Source: Dysidea avara
Lineage: Eukaryota > Porifera > Demospongiae > Dictyoceratida > Dysideidae
Length of the DNA stretch: 64,000 nt
Assembly (NCBI RefSeq): GCF_963678975.1
Contig: NC_089277.1
Span: forward strand, 23,510,672-23,574,671
Direction: 5' to 3'
The notes below the pieces were generated by a model, which was not told where the DNA came from, did no database searches, and was given only the letters and a program-made list of their open reading frames with translations. Shown piece by piece: positions 1 to 64,000 of this stretch; positions within the stretch are counted from its first letter, which is position 1; every line of letters begins with the position of its first letter. The translations under genes and the position numbers were made by a program.

Positions 1-495
1 TGGGAATGTGAACAACTAGCTGTGGACACTGCATATGGATTTTTGTAATTTACAAAGTTTATGTTATAAATCCCATAGGAAATTTCCTCACATCTTTTCA
101 AGCACAAAATACCCTTAATTAGTGAGTTAGCATTAATAACAGAAAGCCACTAGTACTTTAAGTTGGCTGTGCAAAAGAAATTCCAGATCCAGTACTCACC
201 TATCTGGCAACGAAATCAGCATACTGTAGATTTGATGTTAACGATTCTCTGAGTCCCTTCATTTACTGATGGGGTGCAAAGAAATGTGAAACAAGGCTTA
301 TAGGGAATGTTTGTAATTTTGCCTTGTTGGGAAGCTCTTCATTGAAGATTTCGGCTAAAGAATATGTACACCAAATCAGTGTTGTTTCACAGACTCTGTG
401 GTAACAACCTGGCAGATCAGAGTATAAATTAATTAAAATTCTTTCAGCTGCACCTGACTGTATTATTAAAGTATATGAATTGCTCTATTGGAGTA
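1..495. other. no gene seen
   Basis: AT-rich unique-looking DNA. I see no open frame with coding character, no repeat structure and no RNA gene. Confidence 0.5.
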
Positions 496-953
496 CAGTC
501 AAACCTTTCTAATCCGACGCTCTCAATGGGAGCCATAAATTTTGCTGGATTAAGGAGGTTGTTGGATTATCAAGTCACCTCCATTGTACACTATCTAGAA
601 TTATGTCAGATTATGCAGTAAATCACAAGTAAAACGGATCATAATTTTATGATGTTTTAGTTATGAATTAATTTTAGAATTTGACAGCTTTTTTTATTAT
701 TGTCAACCAATTAAATGCTTTGGTTGCTTAAAAATTATTTTCTGTGATTGTTTTTAATGCTGATTTTATTCTCTGTTGGATTACAAAGGTAAAAAACAAT
801 GTATTTCTAAGTCTAGGGAATCAAATTTTGTGTCGAATTATGGAGTACGGAGGTGTCAGATTACAGAGGTTGTTTTCTACACAGAAGTGACATTTTGGTC
901 GGATTACAGAGGATTCTGGTTCATACAGGAGTCGGATTAGAGAGGTTCGACTG
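496..953. mobile_element. pogo/Tigger-like MITE, 458 bp
   Basis: The ends are inverted repeats of about 25 bp, CAGTCAAACCTTTCTAATCC on the left and CAGTCGAACCTCTCTAATCC as the complement of the right end. A TA dinucleotide flanks each side (494-495 and 954-955), the target duplication of Tc1/mariner-pogo elements. TIRs beginning CAGT(C/T)GAACC are typical of pogo/Tigger. Inside, short motifs such as GGATTACAGAGG recur several times and may be subterminal binding sites. There is no transposase, so it is non-autonomous. Confidence 0.85.
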
Positions 954-955
954 TA

Positions 956-2639
956 TCTCACTCAATGTTAACAAGTATAGAGTTTGCTTCCTCTGAAATA
1001 TACTGGGAGAGTTCCATTTACCCTACAGGCTCTTAGCAGTCTCAATAATAAACTTGTGTTGCTGCTATATTGCTGAATGTTGTGGCCTTGTGGGATATTG
1101 TCAACAAGGTACAGAATTTCTCACTTATCTGTTATGTGAGATGTGGTAAGCCAAATATGGTAACTTTATTTAGTAATGGTACATTCCCAGGGACTTTGTA
1201 TCCATGAAGTTTCCTTATGAAGGATTAGTGAGATGAGTGTCTAACAATATCAGTGCTTATTTCTACTGTAGTTACATTCAGTAAATGGTATGACTTATCT
1301 TAGTAAGATGCCACATGTACACTTGTACAAATGTGAGTGTGTACCAATATCAAACAGAAATTATTTTGTAAAATAATTTCAGTTATCAAATTTGCCAGAA
1401 GTCTTTTGTTTTGCACTGTGCAGAGCAGACACAAACACATATACACCATGTGTATGTCTTTCTTACTATTATGTACCTACAGGTGCTGCTCACTGTACTG
1501 TACATACAAATGTGTATACACCACATGACTGTGTTTATATTGTATGTACACAAAGTACAGTAATGTACATATGTATCTACAGGTATATATTGTGTGTATA
1601 TACTAGCTGGGTGTGTGAATATAATAATACGTAGCAGGTCAGCATGCGTAACAATAGATGTAAACATATAAGCAATTTTTTTATACGTACATATGTGTAT
1701 ACACATGCTACTTAGCGTACACATTTGTACTTTTTCTTACAGTATGTAACACATAAACCTTGCTATTGTAGACAAATATAGAAAAGCCTTTGTTCTTTGT
1801 AAATACTAAATACAGCACAATATGACAACAATACACTTTGTTCAACAACTGCAATGCTACATAGGTGTTGGTTCTTTTATAGTGGAGAACTCCTGCATGC
1901 ATGTTTGATATTATCAAAACACAATGGCATCATAACATGTAAGCTAGTTTGTGCCAGCCTCACATGCTAACATTTATGATTGCATTGTAATGTGTGACTT
2001 CTTCATGTACAAACATGTATTATTATTAGGTACATGCTATGTTGCATTTAATTTAATGCATCATAATCATTATGCATGTACACATAATGTACATGACTTT
2101 TTTACTAAACCTATATACTAAGTATATACATCCATTGTATATATCACCTGATATGTAGTGTACATACTAAGCAATTGCCTTAACTATCATTACTACAGCA
2201 ATGCAGCTGTACATGTGTCATAGCTTGTAGAGATGTCCATCATCAAAATTATGTACTGTATGTTTTACAAGCTACTGCCATTATGTTCACTCCTCCATAT
2301 TGTGTGTTAGGAGGATAAATAGTCATGGTACTTACAGTAAAAGAAATTGCATAACTTAGATATGGTATTATTAGTGTGTCCATTAACTTAGCAGTGTACA
2401 CATGACATATTGTATACTTTTATGTACTAGGCTTGTGGGAATTATGTTCAAAAATTTCATCATTATTCTATTCCAAATTTCTTCAAAAAAGCTAGCTAAC
2501 ACTATGCTTTTATTATTCCAAAATGTACTCATTATTCTCTAAATTATTCTATTTTTATAATCAAATTGTACAGCAAGACTTTGAACTGTTAAATCTTGCT
2601 TTTTGTCAGAAAAACTATTTAGTGACTAGTACAATGAGT
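956..2639. other. no gene seen; TA/TG-rich spacer
   Basis: Rich in GTACATATGTAC-like and ACATAC words. The open frames around 1337-1917 are cysteine/tyrosine/histidine-rich translations of these words on both strands and show no protein-family character. No transposon ends recognised. Confidence 0.5.
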
Positions 2640-3104
2640 AATGAACTATTCCGCACTGATCGTTCTATTAAATTAAGTGACTGATCTATTAGAATATCGA
2701 TCCTGATTTATTTTTGTATCTATTAGACTCTAAAACTGCATCAAAACGCTGGGATAATTTTCAATTATTTTACCCCATCATTATTCCCAAGCATAATTCC
2801 TGCATCCCTACTTACAGTACAAGTATTTGTTGTTATGCAGACACAATCAAGCATATGGACCAGCACTGTTTTACTCTACCCCACATATATGTCAGCATGT
2901 GTATATTCATACACATATTCAGATCATGATTCTTATGCTGTCATCATGGCTTGCTGTATTTTTTTCAAAGTCTAACTTGTCAATGATTTACATACAAGAA
3001 AGAAAACAACAAGAACAAGAACAAAGAGACAGGAAGCTACATGTTACTATTAATTCTCTTTTGTAGATTTGCATACATATAAATGCATGCTTCTTGATTT
3101 AGCA

Positions 3105-3570
3105 AAAGACGGAGGCTGAAGCAGAAGCTGCAAGGTACATTATTATACTCAGTGTTTCTTTGTTAAAGATATGTCCTATTTTATCAGTTGCAAATACAGC
3201 CCTGTACATATACTGATATTCCTGTACTTATGCGCATGCTTGTAGTTTTTGATTTCTAATATATTTCAGCATCAGCGTGTTCATTATTTAAATCCCTTGG
3301 CACTATCAAAAGGACACAACAACAGCATAGCTGATAATTTACCCTCAAGTAAATGAAAAACATTAACAAAAACATACATACATAAAATTGTTCATCATTT
3401 GATGACAAGGTGCAGTGGTTGATGAAAATCTCTGTGGATTGCTCTTCAAGAATATTGTCAGGTAAGTTGTTCCATTCTCCTGGGAAAGGAACTTTTCTGA
3501 TACATAACAGTGGAGCTGACAGAGATGATAAACTGATGTTGATGAAGCTGTCTGGTAGGATACTGTGTTG
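3105..3570 (-). pseudogene. LINE RT-ORF C-terminal remnant (jockey/CR1-L2 type)
   Basis: The minus-strand reading contains a segment around FPGEWNNLPDNILEEQSTEI. Tails of CR1/L2/jockey RT ORFs commonly end with a FFP..I..WN.LP..V pattern about 40-60 residues before the stop. A cysteine-rich stretch and DADAEIY follow at the end near 3256. Only this tail is present, with no RT motifs. The second copy lies near 23985-24290. Call is by motif only. Confidence 0.5.
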
Positions 3571-3619
3571 GTAAGAAATATGATGGACTAGGTGGTTGTG
3601 TGGAGGGGCGAGCTGATGA

Positions 3620-4160
3620 ACAATTTTGTGGAATTGGCTTGTCACGAAAAATTTGGATCCCCACATTTTGGTTCCCCTGGTCCAAATAATATCGAAATAT
3701 TTGGACCCCCCAGAACAAAATGTTTGATATATATGAACCCCCCTCTGAAACATTTTATCCCCTACAAAATTTATTTTAACACCATTTGCACGTATTCAAA
3801 GGGGTCCAGATATTTCAGCTGAAATAATCGATCCCCCTATCTATATTGTTCCATAGATGATCACCCGGTATTCTTTCCCTACGTATACGTAGTGTATGCA
3901 TATATTCCACCAGCTCAAGGGATTGGGGAACAAATATTTAAGGGGGATCAAATATTTCATATTTGTTTTCCCATGGCCAGTAAGTTTAGCTACACAAGGG
4001 AAGATCAAATTCAATTCAACTGAAAGCTTTGTTACACCCTCATAGCTAATAAGTTTACACAAGGGGAGATCAAATATTTATTTGTTCCCCCACAGTCAAT
4101 AAGCTTACATAACAGGGGGATAAAATATTTAAAGTGAAATATTTGTCCCCCACTAGTAGG
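3620..4160. repeat. dispersed repeat with GGGGTCCAAATATTT motifs
   Basis: Alternating G/C runs and AAATATTT words (for example CGAAATATTTGGACCCCCC, GGGGATCAAATATTT) repeat in both orientations, with the self-complementary core ATTTCAGCTGAAAT. The same family occurs at 24370-24885, about 42096-42250 and 46450-46640. No coding potential. Probably a non-autonomous element whose ends I cannot fix. Confidence 0.55.
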
Positions 4161-4837
4161 GTCAAAAACTGTGATTTCATGACCAACCTCTGGCTAACAA
4201 AGTTTGATGGTTTAATATTGGTACTGGTATTTAAGCAAAATAAGCTCCCATGCCACTTTTTAAAGTCCGGGGAAAGTTCAGTAGAGCCAAAAGTCTAAAA
4301 TGGCTACTAGCTGGCATGGGCAATAATAAAGATAAAAATTCAAATAAAGGTCTTTTTAGACTAATTTGGGGTATAGGAATCCATTTCGGATGTTATTTTT
4401 GTGATTAGATGTTCCTACAACCAAGAAATTTAAGTTTGGTAGCTACCGGAACAAACAACTAGCTAGCTGTTTACAGTGATTAAGCCTTGTTCTTTCAGCT
4501 CCACAGTCTGTAGTACCTTTCTTGACAGTGCACAACCCCCTTGTCAGAATTAGCTGACTAAAACTAATTGACTGTCAATTCTTTGCAATGAAAAGCAATT
4601 AATGGCTGATACCAAAAAATTGTCAACAACATTGGTCGAATTCAAGCTGCTCAGGTGAATAGAAAGCAACTCTCTCAATAGCATGAGGAATATACTTTAG
4701 CACATGTGCGCAGAGATGGGTAAGCTGTACAAGATCTAACATTATGCTTCAACATTGATTTCCATTTGATCCAGTATCACCTGCTCTAAGAACCTTACAT
4801 TTAGCTATTCCAGCTACACCTGAGCTCATTTGAGACT

Positions 4838-5400
4838 TCAAGAAGGCCAAGCGAGATGTGGAGACCCAGCCAATAAAAATTTTCATGGATGAGCGCATCT
4901 ATTCTAAAGAAAAATCTATCCGTGATTGCATGAAACATAATTCGCATCTCACCTTAAAGTTTGCAGGAATTCCATCAAGAAAAGTATCTGAAAAGACACT
5001 AAAAGTAAAACAAGGAGAAATGGATAGCAGGACACTAGAATTCGTGTTGATGTTAGTGGTCTACTGTCTCTACCTGAGCTCATGAAACATCGTATATCTG
5101 AAGAATACCTAACACTGTTTAATCCCAATGGTATTTTCAGAAAGACTCAAAAGAACAAACCTCTGCAGAAGTTAGCATTACAGCCCCTTGATGTCAACTA
5201 CTACACAGCATTAGTGGGCATGATGTAGTGCCTAGTATCACATACGGGTCAAGAGTGATGGGTCTCCATACACTTGGGGTGACTACACCAACAAAATGGG
5301 GTCTGTGATCCTGACACAGCATGTCAGTGTTACCACCATCATCTGCATCAATGATCCCCATGACTATGCTGAGTCCATCAAAGATGCATGAGCGTGACTT
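4838..5400 (+). pseudogene. broken coding region, unknown protein
   Basis: Coding-like sequence runs through three overlapping frames. 4838-5040 reads as a lysine-rich segment around VETQPIKIFMDERIYSKEKS. The reading then continues in another frame around SLPELMKHRISEEYLTLFNP up to a TAG at about 5226, then around SPYTWGDYTNKMGSVILTQH near 5262-5390. The frames join in a sensible order, so this looks like one gene broken by small indels, not an intron set. The same breaks are mostly shared by copy 2 (25548-26110), so decay began before the duplication. I do not recognise the family; a transposon-borne gene is possible. Confidence 0.45.
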
Positions 5401-5491
5401 GTGCATTCAGGGTCAAGGTCCCATACCCATTGTATATTCACTGTTGCTAAACTGCCTACAAAATTTTACTATAAAGTGTATTATGTAGTAG

Positions 5492-5980
5492 AGTTCCAGA
5501 GGTTTCAGTGTTCTAGAGGTTCCAGGGTTCCAGAGGTTCAAGGGTTCCAGGGTTCTAGTGGTTCCAGGGTTCCAGTAGTTCCGGGGTGCCAGAGGTTCCA
5601 GGGTTCTAGATGTTCCAGAGGTTCCAGAGATTCCAGGGTTCTAGAGGTTCCAGATTTCCAGTAGTTCTAGTGGTTCCAGGGTTCCAGAGGTTCCAGGGTT
5701 ATAGTGGCTCCAGGGTTCCACAGGTTCCAGGGTTCTAGGGTTCTAGAGGTTCCACAGTTCAGGGTTCCAGAGGTTCCATGGTTCTAGAGGTTCCAGGGTT
5801 CCAGAGGTTCCAAAGGTTCCAGGGTTCTAGGGTTCTAGAGGTTCCATGGTTCTAGAGGTTCCAGGGTTCCAGAAGTTCCAGGGTTCTGGTGGTTCCAGGA
5901 ATCCTAACGTTCCAGAAGTTCTAGGGTTCCAGAGCTTCCAAGGTTCTAGTGGTTCCAAGGTTCCAGAGGTTTCACGGTCA
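5492..5980 (+). repeat. minisatellite, unit GGTTCCAGR (about 9 bp)
   Basis: About 490 bp of degenerate tandem GGTTCCAGA/GGTTCCAGG units with some 8-bp GGTTCTAG variants. The array stays open in more than one frame (GSRVPEVPGFQ-like translation), which follows from the repeat and is not evidence of a protein. Copy 2 (26196-26426) has only about 230 bp, so the array has changed length since the duplication. Confidence 0.9.
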
Positions 5981-6276
5981 AGTACCCTTCTATTGGCCAA
6001 ATCAATTAAGTGCTATGCCCAATGTTTGGATATTGCCACGTGACTATTGAAAGCAACATGATCAATAGAAACTAGCCTGTGACCTTCTTCATTCAGTAAA
6101 ACAATGGACCATCTTTTTCCCCAAGTTCATAATCTATGCTTTGGCTCACTTTTTACAAAAATAAAAACCACTATCGATCCTGTGAAGTGTCGCTGTATTA
6201 AAGCAGAGGAGATCATACAGTTTCATCAAAGAAATTGAATGATTTCTGAGAATGTTTGGAATGCATTAAGTATATA
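5981..6276. other. no gene seen
   Basis: Unique sequence between the minisatellite and the next MITE, shared with copy 2. Nothing recognised. Confidence 0.4.
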
Positions 6277-6611
6277 CAAGTTATATCCCTCCTACAAGGG
6301 GTAGTCACTGTCAATAGTCCTGTAGAACCATCTGCGACCGGGATCAAAATCAAATCAAGTGATCAAGAGGTAAAATGGCACTGAATCAAGTGATCAAGAT
6401 GTCCTAGAAAGAAATGACTGATCTAGCTCGTGAACAAAACAAGAATTTATAGAAATATGTGCTAAATTATCAAGCAATCAAGGCTGTTTTTAAGGCAAAA
6501 TCAAGTGATCAAGGCATATTTTTGTCAATCAAAAACTTTGACCCTGGTCACAGATGGTTCTACAGGACTATTGGTAGTGACTATCCCTTACTGCTAGGAG
6601 GGATATAACTT
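6277..6611. mobile_element. MITE with about 70-bp inverted repeats
   Basis: The left end AAGTTATATCCCTCCTAC and following sequence to about 6350 is repeated inverted at about 6535-6611 (AATAGTCCTGTAGAACCATC shared within the arms). The middle has several ATCAAGTGATCAAG words. No open frame. The orthologous copy is at 26757-27089. Superfamily not assigned because the target duplication is unclear. Confidence 0.75.
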
Positions 6612-6716
6612 ATATATACTACCTCCATTTCTTGTTAATGCATTCCTGAGCACTGATAGCAGTGCTCATCTACCACTTATACACCTTCTCTTCCCTTTGA
6701 AGTGAGGTGTGAAAGT

Positions 6717-6833
6717 GGTATATATATATCATGGGCACGAGTACTTTGCCTGATATATACGCATAAGCTTGAGGGCTGCAGGCCCAAGGGTGAGTGCGTA
6801 TATACAGGCAAAACACGATTGCCTGTGGTATAA
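6717..6833. repeat. hairpin repeat, about 115 bp
   Basis: Two arms of about 45 bp (GGGCACGAGTACTTTGCCTG near the left, TATACAGGCAAAACACGATT near the right) fold around an AGCTTGAGGGCTGCAGGCCC-type loop. Similar hairpins lie at 8770-8882 and 27195-27315, with short derivatives near 9530-9570 and 28193-28243. Probably a small foldback transposon; a structured RNA is less likely. Confidence 0.7.
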
Positions 6834-6839
6834 CTAATA

Positions 6840-7078
6840 TGTGATCGGATTTGCGAAAAGGAGTCTTCCACACACATCCAATTCTAAGAACTTGAAAGAC
6901 CATAACCTAGGTTGTGAAAAACATACAAAGCTGAAACTTTCTTCATCCATTAACCGATGTTGATACGTATCACTACCTAAATTTCAAACCAATAGCATAT
7001 ACAGATGTGAAGTTATGAGTGACCAAAGTTAGTACATTAGATGTGTGTGGAAGACCCCTTTTCGCAAATCCAGTCACA
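6840..7078. mobile_element. 239-bp MITE with TA target duplication (element A)
   Basis: Ends TGTGATCGGATTTGCGAAAA and the complement of GATTTGCGAAAAGGGG..., with inverted repeats of about 45 bp. TA flanks both sides (6838-6839, 7079-7080). Copy 2 lacks it: sequence there runs AACTAATATTATGC without interruption near 27311. It therefore inserted after the duplication or was lost from copy 2. TA duplication points to the Tc1/mariner group. Confidence 0.85.
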
Positions 7079-7152
7079 TAATATGTTCTATTTTATCATG
7101 CAGACTCGCCTAATTGGCAAACATTTTAGTTGGTATATACCCTTATCTTGTA

Positions 7153-7391
7153 TGTGACCGGATTTGACAAAACCAGGATTCCACACACATCCAATTCTTC
7201 GATTTTAATCACTTGTAACTTGATCACTCAGTATGCTATTGACCTACAAGTTTCACAACATTCTTTTATTGCATTATGTAATAACAGGTAAAAATTTGAA
7301 AGTGATAGCGTACTCCTACATTGAGTTATGGTCCTTCAAAGTCACACATTTGGATGTGTGTGGAAGCCTGATTTTGTCAAATCCGGTCACA
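7153..7391. mobile_element. 239-bp MITE with TA target duplication (element B)
   Basis: Same family and exact length as the element at 6840-7078: ends TGTGACCGGATTTGACAAAA and the complement of TTTTGTCAAATCCGGTCACA, with TA on both sides (7151-7152, 7392-7393). The site is empty in copy 2 (TCTTATATAGAGAACC near 27373-27388). The inner sequence differs from element A, so these are two separate insertions about 75 bp apart. Confidence 0.88.
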
Positions 7392-7654
7392 TATAGAGAA
7401 CCAAGGAAGCTGTGATTGTGAGATGAATTTTGCCAAACAAACTGTGATTGTGCGATTCAATTTTAATACATCACACAGAAGTTTGATTTTACTTTTGCTA
7501 ATATAGCAATTTAAGAGACTAGTGTTAATTGTGTTACTTTAATTACCACATTTACAAAAGCAAACAACAACCACTATTGATGTATTAAAATTGAATCCCA
7601 CAATCACAGCTTGTTTGATAAAATTCAATCCCACAATCACAGCTTGCTTTTTTC

Positions 7655-9076
7655 CCTATATATGAGAAGAGAGATAAGTATAACATCAAAGAAATCTAAA
7701 GATTTCTGGATATAGTGTGCTCTCCTAATAGGTGTACAATGTCTCAAGTTAACAAGATATACGCACTGCTACAGTGCATATATCTCATTAAGCCAGTGCA
7801 TATATCTCGTTAAGGAAATGTTTAACAAGATATGTACCACTCTGCGTGGGCAGTTCAAAGGCACCGCCAGTGCCATAATTTGTATATTGCACTGCTGCAG
7901 ACCGCAGCGAGTGCATTATAACTTATAACGCACTGGTTGTGGTTTTGTAGACCACAACGAGTGCATTATAAGTTATAATGCACCGACCGCAGTGCAATAT
8001 ACAGATATTGCACTGGCTGCGGTTTTGTGCAGCATAGCACAAGTGCCGGTGGCGAAGACCACTACGACACCTCACCTAATAGGTGGAAAGACACTTCACA
8101 GATCACTCGAATTCTTTTATAGCCCGACATGTAAAGGTCGATTGTGGGCCATAACGTCACCAATACGTATAATGTTTACAAGCAGCCAATGGCGATCGAA
8201 AAAGCCAACGCGGGTGGCCACAACTCTAGTCTACATATATATTAACGTACTTATACACCTTACTAGTCTGGTGCCATCTTAGCCCAGATTAAACTGTAGT
8301 CCACTTCGACAATGACTCAATAAAACAAATATATTCTAAATAATACTAACCTTTACGTTCGATTGTGGGAACCAGTTTTGTCATGCCACCAGATTCGAGT
8401 TTAGCCAGTGTCAATAGTAAGAATTAGACTAGTATCGTGTAGTAGTTAGGTTTAGTTTACTTAAACCGTCTATTTAGCTGCTTTTTTTCGCTCGAGAGAA
8501 TCACTATGGTGATTAGTCTGGTGCTTAGTCTATATGGTACACTGGCATGCTGAGCATTACATGATGAGAGTCGAACAGCGAATGCAGGTTAGTGATATAA
8601 CCCATAGCGTACTAGCTTTAAATATCTCAGGTGGCTGCAGTACTGCAGGGGAACATCATCGCAACGTATGGCTTGGTTACCCACAATCGATGTTAGAAAC
8701 CTGGCCTTTATAAGTGTTACAGCTGTCTTGTGAGACTCTTCCCACCTATTAGGTGAGTGGTACATAACAGTTATACAACGTGCACTCGTGCTCTGCCTGT
8801 ATAAACGCACTTGCCTTCGGGCTTGACGGCCCTCAGGCTCGTGCGTTTATATCAGGCAGAGCACTCGTGGCCGTTGTATAACTATATAATATGCACTGGC
8901 ACAAGTGCGTATATCTCATTACACACTGCCTTAATGAGATAAAGCTACAGTGCGTATTTCTCGTTAAGGCAGTGCATATATCTCGTTAATTCGAGACATT
9001 GCACACCTAATAGGAGTGAACACTATATCCAGAAATCATTAGATTTCTTTGATGTTATACTCTCTTATATAGAGAA
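7655..9076. mobile_element. composite foldback element
   Basis: Arms of about 180 bp (7655-7840 and 8890-9076) are inverted repeats and carry iterated GTATATCTCGTTAAGGCAGTG-like units. The interior has a second set of hairpins: 7890-8000 (TGCATTATAAGTTATAATGC type) and the 115-bp hairpin at 8770-8882. Further out, AATCACAGCTTGTTTGGTAA-type blocks near 7420-7650 and 9075-9440 are also inverted. Copy 2 keeps only the right-hand arm (about 27500-27730), so about 1.4 kb is missing there. No transposase. Confidence 0.7.
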
Positions 9077-9440
9077 TCAAGCAAGCTGCGATTGAATTTT
9101 GCCAAACAAGCTGTGATTGTGGGATTCAATTTTAAAAATACATCAACTGTAGTTTGTTTTTTGTACTTTTATAAATGTATTATGATTGTTATTATGATTA
9201 AAGTACCTGGTAAAGGCAGAGATACCAGAAGGCCTTATAGATGTTTACATTAACTGCACGAAGTATATTTGAAAAGTAGGAAATGTAGTAATTAAAGAAA
9301 CATAATTAACACTAGTCTTTAAGATTACTACAGTATATAAGCAAAAGTAAAATCAAACTACTGTTTGATGCATTAAAATTGAAATCCACAATCACAGCTT
9401 GTTTGGTAAAACTCAATCCCACAATCACAGCTTACTTGGT

Positions 9441-10277
9441 TCCCTATATAAGAGAAAGGTATAACAACCAAAAGAGTTTTCCAATTAGGTAAGTCTGCAT
9501 GCTAAAGTAGAACATATTAGTTATACCACGGGCACTTGTGCTTTGCTTGTATATGCACACTTGGTATAACTATTATATACAGGGACTTGTATGTATGGCA
9601 GCAACAGCAGGATGTCTCCATATCTGAGCATGAAGTTTACATTCCAGTACACAGCAGGCCATATTTCAGTACTAGGATAGAATATTTGCACTCTGTAACT
9701 TAACCCATTATTAAATCACTTGCATCCCAAAGCATAATGGCATAAAATGTTATGAGACATCAACTACACTTGTATTCACAGGCCCAGTCGACTATACTAG
9801 TTTCAGACAGTATGTCAGATGGCACATCTACAAGTCCAGAATAAAGCAGATAGTTGAAAATTCATGGCTTTAGGCCTTCAGCTCAGCATCTATTGTAGTG
9901 GAACTGAGTCAGAGGTGGCTCTGTACTGTGTAATGGAATAAAAGATACATAGAATACTATAGTTTTGTAAGTTAATGTATATACTGTATTTCATAATGTG
10001 TCCTGATCTTACCTTGCTTACTTACACCCAACGTATACGTAGCTAGCTAACAGGTCAATATACAGCTATTTCTGTTGTACTTAATCATGACTCTTTGACA
10101 CAATCCTTTCTGGCAAGATTTATGTACATTAAATAATAAATCCATTAATAATAAGAAACTGTATAAGTGTTTGATGCTATAATGATGCTTTCAACATTTT
10201 ACTGTTATTGTATCCCACTATAGGGACTGAAATTACTAAACATTAACTTACTAAGTGTTACTAGGTTGACTTTTTAG
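9441..10277 (+). other. no gene seen; possible intronic DNA
   Basis: Unique sequence conserved in copy 2. A short exon-like island follows CACAG near 9781 but is only about 60 bp before a stop, and I would not call it. It may be intron upstream of the exon at 10278. Confidence 0.35.
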
Positions 10278-10981
10278 GGCTGCTGTCAAGAACACAGAAG
10301 TCATGTTACTGCCCTGGCTGCTGGAAAGACTTTTGGAGCTGCCAAGGAACCTGTCCTTGCCTATAGTGGATCAGGATCTTTTGTTACTGTCATTCTTGGA
10401 CTACATCATGACATCAGACAAAAGATGACTCAAAAGGACAAAAATGTGCCACTAATTATGAGCAAGCTGTGCGTGATACAATCAAAGATGCTACTGTTGA
10501 GGGAATCCTTACTGCTAGATAATTGTTGCATGCAGGTATGTGAGCCTGTATTCTGGATGGTTTTAATGTGCAATTACCTGGTGCTTCCTTCACAGTTGGA
10601 GGATCACAACAAAATGATGAGCTGTACTTTAGTTTCATTGATTATTTAAATCTTTGATTAATTCATTGTTCATTGTCCTTTATTTAATTCATTGATTACT
10701 TCATCCATTAGTTTTTGTAATTTCATTTTACCGTAGCTGTACCTTAGTACCTTAGTTTCAATAATTAACATTAGAGATGATCTCATTTCAACTTGCACCA
10801 GAGATAAACTGAAAATTAATCAAGTGGTGCCATCATACATTACTTAATTATTATCTTTTACACATATCCACAGCCAAATCCTTATCAGATGTACTACTCT
10901 GTACCTGGTAATGATTTAAAATTTGACAATGTCATTAATGAGATGGATAGTCACCAAGTCAACTCATTTTACCCACACTAA
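10278..10981 (+). CDS. two 3'-terminal exons, unrecognised protein (copy 1)
   Basis: Exon 10278-10535 follows a pyrimidine-rich acceptor (GACTTTTTAG) and ends at a consensus donor CAG|GTATGT. It is 258 nt, open in one frame, and encodes a segment around HVTALAAGKTFGAAKEPVLA. The next exon, 10874-10981, follows TATCCACAG. It starts in the matching phase (0 to 0), encodes a segment around PNPYQMYYSVPGNDLKFD, and ends in TAA. The 338-nt intron is reasonable. Both exons, all splice sites and the stop are kept in the second copy, although several differences between copies change the protein. Upstream exons were not found, so the 5' end is unknown and I do not recognise the family. It could be a duplicated gene fragment. 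Confidence 0.5.
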
Positions 10982-11844
10982 TAATGTCATTGTTAACATT
11001 TATAAGTTGTTGTACAAATGAAAACATGCTACTTATAGTGCAATATGCTATTTTTGAAATAGTATCACTGACAGGAAGGAAATCATGCATGTAATATACA
11101 TGTTTATGTAGTGTGTATGAAGTTCGTATGTGTGTGTGTGTGTATGTGTGTGTGTGTGCATGCTTGCACAGTGTGTACATAGTGCGTGTATGTACAGTAT
11201 GGTGTGCAGTGTGTGTAATGCTGACCAGGGCAGTATGAACGCTGCCCAGAAGGATTTTTCAACACTGAATAATACACACCTGAGTGTAGTGCACAGGTTG
11301 CTTAGTAATAGACACAGCCATTTGTATAGTAGCCAAACACACTGCTCTGTGTACATACAGCTTTATTTCACAATTTTGTACTACCATTATCACTGATGAC
11401 CACTTAGCTACATATTATATGGTCTCGACCATTTATATAGTGAAGCACCAAACTTGCTTTGTTGTAATGTACTAGTAGAACTCTCACTAATAACTTTTAA
11501 TGTGCTCCTATCAATTATTTCAGACTTGAATATCGGTATCAGATCGACATCAAATGGAAACAGCAGTGGATACAGATATATATTTATTTATTTAGAAATA
11601 AATGCTCATGTGCATCAGACGATGCATTGACTTGCATTCTTCACCATTAAAATGTTGTTATTAGTGCTTAAATATACTGTCAGCTACAACTGTATGTACC
11701 ACTGGCACTACAGACAAATTAAATTGTTCCTTTATAATCACATTTCTCATAAAATTAACAGGAATCTATTATGTTCATTGGCTTAAAAATGTTATCCAAT
11801 ATCAGTTATTGAAATATGTATCTGCAAAATCTCATATCAGTGCA
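10982..11844. other. no gene seen; contains (TG)n
   Basis: Shared with copy 2 (29672-30559). A TG/GTGTGCATG microsatellite lies at about 11130-11162. A short open island after CAATTATTTCAG near 11523 is conserved in copy 2 but too short to call. Confidence 0.4.
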
Positions 11845-11877
11845 ACACTACTACTACCACTACCACTACTACTACTG

Positions 11878-11929
<52 letters not shown>
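11845..11929. repeat. (TAC)n microsatellite, 3' flank of LINE 1
   Basis: Imperfect then perfect TAC units. The left flank (ATATCAGTGCAACACTACTA) is identical in copy 2 at about 30551, so this tract predates the duplication. On the minus strand it is a GTA tract directly at the 3' end of the LINE that follows. Confidence 0.92.
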
Positions 11930-14127
11930 GGATTTAATGAAATTCTATATGTACAACACATTGTACAGACAATAGTAATGATGTAACAAGCCAAAGCCTA
12001 AGCTACATCATACACAAATTAACATTCCTAAGAACGTCAACTGTTCCAAGAATGGCTGCCTTCTGCAAGGTGGCAAAAACTACTTCATTATAGGCTGGAA
12101 TCTTCTTCAGATGGCTCTTCTGATTCTTTGAAACTATTCCAGAGGCTCCAAAAACAACTGGAACAACCATTACCGGCTGACAATAAGTCCTTGACATCTC
12201 CCCTGCTAACCGCTGGTACTTGGTTACCTTCTCATTCTCTTTGTCAAGAACATTAATGTCAGCCGGACATGACACTTCCACAAGCAAAATCTTCTCCGGA
12301 GCCTCCTTCATAAAAACAACAATATCTGGGCGATTGCTCGCAACCCGGGACACGGTGGTCATTCCAAAGTCCCACAATATCTTGATTGTGGCATTCTCTA
12401 CCACAGGCAGTGGCTGATGAGAATACCAACTGTTGGCAGATGTACGAATGCCAAAAGTACGACATAAATGCCAGTGAATCACACGGGCCACCAAGTTGTG
12501 ACGATGGAGATAGCTTGTTGGTGCCAGCATCGGGCATCCTGCCATTAAGTGCTGAATGGTCTCCTCGTGACTGCCACACAAACGACACATTAGAGTTGGT
12601 ATAGAGACATGCATTATTTTTGCCTCATACACTCTAGTCCTTATAACCTGGTCCTGGATGGCAAAAATAGTGCTTTCTGATTCACCATGCAAAAACTAGC
12701 CAAGCCAGCGAAAGCTCCTTGATACATCTATTGGGTTGGAGCAACACCAGTTAGCAAACTTACCATGCAGTGGTTTGCCCCGCAGAATATCCCAGCGACA
12801 CAACCTCTGGAGATCACAAACTAAGTTTTTCAATTCATCAGCTGTAGCTTGAGCTAGGTCCCCATCTATAGAGAGTGCAGCAACATAAGTATCCGCCCTT
12901 GAGCAAACTGACTTGCGTGGTGGCAATGATGTGTCCAACAAATAGCACATTCTAACCAAAGCATCATCAGATGTACGTAAATGATGTGCCAGCATAATAA
13001 CACGACGACGATAGAGATCCTCAATGTTTGATAAACCTCTACCACCAAAATGATGGGGGAGGTAGAGGCGCTCTACTGCAGAGCGAGGATGTAAACTATT
13101 AGATGCCACCATTGTCTTACGCACCAAAATGTAAAATTGAGAAATCTCAGCTGTGGTCCAGTCAACAATTCCAAAGCCGTACGACAATAGCGGCACACAA
13201 AAAGAGTTAGTAGCCTGCACCTTAAAATGTGCATACAGAAAACTTGTCCATATAAACTTAAGCCTGCTTTTGAACTTACCAAGTACAACATCCCTACAGA
13301 GTGCGTGAGCAATGCCACCCCCCTCAGGGAAGCCCAAATAGCGATACAGACCAGCAATCTCCAACTCAGGAATCTCATCACTACTCAGTACAGACAGTGG
13401 GCTGGTTTGAACAATCTTGCCCCTCTTGATGGTCAATTTAGCACACTTTGAGATTCCAAAACTCATTTGAATGGCATCTGAAAATCTCTGGACTGTATCC
13501 ACCAGCTTGTAGAGACTATCATCATTTCGAGCGAAAAGTTTTAAATCGTCCATATACAACAAATGAGTTAGAGACACATCAGAACTCACCTTATAGCCAT
13601 CAAGTCGGTCCAATAAATAGCTCAGCGGGTTCAAAGCAAGACAAAACAACAGTGGGCTTAATGTGTCACCCTGGAAAATGCCACACTTGACTGACACAGT
13701 AGACAATTGTACAGGCGTAGTATGTGGCAGCTGAAGGAATAAAGTTGTATGCCACAGAGGTAATAACTGTTGTAGACAAGTGATTAAAGCTTGTGGGAAG
13801 TTAAAAAGATGTAAGCATTCGATAATCCAATTGTGTGGCACTGAGTCGAATGCTTTTTTATAGTCAATCCACGCCACTGACAAGGAACGATTCTTACTGT
13901 GTACTTGGTGCCAGATACGATTAGTGAGTAGCAGGTGGTCAGTACATCCATACTGACCCTTAGCACAGCCATTCTGTGCAGGATGGATGAGTTGATTGGT
14001 TGCACAGTGGTCAAACATCAAGGAAGTTAAACATCCAGTCCATATCTTATAAACAATATTCAAGCAAGTGATAGGGCGATAATTCTTTGGGTTAGTCGGA
14101 TCATCAGTTTTAGGTATCAATATAGTT
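11930..14127 (-). mobile_element. 5'-truncated RLE-encoding LINE in a (TAC)n tract (LINE 1)
   Basis: The element reads on the minus strand from 14127 to 11930. Both ends join TAC/GTA repeats directly: (CTA)n at 14128-14200 on its 5' side, (TAC)n at 11845-11929 on its 3' side. It carries the RT domain from just before its first motif to the end of the ORF, then a C-terminal CCHC and restriction-like endonuclease, then a 73-bp 3' UTR. An RT followed by CCHC and RLE is the layout of the R2/R4/NeSL group of site-specific LINEs. The 5' end (N-terminal zinc fingers) is missing. Confidence 0.88.
12003..14127 (-). pseudogene. reverse transcriptase plus restriction-like endonuclease ORF, one nonsense codon
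   Basis: One frame with a single in-frame TAG at 12696-12698. RT motifs are visible in order: ILIPKTDDPTNPKNYRPIT, AWIDYKKAFDSVPH (first catalytic Asp), GIFQGDTLSPLLF, YMDDLKLFA (catalytic pair) and LYRYLGF. After the TAG comes a CRLCGSHEETIQHLMAGC zinc knuckle (C-x2-C-x7-H-x4-C). The RLE region then has RPDIVVF and, further on, ILLVEVSCPADI and a K..KYQRL segment, a PD-(D/E)XK-like arrangement as in R2. The ORF continues upstream only as poly-Ser from the microsatellite, which is not original protein. The product would nick target DNA and prime reverse transcription there. Confidence 0.88.

Positions 14128-14200
<73 letters not shown>
14128..14200. repeat. (CTA)n microsatellite between LINE 1 and LINE 2
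   Basis: 73 bp of pure CTA/TAC repeat that is both the 5' junction of LINE 1 and the 3' junction of the LINE 2 fragment. Confidence 0.95.
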
Positions 14201-14202
<2 letters not shown>

Positions 14203-14427
14203 TTTTCATTGAACAATAATGACACACATGTACAATAGTACAGAATAATATTGTTAATACAGGCATACACTTAAGTATAACCAAAGTTAATAGATGTTAA
14301 GATATTAACAGCCCCAAGAATAGCTGCTTTTTGGAGGTTATTAAACAATGTTTCGTTATAGTCAGGTATTCGCTTCAAATGAGTTTGTTGGTTAGCTGAT
14401 ACCACACCAGAATGGCCAATCACAACT
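14201..14427 (-). mobile_element. 3' end of a second RLE LINE (LINE 2)
   Basis: Minus-strand reading ends around LKRIPDYNETLFNNLQKAAI then stops at 14271, closely matching the C-terminus of LINE 1 (LKKIPAYNEVVFATLQKAAI). A 70-bp 3' UTR ends in AAAAAA joined to GTAGTAG. The 5' end is cut within the last about 50 codons, again at a TAC tract (14428-14468). The sequence differs clearly from LINE 1, so it is a different element, not a duplicate. Confidence 0.85.
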
Positions 14428-14428
14428 G

Positions 14429-14468
<40 letters not shown>

Positions 14469-14495
14469 ACACACACACACACACACACACACATG
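14428..14495. repeat. (CTA)n followed by (AC)n
   Basis: TAC units to 14468, then about 25 bp of AC repeat. The AC flank is shared in degenerate form with copy 2 at 31905-31960 and marks the right border of the ancestral microsatellite. Confidence 0.9.
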
Positions 14496-14829
14496 CACAT
14501 GTAAACGTACACGTGTACACACACACATACGTACCATATGTACGCACACACAGCAGTGTTCTTAACACAGATATACTAGCAATTCAAATTAACTTCTAAA
14601 TTGATTCAATGTAGCATTCTTGCAACTTACCATTCTTGCAACTTACCAATTACAATAGTTATTTGCATGTATATGTCTGATCAGTAAGAGCAGTTGTTAC
14701 AAAATGTAATGTTTCTGCAGCGTAAATTACTATGGTATTAACAAAACAATTCTAATGGAAATAGATGGTCTAGCTAATGACAGTATTTGCAGTAACAAAT
14801 AAACCTCACACACTAAACATACAGTATGT

Positions 14830-16215
14830 AATAACTAATTGTGGTGGTTTACACATTAGCCAAGTTCTTAGACTACAAGCTGTTATCTGAGTCTGGGATT
14901 TGTATATCTGCATTCTAATGTCGACACCTTGTGTTCCTACAAATTGAGGCTGCAGCTGTCATGTGTAATCTTTTTGCAGGATTATTAATTGAAGACAAAT
15001 TATTGGTCATGTAATTTAATTGCTACCAAGTCATGCATCTTATGACAGTGTAGCTACATTTTGAAATATTTGACTGGGTCTGGGAAAACTGGTCTTGTTT
15101 CCCATGATAACAGATTTGATTTTTCACCAAGAACATAAAGCTACATGAATAATTTCACTATCAAAGTTAACTAGACTTGAGTTGTCTACTTTTGTTGGCT
15201 GCTTTTCTCAAGCACAGTGCATGGCGATCTTTACAAGTGGTGTGGGCCCTAATGGAGCTCTGGCCAGCCTGTGGATGGTTATATATGTGGCTGTACAGCT
15301 CATTGGTATTGAATAATAGACCTATGATGTAAATGTCCTTTAATTTTAGCCAGTTTTGATACTTGAATGGCCCATACCTTGGCCTAATTGATCCCTATGC
15401 CTTCCTCTTTAATTTTTAAGGTTGTGATTTACACATTAGCCAGGCTCTTAGATTACAAGCTGCCATCTGAGTCTGAAAGTTTTATATCTGCATTTATCAA
15501 ATTTTTAATGTCAACATTTTGTGTCCGTACAAGGCTGTCACATATAGTTTCCTTGCAGGATTATTAATTAAAGACATATTGTCTCTAATTTACTGTGTTC
15601 TTTAATTAATTGCTACCAAGTTATGCATCTTATTACAGTGTAGCTACATTTTGAAATATGTGACTGGGTCTGGGAAAACTGGTCTTATCACCCATGACAG
15701 CAGATTTGATTTTTCACCAAGAATGTAAAGCTACATGACCGAATAATTTCATTATCAAAGTTACGACTTGTGTAGTCTGCTTTTGCTGGCTGCTTCTCTC
15801 AAGCACAGTGGCAATCGGTGTGGGGCCCTCTAGACAGCCTGTGGATGGCTGTATATGTGGGGTTTTCAGCTCTGTGGTGTTAATGTGTTGTAAATGTCCT
15901 TGTATTTTAGGCAGTTATGAGACCTGAATGGCCCTTAACTTAGCCTAATTCATCCTTATGCCTTCCTCTTTGATTTTTAAAAACTAATTGTTGTGGTTTA
16001 CACATTAGCCAAGTTCTTAGATAACAAGCTGCCATCTCAGTCTGGGTTTTTTATATCTGCATTCATCAGATTTTTAATGTCAAGATTTTGTGTCTCTACA
16101 ATTGATGCTGTCACGTATAGTCTTCTTGTAGGATTATTATTTAAAGACACTAATTTACTGTGTCCTTTAATTAATTGCTACCAAGTTATGCATCTTATTA
16201 CAGTGTACATTTTGA
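14830..16215 (+). repeat. three tandem units of about 570 bp with an exon-like segment
   Basis: Units start near 14830, 15418 and 15982 with GTGGTTTACACATTAGCCAA-like sequence. Each holds a TTTAATTTTTAAG or similar acceptor-like stretch, a segment translating around YTLAKFLDNKLPSQSGFFIS, and a downstream block GACTGGGTCTGGGAAAACTG. The coding-like segment is open in the third unit (15993-16268) and in the second unit of copy 2 (32792-33013) but broken in others. This may be an exon amplified in tandem and then decaying, or an element carrying it. Family not recognised. Confidence 0.6.
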
Positions 16216-16478
16216 AATATATGCATTATATAAGAGTACATGCATACGTACACATACATAGCACATAGCACACATAACTATATACTGTGTAATAATACAA
16301 ACCAGTTACATGTGTGTACAGTATAATTATAGTGAATATGTCAGTTTTATGTTGCACAGTTTTCATCTGGCATGTGAGTTACTTGGTACACACTACACAG
16401 TGGGTTCTTTATCATTAAAGGAATGAAGTAGCTGCAGTATTGTAGAACAATTAACTTACCATATCAGTATCTGCTCCA
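16216..16478. other. no gene seen
   Basis: ACATACATAGCACATAGCAC-like simple sequence, shared with copy 2 at 40690-40975. Confidence 0.4.
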
Positions 16479-17066
16479 CTATACCTGGTACTTGTTCAAG
16501 ACTTCTGTCCACACTGACTTGTATACTGTGAGCCTGCTTTGTTTCCACAATACCCAGTAGCCATAGTACTCAGTATTCAATCCTGGAGGACACTCATAAT
16601 GAGAAGTGATCATTACCTTGTTAGTGCATCCAAAAGCCTGGCAGAATTCACAAAGCAAAGTACAGTCACGAGCATAGTCAATCAGGCTACCAGAATTTAT
16701 TTGGTACTCTGCTCCATATAGCCTAGCATATTCTTGATACCCTGGCTGGGCCTTTAGGTATTGAGGATTATATAGCAGTGGATCAACTGCAGCTCCATAA
16801 TGTTCAAACCATGATCCAGCTACAACTCCAGAGTAGATGGTATCTGCTCCATAGGGACAAGTAGAATTACCCCATCTAACATAGGTGACTACACCAGGTT
16901 GACAGTTATACTGTTTGTTATCAGCAACAACAGGTGGTTTAGTAGGCTTTTATGTTGTCTGTCTAGTGGTCCTGATATTTGGTCAAACCATGATCTTTGT
17001 CTTCTTTGATTCCAATTGTTGTAGTAGGTGAGAGACTAGTGGAGAATTGATATCTTCATCAGTGAC
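16479..17066 (-). pseudogene. short-chain collagen C4-like C-terminal domain, decayed (copy 1)
   Basis: Minus strand. After an acceptor (CTTCTTCACAG, 17067-17068) the frame reads around DEDINSPLVSHLLQQLESKK and a Thr/Pro-rich linker. It continues into a cysteine-rich domain with VVTYVRWGNSTCPYGAD, LYGAEYQ, CTLLCEFCQAFGC and ECPPGLNTEYYGYW, ending in TAG at 16479. The YVRWG..TCP and LEYYGY-type motifs and Cys spacing match the C-terminal non-collagenous domain of sponge/mollusc short-chain collagen C4-like (spongin) proteins, which are secreted matrix proteins. An in-frame TGA in the linker is present here, where copy 2 also has TGA, and a TAA near 16950 is unique to this copy. No Gly-X-Y exons are seen upstream, so this is a gene fragment. 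Confidence 0.72.
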
Positions 17067-18184
17067 CTGTGAAGAAGATAACAGCAAAATCATTGAAGTA
17101 ATATAATGGCAATTTTATTTTGATGAACCTGAAATGCGAGATGTTTCATAGCATTATAATATTATGTAGAACATTGGTTTACCAACTCAAGTGTAGCTAC
17201 TTGATGGCAAGCATTGGACGACAGCACTCACTGTCTGGCGGACAGCTATTTGACTCACTCAAGTAATGTAGTAGTAGCAGAGTACATGCAGTACTGTATG
17301 AGCATGATGTGTGTATTGCCAACTTTTGTAGAATAGCTCATATACTATATAGATTCTTCAATCTCATATGTCACATGGACTTTACACAGCAGAGCACATC
17401 TTTTATTGGAATGTTAATTGTTTTGATAGAAACTTGTTAACATTTTAAAGTGCTGTAGCTACTACATCTAATGCATTTGTGCATGTATGTAGTATTTTTC
17501 ACAGATTACGTATTTGCAAGAGACACACGAGCAGGACAATCTTTCTATAGCAGTCCATGCATATAATTATTTAGAATTCTCTACATCCTCAAAATATTTA
17601 GAATAAATGCTTTTAACTCTGCAGACAGCACATTGCAATAAATAGCAATGTACCAAATTAATAAAATACAAAAGTAGCAGCTATATGATACCAGGAGTGC
17701 ATCAGACATGGTGTCTTGTGTTGATGACAAAATCATTCTTCTGTCATGCCATTTGCCTTCATATAGGTTCGGGTACCAGTAATGTGATGCATTGAGCTTG
17801 CGTCTCTATCAAACAGTATTGCTTAGTAGGGTTCCCCACTAAAGTGACACATGCCGATAAAACTGCCACATCTAAAAGTCATCATAGAAAATTATACATG
17901 GAAAACTCACTTTCATGGAATAGTCCATTCAATGTCAAATACAGTGTTAAAAGCAAGAAAACACTTACTGGCACCAGCATATGTATAGAAGTTTTTTTTA
18001 TGGCTAAACCTGTATTTTGGTCAGCCTGCCTCACTACCTGATCACAGTTGCAAGGCTAGAGGCCAAACAAAGCAGTGCATAGCCACCATTTTATGCCACA
18101 GCAACAAACTCATGGGTGAGATGTGCCTTTGTGGTTCTGATGGATGTCTACCTTCTATGCTTTGCTATTCCTTTTATCTTCAAT
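17067..18184. other. no gene seen
   Basis: To 17523 the sequence is the end of duplication copy 1; after that it is unique. Short open frames (for example 17844-18041) have no recognisable features. No collagen Gly-X-Y repeats, which would be expected upstream of the collagen-like fragment, are present. Confidence 0.45.
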
Positions 18185-19719
18185 TATAGTAGAGCGGCAT
18201 AGTGCAATAATTGTGCAATTTTTGATACAATTATGAAACTTTCCATATGAGATGTACTCCTTGTGACATGTTTTGGATATAGAGCCATCTCATATTTGAC
18301 CTTTGGTGACCTTTACAGCCATTTTTGTATTGAAAATTTATCATTTTTGTCTTCATCTCCCTGAGGCATCATTTTGCGCAGTTTCAAATTAAAGGTGCTG
18401 CTAAAACGAACTATTTGGCTTTTATTTGAAGTAAACAGGTGATCAAAAATTATTTGATCATAGCATTCCAAAGTTATGATCAAATAATATATTAACCATG
18501 AAATTCTTTGAATTAATAATTTACACCCCAAGGGTAAAGAATTTCATGACTTACAAAAATAATCATAACTTTGTAGTGGAATGAGATACAAATTTCAATA
18601 AAAAAGTCAATATAGTTGTTAGATCAACACCTTTAATTTGATACCATTTTTAACAGTGTAAAATAATGCCTCAGGGAGATAAAGAAAAAAATGATTAATT
18701 TTCGGTGGAAAATGGCTCTAAAGGTAACCAAAGGTCAAATCTGTGATGGCTCTATTAGTGTTTTTCTAATATACTATAACTAGAACTAAAAGTAGTTTTA
18801 GTACAGCCTTTTCTTTTTAGTTCTAGGAACTAGAACTAAATTCCATTATAAAAACTGGAACTATACTAGAAAAGTGTTGTTTTTAGTTTTTGATCAAGAA
18901 CTAAACTAATAGTACAAATACTAGAACTAAACTAAAACTTTTAGTACTGCAACTACTACCCAGTGCAACTGTTGTTTGAGATTGACTGATTAATGAACTG
19001 ACTATCTGGCACATTAAGCCTCACTTTGAAGTACATATTGATGATAATTATAACTTTTGTAACAACAAAGGCAACTTTTTCAAGTGGCCTGTGACATTCT
19101 AGCAACCACCACTCCGTTGGAAAGAATATTTTCTTCTGGTGGAGAGGTGACAAGGGGGAAACAAAGCCACGTAACAGACAAAACTTAGAGAGGTTTTCTT
19201 ACATAGAACAAGAAATATACTGTTTAGGTAGGGTATTTTTTAAAATCTTTTGTTAGGGTCTACTTCTCAAAATGGTATAGGATGATAATTCCAATACACA
19301 TATTATAGTTAGAGATCAAATTTATGTAAAAGCAACGAATAAGTACGACAAAGTATGATTATATTCTTAGCATCAGTACTGTACTATAACTAATACTTAC
19401 TAAATTGCAGGTACTATAATACTAACTAAAATTGTTTCAGTCATGGATACTAGAACTAATACAAACTATTATTGTTTCTAACAAGGAATACTAGAACTAA
19501 TACTAACTAAAATTGTTTTAAACAATGAATACTAGAACTAATACTAACTTAAAATACATGTATTTCTAATAACTGAACTAGAACTAAAACTATACTAGAA
19601 CATTATATCTGTACTAGAAAAATACTAGGCTCTATATCAAAAAACATGTCACGAGGAGCATAATTAGTGTGAAAAGTTTAGAAATGCTCATTTATTGGTG
19701 CTATGCTGCTCTACTATTA
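18185..19719. mobile_element. nested foldback element with (ACTAGAACTAA)n interior
   Basis: Outer inverted ends TAGTAGAGCGGCATAG and its near complement, continued by GACATGTTTTGGATATAGAG-like sequence on both sides. Inside, 18290-18380 and 18665-18760 form a second inverted pair (ATTTGACCTTTGGTGACCTT and TCTCCCTGAGGCAT blocks). From about 18775 to 19640 the interior is a degenerate tandem of ACTAGAACTAATACTAACTA-type words. The layout suggests a MITE that took in another MITE and then a simple-repeat expansion. No transposase. Confidence 0.65.
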
Positions 19720-20089
19720 CGTAAATGGTCATATTATTCATGCTAGGAAACCATACAAAGGCAATAATTTTTTTATCAACACTTTCCTTGAAGGAGTGTA
19801 TTTAGATGCAATGAGGTGAATGTAGTATTCCTGGTAGCATCAGGTAGCAGCTATTATAATGGGCCATGCCCCCTTTAATGATTAGAACACCCTACGACTC
19901 CTCTTTCTGAAGCCACGACATCTCTTGCTGAGGCCATGCCCTGAAGTGTGACAATTACAAAAAATAAGATAATGTGTATTACAAAATAATAATGTAATGA
20001 GCTCTGTTACATAAGTAACAAGTTACTTGTAAAAAGTAACTATCACAATACTGTCATCTATGTGGGTATAACATGACCAAATTTTAAGC
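19720..20089. other. no gene seen
   Basis: Unique AT-rich sequence without recognised features. Confidence 0.4.
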
Positions 20090-21090
20090 TGGTACCTTAT
20101 CACAAGTCAAGGACCACTTTTCACAGATCTGGTCAAAAGTTAATGTATAGCTACAGTTTCTTAATATTGCTCTTTGTCATTCGTCCCAGCCTACATTATA
20201 ATCATATTCTAACTGGTTGCTCCACTGCTCTAGATCAGGGAAGATACACATGGCACCGCGACTCTGTTCTTCAGGTCTTTGTTAATGGTTTTAAGAGAGA
20301 TCTACCATCTTATAAGCTTTATGCTGATCCCCTGGTTATCATGCAAGTGCTATACCATCTTACAAGCTTTATGCTGATCCCCCAGCTATCATGCAAGTGC
20401 ATCCGTTAAGCACTATTCCACACAACCTCTCTTCATCTCTCAGTAGACCAGATTTCGTATTGGTTTCTAATGATGTCATCATTTTAGTTGTTACTAATAC
20501 TAAGCTCCATTTGTCAGCTGCCAACAGTAGAAAACTAGATCGCTATAGCTCATTATTACTATACCTTCAATGTACTGGCCTGTAGGGCTGGGCGGTTTCT
20601 CGGTATTATAGTAATACCGCGGTATTGCAATGAAACGATATCTGTATCGCGTAGATTTCAGTGAAACGATAATATCACGATATCGATATTATTACGATTT
20701 TTAGTGTTTGTGACAGCTTATTAAGCCCTTAAGGTTGTTATAATGCACCTCAAATAATCACGTGATACTGCTGCAAACAAGGACCTAGTACTAGCTAGTC
20801 AATTTTTTTTACAAAGATCGAGATACTCTAATAGAACAGTCAGCTAGGATCGAGATACCCTAATAAAGCAGTCAGCTACTCTAATATAGCAGTCATCTTT
20901 AATAACCGCGATAAATAGTAATATCGTGATATATTTCTGCACGATATATCGTGAAGCGAAACTCCAATACCGCCCAGCCCTACTGGCCTGTATGCCCAAC
21001 TTTTTGCAATTGAGATTGGTTGCTTAGGGCACTTTACGCTTGCGACACTGACCAACATAATCATGTCATGCATGCAAGTTACCATCCAGA
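20090..21090 (+). pseudogene. RLE-type LINE C-terminal fragment, split by a hAT MITE
   Basis: Plus strand. The frame at about 20190-20300 reads around ILTGCSTALDQGRYTWHRDS, resembling the H-x4-C half of the CCHC knuckle and the following helix in RLE LINEs. A one-base-shifted frame from about 20391 gives RPDFVLVSNDVIILVV, then LDRYSSLLLYLQCTGL, an RPD-type endonuclease core with the E/D position degraded. The reading resumes after the hAT MITE (20583-20982) around YAQLFAIEIGCLGHFTLATL. It is a different lineage from LINE 1-4 and is not next to a TAC tract. Frameshifts make it dead. Confidence 0.6.
20583..20982. mobile_element. hAT MITE, 400 bp, 8-bp target duplication
   Basis: Ends TAGGGCTGGGCGGTTT and the complement of CGCCCAGCCCTA; exact 8-bp direct repeats CTGGCCTG at 20575-20582 and 20983-20990. 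This is the classic hAT arrangement. The interior has CACGATATCG-type palindromes and three TACTCTAATAxAGCAGTCA-like repeats at about 20820-20895, also found at 50330-50405. It sits inside the RLE-LINE fragment. Confidence 0.93.
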
Positions 21091-21495
21091 GCTATTAAGC
21101 CATTGTTTGTCAATGATCAAGCTGTCAGAATTGCAATATCTTGCTCATACAGAATTTTCAATGCTCACTCTTCAGAACTGTGGGATCGTTAAACTAATTA
21201 ATACAACTATTGATTGATGTATTTGTGTGTGTTTTCTTTCTTGTGTGTGTGTGTGTGTGTGTGTCTTAATTGCCAGGGCTCCAGCTGCCTTAAAGCTCCT
21301 TGGTACCCCAGCCTGTGTCTAGGCCCCTTATTTATTTCCTGTACATTTGTCTTGAACCACTACGAACAGATGTATAAATCAGTTAGTACAATTAGATAGT
21401 TAACTATATACTGGTACAGTATATAGACAAAACAATAATAAACACAGGGCTACGCATAATAGGCTACAGTTCAGTTTAGACACAATAGTGATGAA
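21091..21495. other. 3' flank of the aerolysin-like gene; (TG)n at 21241-21263
   Basis: No gene. Contains a short TG microsatellite and a candidate polyadenylation signal for the minus-strand gene at 21331-21336. Confidence 0.45.
21331..21336 (-). promoter_or_regulatory. candidate poly(A) signal AATAAA
   Basis: AATAAA on the minus strand, about 160 nt past the stop codon of the aerolysin-like gene at 21496-22233. The position is suitable for its mRNA, but the hexamer is common in AT-rich DNA. Confidence 0.4.
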
Positions 21496-22233
21496 TCAGT
21501 GTGATGAATCCTGAACAGTAATTCCACCCTGAATATTGTAAGCATAAATCAAGCTTCCACGTATATATGACGTCAATGTTTTCCAATCAGACAACCGAGG
21601 AAAACAATGTTCCTGACCTTTCAATGGTTCTGGATAGTGGCCCCCAGTGTATCCTTCAACTGTGATCGGAATTTCAAAGTCAGCATCTTCTTCCAGCCAT
21701 TTGAATTCAAGCCTCACGACTACAGAAGACTTTGGTTTCAATGTAATGCTTACGTTATCTTTCATTGAGTAAGTATCCGAAGTTGAGGATGTAGAGCCAA
21801 CGGAATTTTCAATTCCAAACTTGAAGGTATACTCTGCTCCAATGCCCAATTCAGCAGAACCGATGCTAATTTTCTGTTCAAATGAAATCGAAGATGTTTC
21901 AGTGACTGAAACACTAGCCGACTTTTCATGAGTTGCTTCTAACGTCAATGAAAATGTTGCTGACTGGTCCGAGTCATTGGTAAGCGCCTTTTCTTCTGCA
22001 ATCCTGCTACGGACTCGAGAAGAGGAAGAATTTTTAGTAACACGAACTTTTCCTGGGATGTTATAGCAGTAATAACCATACTTCTCGCAAATTCCTCCAT
22101 TAAGGTAAACAGCGTGTGGAGGTCGACCTAGATGTTCTTTGTACAACTTTATAAGGTCACGTCTTGACATTCCATTTTTTGTTAAATCATCCCATGTGGT
22201 AAGATTGGCATCTTTCTTCTTTTCAGTAGCCAT
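21496..22233 (-). CDS. aerolysin-like pore-forming protein, intronless
   Basis: An intact 245-residue ORF. The ATG has a good Kozak context (A at -3, G at +4). There is no signal peptide; the N-terminus is MATEKKKDAN. Residues about 1-65 form a small mixed domain (LYKEHLGRPPHAVYLNGG). From about 85 to 190 the sequence alternates Ser/Thr with hydrophobic residues, as in VSVTETSSISFEQKI and DTYSMKDNVSITLK. This is the long beta-strand plus amphipathic insertion hairpin typical of the aerolysin/ETX-MTX2/natterin fold. The final part has GYTGGHYPEPLKGQEHC. Aerolysin-fold proteins oligomerise and make beta-barrel pores; in animals they serve in defence, venom or endolysosomal roles. The target here cannot be told. 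It lies alone between mobile elements, and lack of introns fits a retrocopy or a gene family with a history of lateral transfer. Confidence 0.72.
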   Translation of the reverse strand: MATEKKKDANLTTWDDLTKNGMSRRDLIKLYKEHLGRPPHAVYLNGGICEKYGYYCYNIPGKVRVTKNSSSSRVRSRIAEEKALTNDSDQSATFSLTLEATHEKSASVSVTETSSISFEQKISIGSAELGIGAEYTFKFGIENSVGSTSSTSDTYSMKDNVSITLKPKSSVVVRLEFKWLEEDADFEIPITVEGYTGGHYPEPLKGQEHCFPRLSDWKTLTSYIRGSLIYAYNIQGGITVQDSSH

Positions 22234-22989
22234 TTTACTGCCACAGCAGATCTCCGGTTGGATTGAATTACTGAGGTGCAGAACTGTTATATAGTCTACG
22301 GTACAGCAGAACCTTCCTACAGTACAAATTAGCTAGCATCTGCAGCAACGCCAGAACTTTTTTCAATAACAACAGCAGTTCGCTTGAGTCATCGTGTTTA
22401 TAAGAGTTGTTTTCAGCGCGTGATCTACAGTGTAGGTTACGTAATCCTTGCAAACCCACGCACCCGCCATTTTGGTGTACAAACGTAATGCAAGACACAG
22501 CAACGTGTGGCGATGGTTCCAGTACAACGATTATGATCAAGATATTTATTTAAAGACTTTACAGTGTAAAAGGCAGTGGCAGACAAAAGGTTGTACAATG
22601 GAATAAACTAACTAGCTATATTACAGTGGCATTTCACCTAAAGTGGCCAGAAAAAAATCTACTTCAACAACTCTGTTTGTTTATGGGTGAATAATGCTCG
22701 AATGATTTTAAGGTATTGGGCTCTGCAAGGTAGTGATGATGACTTTCCCCCTTTCCCTGTAGTTTTCTTTTTGTTGCTCCCCTTTTCCAGTAGTTGTATT
22801 TTATTCGTTGTGATTATATAGTTTGTTTAGTAGATTTTAATTGTAGCATTTGTTGTCATGTGTATTTTTTATCTGTAAACTGTCTTTAAAAAAATATATA
22901 GTATTATTTTTAAAAAAAATTAAAAAACGATAATATTATGTAAAAAAATACACTGCAATAATTCCTGTCCAAAAACTATACGTTACTTA
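22234..22989. other. 5' flank of the aerolysin-like gene; no other gene seen
   Basis: Region upstream of the minus-strand gene. An A/T-rich run (ATATATAGTATTATTTTTAA) lies at 22890-22960. I cannot assign a promoter. Confidence 0.4.
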
Positions 22990-23217
22990 GGCCACTTCAA
23001 CTTAATTTCATGTTTCTCGGGCCCAACCGACCCATTTAATTTCTTGGAACAATGTTTATGTTAACTTTTAAAGTAACGTGTTTGGTCACGTGAGTGGAAG
23101 GAAATGGCGTTGATGTATTGCTGGGAAAAAAAATATTTTATTTTTATTTTGCCTACCTACCGACCCTATGTTTGCCTAGCTTTCGCCCGAGAAACATTAA
23201 TTCAAGTCGATGTGGCC
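22990..23217. mobile_element. PIF/Harbinger-type MITE, TTA target duplication
   Basis: Ends GGCCACTTCAACTTAATTTC and an inverted partner (GTTTCTCGGGC shared in the arms), flanked by TTA at 22987-22989 and 23218-23220. A 3-bp TTA/TAA duplication is the Harbinger mark. A single related end lies at about 48505-48545. Its TIR differs from that of the autonomous Harbinger at 33439, so that element is not its likely source. Confidence 0.75.
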
Positions 23218-23349
23218 TTATACTTACACTTAACCTAAAATTACAATTAAAGTAAAATTATGACAACTTAACTTAAAAGTTACAATAACATAATGGTGGG
23301 GTCTATTCTACAGAAAGGAACGGAACGGAATGATAGACTAAACTACGGA
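23218..23349. repeat. short dispersed repeat GGTGGGGTCTATTCTACRGAA
   Basis: GTGGGGTCTATTCTACAGAA with GGAACGGAACGGAATGATRG follows at 23289-23340 and recurs at 62305-62370; a degenerate form is at about 62884. It abuts the left border of duplication copy 2. Confidence 0.55.
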
Positions 23350-23984
23350 ATGAACTATTCCGCGCTGATCGTTCTATTAGAGTAAGTGACTGATCTATTA
23401 GAATATCTCAATCATGATTTATTTTTGTACCTATTAGACTCTAAAACTGCATCAAAATTCTGGGATAATTCTCAATTATTTTACCTTATCATTATTCCCA
23501 GGCATAATTCCTGCATCCCTACTTACAGTACAGGTAATTGTTGTTATGCAGACACAGTCAAGTGTATGGACCAGCACTGTTTTACTCTACCCCACATATC
23601 TCAGCATGTGTATATTCATACACATATTAAGATCATGATTCTTGTGCTGTCATCATGGCTTGCTGTATTTTCTCAAAGTCTAACTTGTCAATGATTTACA
23701 TACAAGAAAGAAAATGTTGAGAACAAGAACAAAGAGACAGGGAGCTACAGGTTACTATTAATTCACTTTTGTAGATTTGCGTATATATAAATGCATGCTT
23801 CTTGATGTAGCAAAAGATGGAGGCTGAAGCAGAAGCTGCAAGATACATTATTATACTCAGTGTTTCTTTGTTAAAGATATGTCCTATTTTATTAGTTGCA
23901 AATACAGCCTGGCCTGTACATATACCAATATTCCTGTACTTATGTGCATGCTTGTAGTTTTTGATTTGTAATATATTCCAGCAT

Positions 23985-24290
23985 CAGCGTGTTCGTTGTT
24001 TTAATCCCTTAGCATTATCAAAAGGACACAACAACAGCATAGCTGATAATTTACCCTCAAGTAAATGAAAAACATTAACAAAAACATGCATGCATAAAGC
24101 TGTTTATCATTAATTTAAATGACAAGGTGCAGTGGTTGATGAAAATCTCTGTGGATTGCTCTTTAAGAATATTGTCAGGTAAGGTGTTCTTTTCTCCTGG
24201 GAAAGGAACGTTTCTGATACATAACAGTGGAGCTGACAAGACTGAGATGATAAACTGATGTTGATGAAGTTGTCTGGTAGGATACTGTGT
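23985..24290 (-). pseudogene. LINE RT-ORF tail remnant (copy 2 of 3105-3570)
   Basis: Same sequence as the copy-1 remnant with small indels; the FPGE.N.LPDNIL motif is recognisable at about 24165-24215. Confidence 0.45.
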
Positions 24291-24369
24291 ATGTTGGTAA
24301 GAAATATGATGGACTAGGTAGTTGTATGGAGGGGTGAGCTGATGAACGATTTTGTGGAATTGGCTTGTC

Positions 24370-24885
24370 ACGAAAAATTTGGTCCCCACATTTTGGTTCC
24401 CCTGGTCCAATTAATATCGAAATATTTGGACCCCCAGAACAAAATGTTTGATATATTTGAACCCCCTCTGAAATATTTTATCCCCTACAAAATTTATTTT
24501 AACACCATTTGCACGTATTCAAAGGGGGTCCAGATATTTCAGCTGAAATAATCGATCCCCCTATCAATATTGTTCCATAGATGATCACCTAGTATTCTTT
24601 ACCTACGTATACAGTACATGCATATGGTGTATGCATATATTCCACCAGCTCAAGGGATTGGGGAACAAATATTTAAGGGGGATCATATTTGTTTTTCCAT
24701 GGCCAATAAGTTTAGCTACACAAGGGAAGATCAAATTCAATTCAACTGAAGGCTTTGTTACACTCTCATAGCTAATAAGTTTACACAAGGGGAGATCAAA
24801 TATTTATTTGTTCCCCCACAGTCAGTAAGCTTACATAACAGGGGGATAAAATATTTAAAGTGAAATTTTTTTTCCCTCTAGTAGG
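24370..24885. repeat. GGGGTCCAAATATTT dispersed repeat (copy 2)
   Basis: Orthologous to 3620-4160 within the duplication, with small deletions. Confidence 0.55.
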
Positions 24886-25547
24886 GTCAAAAACTGTGAT
24901 TTTTCATGACCAACCTCTGGCTAACAAAGTTTGATAGTTTAATATGGTACTGGTATTTAAGCAAAATGAGCTCCCATGCCACTTTTTAAAGTCCGGGGAA
25001 AGTTCAGTAGAGCCAAAAGTCTAAAATGGCTACTAGCTGGCATGCGCAATGATAAAAATTTTAATAAAGGTCTTTTTAGACTAATTTGGGGTATAGGAAT
25101 CCATTTCTGATGTTATTTTTGCGATTGGATATTCCTACAACCAAGAAATTTAAGTTTGGTAGTTACCAGAACAAACAACTAGCTAGCCGTTTACAGTAAT
25201 GAAGCCTTGTTCTTTCAGCTCCACAGTCTGTAGTACCTTTCGTGACAGTGCACACCCCCTTGACAGAATTAGCTAACTAAATCTAATTGATTATCAATTC
25301 TTTGCAATGAAAAGCAATTAATGGCTGATACCAAAAAATTGTCAACAACACTGGTCAAATTCAAGCTACTCAGGTGAATAGATAGCAACTCTCTCAAAAG
25401 CATGAGGAATATACTTTAGCACATATGCGCAGAGATGGGCAAGCTGTACAAGATCTAACATTATGCTTCAACACTGCTTTCCATTTGATCCAGTATCACC
25501 TGCTCTAAGAACCTTACAATTAGCTATTCCAGCTACACCTGAGCTCA

Positions 25548-26110
25548 TTTGAGACTTCAAGAAGGCCAAGCGAGATGGGGAGACCCAGCCAATAAAAATT
25601 TTCATGGATGAGCACATCTATTCTAAAGAAAATCCATCCATGATCACATGAAACATAATTCGCATCTCACCTTAAATTTGCAGGAATTCCATCAAGAAAA
25701 GTCTCTGAAAAGATACTAAAAGTAAAACAAGGAGAAATGGATAGCAGGGCACTAGCATCCGTGTTAATGTTAGTGGTCTACTGTCTCTACCTGAGCTCAT
25801 GAAACATCGTATATCTGAAGAATACCTAACACTTTTTAATCCCTATGGTATTTTCAGAAAGACTCAAAAGGACATACTGCTGCAGAAGTTAGCATTACAG
25901 CCCCTTGATGTCAACTACTACACAGCATTAGTGGACATGATGTAGTGCCATTAACCTATGGGTCAAGAGTGATGGGTCTCCATACACTTGGGGTGACTAC
26001 ACCAACAAAATAGGGTCTGTGATCCTGGCACAGCATGTCAGTGTTACCACCATCATCTGCAACAATGATCCCCATGACTATGCTGAGTCCATCAAAGATG
26101 CATGAGCGTG
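25548..26110 (+). pseudogene. broken coding region, unknown protein (copy 2)
   Basis: Same as 4838-5400, with further small deletions (for example in the IHDH region near 25630). The conserved islands ISEEYLTLFNPYGIFRKTQK and SPYTWGDYTNKIGSVILAQH-like are still readable in separate frames. Confidence 0.42.
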
Positions 26111-26195
26111 ACTTGTGCATTCAGGGTCAAGGTCCCATACCCATTGTATATTCACTGTTGCTAAACTGCCTACTATAAAGTGTATTATGTAGTAG

Positions 26196-26426
26196 AGTTC
26201 CAGAGGTTCCAGGGTTCTAGAGGTTCCAGGGTTCCAGAGGTTCCAGGGTTCTAGATGTTCCTGAGATTCCAGGGTTCCAGAGGTTCCAGGGTTCTAGAGG
26301 TTCCAGAGGTTCCAGGGTTCCAGAGGTTCAAAGTTCTAGTGGTTCCAGGGTTCCACAGGTTCCAGGGCTCCAGAGGTTCGGGCCAGGGTTCTAGTGGTTC
26401 CAGGGTTCCAGAGGTTTCACGGTCAA
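26196..26426 (+). repeat. minisatellite GGTTCCAGR (copy 2)
   Basis: About 230 bp of the array seen at 5492-5980, roughly half the length. Confidence 0.9.
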
Positions 26427-26756
26427 GTACCCTTCTAATGGCCAAGTACCCTTCTAATGGCCAAATCAATTAAGCGCTATGCCCAGTGTCTGGACATCGC
26501 TAAGTGACTATTGAATGCAACATGATCAATATAAACTAACCTGTGACCTTCTTCATTCAGTAAAACAACAAACTATCTTCTTCGCCAAGTCCATGATCTA
26601 TGCTTTGGCTTACTTTTTACAAAACTAAAACCCACTATCGATCTTGTTAAGTGTCACTATATTAAAGCAGAGGAGATCATACAGTTTCATCAAAGAAATC
26701 GAATGATTTCTGAGAATGCTTGGAATGCATTAATGAGAATAGGACGTAGTATATAC

Positions 26757-27089
26757 AAGTCATATCCCTCCTACAAGGGGTAGTCACTATCAATAGTCCT
26801 GTAGAACCATCTGTGACCATGATCAAAGTTAATTCAAGCGATCAAGAGGTAAAACAGCACTGAATCAAGTGATCAAGATGTCCTAGAAAGTAATTACTGA
26901 TCTAGCTCACGAACAAAACGAGAATTGCAGCAATATATGCTAAATTATCAAGCAATCAAGGCTATTTTTAAGGCAAAGTCAAGCGATCAAGGCATATTTT
27001 CGTCGATCAAAAACTTTGATCCTGGCCACAGATGGTTCTACAGGATTATTGGTGGTGACTATCACTTGCTCCTAGGAGGGATATAACTT
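26757..27089. mobile_element. MITE with inverted repeats (copy 2 of 6277-6611)
   Basis: Same ends and interior as the copy-1 element, so insertion predates the duplication. Confidence 0.72.
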
Positions 27090-27194
27090 ATATATACTAC
27101 CTCCATTTCTTGTTAATGCATTCCTGAGCACTGGTAACAGTGCTATTATACCATTTATACACCTTCTCTTCCCTTTGAAGTGAGGTGTGAAAGT

Positions 27195-27315
27195 GGTATA
27201 TATATATACCACGGGCACAAGTACTTTGCCTGATATATATACGCATAAGCTTGAGGGCTGCAGGCCCGAGGGTGAGTGCGTATATACAGGCAAAGCACGA
27301 GTGCCCATGGTATAA
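27195..27315. repeat. hairpin repeat (copy 2 of 6717-6833)
   Basis: Arms CGGGCACAAGTACTTTGCCT and its near complement with a GGGCTGCAGGCCC loop. Pairing is slightly better than in copy 1. Confidence 0.7.
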
Positions 27316-27499
27316 CTAATATTATGCTCTACTTTAGCATGCAGACTTGCCTAATTGGCAAACTTTTTAGTTGCTATACCCTTCTCTTATATAGAGAACC
27401 ATGCAAGTAAGCTGTGATTGTGGGATGAATTTTGCCAAGCAAACTGTGATTGTGGGATTCAATTTTAATACATCAAACAGTAGTTTGATTTTACTTTTT

Positions 27500-28955
27500 T
27501 AACAAGAAATAAGCACTGGTACAAGTGCGTATATATCGTTACACACTGCCTTAATGAGATAATATAAGCACTGCTACAGTGCGTATATCTTGTTACACAC
27601 TGCCTTAACGAGATAATGCAACAGTGCGTATTTCTCGTTAAGACAGTGAATATATCTCGTTAACTCGAGACATTGCACATCTAATACGAGTGAACACTAT
27701 AATTATTCAGAAATTATTAGATTTCTTTGATGTTATACTGTTATCCTCTTCTCTCATATAGGGAATCAAGCAAGCTGTGATTGCATTTTTCCAAACAAAT
27801 TGTGATTGTGGGTTCAATTTTAAAAATACATCAACTGTAGTTTGTTTTTGTACTTTTGTAAATGTATTATGATTGTTATTATGATTAAAGTACCTGGTAA
27901 AGGCAGAGCCTGTATACCAGAAGGTCTTATAGATGTTTATATTAACTGCACGAAGTATATTTGAAAAGTAGGAAATGTAGTAATTAAAGAAACATAATTA
28001 ACACTAGTCTTTAAGATTACTATATAAACAAAAGTAAAATCAAACTACTGTTTGATGTATTAAAATTGAATTCCTCAATCACAGCCTGTTTGGTAAAACT
28101 CAATCCCACAACCACAACTTACTTGGTTTTCTATATAATAACCAAAAGATTTTGCAAATTAGGTAAGTCTGCATGCTAAAGTAGAACATATTAGTTATAC
28201 CACGGGCACTTGTGCTTTGCTTGTATATACACACTTGGTATAACTATTATATACAGGGACCTGTATATATATATGGCTGAAAAAGCAGGATGTCTCCATA
28301 TCTGAGCATGAAATTTACATTCCAGTACACAGCAGGCCATATTTCAGTACTAGGATAGAATATTTACACTCTGTAACTTAACCCATTATTAAATCACTTG
28401 CTTCCCAAAGCATAATGGCATAAAATGTTATGAGACATCAACTACACTTGTGTTCACAGGCCCAGTCGACTATACTAGTTTCAGACAGTATGTCAGATGG
28501 CACATCTACAAGTACAGAATAAAGCAGATGGTTGAAAATTCATGGCTTCAGGCCTTCAGCTCAGCATCTATTGTAGTGGAACTGAGTCAGAGGTGGCTCT
28601 GTACTGTGTAATGGAATAAAAGATACATAAAATGCTATAGTTTTGTAAGTTAATGCATATACTGTATTTCATAATGTGTCCTGATCTTACCTTGCTTACT
28701 TACACCCAACATATACGTAGCTAGCTAACAAGTCATTATACAGCTATTTCTGCTGTACTTAATCATGACTCTTTGACACAATCCTTTCTGGCAAGATTTA
28801 TGTACATTAAATAATATATCCATTAATAATAAGAAATTGTGTAGGTGTTTGATGCTATAATTATGCTTTCAACATTTTACTGTTATTGCATCCCACTATA
28901 AGGACTGAAATTACTAAACATTAACTTACTAAGTGTTACTAGGTTGACTTTTTAG
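27500..28955. other. remnant foldback arm and unique sequence
   Basis: 27500-27730 is the right arm of the composite foldback seen whole in copy 1. The rest matches 9075-10277 and contains no recognised gene. Confidence 0.45.
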
Positions 28956-29671
28956 GGCTGCTGTCAAGGACACAGAAGTCATGTTACTGCCTTAGCTGCT
29001 GGAAAGACTTTTGGAGCTGCCAAGGAGCCTGTCCTTGCCTATAGTGGATCAGGATCTTTTGTTACTGTCATTCTTGGACTACATCATGTCATCAGACAAA
29101 AGATGACTCAAAAGGACAAAAATGTGCCACTAATTATGAGCAAGCTGTGCGTGATACAATCAAAGATGCTACTGTTGAGGGAATCCTTACTGCTAGATAA
29201 TTGTTACATGCAGGTATGTGAGCCTGTATTCTGGATGGTTTTAATGTGCAATCACCTGGTGCTTCCCTCACAGTTGGAGGATCACAAAAAAAATGATGAG
29301 CTGTACCTTAGTTTCATTGATTATTTAAATCTTTGATTAATTCATTGTTCATTGTTCTTTATTTAATTCATTGATTACTTCATTCATTAGTTTTTGTAGT
29401 TTCATTTTACCTTAGCTGTACCTTAGTACCTTAGTTTCAATAATTAACATTAGAGATGATCTCATTTCAACTTGCACCAGAGATAAACTGAAAATTAATC
29501 AAGTGGTGCCATCATACATTACTTAATTATTATCTTTTACACACCAGTACCAACTATCCACAGCCAAATCCTTATCAGATGTACTACTCTGTACTTGGTA
29601 ATGATTTAAAATTTGACAATGTCATTAAAGAGATGGATAGTTACCAAGTCAACTCTTTTTACCCACACTAA
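28956..29671 (+). CDS. two 3'-terminal exons, unrecognised protein (copy 2)
   Basis: Exon 28956-29213 (258 nt) and exon 29564-29671 (108 nt), with the same acceptors (TTTTTAG, TATCCACAG), donor (CAG|GTATGT), phases and TAA as in copy 1. In the part compared, two-codon synonymous changes (GCC CTG to GCC TTA, GAA to GAG) occur beside a few replacements (GAA to GGA, GAC to GTC, TGC to TAC). Both exons remain open, which supports coding status, but the sample is too small to prove selection. Confidence 0.5.
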
Positions 29672-30559
29672 ATTATGTCATTGTTAACATTTATAAGTTG
29701 TTGTACAAATGAAAACATGCTACTTGTAGTGCAATATGCTATTTTTGGAATAGTATCACTGACAGGAAGGAAATCATGTGTGTAATATACATGTTTATGT
29801 AGTGTGTATGAAGTTCGTAAGTGTGTGTGTGTGTTTGTATCAGTGTGTGCATGTCAGTGTGTGCATGTGTGTATATGTGTGAGTGTGCGTGTGTGTGAGT
29901 GTGTGTGTGTGTGCATGCTTGCACAGTGTGTACATAGTGCGTGTATGTACAGTATGGTGTGCAGTGTGTGTAATGCTGACCAGGGCAGTATGAATGCTGC
30001 CCAGAAGGATATTTCAGCACATACACACCTGAGTGTAGTGCACAGGTTGCTTAGTCATAGACACAGCCATTTGTATAGTAACCAAACACACTGCTCTGTG
30101 TACATACAGCTTTATTTCACAATTTTGCACTACCATGGTCTCGACCATTTATATAGTGAAGCACCAAATGTGCTTTGTTGTAATGTACTAGTAGAACTCT
30201 CACTAATAACTTTTAATGTGCTCCTATCAATTATTTCAGACTTGAATATTGGTATCAGATCGACATCAAATGGAAACGGCAGTGGATACGGATATATATT
30301 TATTTATTTAGAACTAAATGCTCATGTGCATCAAACGATGCATTGACTTGCATTCTTCACCATTACAATGATGTTATTAGTGCTTAAATATACTGTCAGC
30401 TACAACTGTATGTACCACTGGCACTACAGACAAATTAAATTAGTCCTTTATAATCACATTTCTCATAAAATTAACAGGAATCTATTATGTTCATTCGCTT
30501 TAAAATGTTATCCAATATCAGTTATTGAAATATGTATCTGCAAAATCTCATATCAGTGC
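29672..30559. other. no gene seen; contains (TG)n
   Basis: TG/GTGTGCATG microsatellite at about 29817-29915, longer than in copy 1. The 180-codon open frame over it is a repeat translation. Confidence 0.45.
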
Positions 30560-30593
30560 AACACTACTACTACCACTACCACTACTACTACTG

Positions 30594-30636
<43 letters not shown>
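30560..30636. repeat. (TAC)n microsatellite, 3' flank of LINE 3
   Basis: Orthologous in position to 11845-11929, with identical left flank. Confidence 0.92.
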
Positions 30637-30638
<2 letters not shown>

Positions 30639-31095
30639 TTCATCAAAAGATTCACATGTACATACATTTGTACAGAAATAAGAACATAATCATGTAAGAA
30701 ATATACATTAGATAATGTTCAATAAATTACACATTAATAACCTGTAAGACGTGTACACTTCCAAGTATAACAGCTTTCTGAAGGGTGGTTAAAAGGCTGT
30801 TAGTAAAGCCTGGGATACTAAGCAGATAAGTGCAACACTCCTGAGATACAACACCTGTACAGCCCAGCACCACTGGGACAAGTTCAACAGACATGTTGTA
30901 CATTAAATGAAAGTCGTGTGCCAATGGCTTGTACTTGTGTAGCTTCTCGTGTTCTTTAGATGGCACATTAACATCTGCAGGGCATGATGTTTCAATAAAC
31001 TGTATTTTCCTTGCTGAATAGTCAAATAAAACAATATCAGGACGGTTGTTAGGGTAGTTGCTGGCAGAGTGCAAACTAAAATCCCACAAGATCTT
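30637..31095 (-). mobile_element. RLE LINE 3' fragment in (TAC)n (LINE 3)
   Basis: Minus-strand ORF 30727-31089 holds an endonuclease region: NRPDIVLFDYSARKIQFIET, SCPADVNVPSKEHEKLHKYK, then a C-terminus around LLTTLQKAVILGSVHVLQVI. It is alignable to LINE 1 (RPDIVVF, VSCPADINV, TLQKAAILG) but clearly diverged. The 3' UTR ends in AAAA joined to GTAGTAG. The 5' end is cut at a TAC tract (31096-31131). Confidence 0.87.

Positions 31096-31131
<36 letters not shown>
31096..31131. repeat. (TAC)n between LINE 3 and LINE 4
   Basis: 36 bp, pure. Confidence 0.95.
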
Positions 31132-31133
<2 letters not shown>

Positions 31134-31258
31134 TTCAGTCAAATGAATTGACACACATGTACAGTATGTACAGAAATACAATGACAATACAAGCATAAGC
31201 CTAAGTACAGCCAATGTTCAAAGATGTTAAGATGTTTATGGTCCCCAAGATAGCAGCT
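31132..31258 (-). mobile_element. RLE LINE 3' UTR fragment (LINE 4)
   Basis: 127 bp only: the last codons (minus-strand AAILGTINILTSLNIG-like), stop and 3' UTR. It resembles the 3' UTR of LINE 2 (CACATGTACA, AGCCTAAGTA words) at perhaps 70-75%. It is flanked by TAC repeats on both sides and ends in AAAAGTAG. Confidence 0.8.
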
Positions 31259-31904
<646 letters not shown>

Positions 31905-31960
31905 ATGCACACACTTACACACATACACACACACATGTACACACACACACACATACCATA
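31905..31960. repeat. AC-rich microsatellite
   Basis: CACACACTTACACACATACA-type sequence marking the right border of the TAC locus. Confidence 0.85.
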
Positions 31961-32237
31961 CGTACGTACACACAGCAGTGTTCTTTAACACAGATATACT
32001 AGCAATTCAAATTAACTTCTAAATTGATTCAATGTAGCATTCTTGCAACTTACCACATACAATAGTTATTTGTATGTATATGTCTGATCAGTAAGAGCAG
32101 TTGTTACAAATGTAATGTTTCTGCAGCGTAAATTACTATGGTATTAACAAAACAATTCTAATGGAAATAGATGGTCTAGCTAGCGCTAATGACAGTATTT
32201 GCAGTAACAAATACACCTCACACACTAAACATACAGT

Positions 32238-33438
32238 ATGTAATAACTAATTGTGGTGGTTTACACATTAGCCAAGTTCTTAGACTACAAGCTGTTATCT
32301 GAGTCTGGGATTTGTATATCTGCATTCTAATGTCGACACCTTGTGTTCCTACAAATTGAGGCTGCAGCTGTCATGTGTAGTCTTCTTGCAGGATTATTAA
32401 TTGAAGACACATTATTGGTCATGTAATTTAATTGCTACCAAGTCATGCATCTTATTACAGTGTAGCTACATTTTGAAATATTTGACTGGGTCTGGGAAAA
32501 CTGGTCTTGTTTCCCACGATAAAAGATTTGATGTTTCGCCAAGAGCATAAAGCTAATTTCATTATCAAAGTTAACTAGACTTGAGTTATCTGCTTTTGTT
32601 GGCTGCTTTTCTCAAGCACAGTGCATGGCGATCTGTACAAGTGGTGTGGGCCCTAATGGAGCTCTGGCCAGCCTGTGGATGGGTGTATATGTGGCTGTAC
32701 AGCTCATTGGTATTGAATAATAGACCTATGATGTAAATGTCCTTTAATTTTAGCCAGTTGTGATACTTGAATGGCCCATACCTTGGCCTAATTGATCCCT
32801 ATGCCTTCCTCTTTAATTTTTAAGGCTGTGATTTACACATTAACCAGGCTCTTAGATTACAAGCTGCCATCTGAGTCTGAAAGCTTTATATCTGCATTTA
32901 TCAAATTTTTAATGTCGACATTTTGTGTCCGTACAATTGAGGCTGTCACGTATAGTCTTCTTGCAGGATTATTAACAAAAGACACATTGTCTCTAATTTA
33001 CTGTGTTCTTTAATTAATTGCTACCAAGTTATGCATCTTATTACAGTGTAGCTACATTTTGAAATATGTGACTGGGTCTGGGAAAACTGGCCTTATCACC
33101 CATGACAGCAGATTTGATTTTTCACCACCAAGAAAGTAAAGCTACATGACCGAATAATTTCATTATCAAACTTACGACTTGTGTAGTCTGCTTTTGCTGG
33201 CTGCTTCTCTCAAGCACAGTGGCAATCGGTGTGGGGCCCTATTGGAACTCTGGACAGCCTGTGGATGGCTGTATATGTGGCTGTACAGCTCTGTGGTGTT
33301 AATGTGTTGTAAATGTCCTTTTATTTTAGCCAGGTATGAGATCTGAATGGCCCTTAAATTAGCCTAATTCATCCTTATGCCTTCCTCTTTGATTTTCAAA
33401 AACTAATTGTAGTGGTTTACACATTAGCCAAGTTCTTA
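32238..33438 (+). repeat. tandem exon-like units (copy 2), third unit cut by Harbinger
   Basis: Same three-unit layout as 14830-16215. Unit 2 (32792-33013) is open with acceptor-like TTTAATTTTTAAG before a segment around LLDYKLPSESESFISAFIKF. Unit 3 begins at about 33405, is interrupted at 33438 by the Harbinger insertion, and resumes at 40500. Confidence 0.6.
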
Positions 33439-33455
33439 TACTGCGTTTACACTGC
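33439..33455 (+). repeat. Harbinger left TIR
   Basis: 17 bp, exact inverted match to 40483-40499; preceded by TTA. Confidence 0.97.
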
Positions 33456-34376
33456 CATTGCTACACGGGTTGAGCAGGGCTACCACGAAACTACTTACTT
33501 TAAAGTGTAAGTGTAAACAAGAGACGAGTCGACCTATCTGTTGTTGACTCGACTCGCTTCACAATGTAGGGTCATATCCGAGTAAATCGTGTCAGCTCTG
33601 GTTCACGTGAGGCACAACGTGGCGCTTGAAGTGATAGTGATATCGAAATGGCGGTATGGCAAGACGATGAAACGACAAAATTGTTGGAGTTGTGGGGGGA
33701 AGAGAGTGTGCAAGCTTCGCTGGAAGGTTGTATCAGAAACATCACCATTTACGACAAGATTGCAGCAGAGCTCACTTCATGTGGTTACCAAAGAACGGGA
33801 ATGCAGTGCCGAGAACGAGTCAAAAAGCTCAAGAAAGATTACAAAAAGACAAAAGATAACTTAAATGAAACGGGAAACAAACGAAAGCTTTGTAAGTTTT
33901 ACGAGCAAATAAACTGTATCCTCGAAGACAGACCATCAACTAAACCTGCGATAGTCCTTGATTCATCCGATTATGATGTGGACAAGGCGCGGTGGCGTAG
34001 CCAGACCCGGGCAAGCCCGGGCATCAAGATATTCTGCCCTACCATCAGCTTTTCCAGTTATTAAGCACGTGAGCTTAAGAACACCGGACTCGCCGTACAC
34101 CAAAAGACTGTTCTAGAATACACACACGAAGTACACTAACTTTTAAATAGATCTTTGAGATTTCACACGTATTGCAAGTTGTGTCCGAGGTTGTGTCCAG
34201 CGCTCGTCCCGAGGGTTATTTTAGGGGTTTTCCCAAGGGTTTTCCTTCTGTATTTGCAGGCAGGTAATTTCGCTGTTACACGTGATATAATTAAACACGT
34301 GTTGACATCGATCGTGGAGCATAGGCCTCGTTGTGACAGTATTTTCAGAATTCCAGCTGTTCGTCTAGCGATTAAT

Positions 34377-37172
34377 ATGAGTGCTGTGAAGCAGCTATCA
34401 TTGTTTAATTTTGTCAAGCAAAAGTGCACTGCGAAGCAGGCAAAAGCCACAGAAGATCCTGAGCCTTCCTCCAAAGAAGAGTCTCAACTAATAATCGATA
34501 TCAGTGAGGATACAAGCAAAGTTACTAATCAAGAGTCAGAACAGTATCAGCTAATCAACTTGAGGGAGGATCCCAAAGTTGAAGGTGAGTTTTATAATGA
34601 TGATGGGATTGATGATGAGATTTATGCTGCTTTGGTGAAAACGTCTAAAAGCCCTAGCCCTTGTTGTACACCTGTTATGGTGTATAGTTCAGATGATGAT
34701 GAAGAAACCAGCTTTGCAACTAGGTTCTCACCTCAATTCTCACCAGGTCCTGATGAGGTTGATGGCATGAGTATGAAAGTGCCACAATCACATCATGCAA
34801 TTACATGTAGTAGCGCAGCATTGGACAAATCTTTCTCCATAGGCACAGCCACTAGTAGCACGTCTCAGTTGTTTGGGGATTACCGTGGGCCCAATAATGA
34901 TACCTCCAGCACAGCTGCAACTGGCTCCACAACTGAAGTATGTAGTGCTTCATCCTTGGCCTGTACAACTACACTTGAGTTTTCTTCATGCTTGCCAAAA
35001 GATATTGCTGGAACAATAGCCTTTCCTCCAGTTCAGCCTGTTAAAACAAAGTATCCCTTGACTATGATTTCAAAAGTACCAAGGTGCTTTAATGCAGCCT
35101 GGTATAAACAGTATGAATGGCTAGAGTATTCAGTAGAGACAGATGCTTGCTATTGCTACCCTTGTCGGTTGCTTGGTGTACAGAGTGCTATGGGTAAGAG
35201 TAGACCTGAACAAGTATTTACTTTATCTGGGTTTAAAGACTGGAAGCATGCTACTGGTAAAAAGGGAGCTCTTGTTGGTCACTCAAATAGCCTTAGCCAC
35301 AAAGAAGCTATGGTGGCATGGGAACAGTACAAAATTAATTCCAAGCGTGGCACTTTGCTTCCCAACCAGGTAGACAATTCCTGGGATGTTGTTATTCAAG
35401 AAAACAAACATTACATAAAAACCATAGCAGAAGTACTGTTGCTCTGTAGCAGGCAAAACATCTCAATTCGTGGTCATAGGGAAGGGATAGAATCTTCAAA
35501 TAGGGGAAACTTTCTAGAAATGTTTGAATTGATAGCAAAACATGATCCAGTAGTACGGAAAAGAATGGCTATAACAAAATCTGCAAAATATACATCACCC
35601 ATGATTCAGAATGAGATATTAGGCTGTATGGGTGACATAGTCCAAGCCAAAATTTGTGCAGATGTCAAGAAGGCTGGTATGTATTCGATATTAGCAGATG
35701 AAGCGAGAGACTGCAGCAAAGTTGAACAATTGGCCATTATTTTAAGGTATGTTGATCTAGGGTCTGCAACAGTACATGAACGGTTCCTAACATACGTTGA
35801 AGCAAGGTGTCAGAATGCAGAAAGTCTAGCTGCTCACATAATAAGCACCTTAAATGAACATAAATTAGATACAAGTGCCATAGTTTCTCAAGGTTATGAT
35901 GGGGCATCTGTCATGAGTGGGTGTTGCACAGGTGTACAACAGCGTATCAAGCAAGTGGCTCCCCAGGCTGTTTATGTGCACTGTTATGCACATTGTTTGA
36001 ACTTGGTTTTAGTGGACACCACTAAAATAGTATCAGAGGCCTCAGAATTTTTTGCCTTAATGGAAACATTGTATGTTTTCATGTCCACAAATAAGGTACA
36101 TACATTGTACATAGAGCAGCAACATCATTTATATCCCAACAAACCACCTCGTCAATTACAAAAGTTGTCAGATACTCGTTGGGCCTGTAGGTTTCTTGCT
36201 GTTGATGCAGTCTGTAGTACATTTCGGGCTATCCTTGCAACACTGCAGAAAGTAGTTGATAGTGACGACAAAGTAAAAGTAGTTGAAGCCAAAGGAATTT
36301 TGCTCCAAGTACATTGCTTTAAATTCCTGACAACTCTTGTCACATTCAGTCGATTGCTGTTTCTCACAAAACAACTATCTGATCAGCTCCAGAGTTCACA
36401 AACTGACATGGCCAAAGCAGCTGAATTGGTAGAGGGAACCATGAAAACTCTTCAACAGTTTAGAAGTGATGGAGAGTGGAGGAAGTTGTATAAATATGTC
36501 AGTGATGTGGCTTCCTCACTTAACATTGAAGTTTCCCCACTAAATAGTCGGCCCCAACGTAGCCAGCGATTGCCAAAACGGCTTGAACATGGTGTTATCC
36601 TGCAATCTGTAGGATCAAGACAGCCAGTAGAGAGTCATGAAGAGTATAAGATTTCCTTATATTATCCAGTTATTGATGCCATGATGTCTGAGCTCCACAA
36701 AAGGTTTGAGGGTAACAATCTGGCACTGATGAAAGCAATCCAGTGTTGCAGTCCAGAGTCAGTACATTTTCTTGATATAGACCACCTGGCACCTTTAATT
36801 GAAGGATATAATCTTAGTAAAGATTTGCTCACAGCAGAATGTTTAGTAGCTAAACATACATTAGATGAAAAAGACCTCACCTCCATTAGTGATGTACTCA
36901 AAGAAATCTATCCGTTAAAGGTTGCATTCCCTACCCTGGTTAAACTTCTTCAAATTTCTCTCACTATAGTGGTAAGCACTGCAGAGTGTGAAAGGTCATT
37001 TTCATGCCTTAAGCGTACTAAGAGCTTCTTGCGATCCACAATGTCTGAGGAGCGGTTGAATAACTTGGCTATCTTGTCCATCGAACGGGACCTGTCAGCA
37101 AATATTTCAATGGATGAAGTTATCCAGAAGTTTGCTGGGAAAGATAAAAACAGAAAAATAAAATTGTCGTAA
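34377..37172 (+). CDS. hAT transposase with TTF-type zinc finger (ZMYM1/DUF4371 type)
   Basis: The open frame extends upstream to 34155 without ATG; the first ATG is at 34377 (MSAVKQLSLFNF), giving 931 residues, normal for this group. The order is: acidic/Ser-rich N-terminus to about 215; TTF-type zinc finger about 225-275 (RCFNAAWYKQYEWLEY, then CYCYPCRLLG); RNase-H-like catalytic domain (DUF4371) about 330-560. Candidate catalytic Asp residues lie in SILADEARD (about 439) and SQGYDGASVMSG (about 504). The hAT dimerisation region is about 855-905 (STAECERSFSCLKRTKSFLR, MSEERLNNLAILSIE). It cuts and joins DNA at the TIRs and makes 8-bp duplications, matching those seen. No internal stops. A possible 5' exon or intron between 33990 and 34377 cannot be excluded. 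Confidence 0.94.
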   Translation: MSAVKQLSLFNFVKQKCTAKQAKATEDPEPSSKEESQLIIDISEDTSKVTNQESEQYQLINLREDPKVEGEFYNDDGIDDEIYAALVKTSKSPSPCCTPVMVYSSDDDEETSFATRFSPQFSPGPDEVDGMSMKVPQSHHAITCSSAALDKSFSIGTATSSTSQLFGDYRGPNNDTSSTAATGSTTEVCSASSLACTTTLEFSSCLPKDIAGTIAFPPVQPVKTKYPLTMISKVPRCFNAAWYKQYEWLEYSVETDACYCYPCRLLGVQSAMGKSRPEQVFTLSGFKDWKHATGKKGALVGHSNSLSHKEAMVAWEQYKINSKRGTLLPNQVDNSWDVVIQENKHYIKTIAEVLLLCSRQNISIRGHREGIESSNRGNFLEMFELIAKHDPVVRKRMAITKSAKYTSPMIQNEILGCMGDIVQAKICADVKKAGMYSILADEARDCSKVEQLAIILRYVDLGSATVHERFLTYVEARCQNAESLAAHIISTLNEHKLDTSAIVSQGYDGASVMSGCCTGVQQRIKQVAPQAVYVHCYAHCLNLVLVDTTKIVSEASEFFALMETLYVFMSTNKVHTLYIEQQHHLYPNKPPRQLQKLSDTRWACRFLAVDAVCSTFRAILATLQKVVDSDDKVKVVEAKGILLQVHCFKFLTTLVTFSRLLFLTKQLSDQLQSSQTDMAKAAELVEGTMKTLQQFRSDGEWRKLYKYVSDVASSLNIEVSPLNSRPQRSQRLPKRLEHGVILQSVGSRQPVESHEEYKISLYYPVIDAMMSELHKRFEGNNLALMKAIQCCSPESVHFLDIDHLAPLIEGYNLSKDLLTAECLVAKHTLDEKDLTSISDVLKEIYPLKVAFPTLVKLLQISLTIVVSTAECERSFSCLKRTKSFLRSTMSEERLNNLAILSIERDLSANISMDEVIQKFAGKDKNRKIKLS

Positions 37173-38125
37173 AACTTGTACTGATGACACTATTACTGTC
37201 TACCCACTTAATACATGCACAACTTTTCTTTGTAATTAATAGAACATCATCACTTTCAGTATAACAGCTGTGCTGTTTGCATTTAATATAACTTTTGTAG
37301 CCAATCATGTAATTTTATATGTACTCAGTCATTTGATGCTATTTGCAATAATTAACTCTGACTATGCATTGATGGTTTGACGTCTCTGTTGTCCTGTACA
37401 GATTCCAGAACCACGATGTGCACCACGTAAGGCAATAAATAGAATGATGAAGATCGCGTGATCGTAAACCGCACGCCGGGGGCTGAGACATCACGAAGAG
37501 TTTTAAATTTCTGGTGTAAACCGTGTTGGATGTATGTGTGATCAATATAGAAGATATGATCGTGCCCTCATCGTAGTGCAGCAAGGGAACGCGCGAAATG
37601 GAGGCTGGCTGGTAATCTGACAGCTGTAGTTTGTGAAACGATTAAATGTTAGCGAGAACACCCAAGTCACCCATTGGAAATTTTGAGTTCAATGCTTAGG
37701 CATTTTAATGACGGTATGGAATAACGTCTTATTTGAACAGGTTATTTGTTCTGATCTGTTGCAGGTGCCAGGTGATTTTACGGCACTGCCACGTGATAGT
37801 AAGCGCCCTGTGCTATACAACCAGGTCTGACAAGGTGTGGTCAGTACAAGGTAGCGAAGGCAACCAATGTTTTAGCGTTTATGATTAGTAAGGCTGTAGC
37901 TTCCTACACACAGATATAGGATAGCTGGATCGTACAGATAGTCATCGTAGTTTCCTGCACGCAAGGATAGTTAAATCATGTAGATAGTCATCGTAGCTAG
38001 GTGTGTTTTTTTTATTGATAATATATTGATGTCCATATGAAAATGGGCATGTGTATGTGTGTTGCATGCTTTGGGGTCTGCCCACCCAATGCCCGGGCAT
38101 GGCTAAATCTCTAGCTACGCCACTG
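37173..38125. other. hAT 3' non-coding region
   Basis: 953 bp between the transposase stop and the right TIR. No gene; subterminal GCCCGGGCAT near 38090. Confidence 0.6.
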
Positions 38126-38855
38126 ACAAGGCGGCGGAACTGCCCGATTCAGGTGAGTTGCAATCTTGTATTGCAGGTAGCAGCAATGACCTGAAAACCA
38201 ATGAAGACAAGTTGAAGAAGCCTGAGGAGATATCTGAAAATGATGAGCCAGTAGAGAAGGATAAGCTGGGAGAGAAATCTGATAAGTCTGGAATGAAAGG
38301 AAAAGGGCTCAAGAAGGATGATAAATCTGAAGTGAAGAAAGAGTTGGTCAAAAGAAAGAAGAAACCAACACGCGAAGAAAGAATGGAAAAGTCGATGAAT
38401 GTAGTTCTTGAAAAGGTAATGAAAAGACAGCAAGAAAGTGATGATAAGTATGTAGAGCTAGAACTTAAGCGCATGAAAATGGAAGAACGAATCATGGAAA
38501 TGGAGAATGAGCGAAGAAAGGAAGATCGTGATTTTCAATTTCGAATGTTATCAATGATGTCTCAAGGCCACCCTGTACCTTTCCCAAACCCATATTACAC
38601 AGTTCCACCAGATTATTCAGCAGGTAGCAGAAGTGGTAGTAGCACCAATAGTGGAGGATATCCCATGTATCAGTCTTCGCCAGGGTCATCACCAGACATT
38701 GCGTAGTGGACTGTGTTTAACATGTTATGATTTGGTTATTGTATAATTTACCCATGTTTAATGTTATAAGACCACAGTTTGCACAAATTTTTATTACAAT
38801 CAGTATATCATCAAAATTAATGATTTATACACTTCCCATTATATATATATATATG

Positions 38856-40319
38856 CTACGAGTAGTACTGGACAAGAGCATTCCGTATGGCTGATGCAGC
38901 ATCACTTGTTACAGCTGTTGTCCCAGCTGAAGGTGGCTGCTCCAGTAAATCACAATGTTCTTCTATCCAACTTTCATTAAATCGATCACCATGCACTTCA
39001 CAGACATTATGAAGAATGCAGCAAGCTGTTATAACAGTGGGAACATGCTCAACAATCATGTCATTACTTTTACAAAGTCTTCTCCACCTAGCTTTCAATC
39101 TACCGTATGCATTTTCAACAACAATTCTTGCACGAGACAAGTTGTAATTAAAGTTCTTCTGTCCTTGCGTTAGGGCTGAACCATGAGGAAACGGCTTCAT
39201 TAACCATGTACTTAAAGGATACGCGGAGTCAGCAACTACAAATATAGGTATATCCACTTCTCCAATCCTCACCTTATTTCCTTGCAAAATATTGTTTTCA
39301 CTACCCAATTTAAATATCTTTGAGTTAGCAAATACACGTGCATCATGCACGCTACCAGGCCAGCCCACATAAACATCACGAAATAAATATTCATGGTCTA
39401 CAACACCCTGTAAAATTACTGAGTACCAGCCTTTCCTGTTGTAATAGTCTGTGTGGTTTAATGCTGGAGGTTTAACAGGTATGTGGCATCCATCCACTGC
39501 ACCACCACACTGAACCATTCCCCATTTCAGTCTGAATCCATTTACCACATGTACAAGTTGTTCATCCATGGGAAACTGTATGTACTTCTTCAAGAGTATC
39601 CTAACAATTGCCTCACAAGTGTCATGAACTATCACGCACACAGTACATCTTGCTACTCCAAATAAGTGACCTATAGTTCTATATTCCCCACAAGTAGCCA
39701 AACACCATAGAGTAATTGCCACTCTGTGTGGTACAGCAATTGCTTTGCGTAGCACAGTATCCTGTCATTTAATCAAAGGACTCAGTTGTGTGCAGAGGTA
39801 ATCAAAGGTATGTTTGCTCACTCGAAAATTCTCCATCCAATCGTCCTCTGAAAATGTCTTCAACACAATATCATCCCACCAGTGTGTGGATCTAGTAAAA
39901 AAAACCAAAGACATACATACATACGTATAAGAACCCATGCAATTACCAGATATAAAATACAGCACAGCCTGTAGCTTCTTTTCTGAAGGCCACTAGATTA
40001 ATACTTGCAATTGGCCGTCCAAATTAAATAAGCTAGCTAGCACAAGCAAATATGGCTACTTGTGTATTTTTTACCTATCAAATTTCCACACTATTTTGGG
40101 ACGAGCAATGGAATACAAGAACGAAGTAGCAACAAACAATACCATTAACCAACTAGTGCAGTACTCCCCACGCTTGGATACTCTTCGTGACAAAACTCTT
40201 CGTCTGCTTAGGTTTTTTCGTCGCTGTCTTAGGAGTCTCTCGTACTTTGCTCTACAGGCGTTATCAGTAGCGAAGGAGTGAACAAGAATAGCCATTGGCT
40301 TATTACCGACAGTCGCCAT
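38856..40319 (-). pseudogene. Harbinger DDE transposase (HARBI1-like), one nonsense codon
   Basis: Minus strand, two exons. Exon 1 is 40165-40319 (ATG at 40317-40319; Arg-rich, RRKNLSRRRVLSRRVSKRG). The intron is about 39892-40164 with a weak GA|GTACTG donor and a good TTTTTTTTACTAG acceptor. Exon 2 is 39891 to 38856. The phases match (2 to 1), which supports the model. Exon 2 starts STHWWDDIVLKTF and includes DDWMENFRVSKHTFDYLC, the N-terminal helix region. The DDE_Tnp_4 core has VDGCHIPV (Asp 1), GWPGSVHDARVF (Asp 2) and RIVVENAYGRLKARWR (Glu). One in-frame TGA at 39765-39767 (after SPLIK) breaks it. Arg is common at this position in relatives, so a CGA to TGA change is likely. Otherwise complete. 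Confidence 0.9.
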
Positions 40320-40482
40320 TGTATAACCGAACGCCACAATCAGTTGATAGATCGATAGTTAAAATTACGCCTGCGCAATAACACATTAACTTGTAATCAG
40401 CCTTCAAATTCATAGCAAGTGTAAACAGGAGTCACAAAACAGAGTTGACCCCAGGTCAAAGTCTTACCCGGGTAGCTTGGTT

Positions 40483-40499
40483 GCAGTGTAAACGCAGTA
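40483..40499 (-). repeat. Harbinger right TIR
   Basis: 17 bp, exact inverted match to 33439-33455; followed by TTA. Confidence 0.97.
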
Positions 40500-40502
40500 T
40501 TA

Positions 40503-40995
40503 GATAACAAGCTGCCATCAGAGTCTGGGTATTTTTATATCTGCATTCATCAGATTTTTAATGTCAAGATTTTGTGTCCCTACAATTGATGCTGTCACAT
40601 ATAGTCTTCTTGTAGGATTATTATTTAAAGACACTAATTTACTGTGTCCTTTAATTAATTGCTACCCCACTTGAAGTTATGCATCTTATTACATTGTACA
40701 TTTTGAAATATATGCATTATATAAGAGTACATGCATACGTACACATACATAGCACATAGCACACATAACTATATACTGTGTAATAATACAAACAAGTTGC
40801 ATGTGTGTATATACAGTATAATTATAGTGAATACATCAGTTTTATGTTGCACTGTTTTCATCTGGCATGTGAGTTACTTGGTACACACTACACAGTGGGT
40901 TCTGTATCATTAAAGGAATGAAGTAGCTGCAGTATTGTAGAACAATTAACTTTCCATATTAGTATCTGCTCCACTATACCTGGTACTTGTTCAAG
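40503..40995. other. rest of tandem unit 3; no gene
   Basis: Continues the third tandem unit after the Harbinger insertion, then simple ACATAC sequence as in copy 1 (16020-16478). Confidence 0.5.
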
Positions 40996-41106
40996 ATATG
41001 TTTTTTTAGTTATATATTATATTAGTTATATATTATATTAGTTATATATTATATATATATTAAATATATATTATATATATATTAAATATATATTATATAT
41101 TGAATT
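40996..41106. repeat. AT-rich microsatellite insertion
   Basis: TATATTATATTAGTTATATA-type tandem repeats, about 110 bp, present only in copy 2. It replaces the normal C-terminal end of the collagen-like reading with a short foreign tail. Confidence 0.8.
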
Positions 41107-41672
41107 ACTTCTGTCCACACTGAATTGTATACTGTGAGCCTGCTTTGTTTCCACAATATCCAGTAGCCATAGTACTCAGTATTCCATCCTGGAGGACACT
41201 CATAACGAGAAGTGATCATTATCTTGTTAGTGCATCCAAAAGCCTGGCAGAATTCACAAAGCAAAGTACAGTCACAAGCATGGTCAATCAGGCTACCAGA
41301 CTTTATTTGGTACTCTGCTCCATATAGCCTAGCATATTCTTGATACCCTGGCTGGGCCTTTAGGTATAGAGGATTATATAGCAGTGGATCAACTGCAGCT
41401 CCATAATGTTCAAACCATGATCCAGCTACAACTCCAGAGTAGATAGTATCTGCTCCATGGGGACAAGTAGAATTACCCCATCTAACATAGGTGACTACAC
41501 CAGGTTGACAGTTACACTGTTTGTTATCAGCAACAACAGGTGGTTTAGTAGGCTTTTGTGTAGTCTGTCTAGTGGTTCAGATATTTGGTCAAATCATGAT
41601 CTTTGTCTTCTTTGTTTTGAATTGTTGTAGTGGGTAAGAGACTAGTGGAGAATTGATATCTTCATCAGTGAC
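41082..41672 (-). pseudogene. short-chain collagen C4-like C-terminal domain, decayed (copy 2)
   Basis: Same domain as 16479-17066, on the minus strand. Cysteine motifs are kept (TLLCEFCQAFGCTNKIM, ECPPGWNTEYYGYW), with one extra Cys near the start of the domain. The linker has the TGA shared with copy 1 and a second TGA of its own, while the TAA of copy 1 is CAA here. The C-terminus runs into the AT repeat and stops at 41082. Decay has thus gone on separately in the two copies. Confidence 0.7.
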
Positions 41673-42840
41673 CTGTGAAGAAGATAACAGCAAAATCATT
41701 AAAAGCAATGGAAATTTCATTTTAATGAACCTGAAATGCGAGATGTTTCATAATATTATGTAGTACATTGGTTTACCAGCTCAAGTGTAGCTACTTGATG
41801 ACAGGAATTGGACAACAGCACAGCTCTTGGACTCGCTCAAGTAATGTAGTAGCAGAGTACATGCAGTACTGTATGAGCATGATGTGTGTATTGCCAACTT
41901 TTGTAGAATAGCTCATATACTGTACAGACTCTTCAATCTCATATGTCACATGAACTTTACACAGCAGAGCACATCTTTTATCGGAATGTTGTATTGATAG
42001 AAACTTGTTAACATGTTTAAAGTTTAAAGTGCTGTAGCTACTACATCTAATGCATTAGTGCATGTATGTAGTATTTTACATCGATTACGTATTTGCAAGA
42101 GGGGGACAACAGGGGATAAAATATTGAAGTGAAATATTTATCCCCACAGTCAACAAGTTAATAAGTTAAGGGATAATTTGAAGTGAAACAACTGTTACCC
42201 TGCAACATAGAGATAAATTTTGTTCCCTAGCTGCTGACATAATAAGATCAAATATTTCAACCAAAGCTTAGCTGTATTAAAGGTATCCAGTGAAACTTTT
42301 TCCCCATAAGCATTTTTATAATGTAAATGGAGGATGAATAATGTAATCATTTGTAAATTATATAGGATTAAAATCAGACCATTCCAAGTGGTATACCTGT
42401 TTCTGCATGGTCCTTGTTGAATTAAAATTGGATGAGGGCCATTATGCTATTATTTACATGCAGGTTAGCACTGTAAAATTTTTGCTTTAGCTGTAAAAGT
42501 TTTGCTGAGCTGGTAATTAACAGTGCAATCATTTTAGTATAGCTACAGCTACAAAATAGCAGCAATTTCCACACTACAAAAATGCATTGATAAATAGCTG
42601 GCAATACACAGTGTGGACGAATTACTGCAAATCACAATCTTCTCTTCTAGCATGCTTTCTTGTGCATAGCATTAGCCCTGCAAATATCATATTCATCATT
42701 GCAACATCATGTACAAACTTTAGTTTTAAATTTGAATTAACTACTGGACAGGCAGTAATTTGTCCAGGGAACCAACATCAACAAAAATTGTATGCATAAG
42801 TGCATGCAATAATTGAAGTTACATAGAATATTGGTTCGTA
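41673..42840. other. no gene seen
   Basis: Duplication ends at about 42102. At 42096-42250 there is a short member of the GGGGATAAAATATT dispersed repeat family. No gene recognised. Confidence 0.45.
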
Positions 42841-43130
42841 TTATTAGAAATGATCCCATGGAGGGAATTTGATTCAATGATCTAATAGGGAGATTATTCC
42901 AATCATGGATTGCAAAAGGAAAGTACGTAATTGAATTTATGCAAACCTGTGAATGAGTTTTGACACATTGTAGTGTAGAATAACTGTAAAGAGAAAACCT
43001 TTCTGTAGCAACATACTTCATAATGTTCCTTAAAGAGATAGTATATATACTCCTGTGGATATCAGATAACTTGGAAACACCTTTCTGACTGAGGATTGCA
43101 CAGGTTGTAACAAATTCAACTATCCTAATG
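42841..43130 (-). pseudogene. LINE RT-ORF C-terminal remnant
   Basis: Minus-strand reading around INSITYFPFAIHDWNNLPIR resembles the FFP..I..WN.LP tail of CR1/L2/jockey ORFs. No RT motifs; isolated remnant. Confidence 0.5.
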
Positions 43131-43425
43131 CAGGTTATAACAAATTCAAATGCTTGCTCAGAGTGCAACAAATTAAAGTGACAGTATTTAGCTAGCTTAC
43201 AAGAATTGAATTAAAATATACGGCTATGTATAGTTAGGTACATGTACACTGTAACCCTAAGGTATGGCTAGTGTAGACTTGACCTTTTGACCATGGCATA
43301 CGCTACTAGTCCCACCGACGAACTCAAATGTATCCATACACACAAATTATGCATGGCTACTAGCCATTGGAGATTAATTCAACAATCCACAATGCTACAT
43401 GCATGCATGCAACTTATAATTATTC
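43131..43425. other. no gene seen
   Basis: Unique sequence. Confidence 0.35.
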
Positions 43426-43733
43426 ACAAGTATAAGAAAAATTAGGAATTTTAAACTAGAGTAGGGACAACGTAATACCACGATAAAAAGTACTGAAACA
43501 AGCTGGATTGGAGTAGTATGTAATGTCCAATTGTTGTAAAACAATAAGAAGTAAAATTAATATCCCTACTTTTCTGCAGAGATTGAAACACACAATAGGG
43601 ATATTTGTTTCTTATTGTTTTACAGCAATTGGACATTACATACTACTCCAATCCAGCTTGTTTCAGTACTTTTTATCGTGGTATTACGTTGTCCCTACTC
43701 TAGTTTAAAATTCCTAATTTTTCTTATACTTGT
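43426..43733. mobile_element. 308-bp near-perfect palindromic MITE
   Basis: Arms of about 120-130 bp from ACAAGTATAAGAAAAATTAG inward are almost identical as inverted repeats (AGAGTAGGGACAACGTAATA in both), with a short TTTCTGCAGAGATTGAAACA loop. It gives mirror-image short ORFs on both strands, which are artefacts. Very high arm identity means recent origin or gene conversion between arms. Target duplication not clear. Confidence 0.85.
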
Positions 43734-44563
43734 TTTCTACAAGTTCATGACCACTAAACACACTGTATAATAGTGCAAATTAATTTAACTGGATTTTGTA
43801 AACAGGTCTTTAACACTCATCCATATAATACAGGGGCCGTATATAGAACTAAATTTTTAAATCCAATTAGCAATGTTGCTAATTGGTGCTAACTATTGAC
43901 CAGATTTGATGCCATTAATTTCCTTCAATTTGTCTGAAGCTATGAATCATTAAAGTTGGTAAATTGGATGTGTACTTAGGAAGACTCCTTTTTACAAAAC
44001 CAATCATAACATTACACAATAGTTATTGACAACACTATAATACGGGTATATGCAAGTAGTCAGCAAATGTGACTGGGCCTGCGAAAACAGGGCATGTGGG
44101 CACACACAATGTGCCTACTTTTTCAAACTTACACCACTCATAACTTTTTATTCCATTAAGCTACAGTATGACCATACATTTTCAGCCCTACTTTAACATT
44201 TAAATGGTCTTATAACACAAGTAAAGTTACAGAATGCAATCTTTTCCGGTTAACTAAATGTATAACACACCACATAATTATCATTGCTAAAGTGTAATTC
44301 ACTTAGAAGTTCATCAAGCTATCTTACTAACTTTGTTTACATAGTAATAGTTGCACCAGTCTGAAATGAAAAAGAGAAGCAGCTAGTGCAGGGGCGGATC
44401 TGTGGGGCTCAAAGGGTTGGAATCCCCATTTGGCAGATGCCTGACTGAGTCCAACTGCTGACAATTTTTAAAACTAAAATCAGTTTATCAGCCAAATAAA
44501 CACTTATTACAAGACAAAATACTTATTTACTTACAGCAATAATACTTCTAATATCACTTGAAC
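43734..44563. other. no gene seen; transposon end fragments
   Basis: 44069-44120 has TGTGACTGGGCCTGCGAAAA, similar to the ends of the 239-bp MITEs. At 44389 GCAGGGGCGGATCTGTGG resembles a hAT end. Neither has a visible partner end. Confidence 0.45.
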
Positions 44564-45344
44564 CAGACTTGTTGTAATTACCCACTGAAAGTAATCAGTA
44601 CAATTACAATTACTTTTTGAAGCCAATCTAATGATTACAATTACAATTACTTCAGTATGTAAAATAATGATTAATAATTACAATTACTTTTCAATTACTA
44701 CTGTACATTGGGGTACAACAATAACTTACAATTCTCCAGCATTAATCTTAAAGTATATTAACCGTTCAAACTTTTTTTGGTAATAGTGTACATCTACTTG
44801 GTCTGGGAACATTGCCACTATGGCTGAATACACACTCAAATGGTGCAAGTGTTGCTGGAACTCCCAGCTATTCTTTGCTATTGTACTTAAAATGGGGTAT
44901 TTATTTGCTTTAATATTCCAACATTTTAGAGGGCTTTCATCTTTTGTAAACACTGTGTCATCTAGATATGTTTAAATTCTCCTCTACTATTGAACTGTAT
45001 GTACCTCATGTATATCCCATACTGTACATAAAGCGTTAAACTATGTGGTCAACAAATATATGCCAATAATTTCAATAATTTACTGCAGCTGCATGGGCCA
45101 CATGTCATACACATGGGATTGTGTACATAGTCACTAGTCAAGTTATGGGGTAGTACTTTTATATAGCATGACTTTGATTCCTTAAATTTAATTACATAAT
45201 GATTGTTGAATGAACAACTAATTACAATTACAATCACCATTACTTTTATGCTCAGTGAGTGATTACAATTACAATTACAATTACTTGAAAATTGCTAATG
45301 ATTAGTAATTAATTACAATTATGATTACAATTACAACAAGCCTG
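44564..45344. mobile_element. possible hAT-like MITE rich in ATTACAATTACA
   Basis: Ends CAGACTTGTTGTAATTAC and complement CAGGCTTGTTGTAATTG, flanked by imperfect direct repeats of CTTGAACC/CTTGAAAC. Subterminal TTACAATTACAATTACTTTT repeats on both sides. The target duplication is not exact, so the superfamily is tentative. Confidence 0.5.
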
Positions 45345-46449
45345 CTTGAAACTGCTATCTTTCTTCTATAAGCGTCTCTAAAATAATTATCGTATTTATC
45401 TTTTAAAGCAACTGTGAAAGGCTTCAGTTGTATTTCTAAAGGCCTAAGCGGTAAGATTTAACAGTGAAACATTGCTGAGAGTCTATACCATTATGAGTGG
45501 AGCTTCCTCTTTTAGAAGTCTGGATCCCAGTACGCCTGCATGTAGAGAACAGTGCCTTGGTACAGTCACAGCAAATGTTCAGAAACGCAAGTAGTTCAGT
45601 TAACTTTGCTAACAAAACACTTGTCTCTGATGATATTGGACAGCACTGCAACGTCTACAACACGTGTCCACAGGTGTGCATATTATGTAATACTATATTA
45701 CATAATTATAATGTTGCCATGCCCGTGGATGGTCGATGAAGAACCTTCACTGATACAGAAGGATAAAAGGCAACACAATAGTGCACACATTGTATGTTTA
45801 TCAATATGCCAAAGGTTTCTTCTTAAGTGAATTTGAAACATTTTCATGAAAGAAGTAGGGCTCTAGCTCTAACCCAGTTTTCTGCTATGCTTGACTGAAC
45901 GTATCAGGTGGGCAGTAGAAAATTCTGTCAAATAAAAATAAATAAAACTCTGTAGCAACTTAATGATAACGTTTCCGGTCAATCTGAAGGTACTTTTGGG
46001 CTTGATTTTACTCAACCAATACTGTCATGTCATTGTGAGGAAAAATCGAGGAAGATTTTTAGGTGATATTTTATCGCTGGTCATGCCCACACCTTCATTG
46101 TCCCTACTATACAATACTATCGTACTGTATGATAATTTTTCTGAACAGTAAGAGGCACTTTACAATCACCATTAAATAGATTACCAGGCATAACACTAAC
46201 TAATGGCAAAATCAGAGAAAGCCAAAAACTGATGTGGGAGGGGACCAGTAACAGGATTACCACTTAGAATAGCATGATTAGTGATTAGTGGTACATGTAC
46301 TCACACGTACTCACCACGTGGCAGGAGTAACCGTACACATAGTAAAGCCACGAAGTTCCCTATGACATCTATGATACTGAAGGCTAGGAAAAACCATTGT
46401 CAGTCTGTGTCATTGTATATCTCCCACCTTTTTTAATTTTTATGCAGTT
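45345..46449. other. no gene seen
   Basis: Overlapping short ORFs on both strands at 45436-45830 do not resemble a known family. No transposon ends recognised. Confidence 0.4.
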
Positions 46450-46640
46450 AACTATTCAGGGGAGGGGGGAACGATTATTTCAGCTGAAATATTTGGACCC
46501 CATTTTAAATGAAGTACTGCGTGATTCCAGCAGCTTTTCTAGAGGGGGGATAAAATATTTCAGAGGGTCCAAATATTTAAAGAAAAAGTGGACCGGGGGT
46601 CTACTTTTTGGGGGATCCAAATATATCGTTACAGGCTTAA
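46450..46640. repeat. GGGGTCCAAATATTT dispersed repeat
   Basis: AACGATTATTTCAGCTGAAA and GGGTCCAAATATTTAAAG match the family at 3620-4160. Confidence 0.55.
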
Positions 46641-46722
46641 TCTATTAATATGTCTTCTCTAGATTTGTAGGGTTGGTTATTTAAAGAAGTTCAGCATATC
46701 TGTTAAACTACTATAACAGATT

Positions 46723-46830
46723 CAAGATGGGTTCTTTCCGATTATATTTATTATAGTATAATAACTATAATCGGAAAGATAACTGTAATCATAGATAATA
46801 TATGCTATAATCGGAAAGAACCCCTCTTGC
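46723..46830. mobile_element. 108-bp palindromic MITE
   Basis: GGGTTCTTTCCGATTATA and its complement as ends, with the same AATCGGAAAG word inside. Short hairpin element; superfamily unknown. Confidence 0.7.
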
Positions 46831-47704
46831 ATCACGTCATTGGATTTTTTTGATGTCATATATTAAGTATTCATGATAGAGGTCCCAGACACAAGCTGCA
46901 TACTCTCTTATAATGGTAAGGCAATGTAATAGTTAAGGTATATGAGCTATTACAGGCTGTAGGACCAGGAATCCTACAGACCTCAGCACTTGTGTTGTAA
47001 AGTCTTAATAAATAAATATAGCTATAGTCCATACACTGTTAAAAATAAAGTTTGAGTGTTATAGAGGGTTTAGCGGCAAGGTGTGGTCACCTCACGTAAT
47101 CTAAAAAATCACATGACTCTTATACATCTGAAATTTCTTGTAGGGCAGCTTGAAATGAGTGTTCACCAGTATTCACAAATCTTTTGGCTTTTGCCATGTT
47201 TGTGGCCATGTGTTCCCGAGGCATATATGTTCCGCTTCCAAAAATGGAAGGAAATGGTGGACCGATCGAGGGACCGATAATTCTAAAATTATGCCTGTAA
47301 CCATCCTATTATTCCAAAATTATTTTCACAAAATTGGTGACCTATAATTATGCCGGCATAATAGGCACAGGCCTACAACTGGCTTGAGGTTAAAAATTGT
47401 ATGAAATCAAATCAAAAACAAAAGCTTATGCAACTGTATGCAAGAACAAATGAGACTAACCATCAATGATGATGAAAATAATGCATGTATATACAGTAAC
47501 TGAAAGTGTGGTGTTTCCTCGGGCACATGCGACCACAACATGGAAGACCATAAGGTGGATGTGGCAAGGAGTGAAATTACAACAAAACACGCAAATAAAT
47601 AGATAAATAAATAACAGCGAATAAACAAATAGTCCTATGTTTCTACTGACCACTCGGCACAGTTCCTTACTAGAAATATTCTTCTAGATGCAGTAATAGA
47701 TAAA
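46831..47704. other. no gene seen
   Basis: Unique AT-rich sequence; short ORFs only. Confidence 0.4.
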
Positions 47705-48275
47705 CCAGCAGCTTCATCAAGTAACTTTCTACATTGAGACTGCGAGATTTACCGTAGTTTGTTGAATATAGCCTAGAGCATTACACAGTGAGGACAGAGA
47801 TGATTGTAAATAATGGCCAAGAACACAAATTTTGACAGTTTTATAGTAGCAAGGAGTTCCTAATCTATCCAGTTCTGATAAAATCTGTAAGTAATCTTCC
47901 TTAGACTGCTTTCGATCTCTTGCAGATTCCAAATGATGATAGAGTCCAAAGGGCATGTCAGCTCTAACAGAACAACTGCATTAGTTGATTCATTGTGAAT
48001 CACTATAAATTATCAGGACGATAAGGAGTTATAATAAGTGATGGAGGGATGGTTGCCTGAGGAGACACACTAGCATACATTCCTGGTAAGTCAGCATAAA
48101 CTTGAATGGTTTGTGACTCCGCCAAAAGACCAGATATATTGGAAACTATGTAATGCAAAACTTGATCATGTCTGTAAGTAAAACGGCCTTGTGATAAAGC
48201 AACAGGGCAACCCCTAAAATGTGAGCAGTAGTGGGACGTGTATTACCACAAAGAGAGCACTTCATACCATCGCTG
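47705..48275 (-). pseudogene. RLE-type LINE C-terminal fragment
   Basis: Minus strand. From about 48270: MKCSLCGNTRPTTAHILG (first half of a CCHC knuckle), then after a one-base shift CPVALSQGRFTYRHDQVLHY. Near 48025 PYRPD is followed by stops, then VVLLELTCPLDSIHHLES and LQILSELDRLGTPCYYKTVK, ending at 47729. RPD....ELTCP matches the RPD..VEVSCP core of LINE 1 in spacing. It is akin to the fragment at 20090 (GRYTWH) rather than to the TAC-tract elements. Several stops and shifts. Confidence 0.6.
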
Positions 48276-48603
48276 TAGATTTTATTTATTTATTTATTAT
48301 TTTTCTATTTATCATTACTGAGCAGACAGCACAGCTGATGTGCTCAGAAAAAAAGTAATTAGATTGTTACCACAATTTATTTCTGCCAAGGACAATCCCA
48401 GATTGGAACAATTTAGATGTTGACTTATTTAGAGTCTTTTAAAGGTTACTTGTACAATTCTTCTTAAATTATTACTATGATTTTTGTACCTTAGCGTTTT
48501 ACTATTAGGCCATTTCAACTACATCTTTTGTTTCTTGGGCCCGACTGACCCCGGGGACTGACCCTATATCCTGTATATATATGTCAGTGCAAAATATTTA
48601 TGT
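48276..48603. other. no gene; (TTTA)n and Harbinger-MITE end
   Basis: TTTATTTATTTATTATTT at 48285. TTAGGCCATTTCAACTAC at about 48507 matches the end of the MITE at 22990. No partner end seen. Confidence 0.5.
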
Positions 48604-49560
48604 TTAGGGTATGTGTATCATCCTGTTTAAAAACTTAAAAAGCAAAATTAAACGTGAGTGTATTTTACGTTTCTCGAGTGATGACCAATTCAATGTTTGT
48701 AGCATTTCAGTTATACTGTTTCGGTGGTTCCTCCTCCTCCATGGTTTGTTTAGCACAAAGCATGCAGCACGATGCTGTATCATCTCCAACTTTTGTATGG
48801 ATGTTTGTAGGTATGGATCCCAGATTGAGGAGCAGTACTCAATAGATGGTAAGACAATTTGTTTATATCCATGTTCTTTTAAATGAAATGGACAATGGTA
48901 AGGAGTTCTGCATAAAAATCCCAGTAGACGATTTGCTTTATTGCAAAGTGAGTTTATGTGAGGGGCAGTGTTGGGCAAGTTACTTTTCAAAAGTAACTAG
49001 TTACATATTACATATTACTTGCAGCTGAACTATTTAGTTACAGTTACATATTACCCATAAAATAAAGTAACTGTAATAATATTACATATTATATTACTTT
49101 GTGTCCACAGCCTTAAGCTGTCACGTGTGAAACTACCACCTTATCCCGTGACATGATTGCGTTGCTGGACAATGTACAAATCTTGATTATAAGTAAGAAG
49201 CTGGTGAATAAACCTCATTCAGTAGGCTTCATTACTTCGTTGTGGCTAGGTGTTACTCAGTGAATTACTAATGAGGTTAATAACTTCGTTACTTGTAGTA
49301 ATAATATTACGTAATATTAGATTCGTTACAGTAACTATATTGCATAGGTAACGCGTTACATTTGTAAGTAAAGTACTTTGAGTTATATTACCTGTTTTTA
49401 TAGCGTATTTCGTTATATTACTTAGTTACCACAAAAGTAATAATATTACGTAGCGCGTTACTTACTCCCAACACTGGTGAGGGGTCCATGACAACTTATT
49501 ATTTAGAAGTTCTCCTAAATAGTGATGGTTCTCAATACTGCCCCATTTGTGGTAGCTAGA
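48604..49560 (-). pseudogene. jockey/CR1-L2-type LINE RT C-terminal fragment, split by hAT MITE
   Basis: Minus strand. Before the MITE, NNKLSWTPHINS; after it, SLCNKANRLLGFLCRT, YKQIVLPSIEYCSSIWDPYL, LEMIQHRAACFVL and LNWSSLEKRKIHSRLILLFK. This is the thumb/connection region that follows the RT catalytic core in CR1/L2/jockey LINEs (KLSW..HI..., LEY.S.VWDP, LE..Q.RAA.F). The frame continues exactly across the MITE when it and one 8-bp duplication are ignored. Catalytic motifs are missing, so it is a 5'-truncated copy. Confidence 0.8.
48966..49476. mobile_element. hAT MITE, 511 bp, 8-bp target duplication
   Basis: Ends CAGTGTTGGGCAAGTTACTT and complement CAGTGTTGGGAGTAAGTAAC, flanked by exact GTGAGGGG at 48958-48965 and 49477-49484. 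CAGTGTTGGG ends with internal GTAACTAGTTAC-type words are a widespread hAT MITE design. Confidence 0.94.
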
Positions 49561-50098
49561 GTGTGTCCAAGGATTAATTCACCTCACCCAAATTATGATA
49601 TTTACTTCATGTTGCTTTCATCAACAATTCTGATGGTTTCTCTACATCTTTGCCTGGTCACTATGTCAATAAAGTGTTTTTAAAATCTTTTTAAAATAAA
49701 AATATTGATTATGATGCAATTAAAAAAACAAAACAGTACTGTGTAACAGCAGTCCAATGGCAGGCCTCCCTCGGAGACAACCAGGGTAAGGTCATCTACT
49801 TGAACTGGATGCCCCCAACTTGATCTGGTGACATGAATATACATGATCGCACAACGCAGCACAGCAAAAGATAAACGGCAACATAGCCAACCCATCACCA
49901 ATGAATAATTCTCCTCCCTTTTGACACTATGCTTCTCAGTCAGTCTCTTAAAGTGTTGCTATGGTTGTATGAACACAGTGGGCTACTGTGAATGCTTGTA
50001 GCTACTGGTCTGGTGACTAGTACACCTCACACATCTTAACAGTGGCTACACATATCAATAGAACAAGGAGGGTCTTGTGTTGACAAGGATAGGCTTCC
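49561..50098. other. no gene seen
   Basis: Unique sequence. A short minus-strand ORF (49680-49901) has no recognisable feature. Confidence 0.4.
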
Positions 50099-50512
50099 GC
50101 CAATTATGCATAATTTCGAGCATAATAGGCTGGTAAAAGCATCAAGCATTATTCCAGCATAATAGGACAATTTTAATTTATGTGCAATGCGCGTGCCAGA
50201 AATACTGCACAACATGAACACACTGCACATTATTACTGCATTTCATATCAAAAAACTTTGCAGTGCTATTAGTTTTACTACGTGTAATTATTTCTTGACT
50301 GATTATTTACACTCTATGGTAATAAGATTGAGATACTCTAATAGAGCAGTCACTTACTCTAATACAGCAGTCAGGAAATGCAGATATTCTCTAATAAAAC
50401 AGTCAGCTCTCAAGCATAATCTTGATTTTGAAAGCATAATTTTGAGCATAATAGGCTTAATTTTTGAGCACTGCTTTAAAGCATAATAGGCTATTTTCAA
50501 AGCATAATTGGC
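50099..50512. mobile_element. MITE-like inverted repeat with GCATAATAGGCT units
   Basis: GCCAATTATGC at the left and its complement at the right. Inside are many AGCATAATAGGCT words and three TACTCTAATAxAGCAGTCA repeats (about 50330-50405) shared with the hAT MITE at 20583. Confidence 0.55.
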
Positions 50513-50726
50513 TCAAACCTATTCATTAATTACTTTGCACTTTAATCAAATCTTTTAATCTTTTGATATAGTTTATCTCTTTACATCCATACACATTGGC
50601 TATTGGAGCCTATATAGCACATGTACAGTCAATAGCCAATATACATACATATGTACATACGTGTGTGTGTTATTAAGGCATGTAGTATTAGTCTTGCATT
50701 TTGCTTTCATTTACACCTCAAACCAG

Positions 50727-51328
50727 CATCGATATCACTGAAGGATCCAGCCATTAATGATGTTGAGGACTTCAAACATTTGGAGCAGTCCATGGACCAA
50801 GTGGGGTTGAGCATGGAAGAGAAATATAACTTGTTCCAATCTAGGAAATATAACATTTGAAGAAAACATGTCTGACAGAAAAAGTTAAGTGGGTTTTTTA
50901 TTAGTTCAGTAAATAATTTCAATATACTCATAAGTCTCATGGATGCATAGCTGCAGTCACTATGAGCAGTGTTCTTTAGGCACTCTGTATCCTTACATCA
51001 AATGCATGCTCTTGTGAAATAGACAGATTTATATTTGTGGAGTTGTTTGCTCACAAACATTGTACGTAATACACAGGGATGTATGTTCTAGGTGTTTGTG
51101 TGATTATTGTGGGGTACCTTTATAACTACTTTACTATATGTACAGTACAGAGTACATGACTTGTGTTGCTTACTTACACACAGGTGGTAGTTTGGTGCCG
51201 TCCAAGAGTACATCATCAGTGGCTATCACATGTCAGCTACTGGGACTGAATGTTGATGAGTTGAAACGTTCACTGACATCTCGTGTGATGATGACAACTA
51301 AGGGAGGAACTGTCGGTACCATCATTAA
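50727..51328 (+). pseudogene. class VI myosin motor, two exons with a deletion
   Basis: Exon 50727-50883 (acceptor CTCAAACCAG) reads DPAINDVEDFKHLEQSMDQV and GLSMEEKYNLFQ, then in a shifted frame LGNITFEENMSDRK. The exon ends A|GTTAAG. Exon 51184-51328 (acceptor TTACACACAG, donor AA|GTAAGC) reads LLGLNVDELKRSLTSRVMMT and TTKGGTVGTIIK. Phases fit (1 to 1). The order DF..L..AM..IGLS..EK..LF, LGNI.FEE, ..LLG...L..SLT.R.M.T..GGT.GT.IK is that of the myosin motor, class VI in the last segment. About 20 nt encoding the usual hydrophobic stretch between LF and LGNI are missing, which shifts the frame. No other myosin exons were found nearby. Broken fragment, or a real gene with an assembly error. 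Confidence 0.72.
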
Positions 51329-52280
51329 GTAAGCAGCAAACATGACTCTGTATATGTATGTACAGTACTTAAAGTATGTCTGTGCATACACATACATGTG
51401 TCAGTGTGGGGTGTACTGTGATTGTAGGCATGTCCCCGTCTGTATGCTAACATCAGGGGCGGATCTAGGATTTCAGAAGGGGGGGGTGCTAACATGGACA
51501 TTTATATATGTGGCAAGAAAGTTGCCTCTATCTAGGGGGGTCTGGGAGCATGCCCCCACAGGACATTTTTGCAAATTTGGCCTACTGAGATTGAATTTGG
51601 TAGTTATTTTGAGTGAAAAATGATGTCACTTTTTTATGTGATACCATTAGCTATTCCCCTACAGTTTGTCAATATAACTAAAGAGCACAGCCAGTAGCTA
51701 AAATTCAACCTTACACTAACATCTTAAAGGACTCGTAGTGGAAACACATGGGTATCAGCTGCACATGATCAATTTTAGTGTTCTGAAGTATAGCATAATT
51801 TATAGTCTCATGGCTCAAATTACACTAGCTGTCCAAACAGTAGAGAGGGTAAGTGTGAGTGAAGAGGGCAAGTAGACTCACCAGTGTGTGCAGTGCACAT
51901 GCACTCAGCATGTATAGAATTCTCCAGCTAGGGGGCTCTGGTGGCATACTCCCCTGGAAATTTTTGGAAAATGGCTATCACAAGATTGAATCTAGAAGGA
52001 ACCAAATGTGGGTACAAGATGAATAAGTTTAGTTGGAAGTAATTTTAATTAAAAAACAGAACCATACACTGTTTCTTGTTATTGGATTTTAAGAAAATGT
52101 ATAATAATGGCTTGTCAAAGAGAATGAAGAGTGTATAGTTAATTGAATGTGAGGTCAAGGAGCTAGAATATATAAAACACAGGATTGGATCTACCTCTAT
52201 ATGACTACTGTTCTGTGGTGCAGGTTGCTATTTCAATCTAACTTTAAAATGATGGATCCATCTATCACCATATATATATA
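51329..52280. other. no gene; hAT-end fragment at about 51453
   Basis: CAGGGGCGGATCTAGGATTT at about 51453 resembles a hAT terminus, followed by GGGGGTCTGGGAGCATGCCC-type sequence repeated at about 51930-51960. No partner end or ORF. Confidence 0.45.
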
Positions 52281-52892
52281 CCTGTGCCAAAAACAGCCCA
52301 GCTGTAAAAAAAGGCAAGGCCAAGAAAGCGCAAGTACATGTTCATGGAGTAACTACAACCAAAAGACATGATATCAAAATCTGGCCAAGAAAGCATTTAC
52401 GGTATAGGCACTTTAATGCATTTGTTTTCTATATGCTTCACATTATCACTCCAGCTAGCTGTACATGTGTGCTTGCAATATAAACAATACTACTGAGATG
52501 ATAAAAGATGATTACACTGCATTGTTACCAAAATTAATTTAACTAAAAATTTACAATTGGTTTCTACTTGGCTATCTTTTTGCACTGTGTATTAAAATGG
52601 CCAAGTAGAAACCAATTGTAATTTTTTAGTTAAATTAATTTTGGTAACAATGCAGTGTAATCATCTTTTATCATCTCAGTAGTATTGTTTATATTGCAAG
52701 CACACATGTACAGCTAGCTGGATGTGATAATGTGAAGCATATAGAAAACAAATGCATTAAAGTGCCTATACTGTAAATGCTTTCTTGGCCAGATTTTGAT
52801 ATCATGTCTTTTGGTTGTAGTTACTCCATGAACATGTACTTACGCTTTCTTGGCCTCGCCTTTTTTTACAGCTGGGCTGTTTTTGGCACAGG
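52281..52892. mobile_element. 612-bp near-perfect palindrome
   Basis: Arms of about 290 bp start CCTGTGCCAAAAACAGCCCA and pair with only scattered mismatches down to a loop of about 27 bp (52574-52600). Termini resemble those of the palindrome at 63632-63956 (CCAAAA.CAGCC.AGCTGTAAA and internal GGCCAAGAAA), so both are one MITE family. A transcript through it would fold into a long double-stranded RNA. No ORF of note. Confidence 0.9.
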
Positions 52893-53149
52893 ATATCACT
52901 ACTTTTTGTTGAATGGAGAACATACAGTTACTGAAGATTGCCTATTATATTACATAGGAGACACTGCATAATAACAACTTCAGTAGCTAGCTAATTCAGT
53001 AACAAAAACTTCAAGTTCAGTGTTTAGAAGCGCTACTAAAAGTGACTTGTTAAGAGAAAACTCGTTCAGGCCCAGTCAAACCGTTCAAATTTCTCTCAAG
53101 GACTCACGTGATATTTTACGTGATGTTTCACGTGAACATAAAAACCGGG
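52893..53149. other. no gene seen
   Basis: Unique sequence. Confidence 0.35.
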
Positions 53150-54066
53150 GATAGTGACGAAGTCGAGGCTACCATCTTAATGATTCTTCCTGAAGCTATC
53201 GTGACCTTGGTATCATTCTATCTACTGACCTGTCCTGGAGAAACCACTATCACCACATTTCATCCAAAGCTTATCGAACCCTAGGATTGCTTAGATGTAC
53301 ATTCAGCGATTCTATTAACACTACAACTAAAAGAACTCTGTACATAGCACTAGTAAGGTCTCAGCTCCTGTATTGTTCCCCATTGTGGCATCCCCACCTT
53401 ATCCAAGATATCTCTGCTCTTGAAAGAATACAGCGCCGAGCTACCAAATACATCCTCAACGATTATGTTTCTGATTATAAAACTCGCCTGATCAAGCTCA
53501 ACCTACTACCATTAATGTATATTTATGACCAGTGTGACATTCTGTTTTTCATAAAATCAATTCAAAATCCATCTGATCATTTCAACATCCAGACCTTCAT
53601 CAAATTCTGTCATCATTCTACTAGGTCTTCTTCCAGTAACAAACTTGAACATGTTTTTACATCATCTAATCAACAAAGAAACTTCTACTTCAACAGACTT
53701 CCTCGAACCTTCAACAGCTTACCAGTAATTGACCTAACTCAACTCTTTGTTACCATTAAATTTCAACTAACTAAAATCCTATGGCAGCATTTTATAAGAA
53801 ACTTCGACCCAGACAACCAGCATAGTTTCCATTTTACATGTCCTTGTAGCATCTGCTCCAAACATCCCAAGCCACCTAACTTTGATACATTTAGCAGCTA
53901 ATTGTAATTATATAAGTAATGATAAGTACTTAATTTAAGTTATGGGATCTGGTCCTTACCAGATTACTTTTAGTGCAATTGTATACAAACTCACTTTTAT
54001 TGTTGTACAACCATGTACACCTGTAACATTGCACTATAAAGCTAATAATTGAATTGAATTTAATTG
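53150..54066 (+). pseudogene. CR1/L2-type LINE, 5'-truncated 3' end
   Basis: From about 53165 the frame reads YRDLGIILSTDLSWRNHYHH after one stop, then RTLGLLRCTFS, LYIALVRSQLLYCSPLWHPH, ALERIQRRATKYIL and a long tail ending at 53901-53903 (NRLPRTFNSLPVID). This is the post-RT region of CR1/L2 LINEs. The 3' UTR ends near 54066 in an AATTGAATTGAATTTAATTG tail, a short-repeat tail as L2/CR1 elements have. RT catalytic motifs are lost by truncation. It is on the opposite strand from, and only distantly like, the fragment at 48604. Confidence 0.82.
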
Positions 54067-55013
54067 AAGCGGTGGGTTGGTGATATAACTAGTCTCTGTG
54101 CATAACAAGTGGAGACGAATCGGCTGCGAGTTGTTGCTGAATGTATGCCTCGGAATGGACATGAAGGCGCTGAATGCATCACACTCAGATTCTCCAAGCT
54201 ATTCTCCCAGCGAATTGCCGAGTAAGTTCGTGTATATAAGTCATTGTAAACGAATATATAACTACCGTCGTATTGTTATACAGGAATCCCCCATGCCATA
54301 GTAGCGGGGGGTCCTTCACATACAAAATCCTCGCATAGTAGCTTTCTGGGATTATATATCTATGCTTTTGTCTCGGCTTTTGTAGGCCAGATCCTTGCAG
54401 CTGTGTGGGTCAGACCGTGAACAAGTTGAGCTGAGAAAACAGCTAAAAATGAAAGATTTTTTCTCAACATTTCAACCAACCAGATAGTTGGTGATGACAA
54501 CAAAGTTGTCAAGAGCAGACAAATGCTTCCATCAACAGTTCAGGAAAGGCTGTAAGGCTATATACTTTTATGGCTTCCTCTAATGTATGGTGAAATTTTT
54601 GGCTATAAATAATGTGTCAGACATTTGAATGATTAGCAAGTAAGTCAATACTACAAAACTAATAAGTTAATATTTTTGAGGGCTCAGCTCAATGCGTACA
54701 TACAGTACACCATATTACTATGCATCAATCGATTGATGTGATGATAATATGTGCAGATCTGAGACAACCATGGACCCTACTATATAGTAACTGGGAAGAT
54801 ATATAGAGTTATGTATACTCTGATATAATTGTTGAGTGTTGTAGTTTGCCAATGGTCGAAGCTAAATTAACCATTTTAGATAGCTTTTTGTGTTGTTGAA
54901 GGTGTCAGGCAAACTCCAGTTAGGGCCAGGCAATAAAAGATTATTTTTCAAAACAGGAGAGGAACATGCTTATAGGCCCACAAGGTACAGGCTTAATCTA
55001 TTTACCCCTGTAA
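54067..55013. other. no confident gene; one exon-like island
   Basis: 54160-54224 has ATGGACATGAAGGCG and ends at a strong donor (CCGA|GTAAGTTC). A possible next exon follows TTTTGTAG at about 54386 and reads LRKQLKMKDFFSTFQPTR, but the phases do not fit. Not called as a gene. Confidence 0.35.
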
Positions 55014-55315
55014 TGCATCTATTAACGTATTGCCCCACTACCTCTCCCTTTGGGCATATATGGGACTATAGTGGGCACAACTGAATGTTAAATACCCCAT
55101 GGTAGGGCAAACCAATTGTGTCAAATCACCACCCATTGGCTCCAGTTGCAACATGGGGATTTACTCGGGATTTGACATAGCATAGAAAAAATACTTGGGT
55201 GCTTAATGAATGATTGTCCCCCATAGTGGGGCAGCAGTTTCATGTCAATTCCCCTTGTAAAGCCCCACTTACATCTAAGGGGGGTGGTGGGGCAACACAT
55301 TGGTAGGTGCATAAT
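55014..55315. mobile_element. MITE with TTGCCCCAC inverted ends
   Basis: TGCATCTATTAACGTATTGC and the complement of GCAACACATTGGTAGGTGCA frame about 300 bp. No ORF. Target duplication not resolved. Confidence 0.6.
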
Positions 55316-56556
55316 GAGTTTGCATCATAAACCTTGTGTTAAAATTTAGGCTGTCTTGCATTTGTTGTGCTTATAGCAGCTAATATGCTTATTCTCAAAC
55401 AAGGACTGAAGAAACTACAAATTGTCTTCTACCTTTATCAACTAGATCACTGCTATTTCCTTTGCTGTTGTAACTTGTTTACCATTATGCTATAACCATT
55501 AGTCCCTCCTAGTTTATATGTCTCCTAGCAACGAAAATTGTTATGTCAACAATGTAGCTTAGGTGAGAACCACAAAATAAGTCAAGTAATATTACATAGT
55601 TGGTCATCAACTGCTACCAGCTAATACATCTTGGGAATGGCTATGTGGGATGCTCACTTTAACGTATATAAAATGATGTGATGCTGATGTTGTATAGGTG
55701 TTAGTCATACTGTTTTATCTGCTGTCTCCTCCCATACAAGACCTGCCTCAATCTGATCAACCCAAGGAACCTACGTAGGACCTCCTGACCATAAAGACTA
55801 CACTGGTTGAAGTCCAACTACAACATGTGGTGAGTATAATTGGAATGTTGGTGTATGTGTGTAGTGCATATTAGTTGTGGGACAATGGCAGGGACCTGGA
55901 TTTGAAGAACTGGCCCAGACACATACTCAGCTTGAATAAAACATATGCTACACACACACTATACATATTTGACATGTTAGTCTGACTATATGATTACATG
56001 TTTTTAGTTAGCTGTGCTTTACCATATACTGTACTGTATCCCTTTCTGTATGTGTAGGGTGGATACTGAACAGATGTTGTGGCTGTTGGCGGATGAATTT
56101 ATGGTCAATGGACAAATAATGCAAATGGTGAAGAAAAATTAATATGTGGTACCAAGACCCCACTACGATTTAAGGACTCTTGGTGGACTTCATAGCCAAA
56201 CACTAGTGTATCTGGCTTCTTGTGCTATTGTAGTCATTGTTGTTTTATTTTATTTTATGGGATCATCATAATGTAAACGTTTACTATTGCAGTATATTCA
56301 TGCTATCAGTAAAGAGTTCAAAAATTGAAAAGGAAGGCCAAGGGATGAATTAGGCCAAATTTTGGGCCAATAAGTGTGTGATAGTATTATGAAGCGGTAA
56401 GCCAAACTACTAAGTAGAGAGCGTTTCTTTAGCTACAACTTTTAAGATACATAACAACCCACTCTCCAACATGGTTACAGCCAATCATATTGCTGCACGC
56501 GACCTGCACGTGACTGTTTACAATTACGTAGTAGTCTATATACAATTGTACTGACG
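55316..56556. other. no gene seen
   Basis: Lies next to the 3' end of the BEL/Pao element. 56460-56556 may include 3' LTR sequence, but no matching copy exists at the other end, so I do not call an LTR. Confidence 0.4.
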
Positions 56557-57975
56557 TCAATTCTCGACATCCTCCGGGGGAGGGCCAATAATTTCCTTGC
56601 TCCATTGAAATATTTTGTCCTTTGACTTAGTAGTGGAGCTTCTGATTGGTCGTTGCATCCCAAACATTAGTGGTGAACGTTCATCAGTATCATTCTTAAG
56701 TTTAGTGGTAGTGTCATCTTCATCGGTTGATATCTCCAGCTTAGATATTGGTTGATTTGTTCTTCCATTTTTGGTTCTCACCTCTGCAGCCCGAACATAC
56801 CCATCATTCCCCTTAATCAATCCTTTGATCACTGCCATCTTCGAACTTCTCCTAGGTAAGTCATCATGTATGAGGACAACATCTCCAACCTTAATTGCTT
56901 GAGGGGCACACGTCCCCTTTACCTTGTAAAACTCTCTTAGAGCAGTTAGATACTCTTGTTTCCAGCGACTTTGAAAGTGTTGAAGAATCTGTGACTGATG
57001 GGTAAAAGCTTCTCGGATTATTGGAGCAGTCATGTAATCTGGGTCTGTAATGTCTTCTGCACTAACTTGTGGATATGGTAGTGAAACAATCCTTCTTCCG
57101 TACAGTAAATGTGATGGGCATAGTGGTTCTGGATCATTCAGGTCGGTTGAAGTATATGTAATGGGACGGTCATTCAGAATGGCTTCTACTTCAACTACAA
57201 TGGTCTGCAAGGCAATTAGGGAGATGAATGTCCTCCCAAGTACCTTCTTTAATGTGGTTTTTGTAAGCCCAATGAATCTTTCCCAAAAACCACCATACCA
57301 CGGTGCCCTTTTGGGTATGAATTGCCAGACTGTTCCTCGCTTATTCAGATGTTCATTCAGGGTAGGAGAGTTAAGCATCTTCTCAATCTCTTTGGCAGCT
57401 GATTGAAAGGTGGAAGCATTATCTGAAATCATCAATTGGGGAAGGGACTTGCAGCCAACAAACCTACGGAATGCCTGAAGGAACTTCTCCTCAGTTAAAT
57501 CTGTTACAACTTCAAAGTGCACAGCTCTTGTGTTGGCACAAGTGAATAGGCATATATACACCTTCTGTTCCCCACCCGAATCACGCACAAACAAAGCTCC
57601 TGTAAAATCGACCCCAGTTACATGAAATGATGCAGCACATAGTGTTCGAGACTTAGGCAGTGGAGGCGCTTCTGGCACTGAGTATGGTCTTCCTGAGACC
57701 TTTCGACAAATTACACACTTCCTTAACAAGTTCCTCACAGTTTGACGAATTCTTGGTATCCAGTACCTTTGTCGTAGAGCTGTGATGATACTGTTTACTC
57801 CACTATGGAGTTGGTTGACATGAGTCATGATAATGATTAAGTTTGTCAACGGATGTTTTGTTGGCAGGAGGTATGGAAATTTTGACAACTCACAGAGTGG
57901 TGCATTATGAATTCTGCCACCACATCGAAGGAAGCCATTGTCCAGGAATAAGCGGAGCTGTCTTACAAGTGGCAA
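56557..57975 (-). pseudogene. BEL/Pao integrase region, open frame
   Basis: 472 open codons on the minus strand. Zinc-binding H2C2 module: HVNQLHSG, then CVICRK. The catalytic core shows D (VTGVDFTGALF), D (LMISDNASTFQ) and E (WYGGFWERFIG), then the DUF5641-type C-terminal region (VGDVVLIHDDLPRR, WKQEYLTALREF). The domain itself appears undamaged. It would join element DNA to the genome but is cut off from the rest of pol. Confidence 0.9.
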
Positions 57976-58315
57976 ATGCTTCGCAGATTTTGACTGTAGA
58001 TGTCTGACTTCTTGGTGAAAGTAAGTCTGTTGACAATTCTTAATCCATTTAGTTAAAGCATTAATTGTTGATCTCTTGAACAGTTAGTGCACCAACCAAG
58101 TGAGCATTTTGATGTTTCATGTTGTGAGTGAATCTTAGAAGGTAAGCTGTAACTCGTAGCAATCTCATCAATGAGCTGAAGTTAGAAATTTCTAGAATCT
58201 TGTGTAGACCTGTCTGTTGTGCCTATTCAATTGACATTGGTTCATCAGCATCATTAGTTAACTCTGTTTGTAAATGTAGAATTTCAGTTTGCTTCCATTG
58301 TGGCCATTTAGACTT
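57976..58315 (-). pseudogene. degraded BEL/Pao linker between RNase H and integrase
   Basis: No long open frame; stops in all frames on the minus strand. Its position and length fit the pol linker of the family. Confidence 0.6.
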
Positions 58316-58680
58316 CTAAGAGGGACCCTGTATCCAAAGAGGATCATTGAGTACATCACTGTCCATCTCTCTTGTCAATAAATCTGCTGGATTGTTTCCA
58401 GTTGGACAGTAGTTCCACACTGTGGATGGAAAGGTCTGAGTAATTTCCTGTATGCGGTGGGAAACAAACTGTAGCTTCTGTTTCTTCTGGCTGCCTATCC
58501 AATGGAGCACAATCTGACTATCAGACCACAAGTGAACAAGCATGTGAGGATAAAAGCTATTTAGTGATTCAGTTACAAACTTTGTAAGTCTTGTAGCAAC
58601 CAGTGCAGCCATAAGTTCAAGCTTAGGCAGTGTGAGTTTGCTGAGTGGAGCAACACGTGTCTTGGCCATGACAAAAAAAA
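58316..58680 (-). pseudogene. BEL/Pao RNase H region, frameshifted
   Basis: Minus strand, continues the pol reading in a new frame after the T8 run: LPKLELMAALVATRL, HLWSDSQIVLHWIGS, NPADLLTRE. These are the RNase H-like motifs of Pao elements. Ends at a stop at 58316. Confidence 0.85.
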
Positions 58681-61600
58681 CACTTCATTGCCTTGTTGGA
58701 TGTAGATTACTGCTCCATATGCCTTTAAGCTAGCATCTGTAACGCCATGGATTTCTTGAGCTTGAGTGTTGCAGTCATCATCGTCAACAGTAAAATAACG
58801 TCTTGAGATAGAACCATGGGCTGCTTTCTGTAGGTTGTCAGCAATGTTGTTCCACTGTTCTCTTATAGATGGTTCTAATGGCTCATCCCACCCAACATTC
58901 ATTTGCCAGAGTTGCTGCATCAACAGTTTAGCACGGACACTAACTGGAGACAAGAAACCAAGTAGATCGAAAATTCTAGATGAAAACTGTAAAACATTTC
59001 TCTTTGTAACTGCAGAGTCAGTATCAGAATTAAGCTGTTTTGGTATGAAGCACACTTGGTCTGTTGATACATTCCAGTGTAAGCCTAACAAGTTGACCAT
59101 CTGGCTAGGATCAGCAACACTCTCCTTGTGTGTAATGGCTTGTAACTGTGGACTATTGGATGTCCAACTTCTCAGATTGAAGTTTGCTTCAGACATATAA
59201 GTTCTGGCCTTTCTAAAGTACTGGACAACACTTTCCTCAGTAGGACCTCCAGAAATTACATTGTCTACATATAAGCTTTGGATCATGTCATCAGCTGTTT
59301 CTGAGTTTTGGTTACTGAGGTGTAAACGAAGAGTGGCATTCAACATAAAAGGTGAGCTTGCTGATCCAAACAGCACTACCTTAAAACGATAAACATCAAA
59401 TTCACTCTCTGGATTTTCTGGAGTTGACAGCCAAAAAAAGCGAGTGAAGTCTCGATCATCCTCTTGAAGCTTAACATGTAGGAAAGCTTTCTCAATATCA
59501 GTGGTAAAGCCAAACTTGTGGACCCGAAAACGTAGCAGAATAGAACAAAGATCATTCACTAGGGATGGTCCAACTTCTAAACAGTCATTCAGACTTGGGT
59601 GATTGTTGGACATCTGACAGCTGCAATCATACACCACACGTATTGGAATAGTAACAGAATCCTTCCTGACATGATGGTGTGGTATGTAATGTGCTGGGAT
59701 AATTGATGTTGAGTTAACTTTCTCTACAAACCCTCTCCTCTCTTGATCTTTGATGATCTGATCATAAGTTATCATCAGCTCTGGTGTGCTAGCCAGTCGG
59801 CGGACTAGTGATCTAGTTTTTCGTTTGCATACTTCATAGTTTGATGGTAATGGAGCATGATCTTCTTTCCAGGGAAATTTAACCACATAGGAGCCATTTT
59901 CTTCACGTATGATTGTCTTCAGGTAAGTGTCCATAAATTGGTCAGAATGTTTCACTGCTGGTAATGTTCCACTGGATTCTATTTCCCAAAACCTTTCAAG
60001 AGTTTGGTCATCATTCTCAGGGTCATTGTGAATGCCAATGTGCATGCTTGTGACCATATTGGAGGGGGATGAGAGAGCTAGTGGCCCCGATAGAAGGTAG
60101 CCTAGCTTTGACTGCACAGCTGTGGGTCCATCTCCTCTAACAATGTGGTCTTTGACAATATTCCAATAGTAATCAACTCCGATTAGTAGAGATATATCAA
60201 ACTGACTGTTTTCCTTCATTATTGGGTGAGCTAGGGTGAGGTCCCTAAGATAGGAAAGCTCTCGTAACTTTGAAGTTGTGACACAATGGAGGGGAGCGGC
60301 AATCTTTGGAACTACTAGCACTGACAGTGGTATCATCTCTCCTGTTTGGCTGACAATTGTGACATCTGTTACATCTAAATGCTGTGGTGTAGAAGTATCA
60401 GCTCCAAATGCAGCCAGAGAAATACTTTCTTGTCTACTTGGTGTCAGTTGCAAATTGTTCGCTAGCCTCTTGGAGATGAAAGAACGCTGAGCACCTTCAT
60501 CAATTAAAATATTTGCAGTGTTGCTGCCTGTTTCAGAAACTACTCTAGCCACAGCAGTCTTCAGTAAACAAACAGAGTTACCAGAGTTACACAACACAGA
60601 TGTGTCTGTGTTAGCCATTGCTACTGTGGCTGAAATTGGAACAGTGGCTTGGGTGACCTGACTAGGACTTGATTTTGTTTCATTAGGCTGTGTCTTGTGG
60701 TCACTAGGTAATTGTTTTGGTATGGTACTGTCAGTGTTGCTAATACTGGTGTGATGTTTGTTGTTACATTTCTTACAGCGAGCTTGTGATGTGCACTGAC
60801 TTACTCTGTGTTTACCTAAACAATTGAAGCATAGGCCTTCCTTCTTGATGTGTTCCAGGCGTTTCCCAGTACTAATGACCACATCACAGTTGTTAGATGT
60901 GTGTGTGCCCTTACAATACACACATGCAAGTTTCTTAATTGGTTTACCTCAATCAAATCTAGTGTGGTTGCCACCCTTAGCACCAACATATAGGGAGAAT
61001 GTTGTCATCTTAGGTGAAGAACTATCAGTTAATAAATGGGTATTATGTGTGAACAATCCCTGTTCAAGAATTCGTATCTCTCTCAATAACGCCTCTCTGA
61101 GATTCTCAACAGTCCACTCTGACCTGTTCTGCTCTCTCGCCAAGTTGCGTCATACTTCTGCAGGTAATTTTCCAAGAGTTACTGGAATCAACATAGCACC
61201 ATACAATTCAGGAGTAGTTCCTAAAGAGAGTAGGCTTCTTATGTGACCTTCAATGGAGTCATAAAAGGCTCTTAATTCAGTCACTGTGTTCTTTGGTGGA
61301 GGTAGATTCATCAGGGCTTGCATGTGGGCATTTACTATCGTTTGACTTTGCCCAAATCTCTCCTTGAGAATCTCAACTGAATGTAAGTAATTTCTATCTG
61401 TGAGTGGAAACCCTGCCACAGCTCTGGCAGCTTCTCCCTGAAGTTGAGCCCTTAAGTAATTGAACTTTTGTACTCCTGACAGGATAGGGCTGGAGTCTAC
61501 AGCCACACTAAAACAATCCCAGAAAGTCTGCCAGGACAAGGGGTCACCACTGAAGGTGGGTAAACTCAGCTTAGGTAGACGACTGACACTGTGACTGGAC

Positions 61601-61993
61601 TGACTAGCCATACTGACATGGCTGCTACTACTTGGGAGATGACTCTGTATCTCCTGTCCATCCTGAGATGAATGAGTTACCACGTTGAGTGATACGAACG
61701 GTTGCGCACTCGCACTTAGACTCGAATTTTGACTAGTAGTTCTGCTCGGGGATGTGGCTCTACTTGTTTAGTGTGACGCGAGATAAAGCGTTTTATCTGG
61801 TCAATTCTCTCGGTAATGCCGTCTTGTAGTTCTATTGCTTCATACACGTCCCTTTCTAACTCCTCTGAGTTCTGTATCTCTCCAGCAATTTTGGTGTCCA
61901 GCTCTCCAATGGCTTTTGCCTTCGTTGCAGTTTCTCGACAGAAGTAGACAAACTGTCCAACTTAGAATCGTCTATTGCTTCACTAGAGTCCAT
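58681..61993 (-). pseudogene. BEL/Pao gag-protease-RT region
   Basis: Minus strand. The gag N-terminus (61684-61993) is frameshifted. From 61683 one frame runs to the T8 run at about 58673-58680, with TGA at 61150-61152 and 60949-60951. Gag core: LPTFSGDPLSWQTFWDCF. Zinc-binding motifs lie near 60770-60920, beginning VYCKGTHTSNNCDV. Protease-like segment: ANILIDEGAQRSFISKRLA. RT: a first catalytic-Asp block around TTDIEKAFLHVKLQ and the turn LYVDNVISG, with Asn in place of the second Asp. The Pao-type peptidase/RNase H region follows (LGFLSPVSVRAKLL). The product would have been a polyprotein; it is not made intact here. Confidence 0.88.
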
Positions 61994-62026
61994 TATTTCA
62001 GTTACTGTTCGGTGTAACTTTCACTA

Positions 62027-62304
62027 CCAGAGACATGTACATGAAAATCCCAGGAAAAAACAAGCCCAACCTATGAATTGTTAAGTTTCATTGGTTGGTA
62101 CCAATGAAATTTTATTTTCATGGTATTTTCATTGGACAAATCTATGAAAACCCTATGAAAAACACCAATGAAAATCCTATGAAAAAGTGATTTAATGGAA
62201 TTTTCATAGGTGGTTGTCCTATGAAAATAAATTTCATAGGTACCAACCAATGAAATTTAACATTTCATGAGTTTTTCATTGTGTTTTCATGGACATGTCT
62301 CTGG
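62027..62304. mobile_element. 278-bp MITE of ATGAAAA repeats
   Basis: Ends CCAGAGACATGTACATGAAA and complement CCAGAGACATGTCCATGAAA; the arms also share ACCAACCAATGAAATTT-like sequence. The interior is built from CTATGAAAATCC-type words in both directions. No ORF. It lies about 30 bp upstream of the BEL gag start. Confidence 0.8.
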
Positions 62305-63313
62305 GGTGGGGTCTATTCTACGGAACGGAACGGAATGATGGACTAAACTGCGGAACGGAATGCTTTCTCAGATTGAAGCTTGCAGTTTGCCATTGCTGTA
62401 CAAGTTATCAGTGGCACTTCCAGCAGGTAATCAAACGTACCCCAAGAAAGATAAAACGAATTTAAGGATCGATTGTGGGTTCTTGTTGGTTGTCATTAGT
62501 AACGAAGTACTAATTGCGGGAATAGCTGACTCAGTGTGTTCATCTTCGGATATATCAAGTAGGGAACTTAATGCATGACTTGTTTTTACTAGTATGTGAG
62601 TTATTTTTACTTACTTGACTTTAGAATGTACAGCCTGAGGCCCAGCCTTTCTAATCGGCATAAATCAGTATGTGTATAGCTACACTACAAAGGAAACAAG
62701 TATGGTGACAAGCTGAATCAACTCAGTCTAAGCAGAATCTAAAGGAATTTTGTGCAGTGTGAGAGGAGCAAACATTCAGATACCTCAAGGAGGCTATATT
62801 GTGTGAACATCAATGATTCATTAACAGAGTAGTGGACTATTGTCAGACATCTCAGCCTGAGTAGCTACTGAGTTGAATTCTGGATGGGGTCTAATTTACA
62901 GAATGGAATGCTTTCTGAATCAACTTGCAGCTTGGCTAGCTGCTATCATTGCTGAAATTGCATTTTATCTGTGGAACCTCCAGGAAATGGAATAGGATAA
63001 TTATAAAACATTAATTAAGTGATTGTTTAGGTAATCATGACTTTATTCAGTCTAATAAACAGAATATATGGTTGATTGAGTGAGGTATCACTTTCAGAAT
63101 GTTCAGACGACCAGTGATGAGATGCATGGATTCATCGAATTTTTGTTGTGGTTGGAGACATTAAATATCCAAAAGCAAACTGACTGTATAATATTAATTC
63201 ACTTTCTTTATATTTTCTCAATTTTGAGCCTGTATACAAATAATTGAATTTTCCTTGTCAATAGGAATCGTAGAATAAGATGGGAGAGAAACTTATCTTT
63301 GTTTACCTATACT
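62305..63313. other. no gene seen; short dispersed repeat at the left
   Basis: 62305-62370 carries GGTGGGGTCTATTCTACGGA with AACGGAACGGAATGATGGAC, as at 23289; a degenerate copy starts at about 62884. The rest is unique. Confidence 0.45.
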
Positions 63314-63575
63314 GTACAACCAAGAGTTCGTAATACTGATTTGTATGGGGGAGAGTGTCTAACTCTCAGTATGGCCTGTACAAACACCCTGCGTCAAGTT
63401 CACCTTTCATCAAATCAACACCTTTACTGGGGGATAGAAAACTGTTGATTAGTGTTGCTGAAGAAGGTAAAGCCTTTGTTCTGAAATAAGGCTGAGGTGT
63501 TACTTTAAGCAGGGTGTTTGGTGAATGCATTCAAGTTAGACACTCTCCACCTTATTATGAACTCTTGGTACAACT
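63314..63575. mobile_element. probable MITE with CCAAGAGTTC ends
   Basis: ACCAAGAGTTCGTAATA on the left and TATTATGAACTCTTGGT on the right, with GGAGAGTGTCTAACT and AAACACCCTGC also inverted inside the arms. Target duplication not resolved. Confidence 0.5.
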
Positions 63576-63631
63576 TCAAAGGAAAATGAAGAAAACATAC
63601 AGATGAATCAATAAAATCACTACAGTAAGGT

Positions 63632-63956
63632 AAATCTAATCCAAAACAGCCAAGCTGTAAAAAAAGTGTGCGGCCCTCAGAAAGGCTATGGTGAAAAAAG
63701 ATGTGAAATCCAAGGTGGTGGCCAAGAAATGGCTGTGATGGTAGGTTAATGGTAAAAATTTTAATAACGACAATTCAGGTGAATTTTTGTGCCGCTTCAC
63801 AAAATTTACCTAAATTGTCATTATTAAAATTTTTACCATTAACCTACCATCACAGCCATTTCTTGGCCGCCACCTTGGATTTCACATCTTTTTTCACCAT
63901 AGCCTTTCTGAGGGCCGCACACTTTTTTTACAGCTTGGCTGTTTTGGATTAGATTT
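63632..63956. mobile_element. 325-bp near-perfect palindrome
   Basis: Arms of about 145 bp from AAATCTAATCCAAAACAGCC inward, with TTAATGGTAAAAATTTTAAT next to the loop. Terminal sequence is shared with 52281-52892. Pairing is close to perfect, with one or two mismatches. Confidence 0.9.
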
Positions 63957-64000
63957 CATTTCTTTTTGTATTTGTATACCCCAAAGCCGGCCTATGGCCA

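Follow-up and report, generated by a model that had tools for sequence, protein, structure and literature searches.

A restriction-like endonuclease LINE clade that very probably targets (GTA)n/(TAC)n microsatellites in the sponge Dysidea avara

The window, a stretch of 64,000 nucleotides of Dysidea avara DNA (C6:23510672-23574671), contains two places (11847-14468 and 30563-31904) where six (TAC)n arrays alternate with four LINE 3′ ends (Table 1), which raises the question whether these elements seek the repeat, make it themselves or merely survive in it. The copies examined lie in arrays, with the sense strand being the GTA strand and with GTA on the 3′ side and usually on the 5′ side. This pattern spans several subfamilies and many truncation points, and repeated hits build LINE-(GTA)n-LINE-(GTA)n trains. 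On sequence grounds, the elements very probably form a multi-subfamily clade of LINEs with a restriction-like endonuclease (RLE; R2 group), with the (GTA)n/(TAC)n microsatellite as the target for integration.

Elements and arrays in the window

Table 1. Arrays, LINEs and the duplication unit in the window (positions in the window; a slash marks a junction)
Feature	Positions	Strand	Remarks
Segmental duplication unit with the first cluster	2640-17522		Copy (23349-33438 + 40500-42101) contains the second cluster
(TAC)n array, left side interrupted	11847-11929	+	3′ flank of LINE1
LINE1, RLE LINE, 5′-truncated	11930-14127	-	Reverse transcriptase, CCHC, RLE and 3′ UTR; end AAATCC/GTAG
In-frame stop codon TAG of LINE1	12696-12698	-
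(TAC)n array	14128-14201	+	Separates LINE1 from LINE2
LINE2, 5′-truncated	14201-14427	-	C-terminal end and 3′ UTR; A6 end; P0017-like subfamily
(TAC)n array, then (AC)n	14428-14468	+	5′ flank of LINE2
(TAC)n array	30563-30637	+	Paralogue of 11847-11929, interruptions identical
LINE3, 5′-truncated	30637-31095	-	RLE domain and 3′ UTR; A4 end; separate subfamily
(TAC)n array	31096-31132	+	Between LINE3 and LINE4 positions
LINE4, 127-nt 3′ end	31132-31258	-	Related to LINE2 (78.6% over 112 nt), other truncation point
(TAC)n array, near-pure	31259-31904	+	646 bp

All four LINEs are on the minus strand with GTA on their sense strand, and the arrays on both of their sides were found where an earlier sequence-only reading had placed them. 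The direct GTA junctions that it described at the 3′ ends are likewise present, in LINE2, LINE3 and LINE4 through runs of six, four and four A, respectively, and in LINE1 through the end that is usual for its subfamily. Chance would not be expected to supply such arrays, as the (TAC)5 15-mer had a mean of 0.00 across 100 shuffles. BLAST recovered no family copies in the 64-kb window beyond the four LINEs, which fall into three groups, namely LINE1, LINE3 (47% protein identity to LINE1 over 123 aa), and LINE2 with LINE4, both of which resemble P0017 and are reduced to the last residues plus the 3′ UTR.

LINE1 (2198 nt) contains a reverse transcriptase (RVT_1, E 6.8e-27), a CCHC knuckle and an endonuclease in one frame with a single TAG break, and by sequence the best PDB match for the family is the R2 protein (1.4e-26). 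The knuckle reads CX2CX8HX4C and is followed by RPD...E, while LINE3 retains the RLE part only, so that the RPD-type endonuclease ascribed to both elements from the letters alone is indeed encoded by them. In the relative P0004, the knuckle (C514-X2-C517-X8-H526-X4-C531) also precedes the endonuclease, and the motif CX2-3CX7-8HX4C is given for RLE LINEs in the accessible part of PMC5678591. RPD...E is conserved in the PD-(D/E)XK restriction-like endonuclease region of the relatives, and the modelled C-terminus (pLDDT 90.7), which matches the R2 endonuclease region structurally, has a predicted fold like that of the R2 endonuclease. Three features of the R2 group, namely LINE-type reverse transcriptase, CCHC knuckle and C-terminal PD-(D/E)XK RLE, are thus present, and the YMDDLKLF-type motif of the family is one which we take to resemble that of R4 elements. 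A single ORF with DNA-binding motifs at its N-terminus also belongs to the R2-group features; each relative of about 1200 aa is predicted as one protein, but in six of these long relatives no N-terminal DNA-binding Pfam domain was named. In viral and prokaryote contig collections no relatives were confirmed and there were no pattern matches.

The two clusters share an origin. BLAST of the window against itself aligned 2640-17522 piecewise with 23349-33438 and 40500-42101, at 87-97% identity; the left flank, including the array with the same series of interruptions, is 97.3% identical between the duplicates and the right flank 93.9%, whereas LINE2 and LINE4 have only the identity given in Table 1 and are truncated at different points. 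A shared interrupted left array combined with differing LINEs implies that the array is older than the duplication and that the LINEs were inserted later and separately. As both clusters lie in copies of one duplication, one ancestral array was hit separately, and counting the clusters as two independent target loci is ruled out. The duplication is large and tandem and contains minisatellites as well as the TAC locus, and its second copy is interrupted by 33.4-40.5 kb, which contains transposon frames.

Several other features were observed in the window. A 1010-aa open frame (34140-37172), perhaps a hAT transposase, combines DUF4371 with a hAT dimerisation region, and a 302-aa transposase frame (38856-39764) with DDE_Tnp_4 is presumably Harbinger-like. 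A Pao/BEL-type LTR retrotransposon (Peptidase_A17, RVT_1, integrase, DUF1759) occupies 56557-61767, the self-complementary stretches 43426-43733, 52276-52896 and 63632-63956 (90-96%) are long palindromes and perhaps small DNA transposons, and a 278-aa frame at 21496-22332 weakly matches the aerolysin family, below the threshold (E 0.0018).

Flanks of copies across the genome

The genome from which the window comes (550.8 Mb, 108 contigs) contains at least 57 matches to the LINE1 DNA, and 34 of the matches listed reach the 3′ end. Among these 34, the 3′ flank is GTA in all 18 that were read; GTA stands at all 11 junctions of one set, which overlaps with these 18 and includes 80%-identical subfamily copies and one short copy outside the listed LINE1 matches. 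On the 5′ side, three or more GTA units lie within 40 bp of 14 of 17 further ends among the 34, counting L098 and L103, where some 16-17 nt separate the array from the matched LINE. Less clear cases are L104, with a short GTAG run directly behind another LINE's end, L108, with a GCA array whose end reads GTAGTAG, and L109, with an array only at greater distance. L113 and L114 duplicate one another and have like flanks, and C5 has duplicated clusters. For the part of the copies covered, the prediction that both flanks would place the family in GTA repeats in one orientation is therefore borne out, with GTA at the 3′ end and in most cases also at the 5′ end. GTA is not confined to a 3′ tail, as it also stands 5′ of the copies, long ones included.

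Two observations concern the neighbourhood of these ends. LINE clusters seem to be block-duplicated between C3:23.38 Mb and C4:32.81 Mb and between C5:32.75 and 33.19 Mb (equal query ranges; L113/L114 flanks). GCA arrays adjoin or merge with GTA arrays at the LINE ends of L105, L108 and L042, and could represent mutated GTA or another repeat that the elements accept.

The 3′-UTR motif TCTGTAC..GTACAT, which is conserved in all four window LINEs, served as a probe that does not depend on the repeat. A conserved folded 3′ hairpin was rejected, as the folding of the four ends did not stand out from that of their shuffles (z 0.02, 0.29, 0.16 and -1.14). The close form of the motif occurs four times in 265 kb (window plus sample), only at the window LINEs, and the genome has 311 matches to the motif version against 99 for a reversed control. 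The probe was read at 96 of the 311 places (among 100 listed; the four left out lie close to C1:14.38-14.40 Mb, three of them, and at C1:30.32 Mb), which contain 97 occurrences: 47 enter a run of four or more GTA units, the other 50 lack such a run, and none enters TAC. Of the 50, about eight, read by eye, resemble family ends whose GTA units are few or decayed; L043 has the motif string of LINE4 with neither family sequence nor GTA beyond, and the remaining ones are other sequences, including the repeated TCTGTACTTGATAGTAG family.

Nineteen loci, two of them in the window, were mapped after orientation and cutting at GTA arrays; they were picked by family matches, favouring clusters, so the figures describe copies and not random loci. 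At least three GTA units lie within 75 nt of 48 of the 51 family 3′ ends, and the other three have fewer than three clean units. Together with the roughly eight decayed-looking motif ends, these weak ends indicate that very short targets or decay occur. An array on the left is present at 38 of the 51 ends and lacking within the stretch at 13. LINE homology begins within 40 nt of the left array in 36 of the 38 segments (31/33 as the independent figure, since five sat in the reference set), and in the other two a spacer of 41 or 83 nt lies between array and LINE. The spacer of about 83 nt, an unassigned sequence, is seen in L097 (sense 4754-5040), before a LINE1-type 3′ end. No (TAC)4 was found on the sense strand of the 19 loci. 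L093 exemplifies a train, with six family ends in 5.1 kb whose best matches are four different relatives.

Long copies reach the repeat as well. One LINE segment each in L095 (3366 bp) and L097 (4003 bp) starts with TCACGTGAC within one base of the array; L095 also has a third TCACGTGAT, which follows a short array. This common start is probably the true 5′ end. The frame of the long L097 copy is broken, and its pieces that begin with ATG are 671 and 206 aa long. Palindromic TCACGTGA was observed directly behind the GTA array, at the apparent full-length 5′ end of three copies, at 213 and 3596 in L095 and at 391 in L097 (sense coordinates).

Predicted proteins offer a proxy for the upstream side, as (GTA)n translates to Val or Ser and the opposite strand to Tyr, Thr or Leu. 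Among 126 different short ORFs from two protein searches (20/20 matches; the best 120 of 187 listed), Val/Ser runs precede the LINE part in six, touching the matched LINE residues in P0143, P0144, P0196, P0224 and P0250 and separated from them by about 15 residues in P0227; P0129 and P0243 are weaker cases, and P0168, with an internal Ser run, was left out of the count. Judged from the amino acids, these runs probably represent a GTA array read as protein. No Tyr/Thr/Leu run of six occurs among the 126 short ORFs, and 120 longer relatives lack Val or Ser runs of five residues. In a tree of the RLE region (34 rows, several forks weak), the six ORFs fall into four or five branches, with P0143 and P0144 beside LINE3, P0224 beside LINE1, P0196 beside P0134, P0250 beside P0009, and P0227 unplaced, so the GTA habit seems to be that of the clade and not of one subfamily. 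At residues 132-151 of P0235, the frame passes the LINE end into decayed Ser/Gly, as a 3′ GTA/GTG array would read.

Background sequence (20 × 10 kb from C1 plus 1 kb, 201 kb in total) contains no five-unit (TAC) array and no family copy; two places weakly match other reverse transcriptases (22-32%). As arrays are absent from this sample, the attachment of the family to them is not due to array abundance.

Entry into the arrays and alternative explanations

The RLE would nick the TAC strand mostly in one phase (TAC^TAC). The TAC 3′ end released in this way would prime cDNA synthesis from the 3′ UTR (target-primed reverse transcription, TPRT), and the cDNA end would be joined to the other side of the array, often truncated and sometimes at 1-4 nt of microhomology. 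Of 61 3′ junctions, 30 end in a non-A base and thus reveal the phase: 24 begin GTAG (21 of them of the single type AATCC/GTAG), five AGTAG and one TAGTA. At the 5′ junctions, the overlap with the array averages 2.0 nt, compared with 0.70 in random joins (P ~7e-4; 9/21 scorable), a small set that gives only a hint of microhomology. As the array is kept on both sides, the locus remains a target for the next insertion. Piling up in this way might spare genes and might benefit host or element.

The predominance of one phase (24/30) would also suit a variant of the GTA-target explanation that has the same outcome and another step, in which a GTA-ended read-through transcript anneals in register to any free TAC 3′ end and recognition by the endonuclease is unneeded. 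The transcript of an array-embedded copy would carry GTA 3′ of its UTR, but phase-specific nicking predicts the data equally, and in RLE LINEs like R2 it is the protein that selects the site; this variant, whose odds overlap with those of the GTA-target reading, is given roughly one chance in four by our judgement. Still more doubtful is an extension of it, a self-maintaining landing pad, in which GTA read-through transcripts would pair with the nicked TAC strand and insert in register, each insertion carrying or regrowing the array, so that the element would spread its own target and form ordered multi-subfamily trains at few loci.

That the element makes the GTA itself, as a 3′ tail produced by reverse transcriptase slippage comparable to that of the microsatellite-seeding RTE elements in Lepidoptera, is highly improbable. 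GTA does stand directly behind the 3′ end in most family copies seen, and an RTE element with terminal TGA trinucleotide repeats is recorded in the accessible part of PMC2887409, but truncated copies have GTA on the 5′ side too, six proteins have the repeat 5′ of the LINE, and in the window the left array and its interruptions are common to both duplicates while the LINEs differ. A repeat present only as a 3′ tail is contradicted by these 5′ arrays and by an array older than the insertions. Least probable of all is random insertion that survived only in harmless simple repeats, or a cassette spread via recombination between TAC arrays, for clusters do undergo segmental duplication (window; L113/L114), but selection would not set orientation (no opposite case in the motif probe and maps), arrays are rare (no five-unit array in 201 kb), and truncation points vary among copies, which rules out cassette copying as the main source of copies.

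Relation to known elements and significance

RLE LINEs comprise five clades, among which HERO includes some microsatellite-specific and many non-specific families, and the NeSL-related Togen families of fish are (TG)n-specific (PMC4640811, accessible part). Dong of Bombyx mori (R4 clade) is found in TAA repeats (PMC3774820), and DongAg and DongBg are located in microsatellite repeats (PMC3636483), as far as the accessible text of these papers goes. Compared by description, the GTA clade agrees with Dong in being an RLE LINE in a microsatellite and differs in the target, GTA/TAC instead of TAA; it likewise agrees with Togen in microsatellite specificity, whereas the Togen repeat is a dinucleotide, and with those HERO families that target microsatellites, while many HERO families are non-specific. 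In microsatellite-tail RTE elements, the repeat is 3′ only, whereas the GTA clade has it 5′ as well and in arrays older than the insertions. An HDV-like ribozyme is reported for Dong; the long copies L025, L027, L095 and L097 have no Rfam match at E 0.1 or better, and the 64-kb window has none at gathering scores. With R2, the GTA clade shares the reverse transcriptase, the CX2-3CX7-8HX4C knuckle and a predicted PD-(D/E)XK RLE of the same fold (PMC5678591, accessible part), but R2 occupies one conserved 28S rDNA site and the GTA clade a repeat at many loci.

In the open-licence literature, searched mostly as titles and abstracts and with Repbase outside the search, no mention of GTA/TAC as a LINE target was found. 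Microsatellite-targeting RLE LINEs are thus a known kind, while the GTA target and the trains appear to be new as far as searched. The trains also call for caution in annotation, as predicted proteins with Val/Ser runs can be fusions of LINE and repeat. RLE LINEs are studied both as gene-avoiding parasites and as enzymes that write DNA at specific sites. Several subfamilies that share one genome, one target and, in the copies seen, a fixed orientation and mostly one phase form a natural series on how the target is read, by protein or by RNA pairing, and the GTA clade also serves the question of how targets shift among TAA, TG and GTA.
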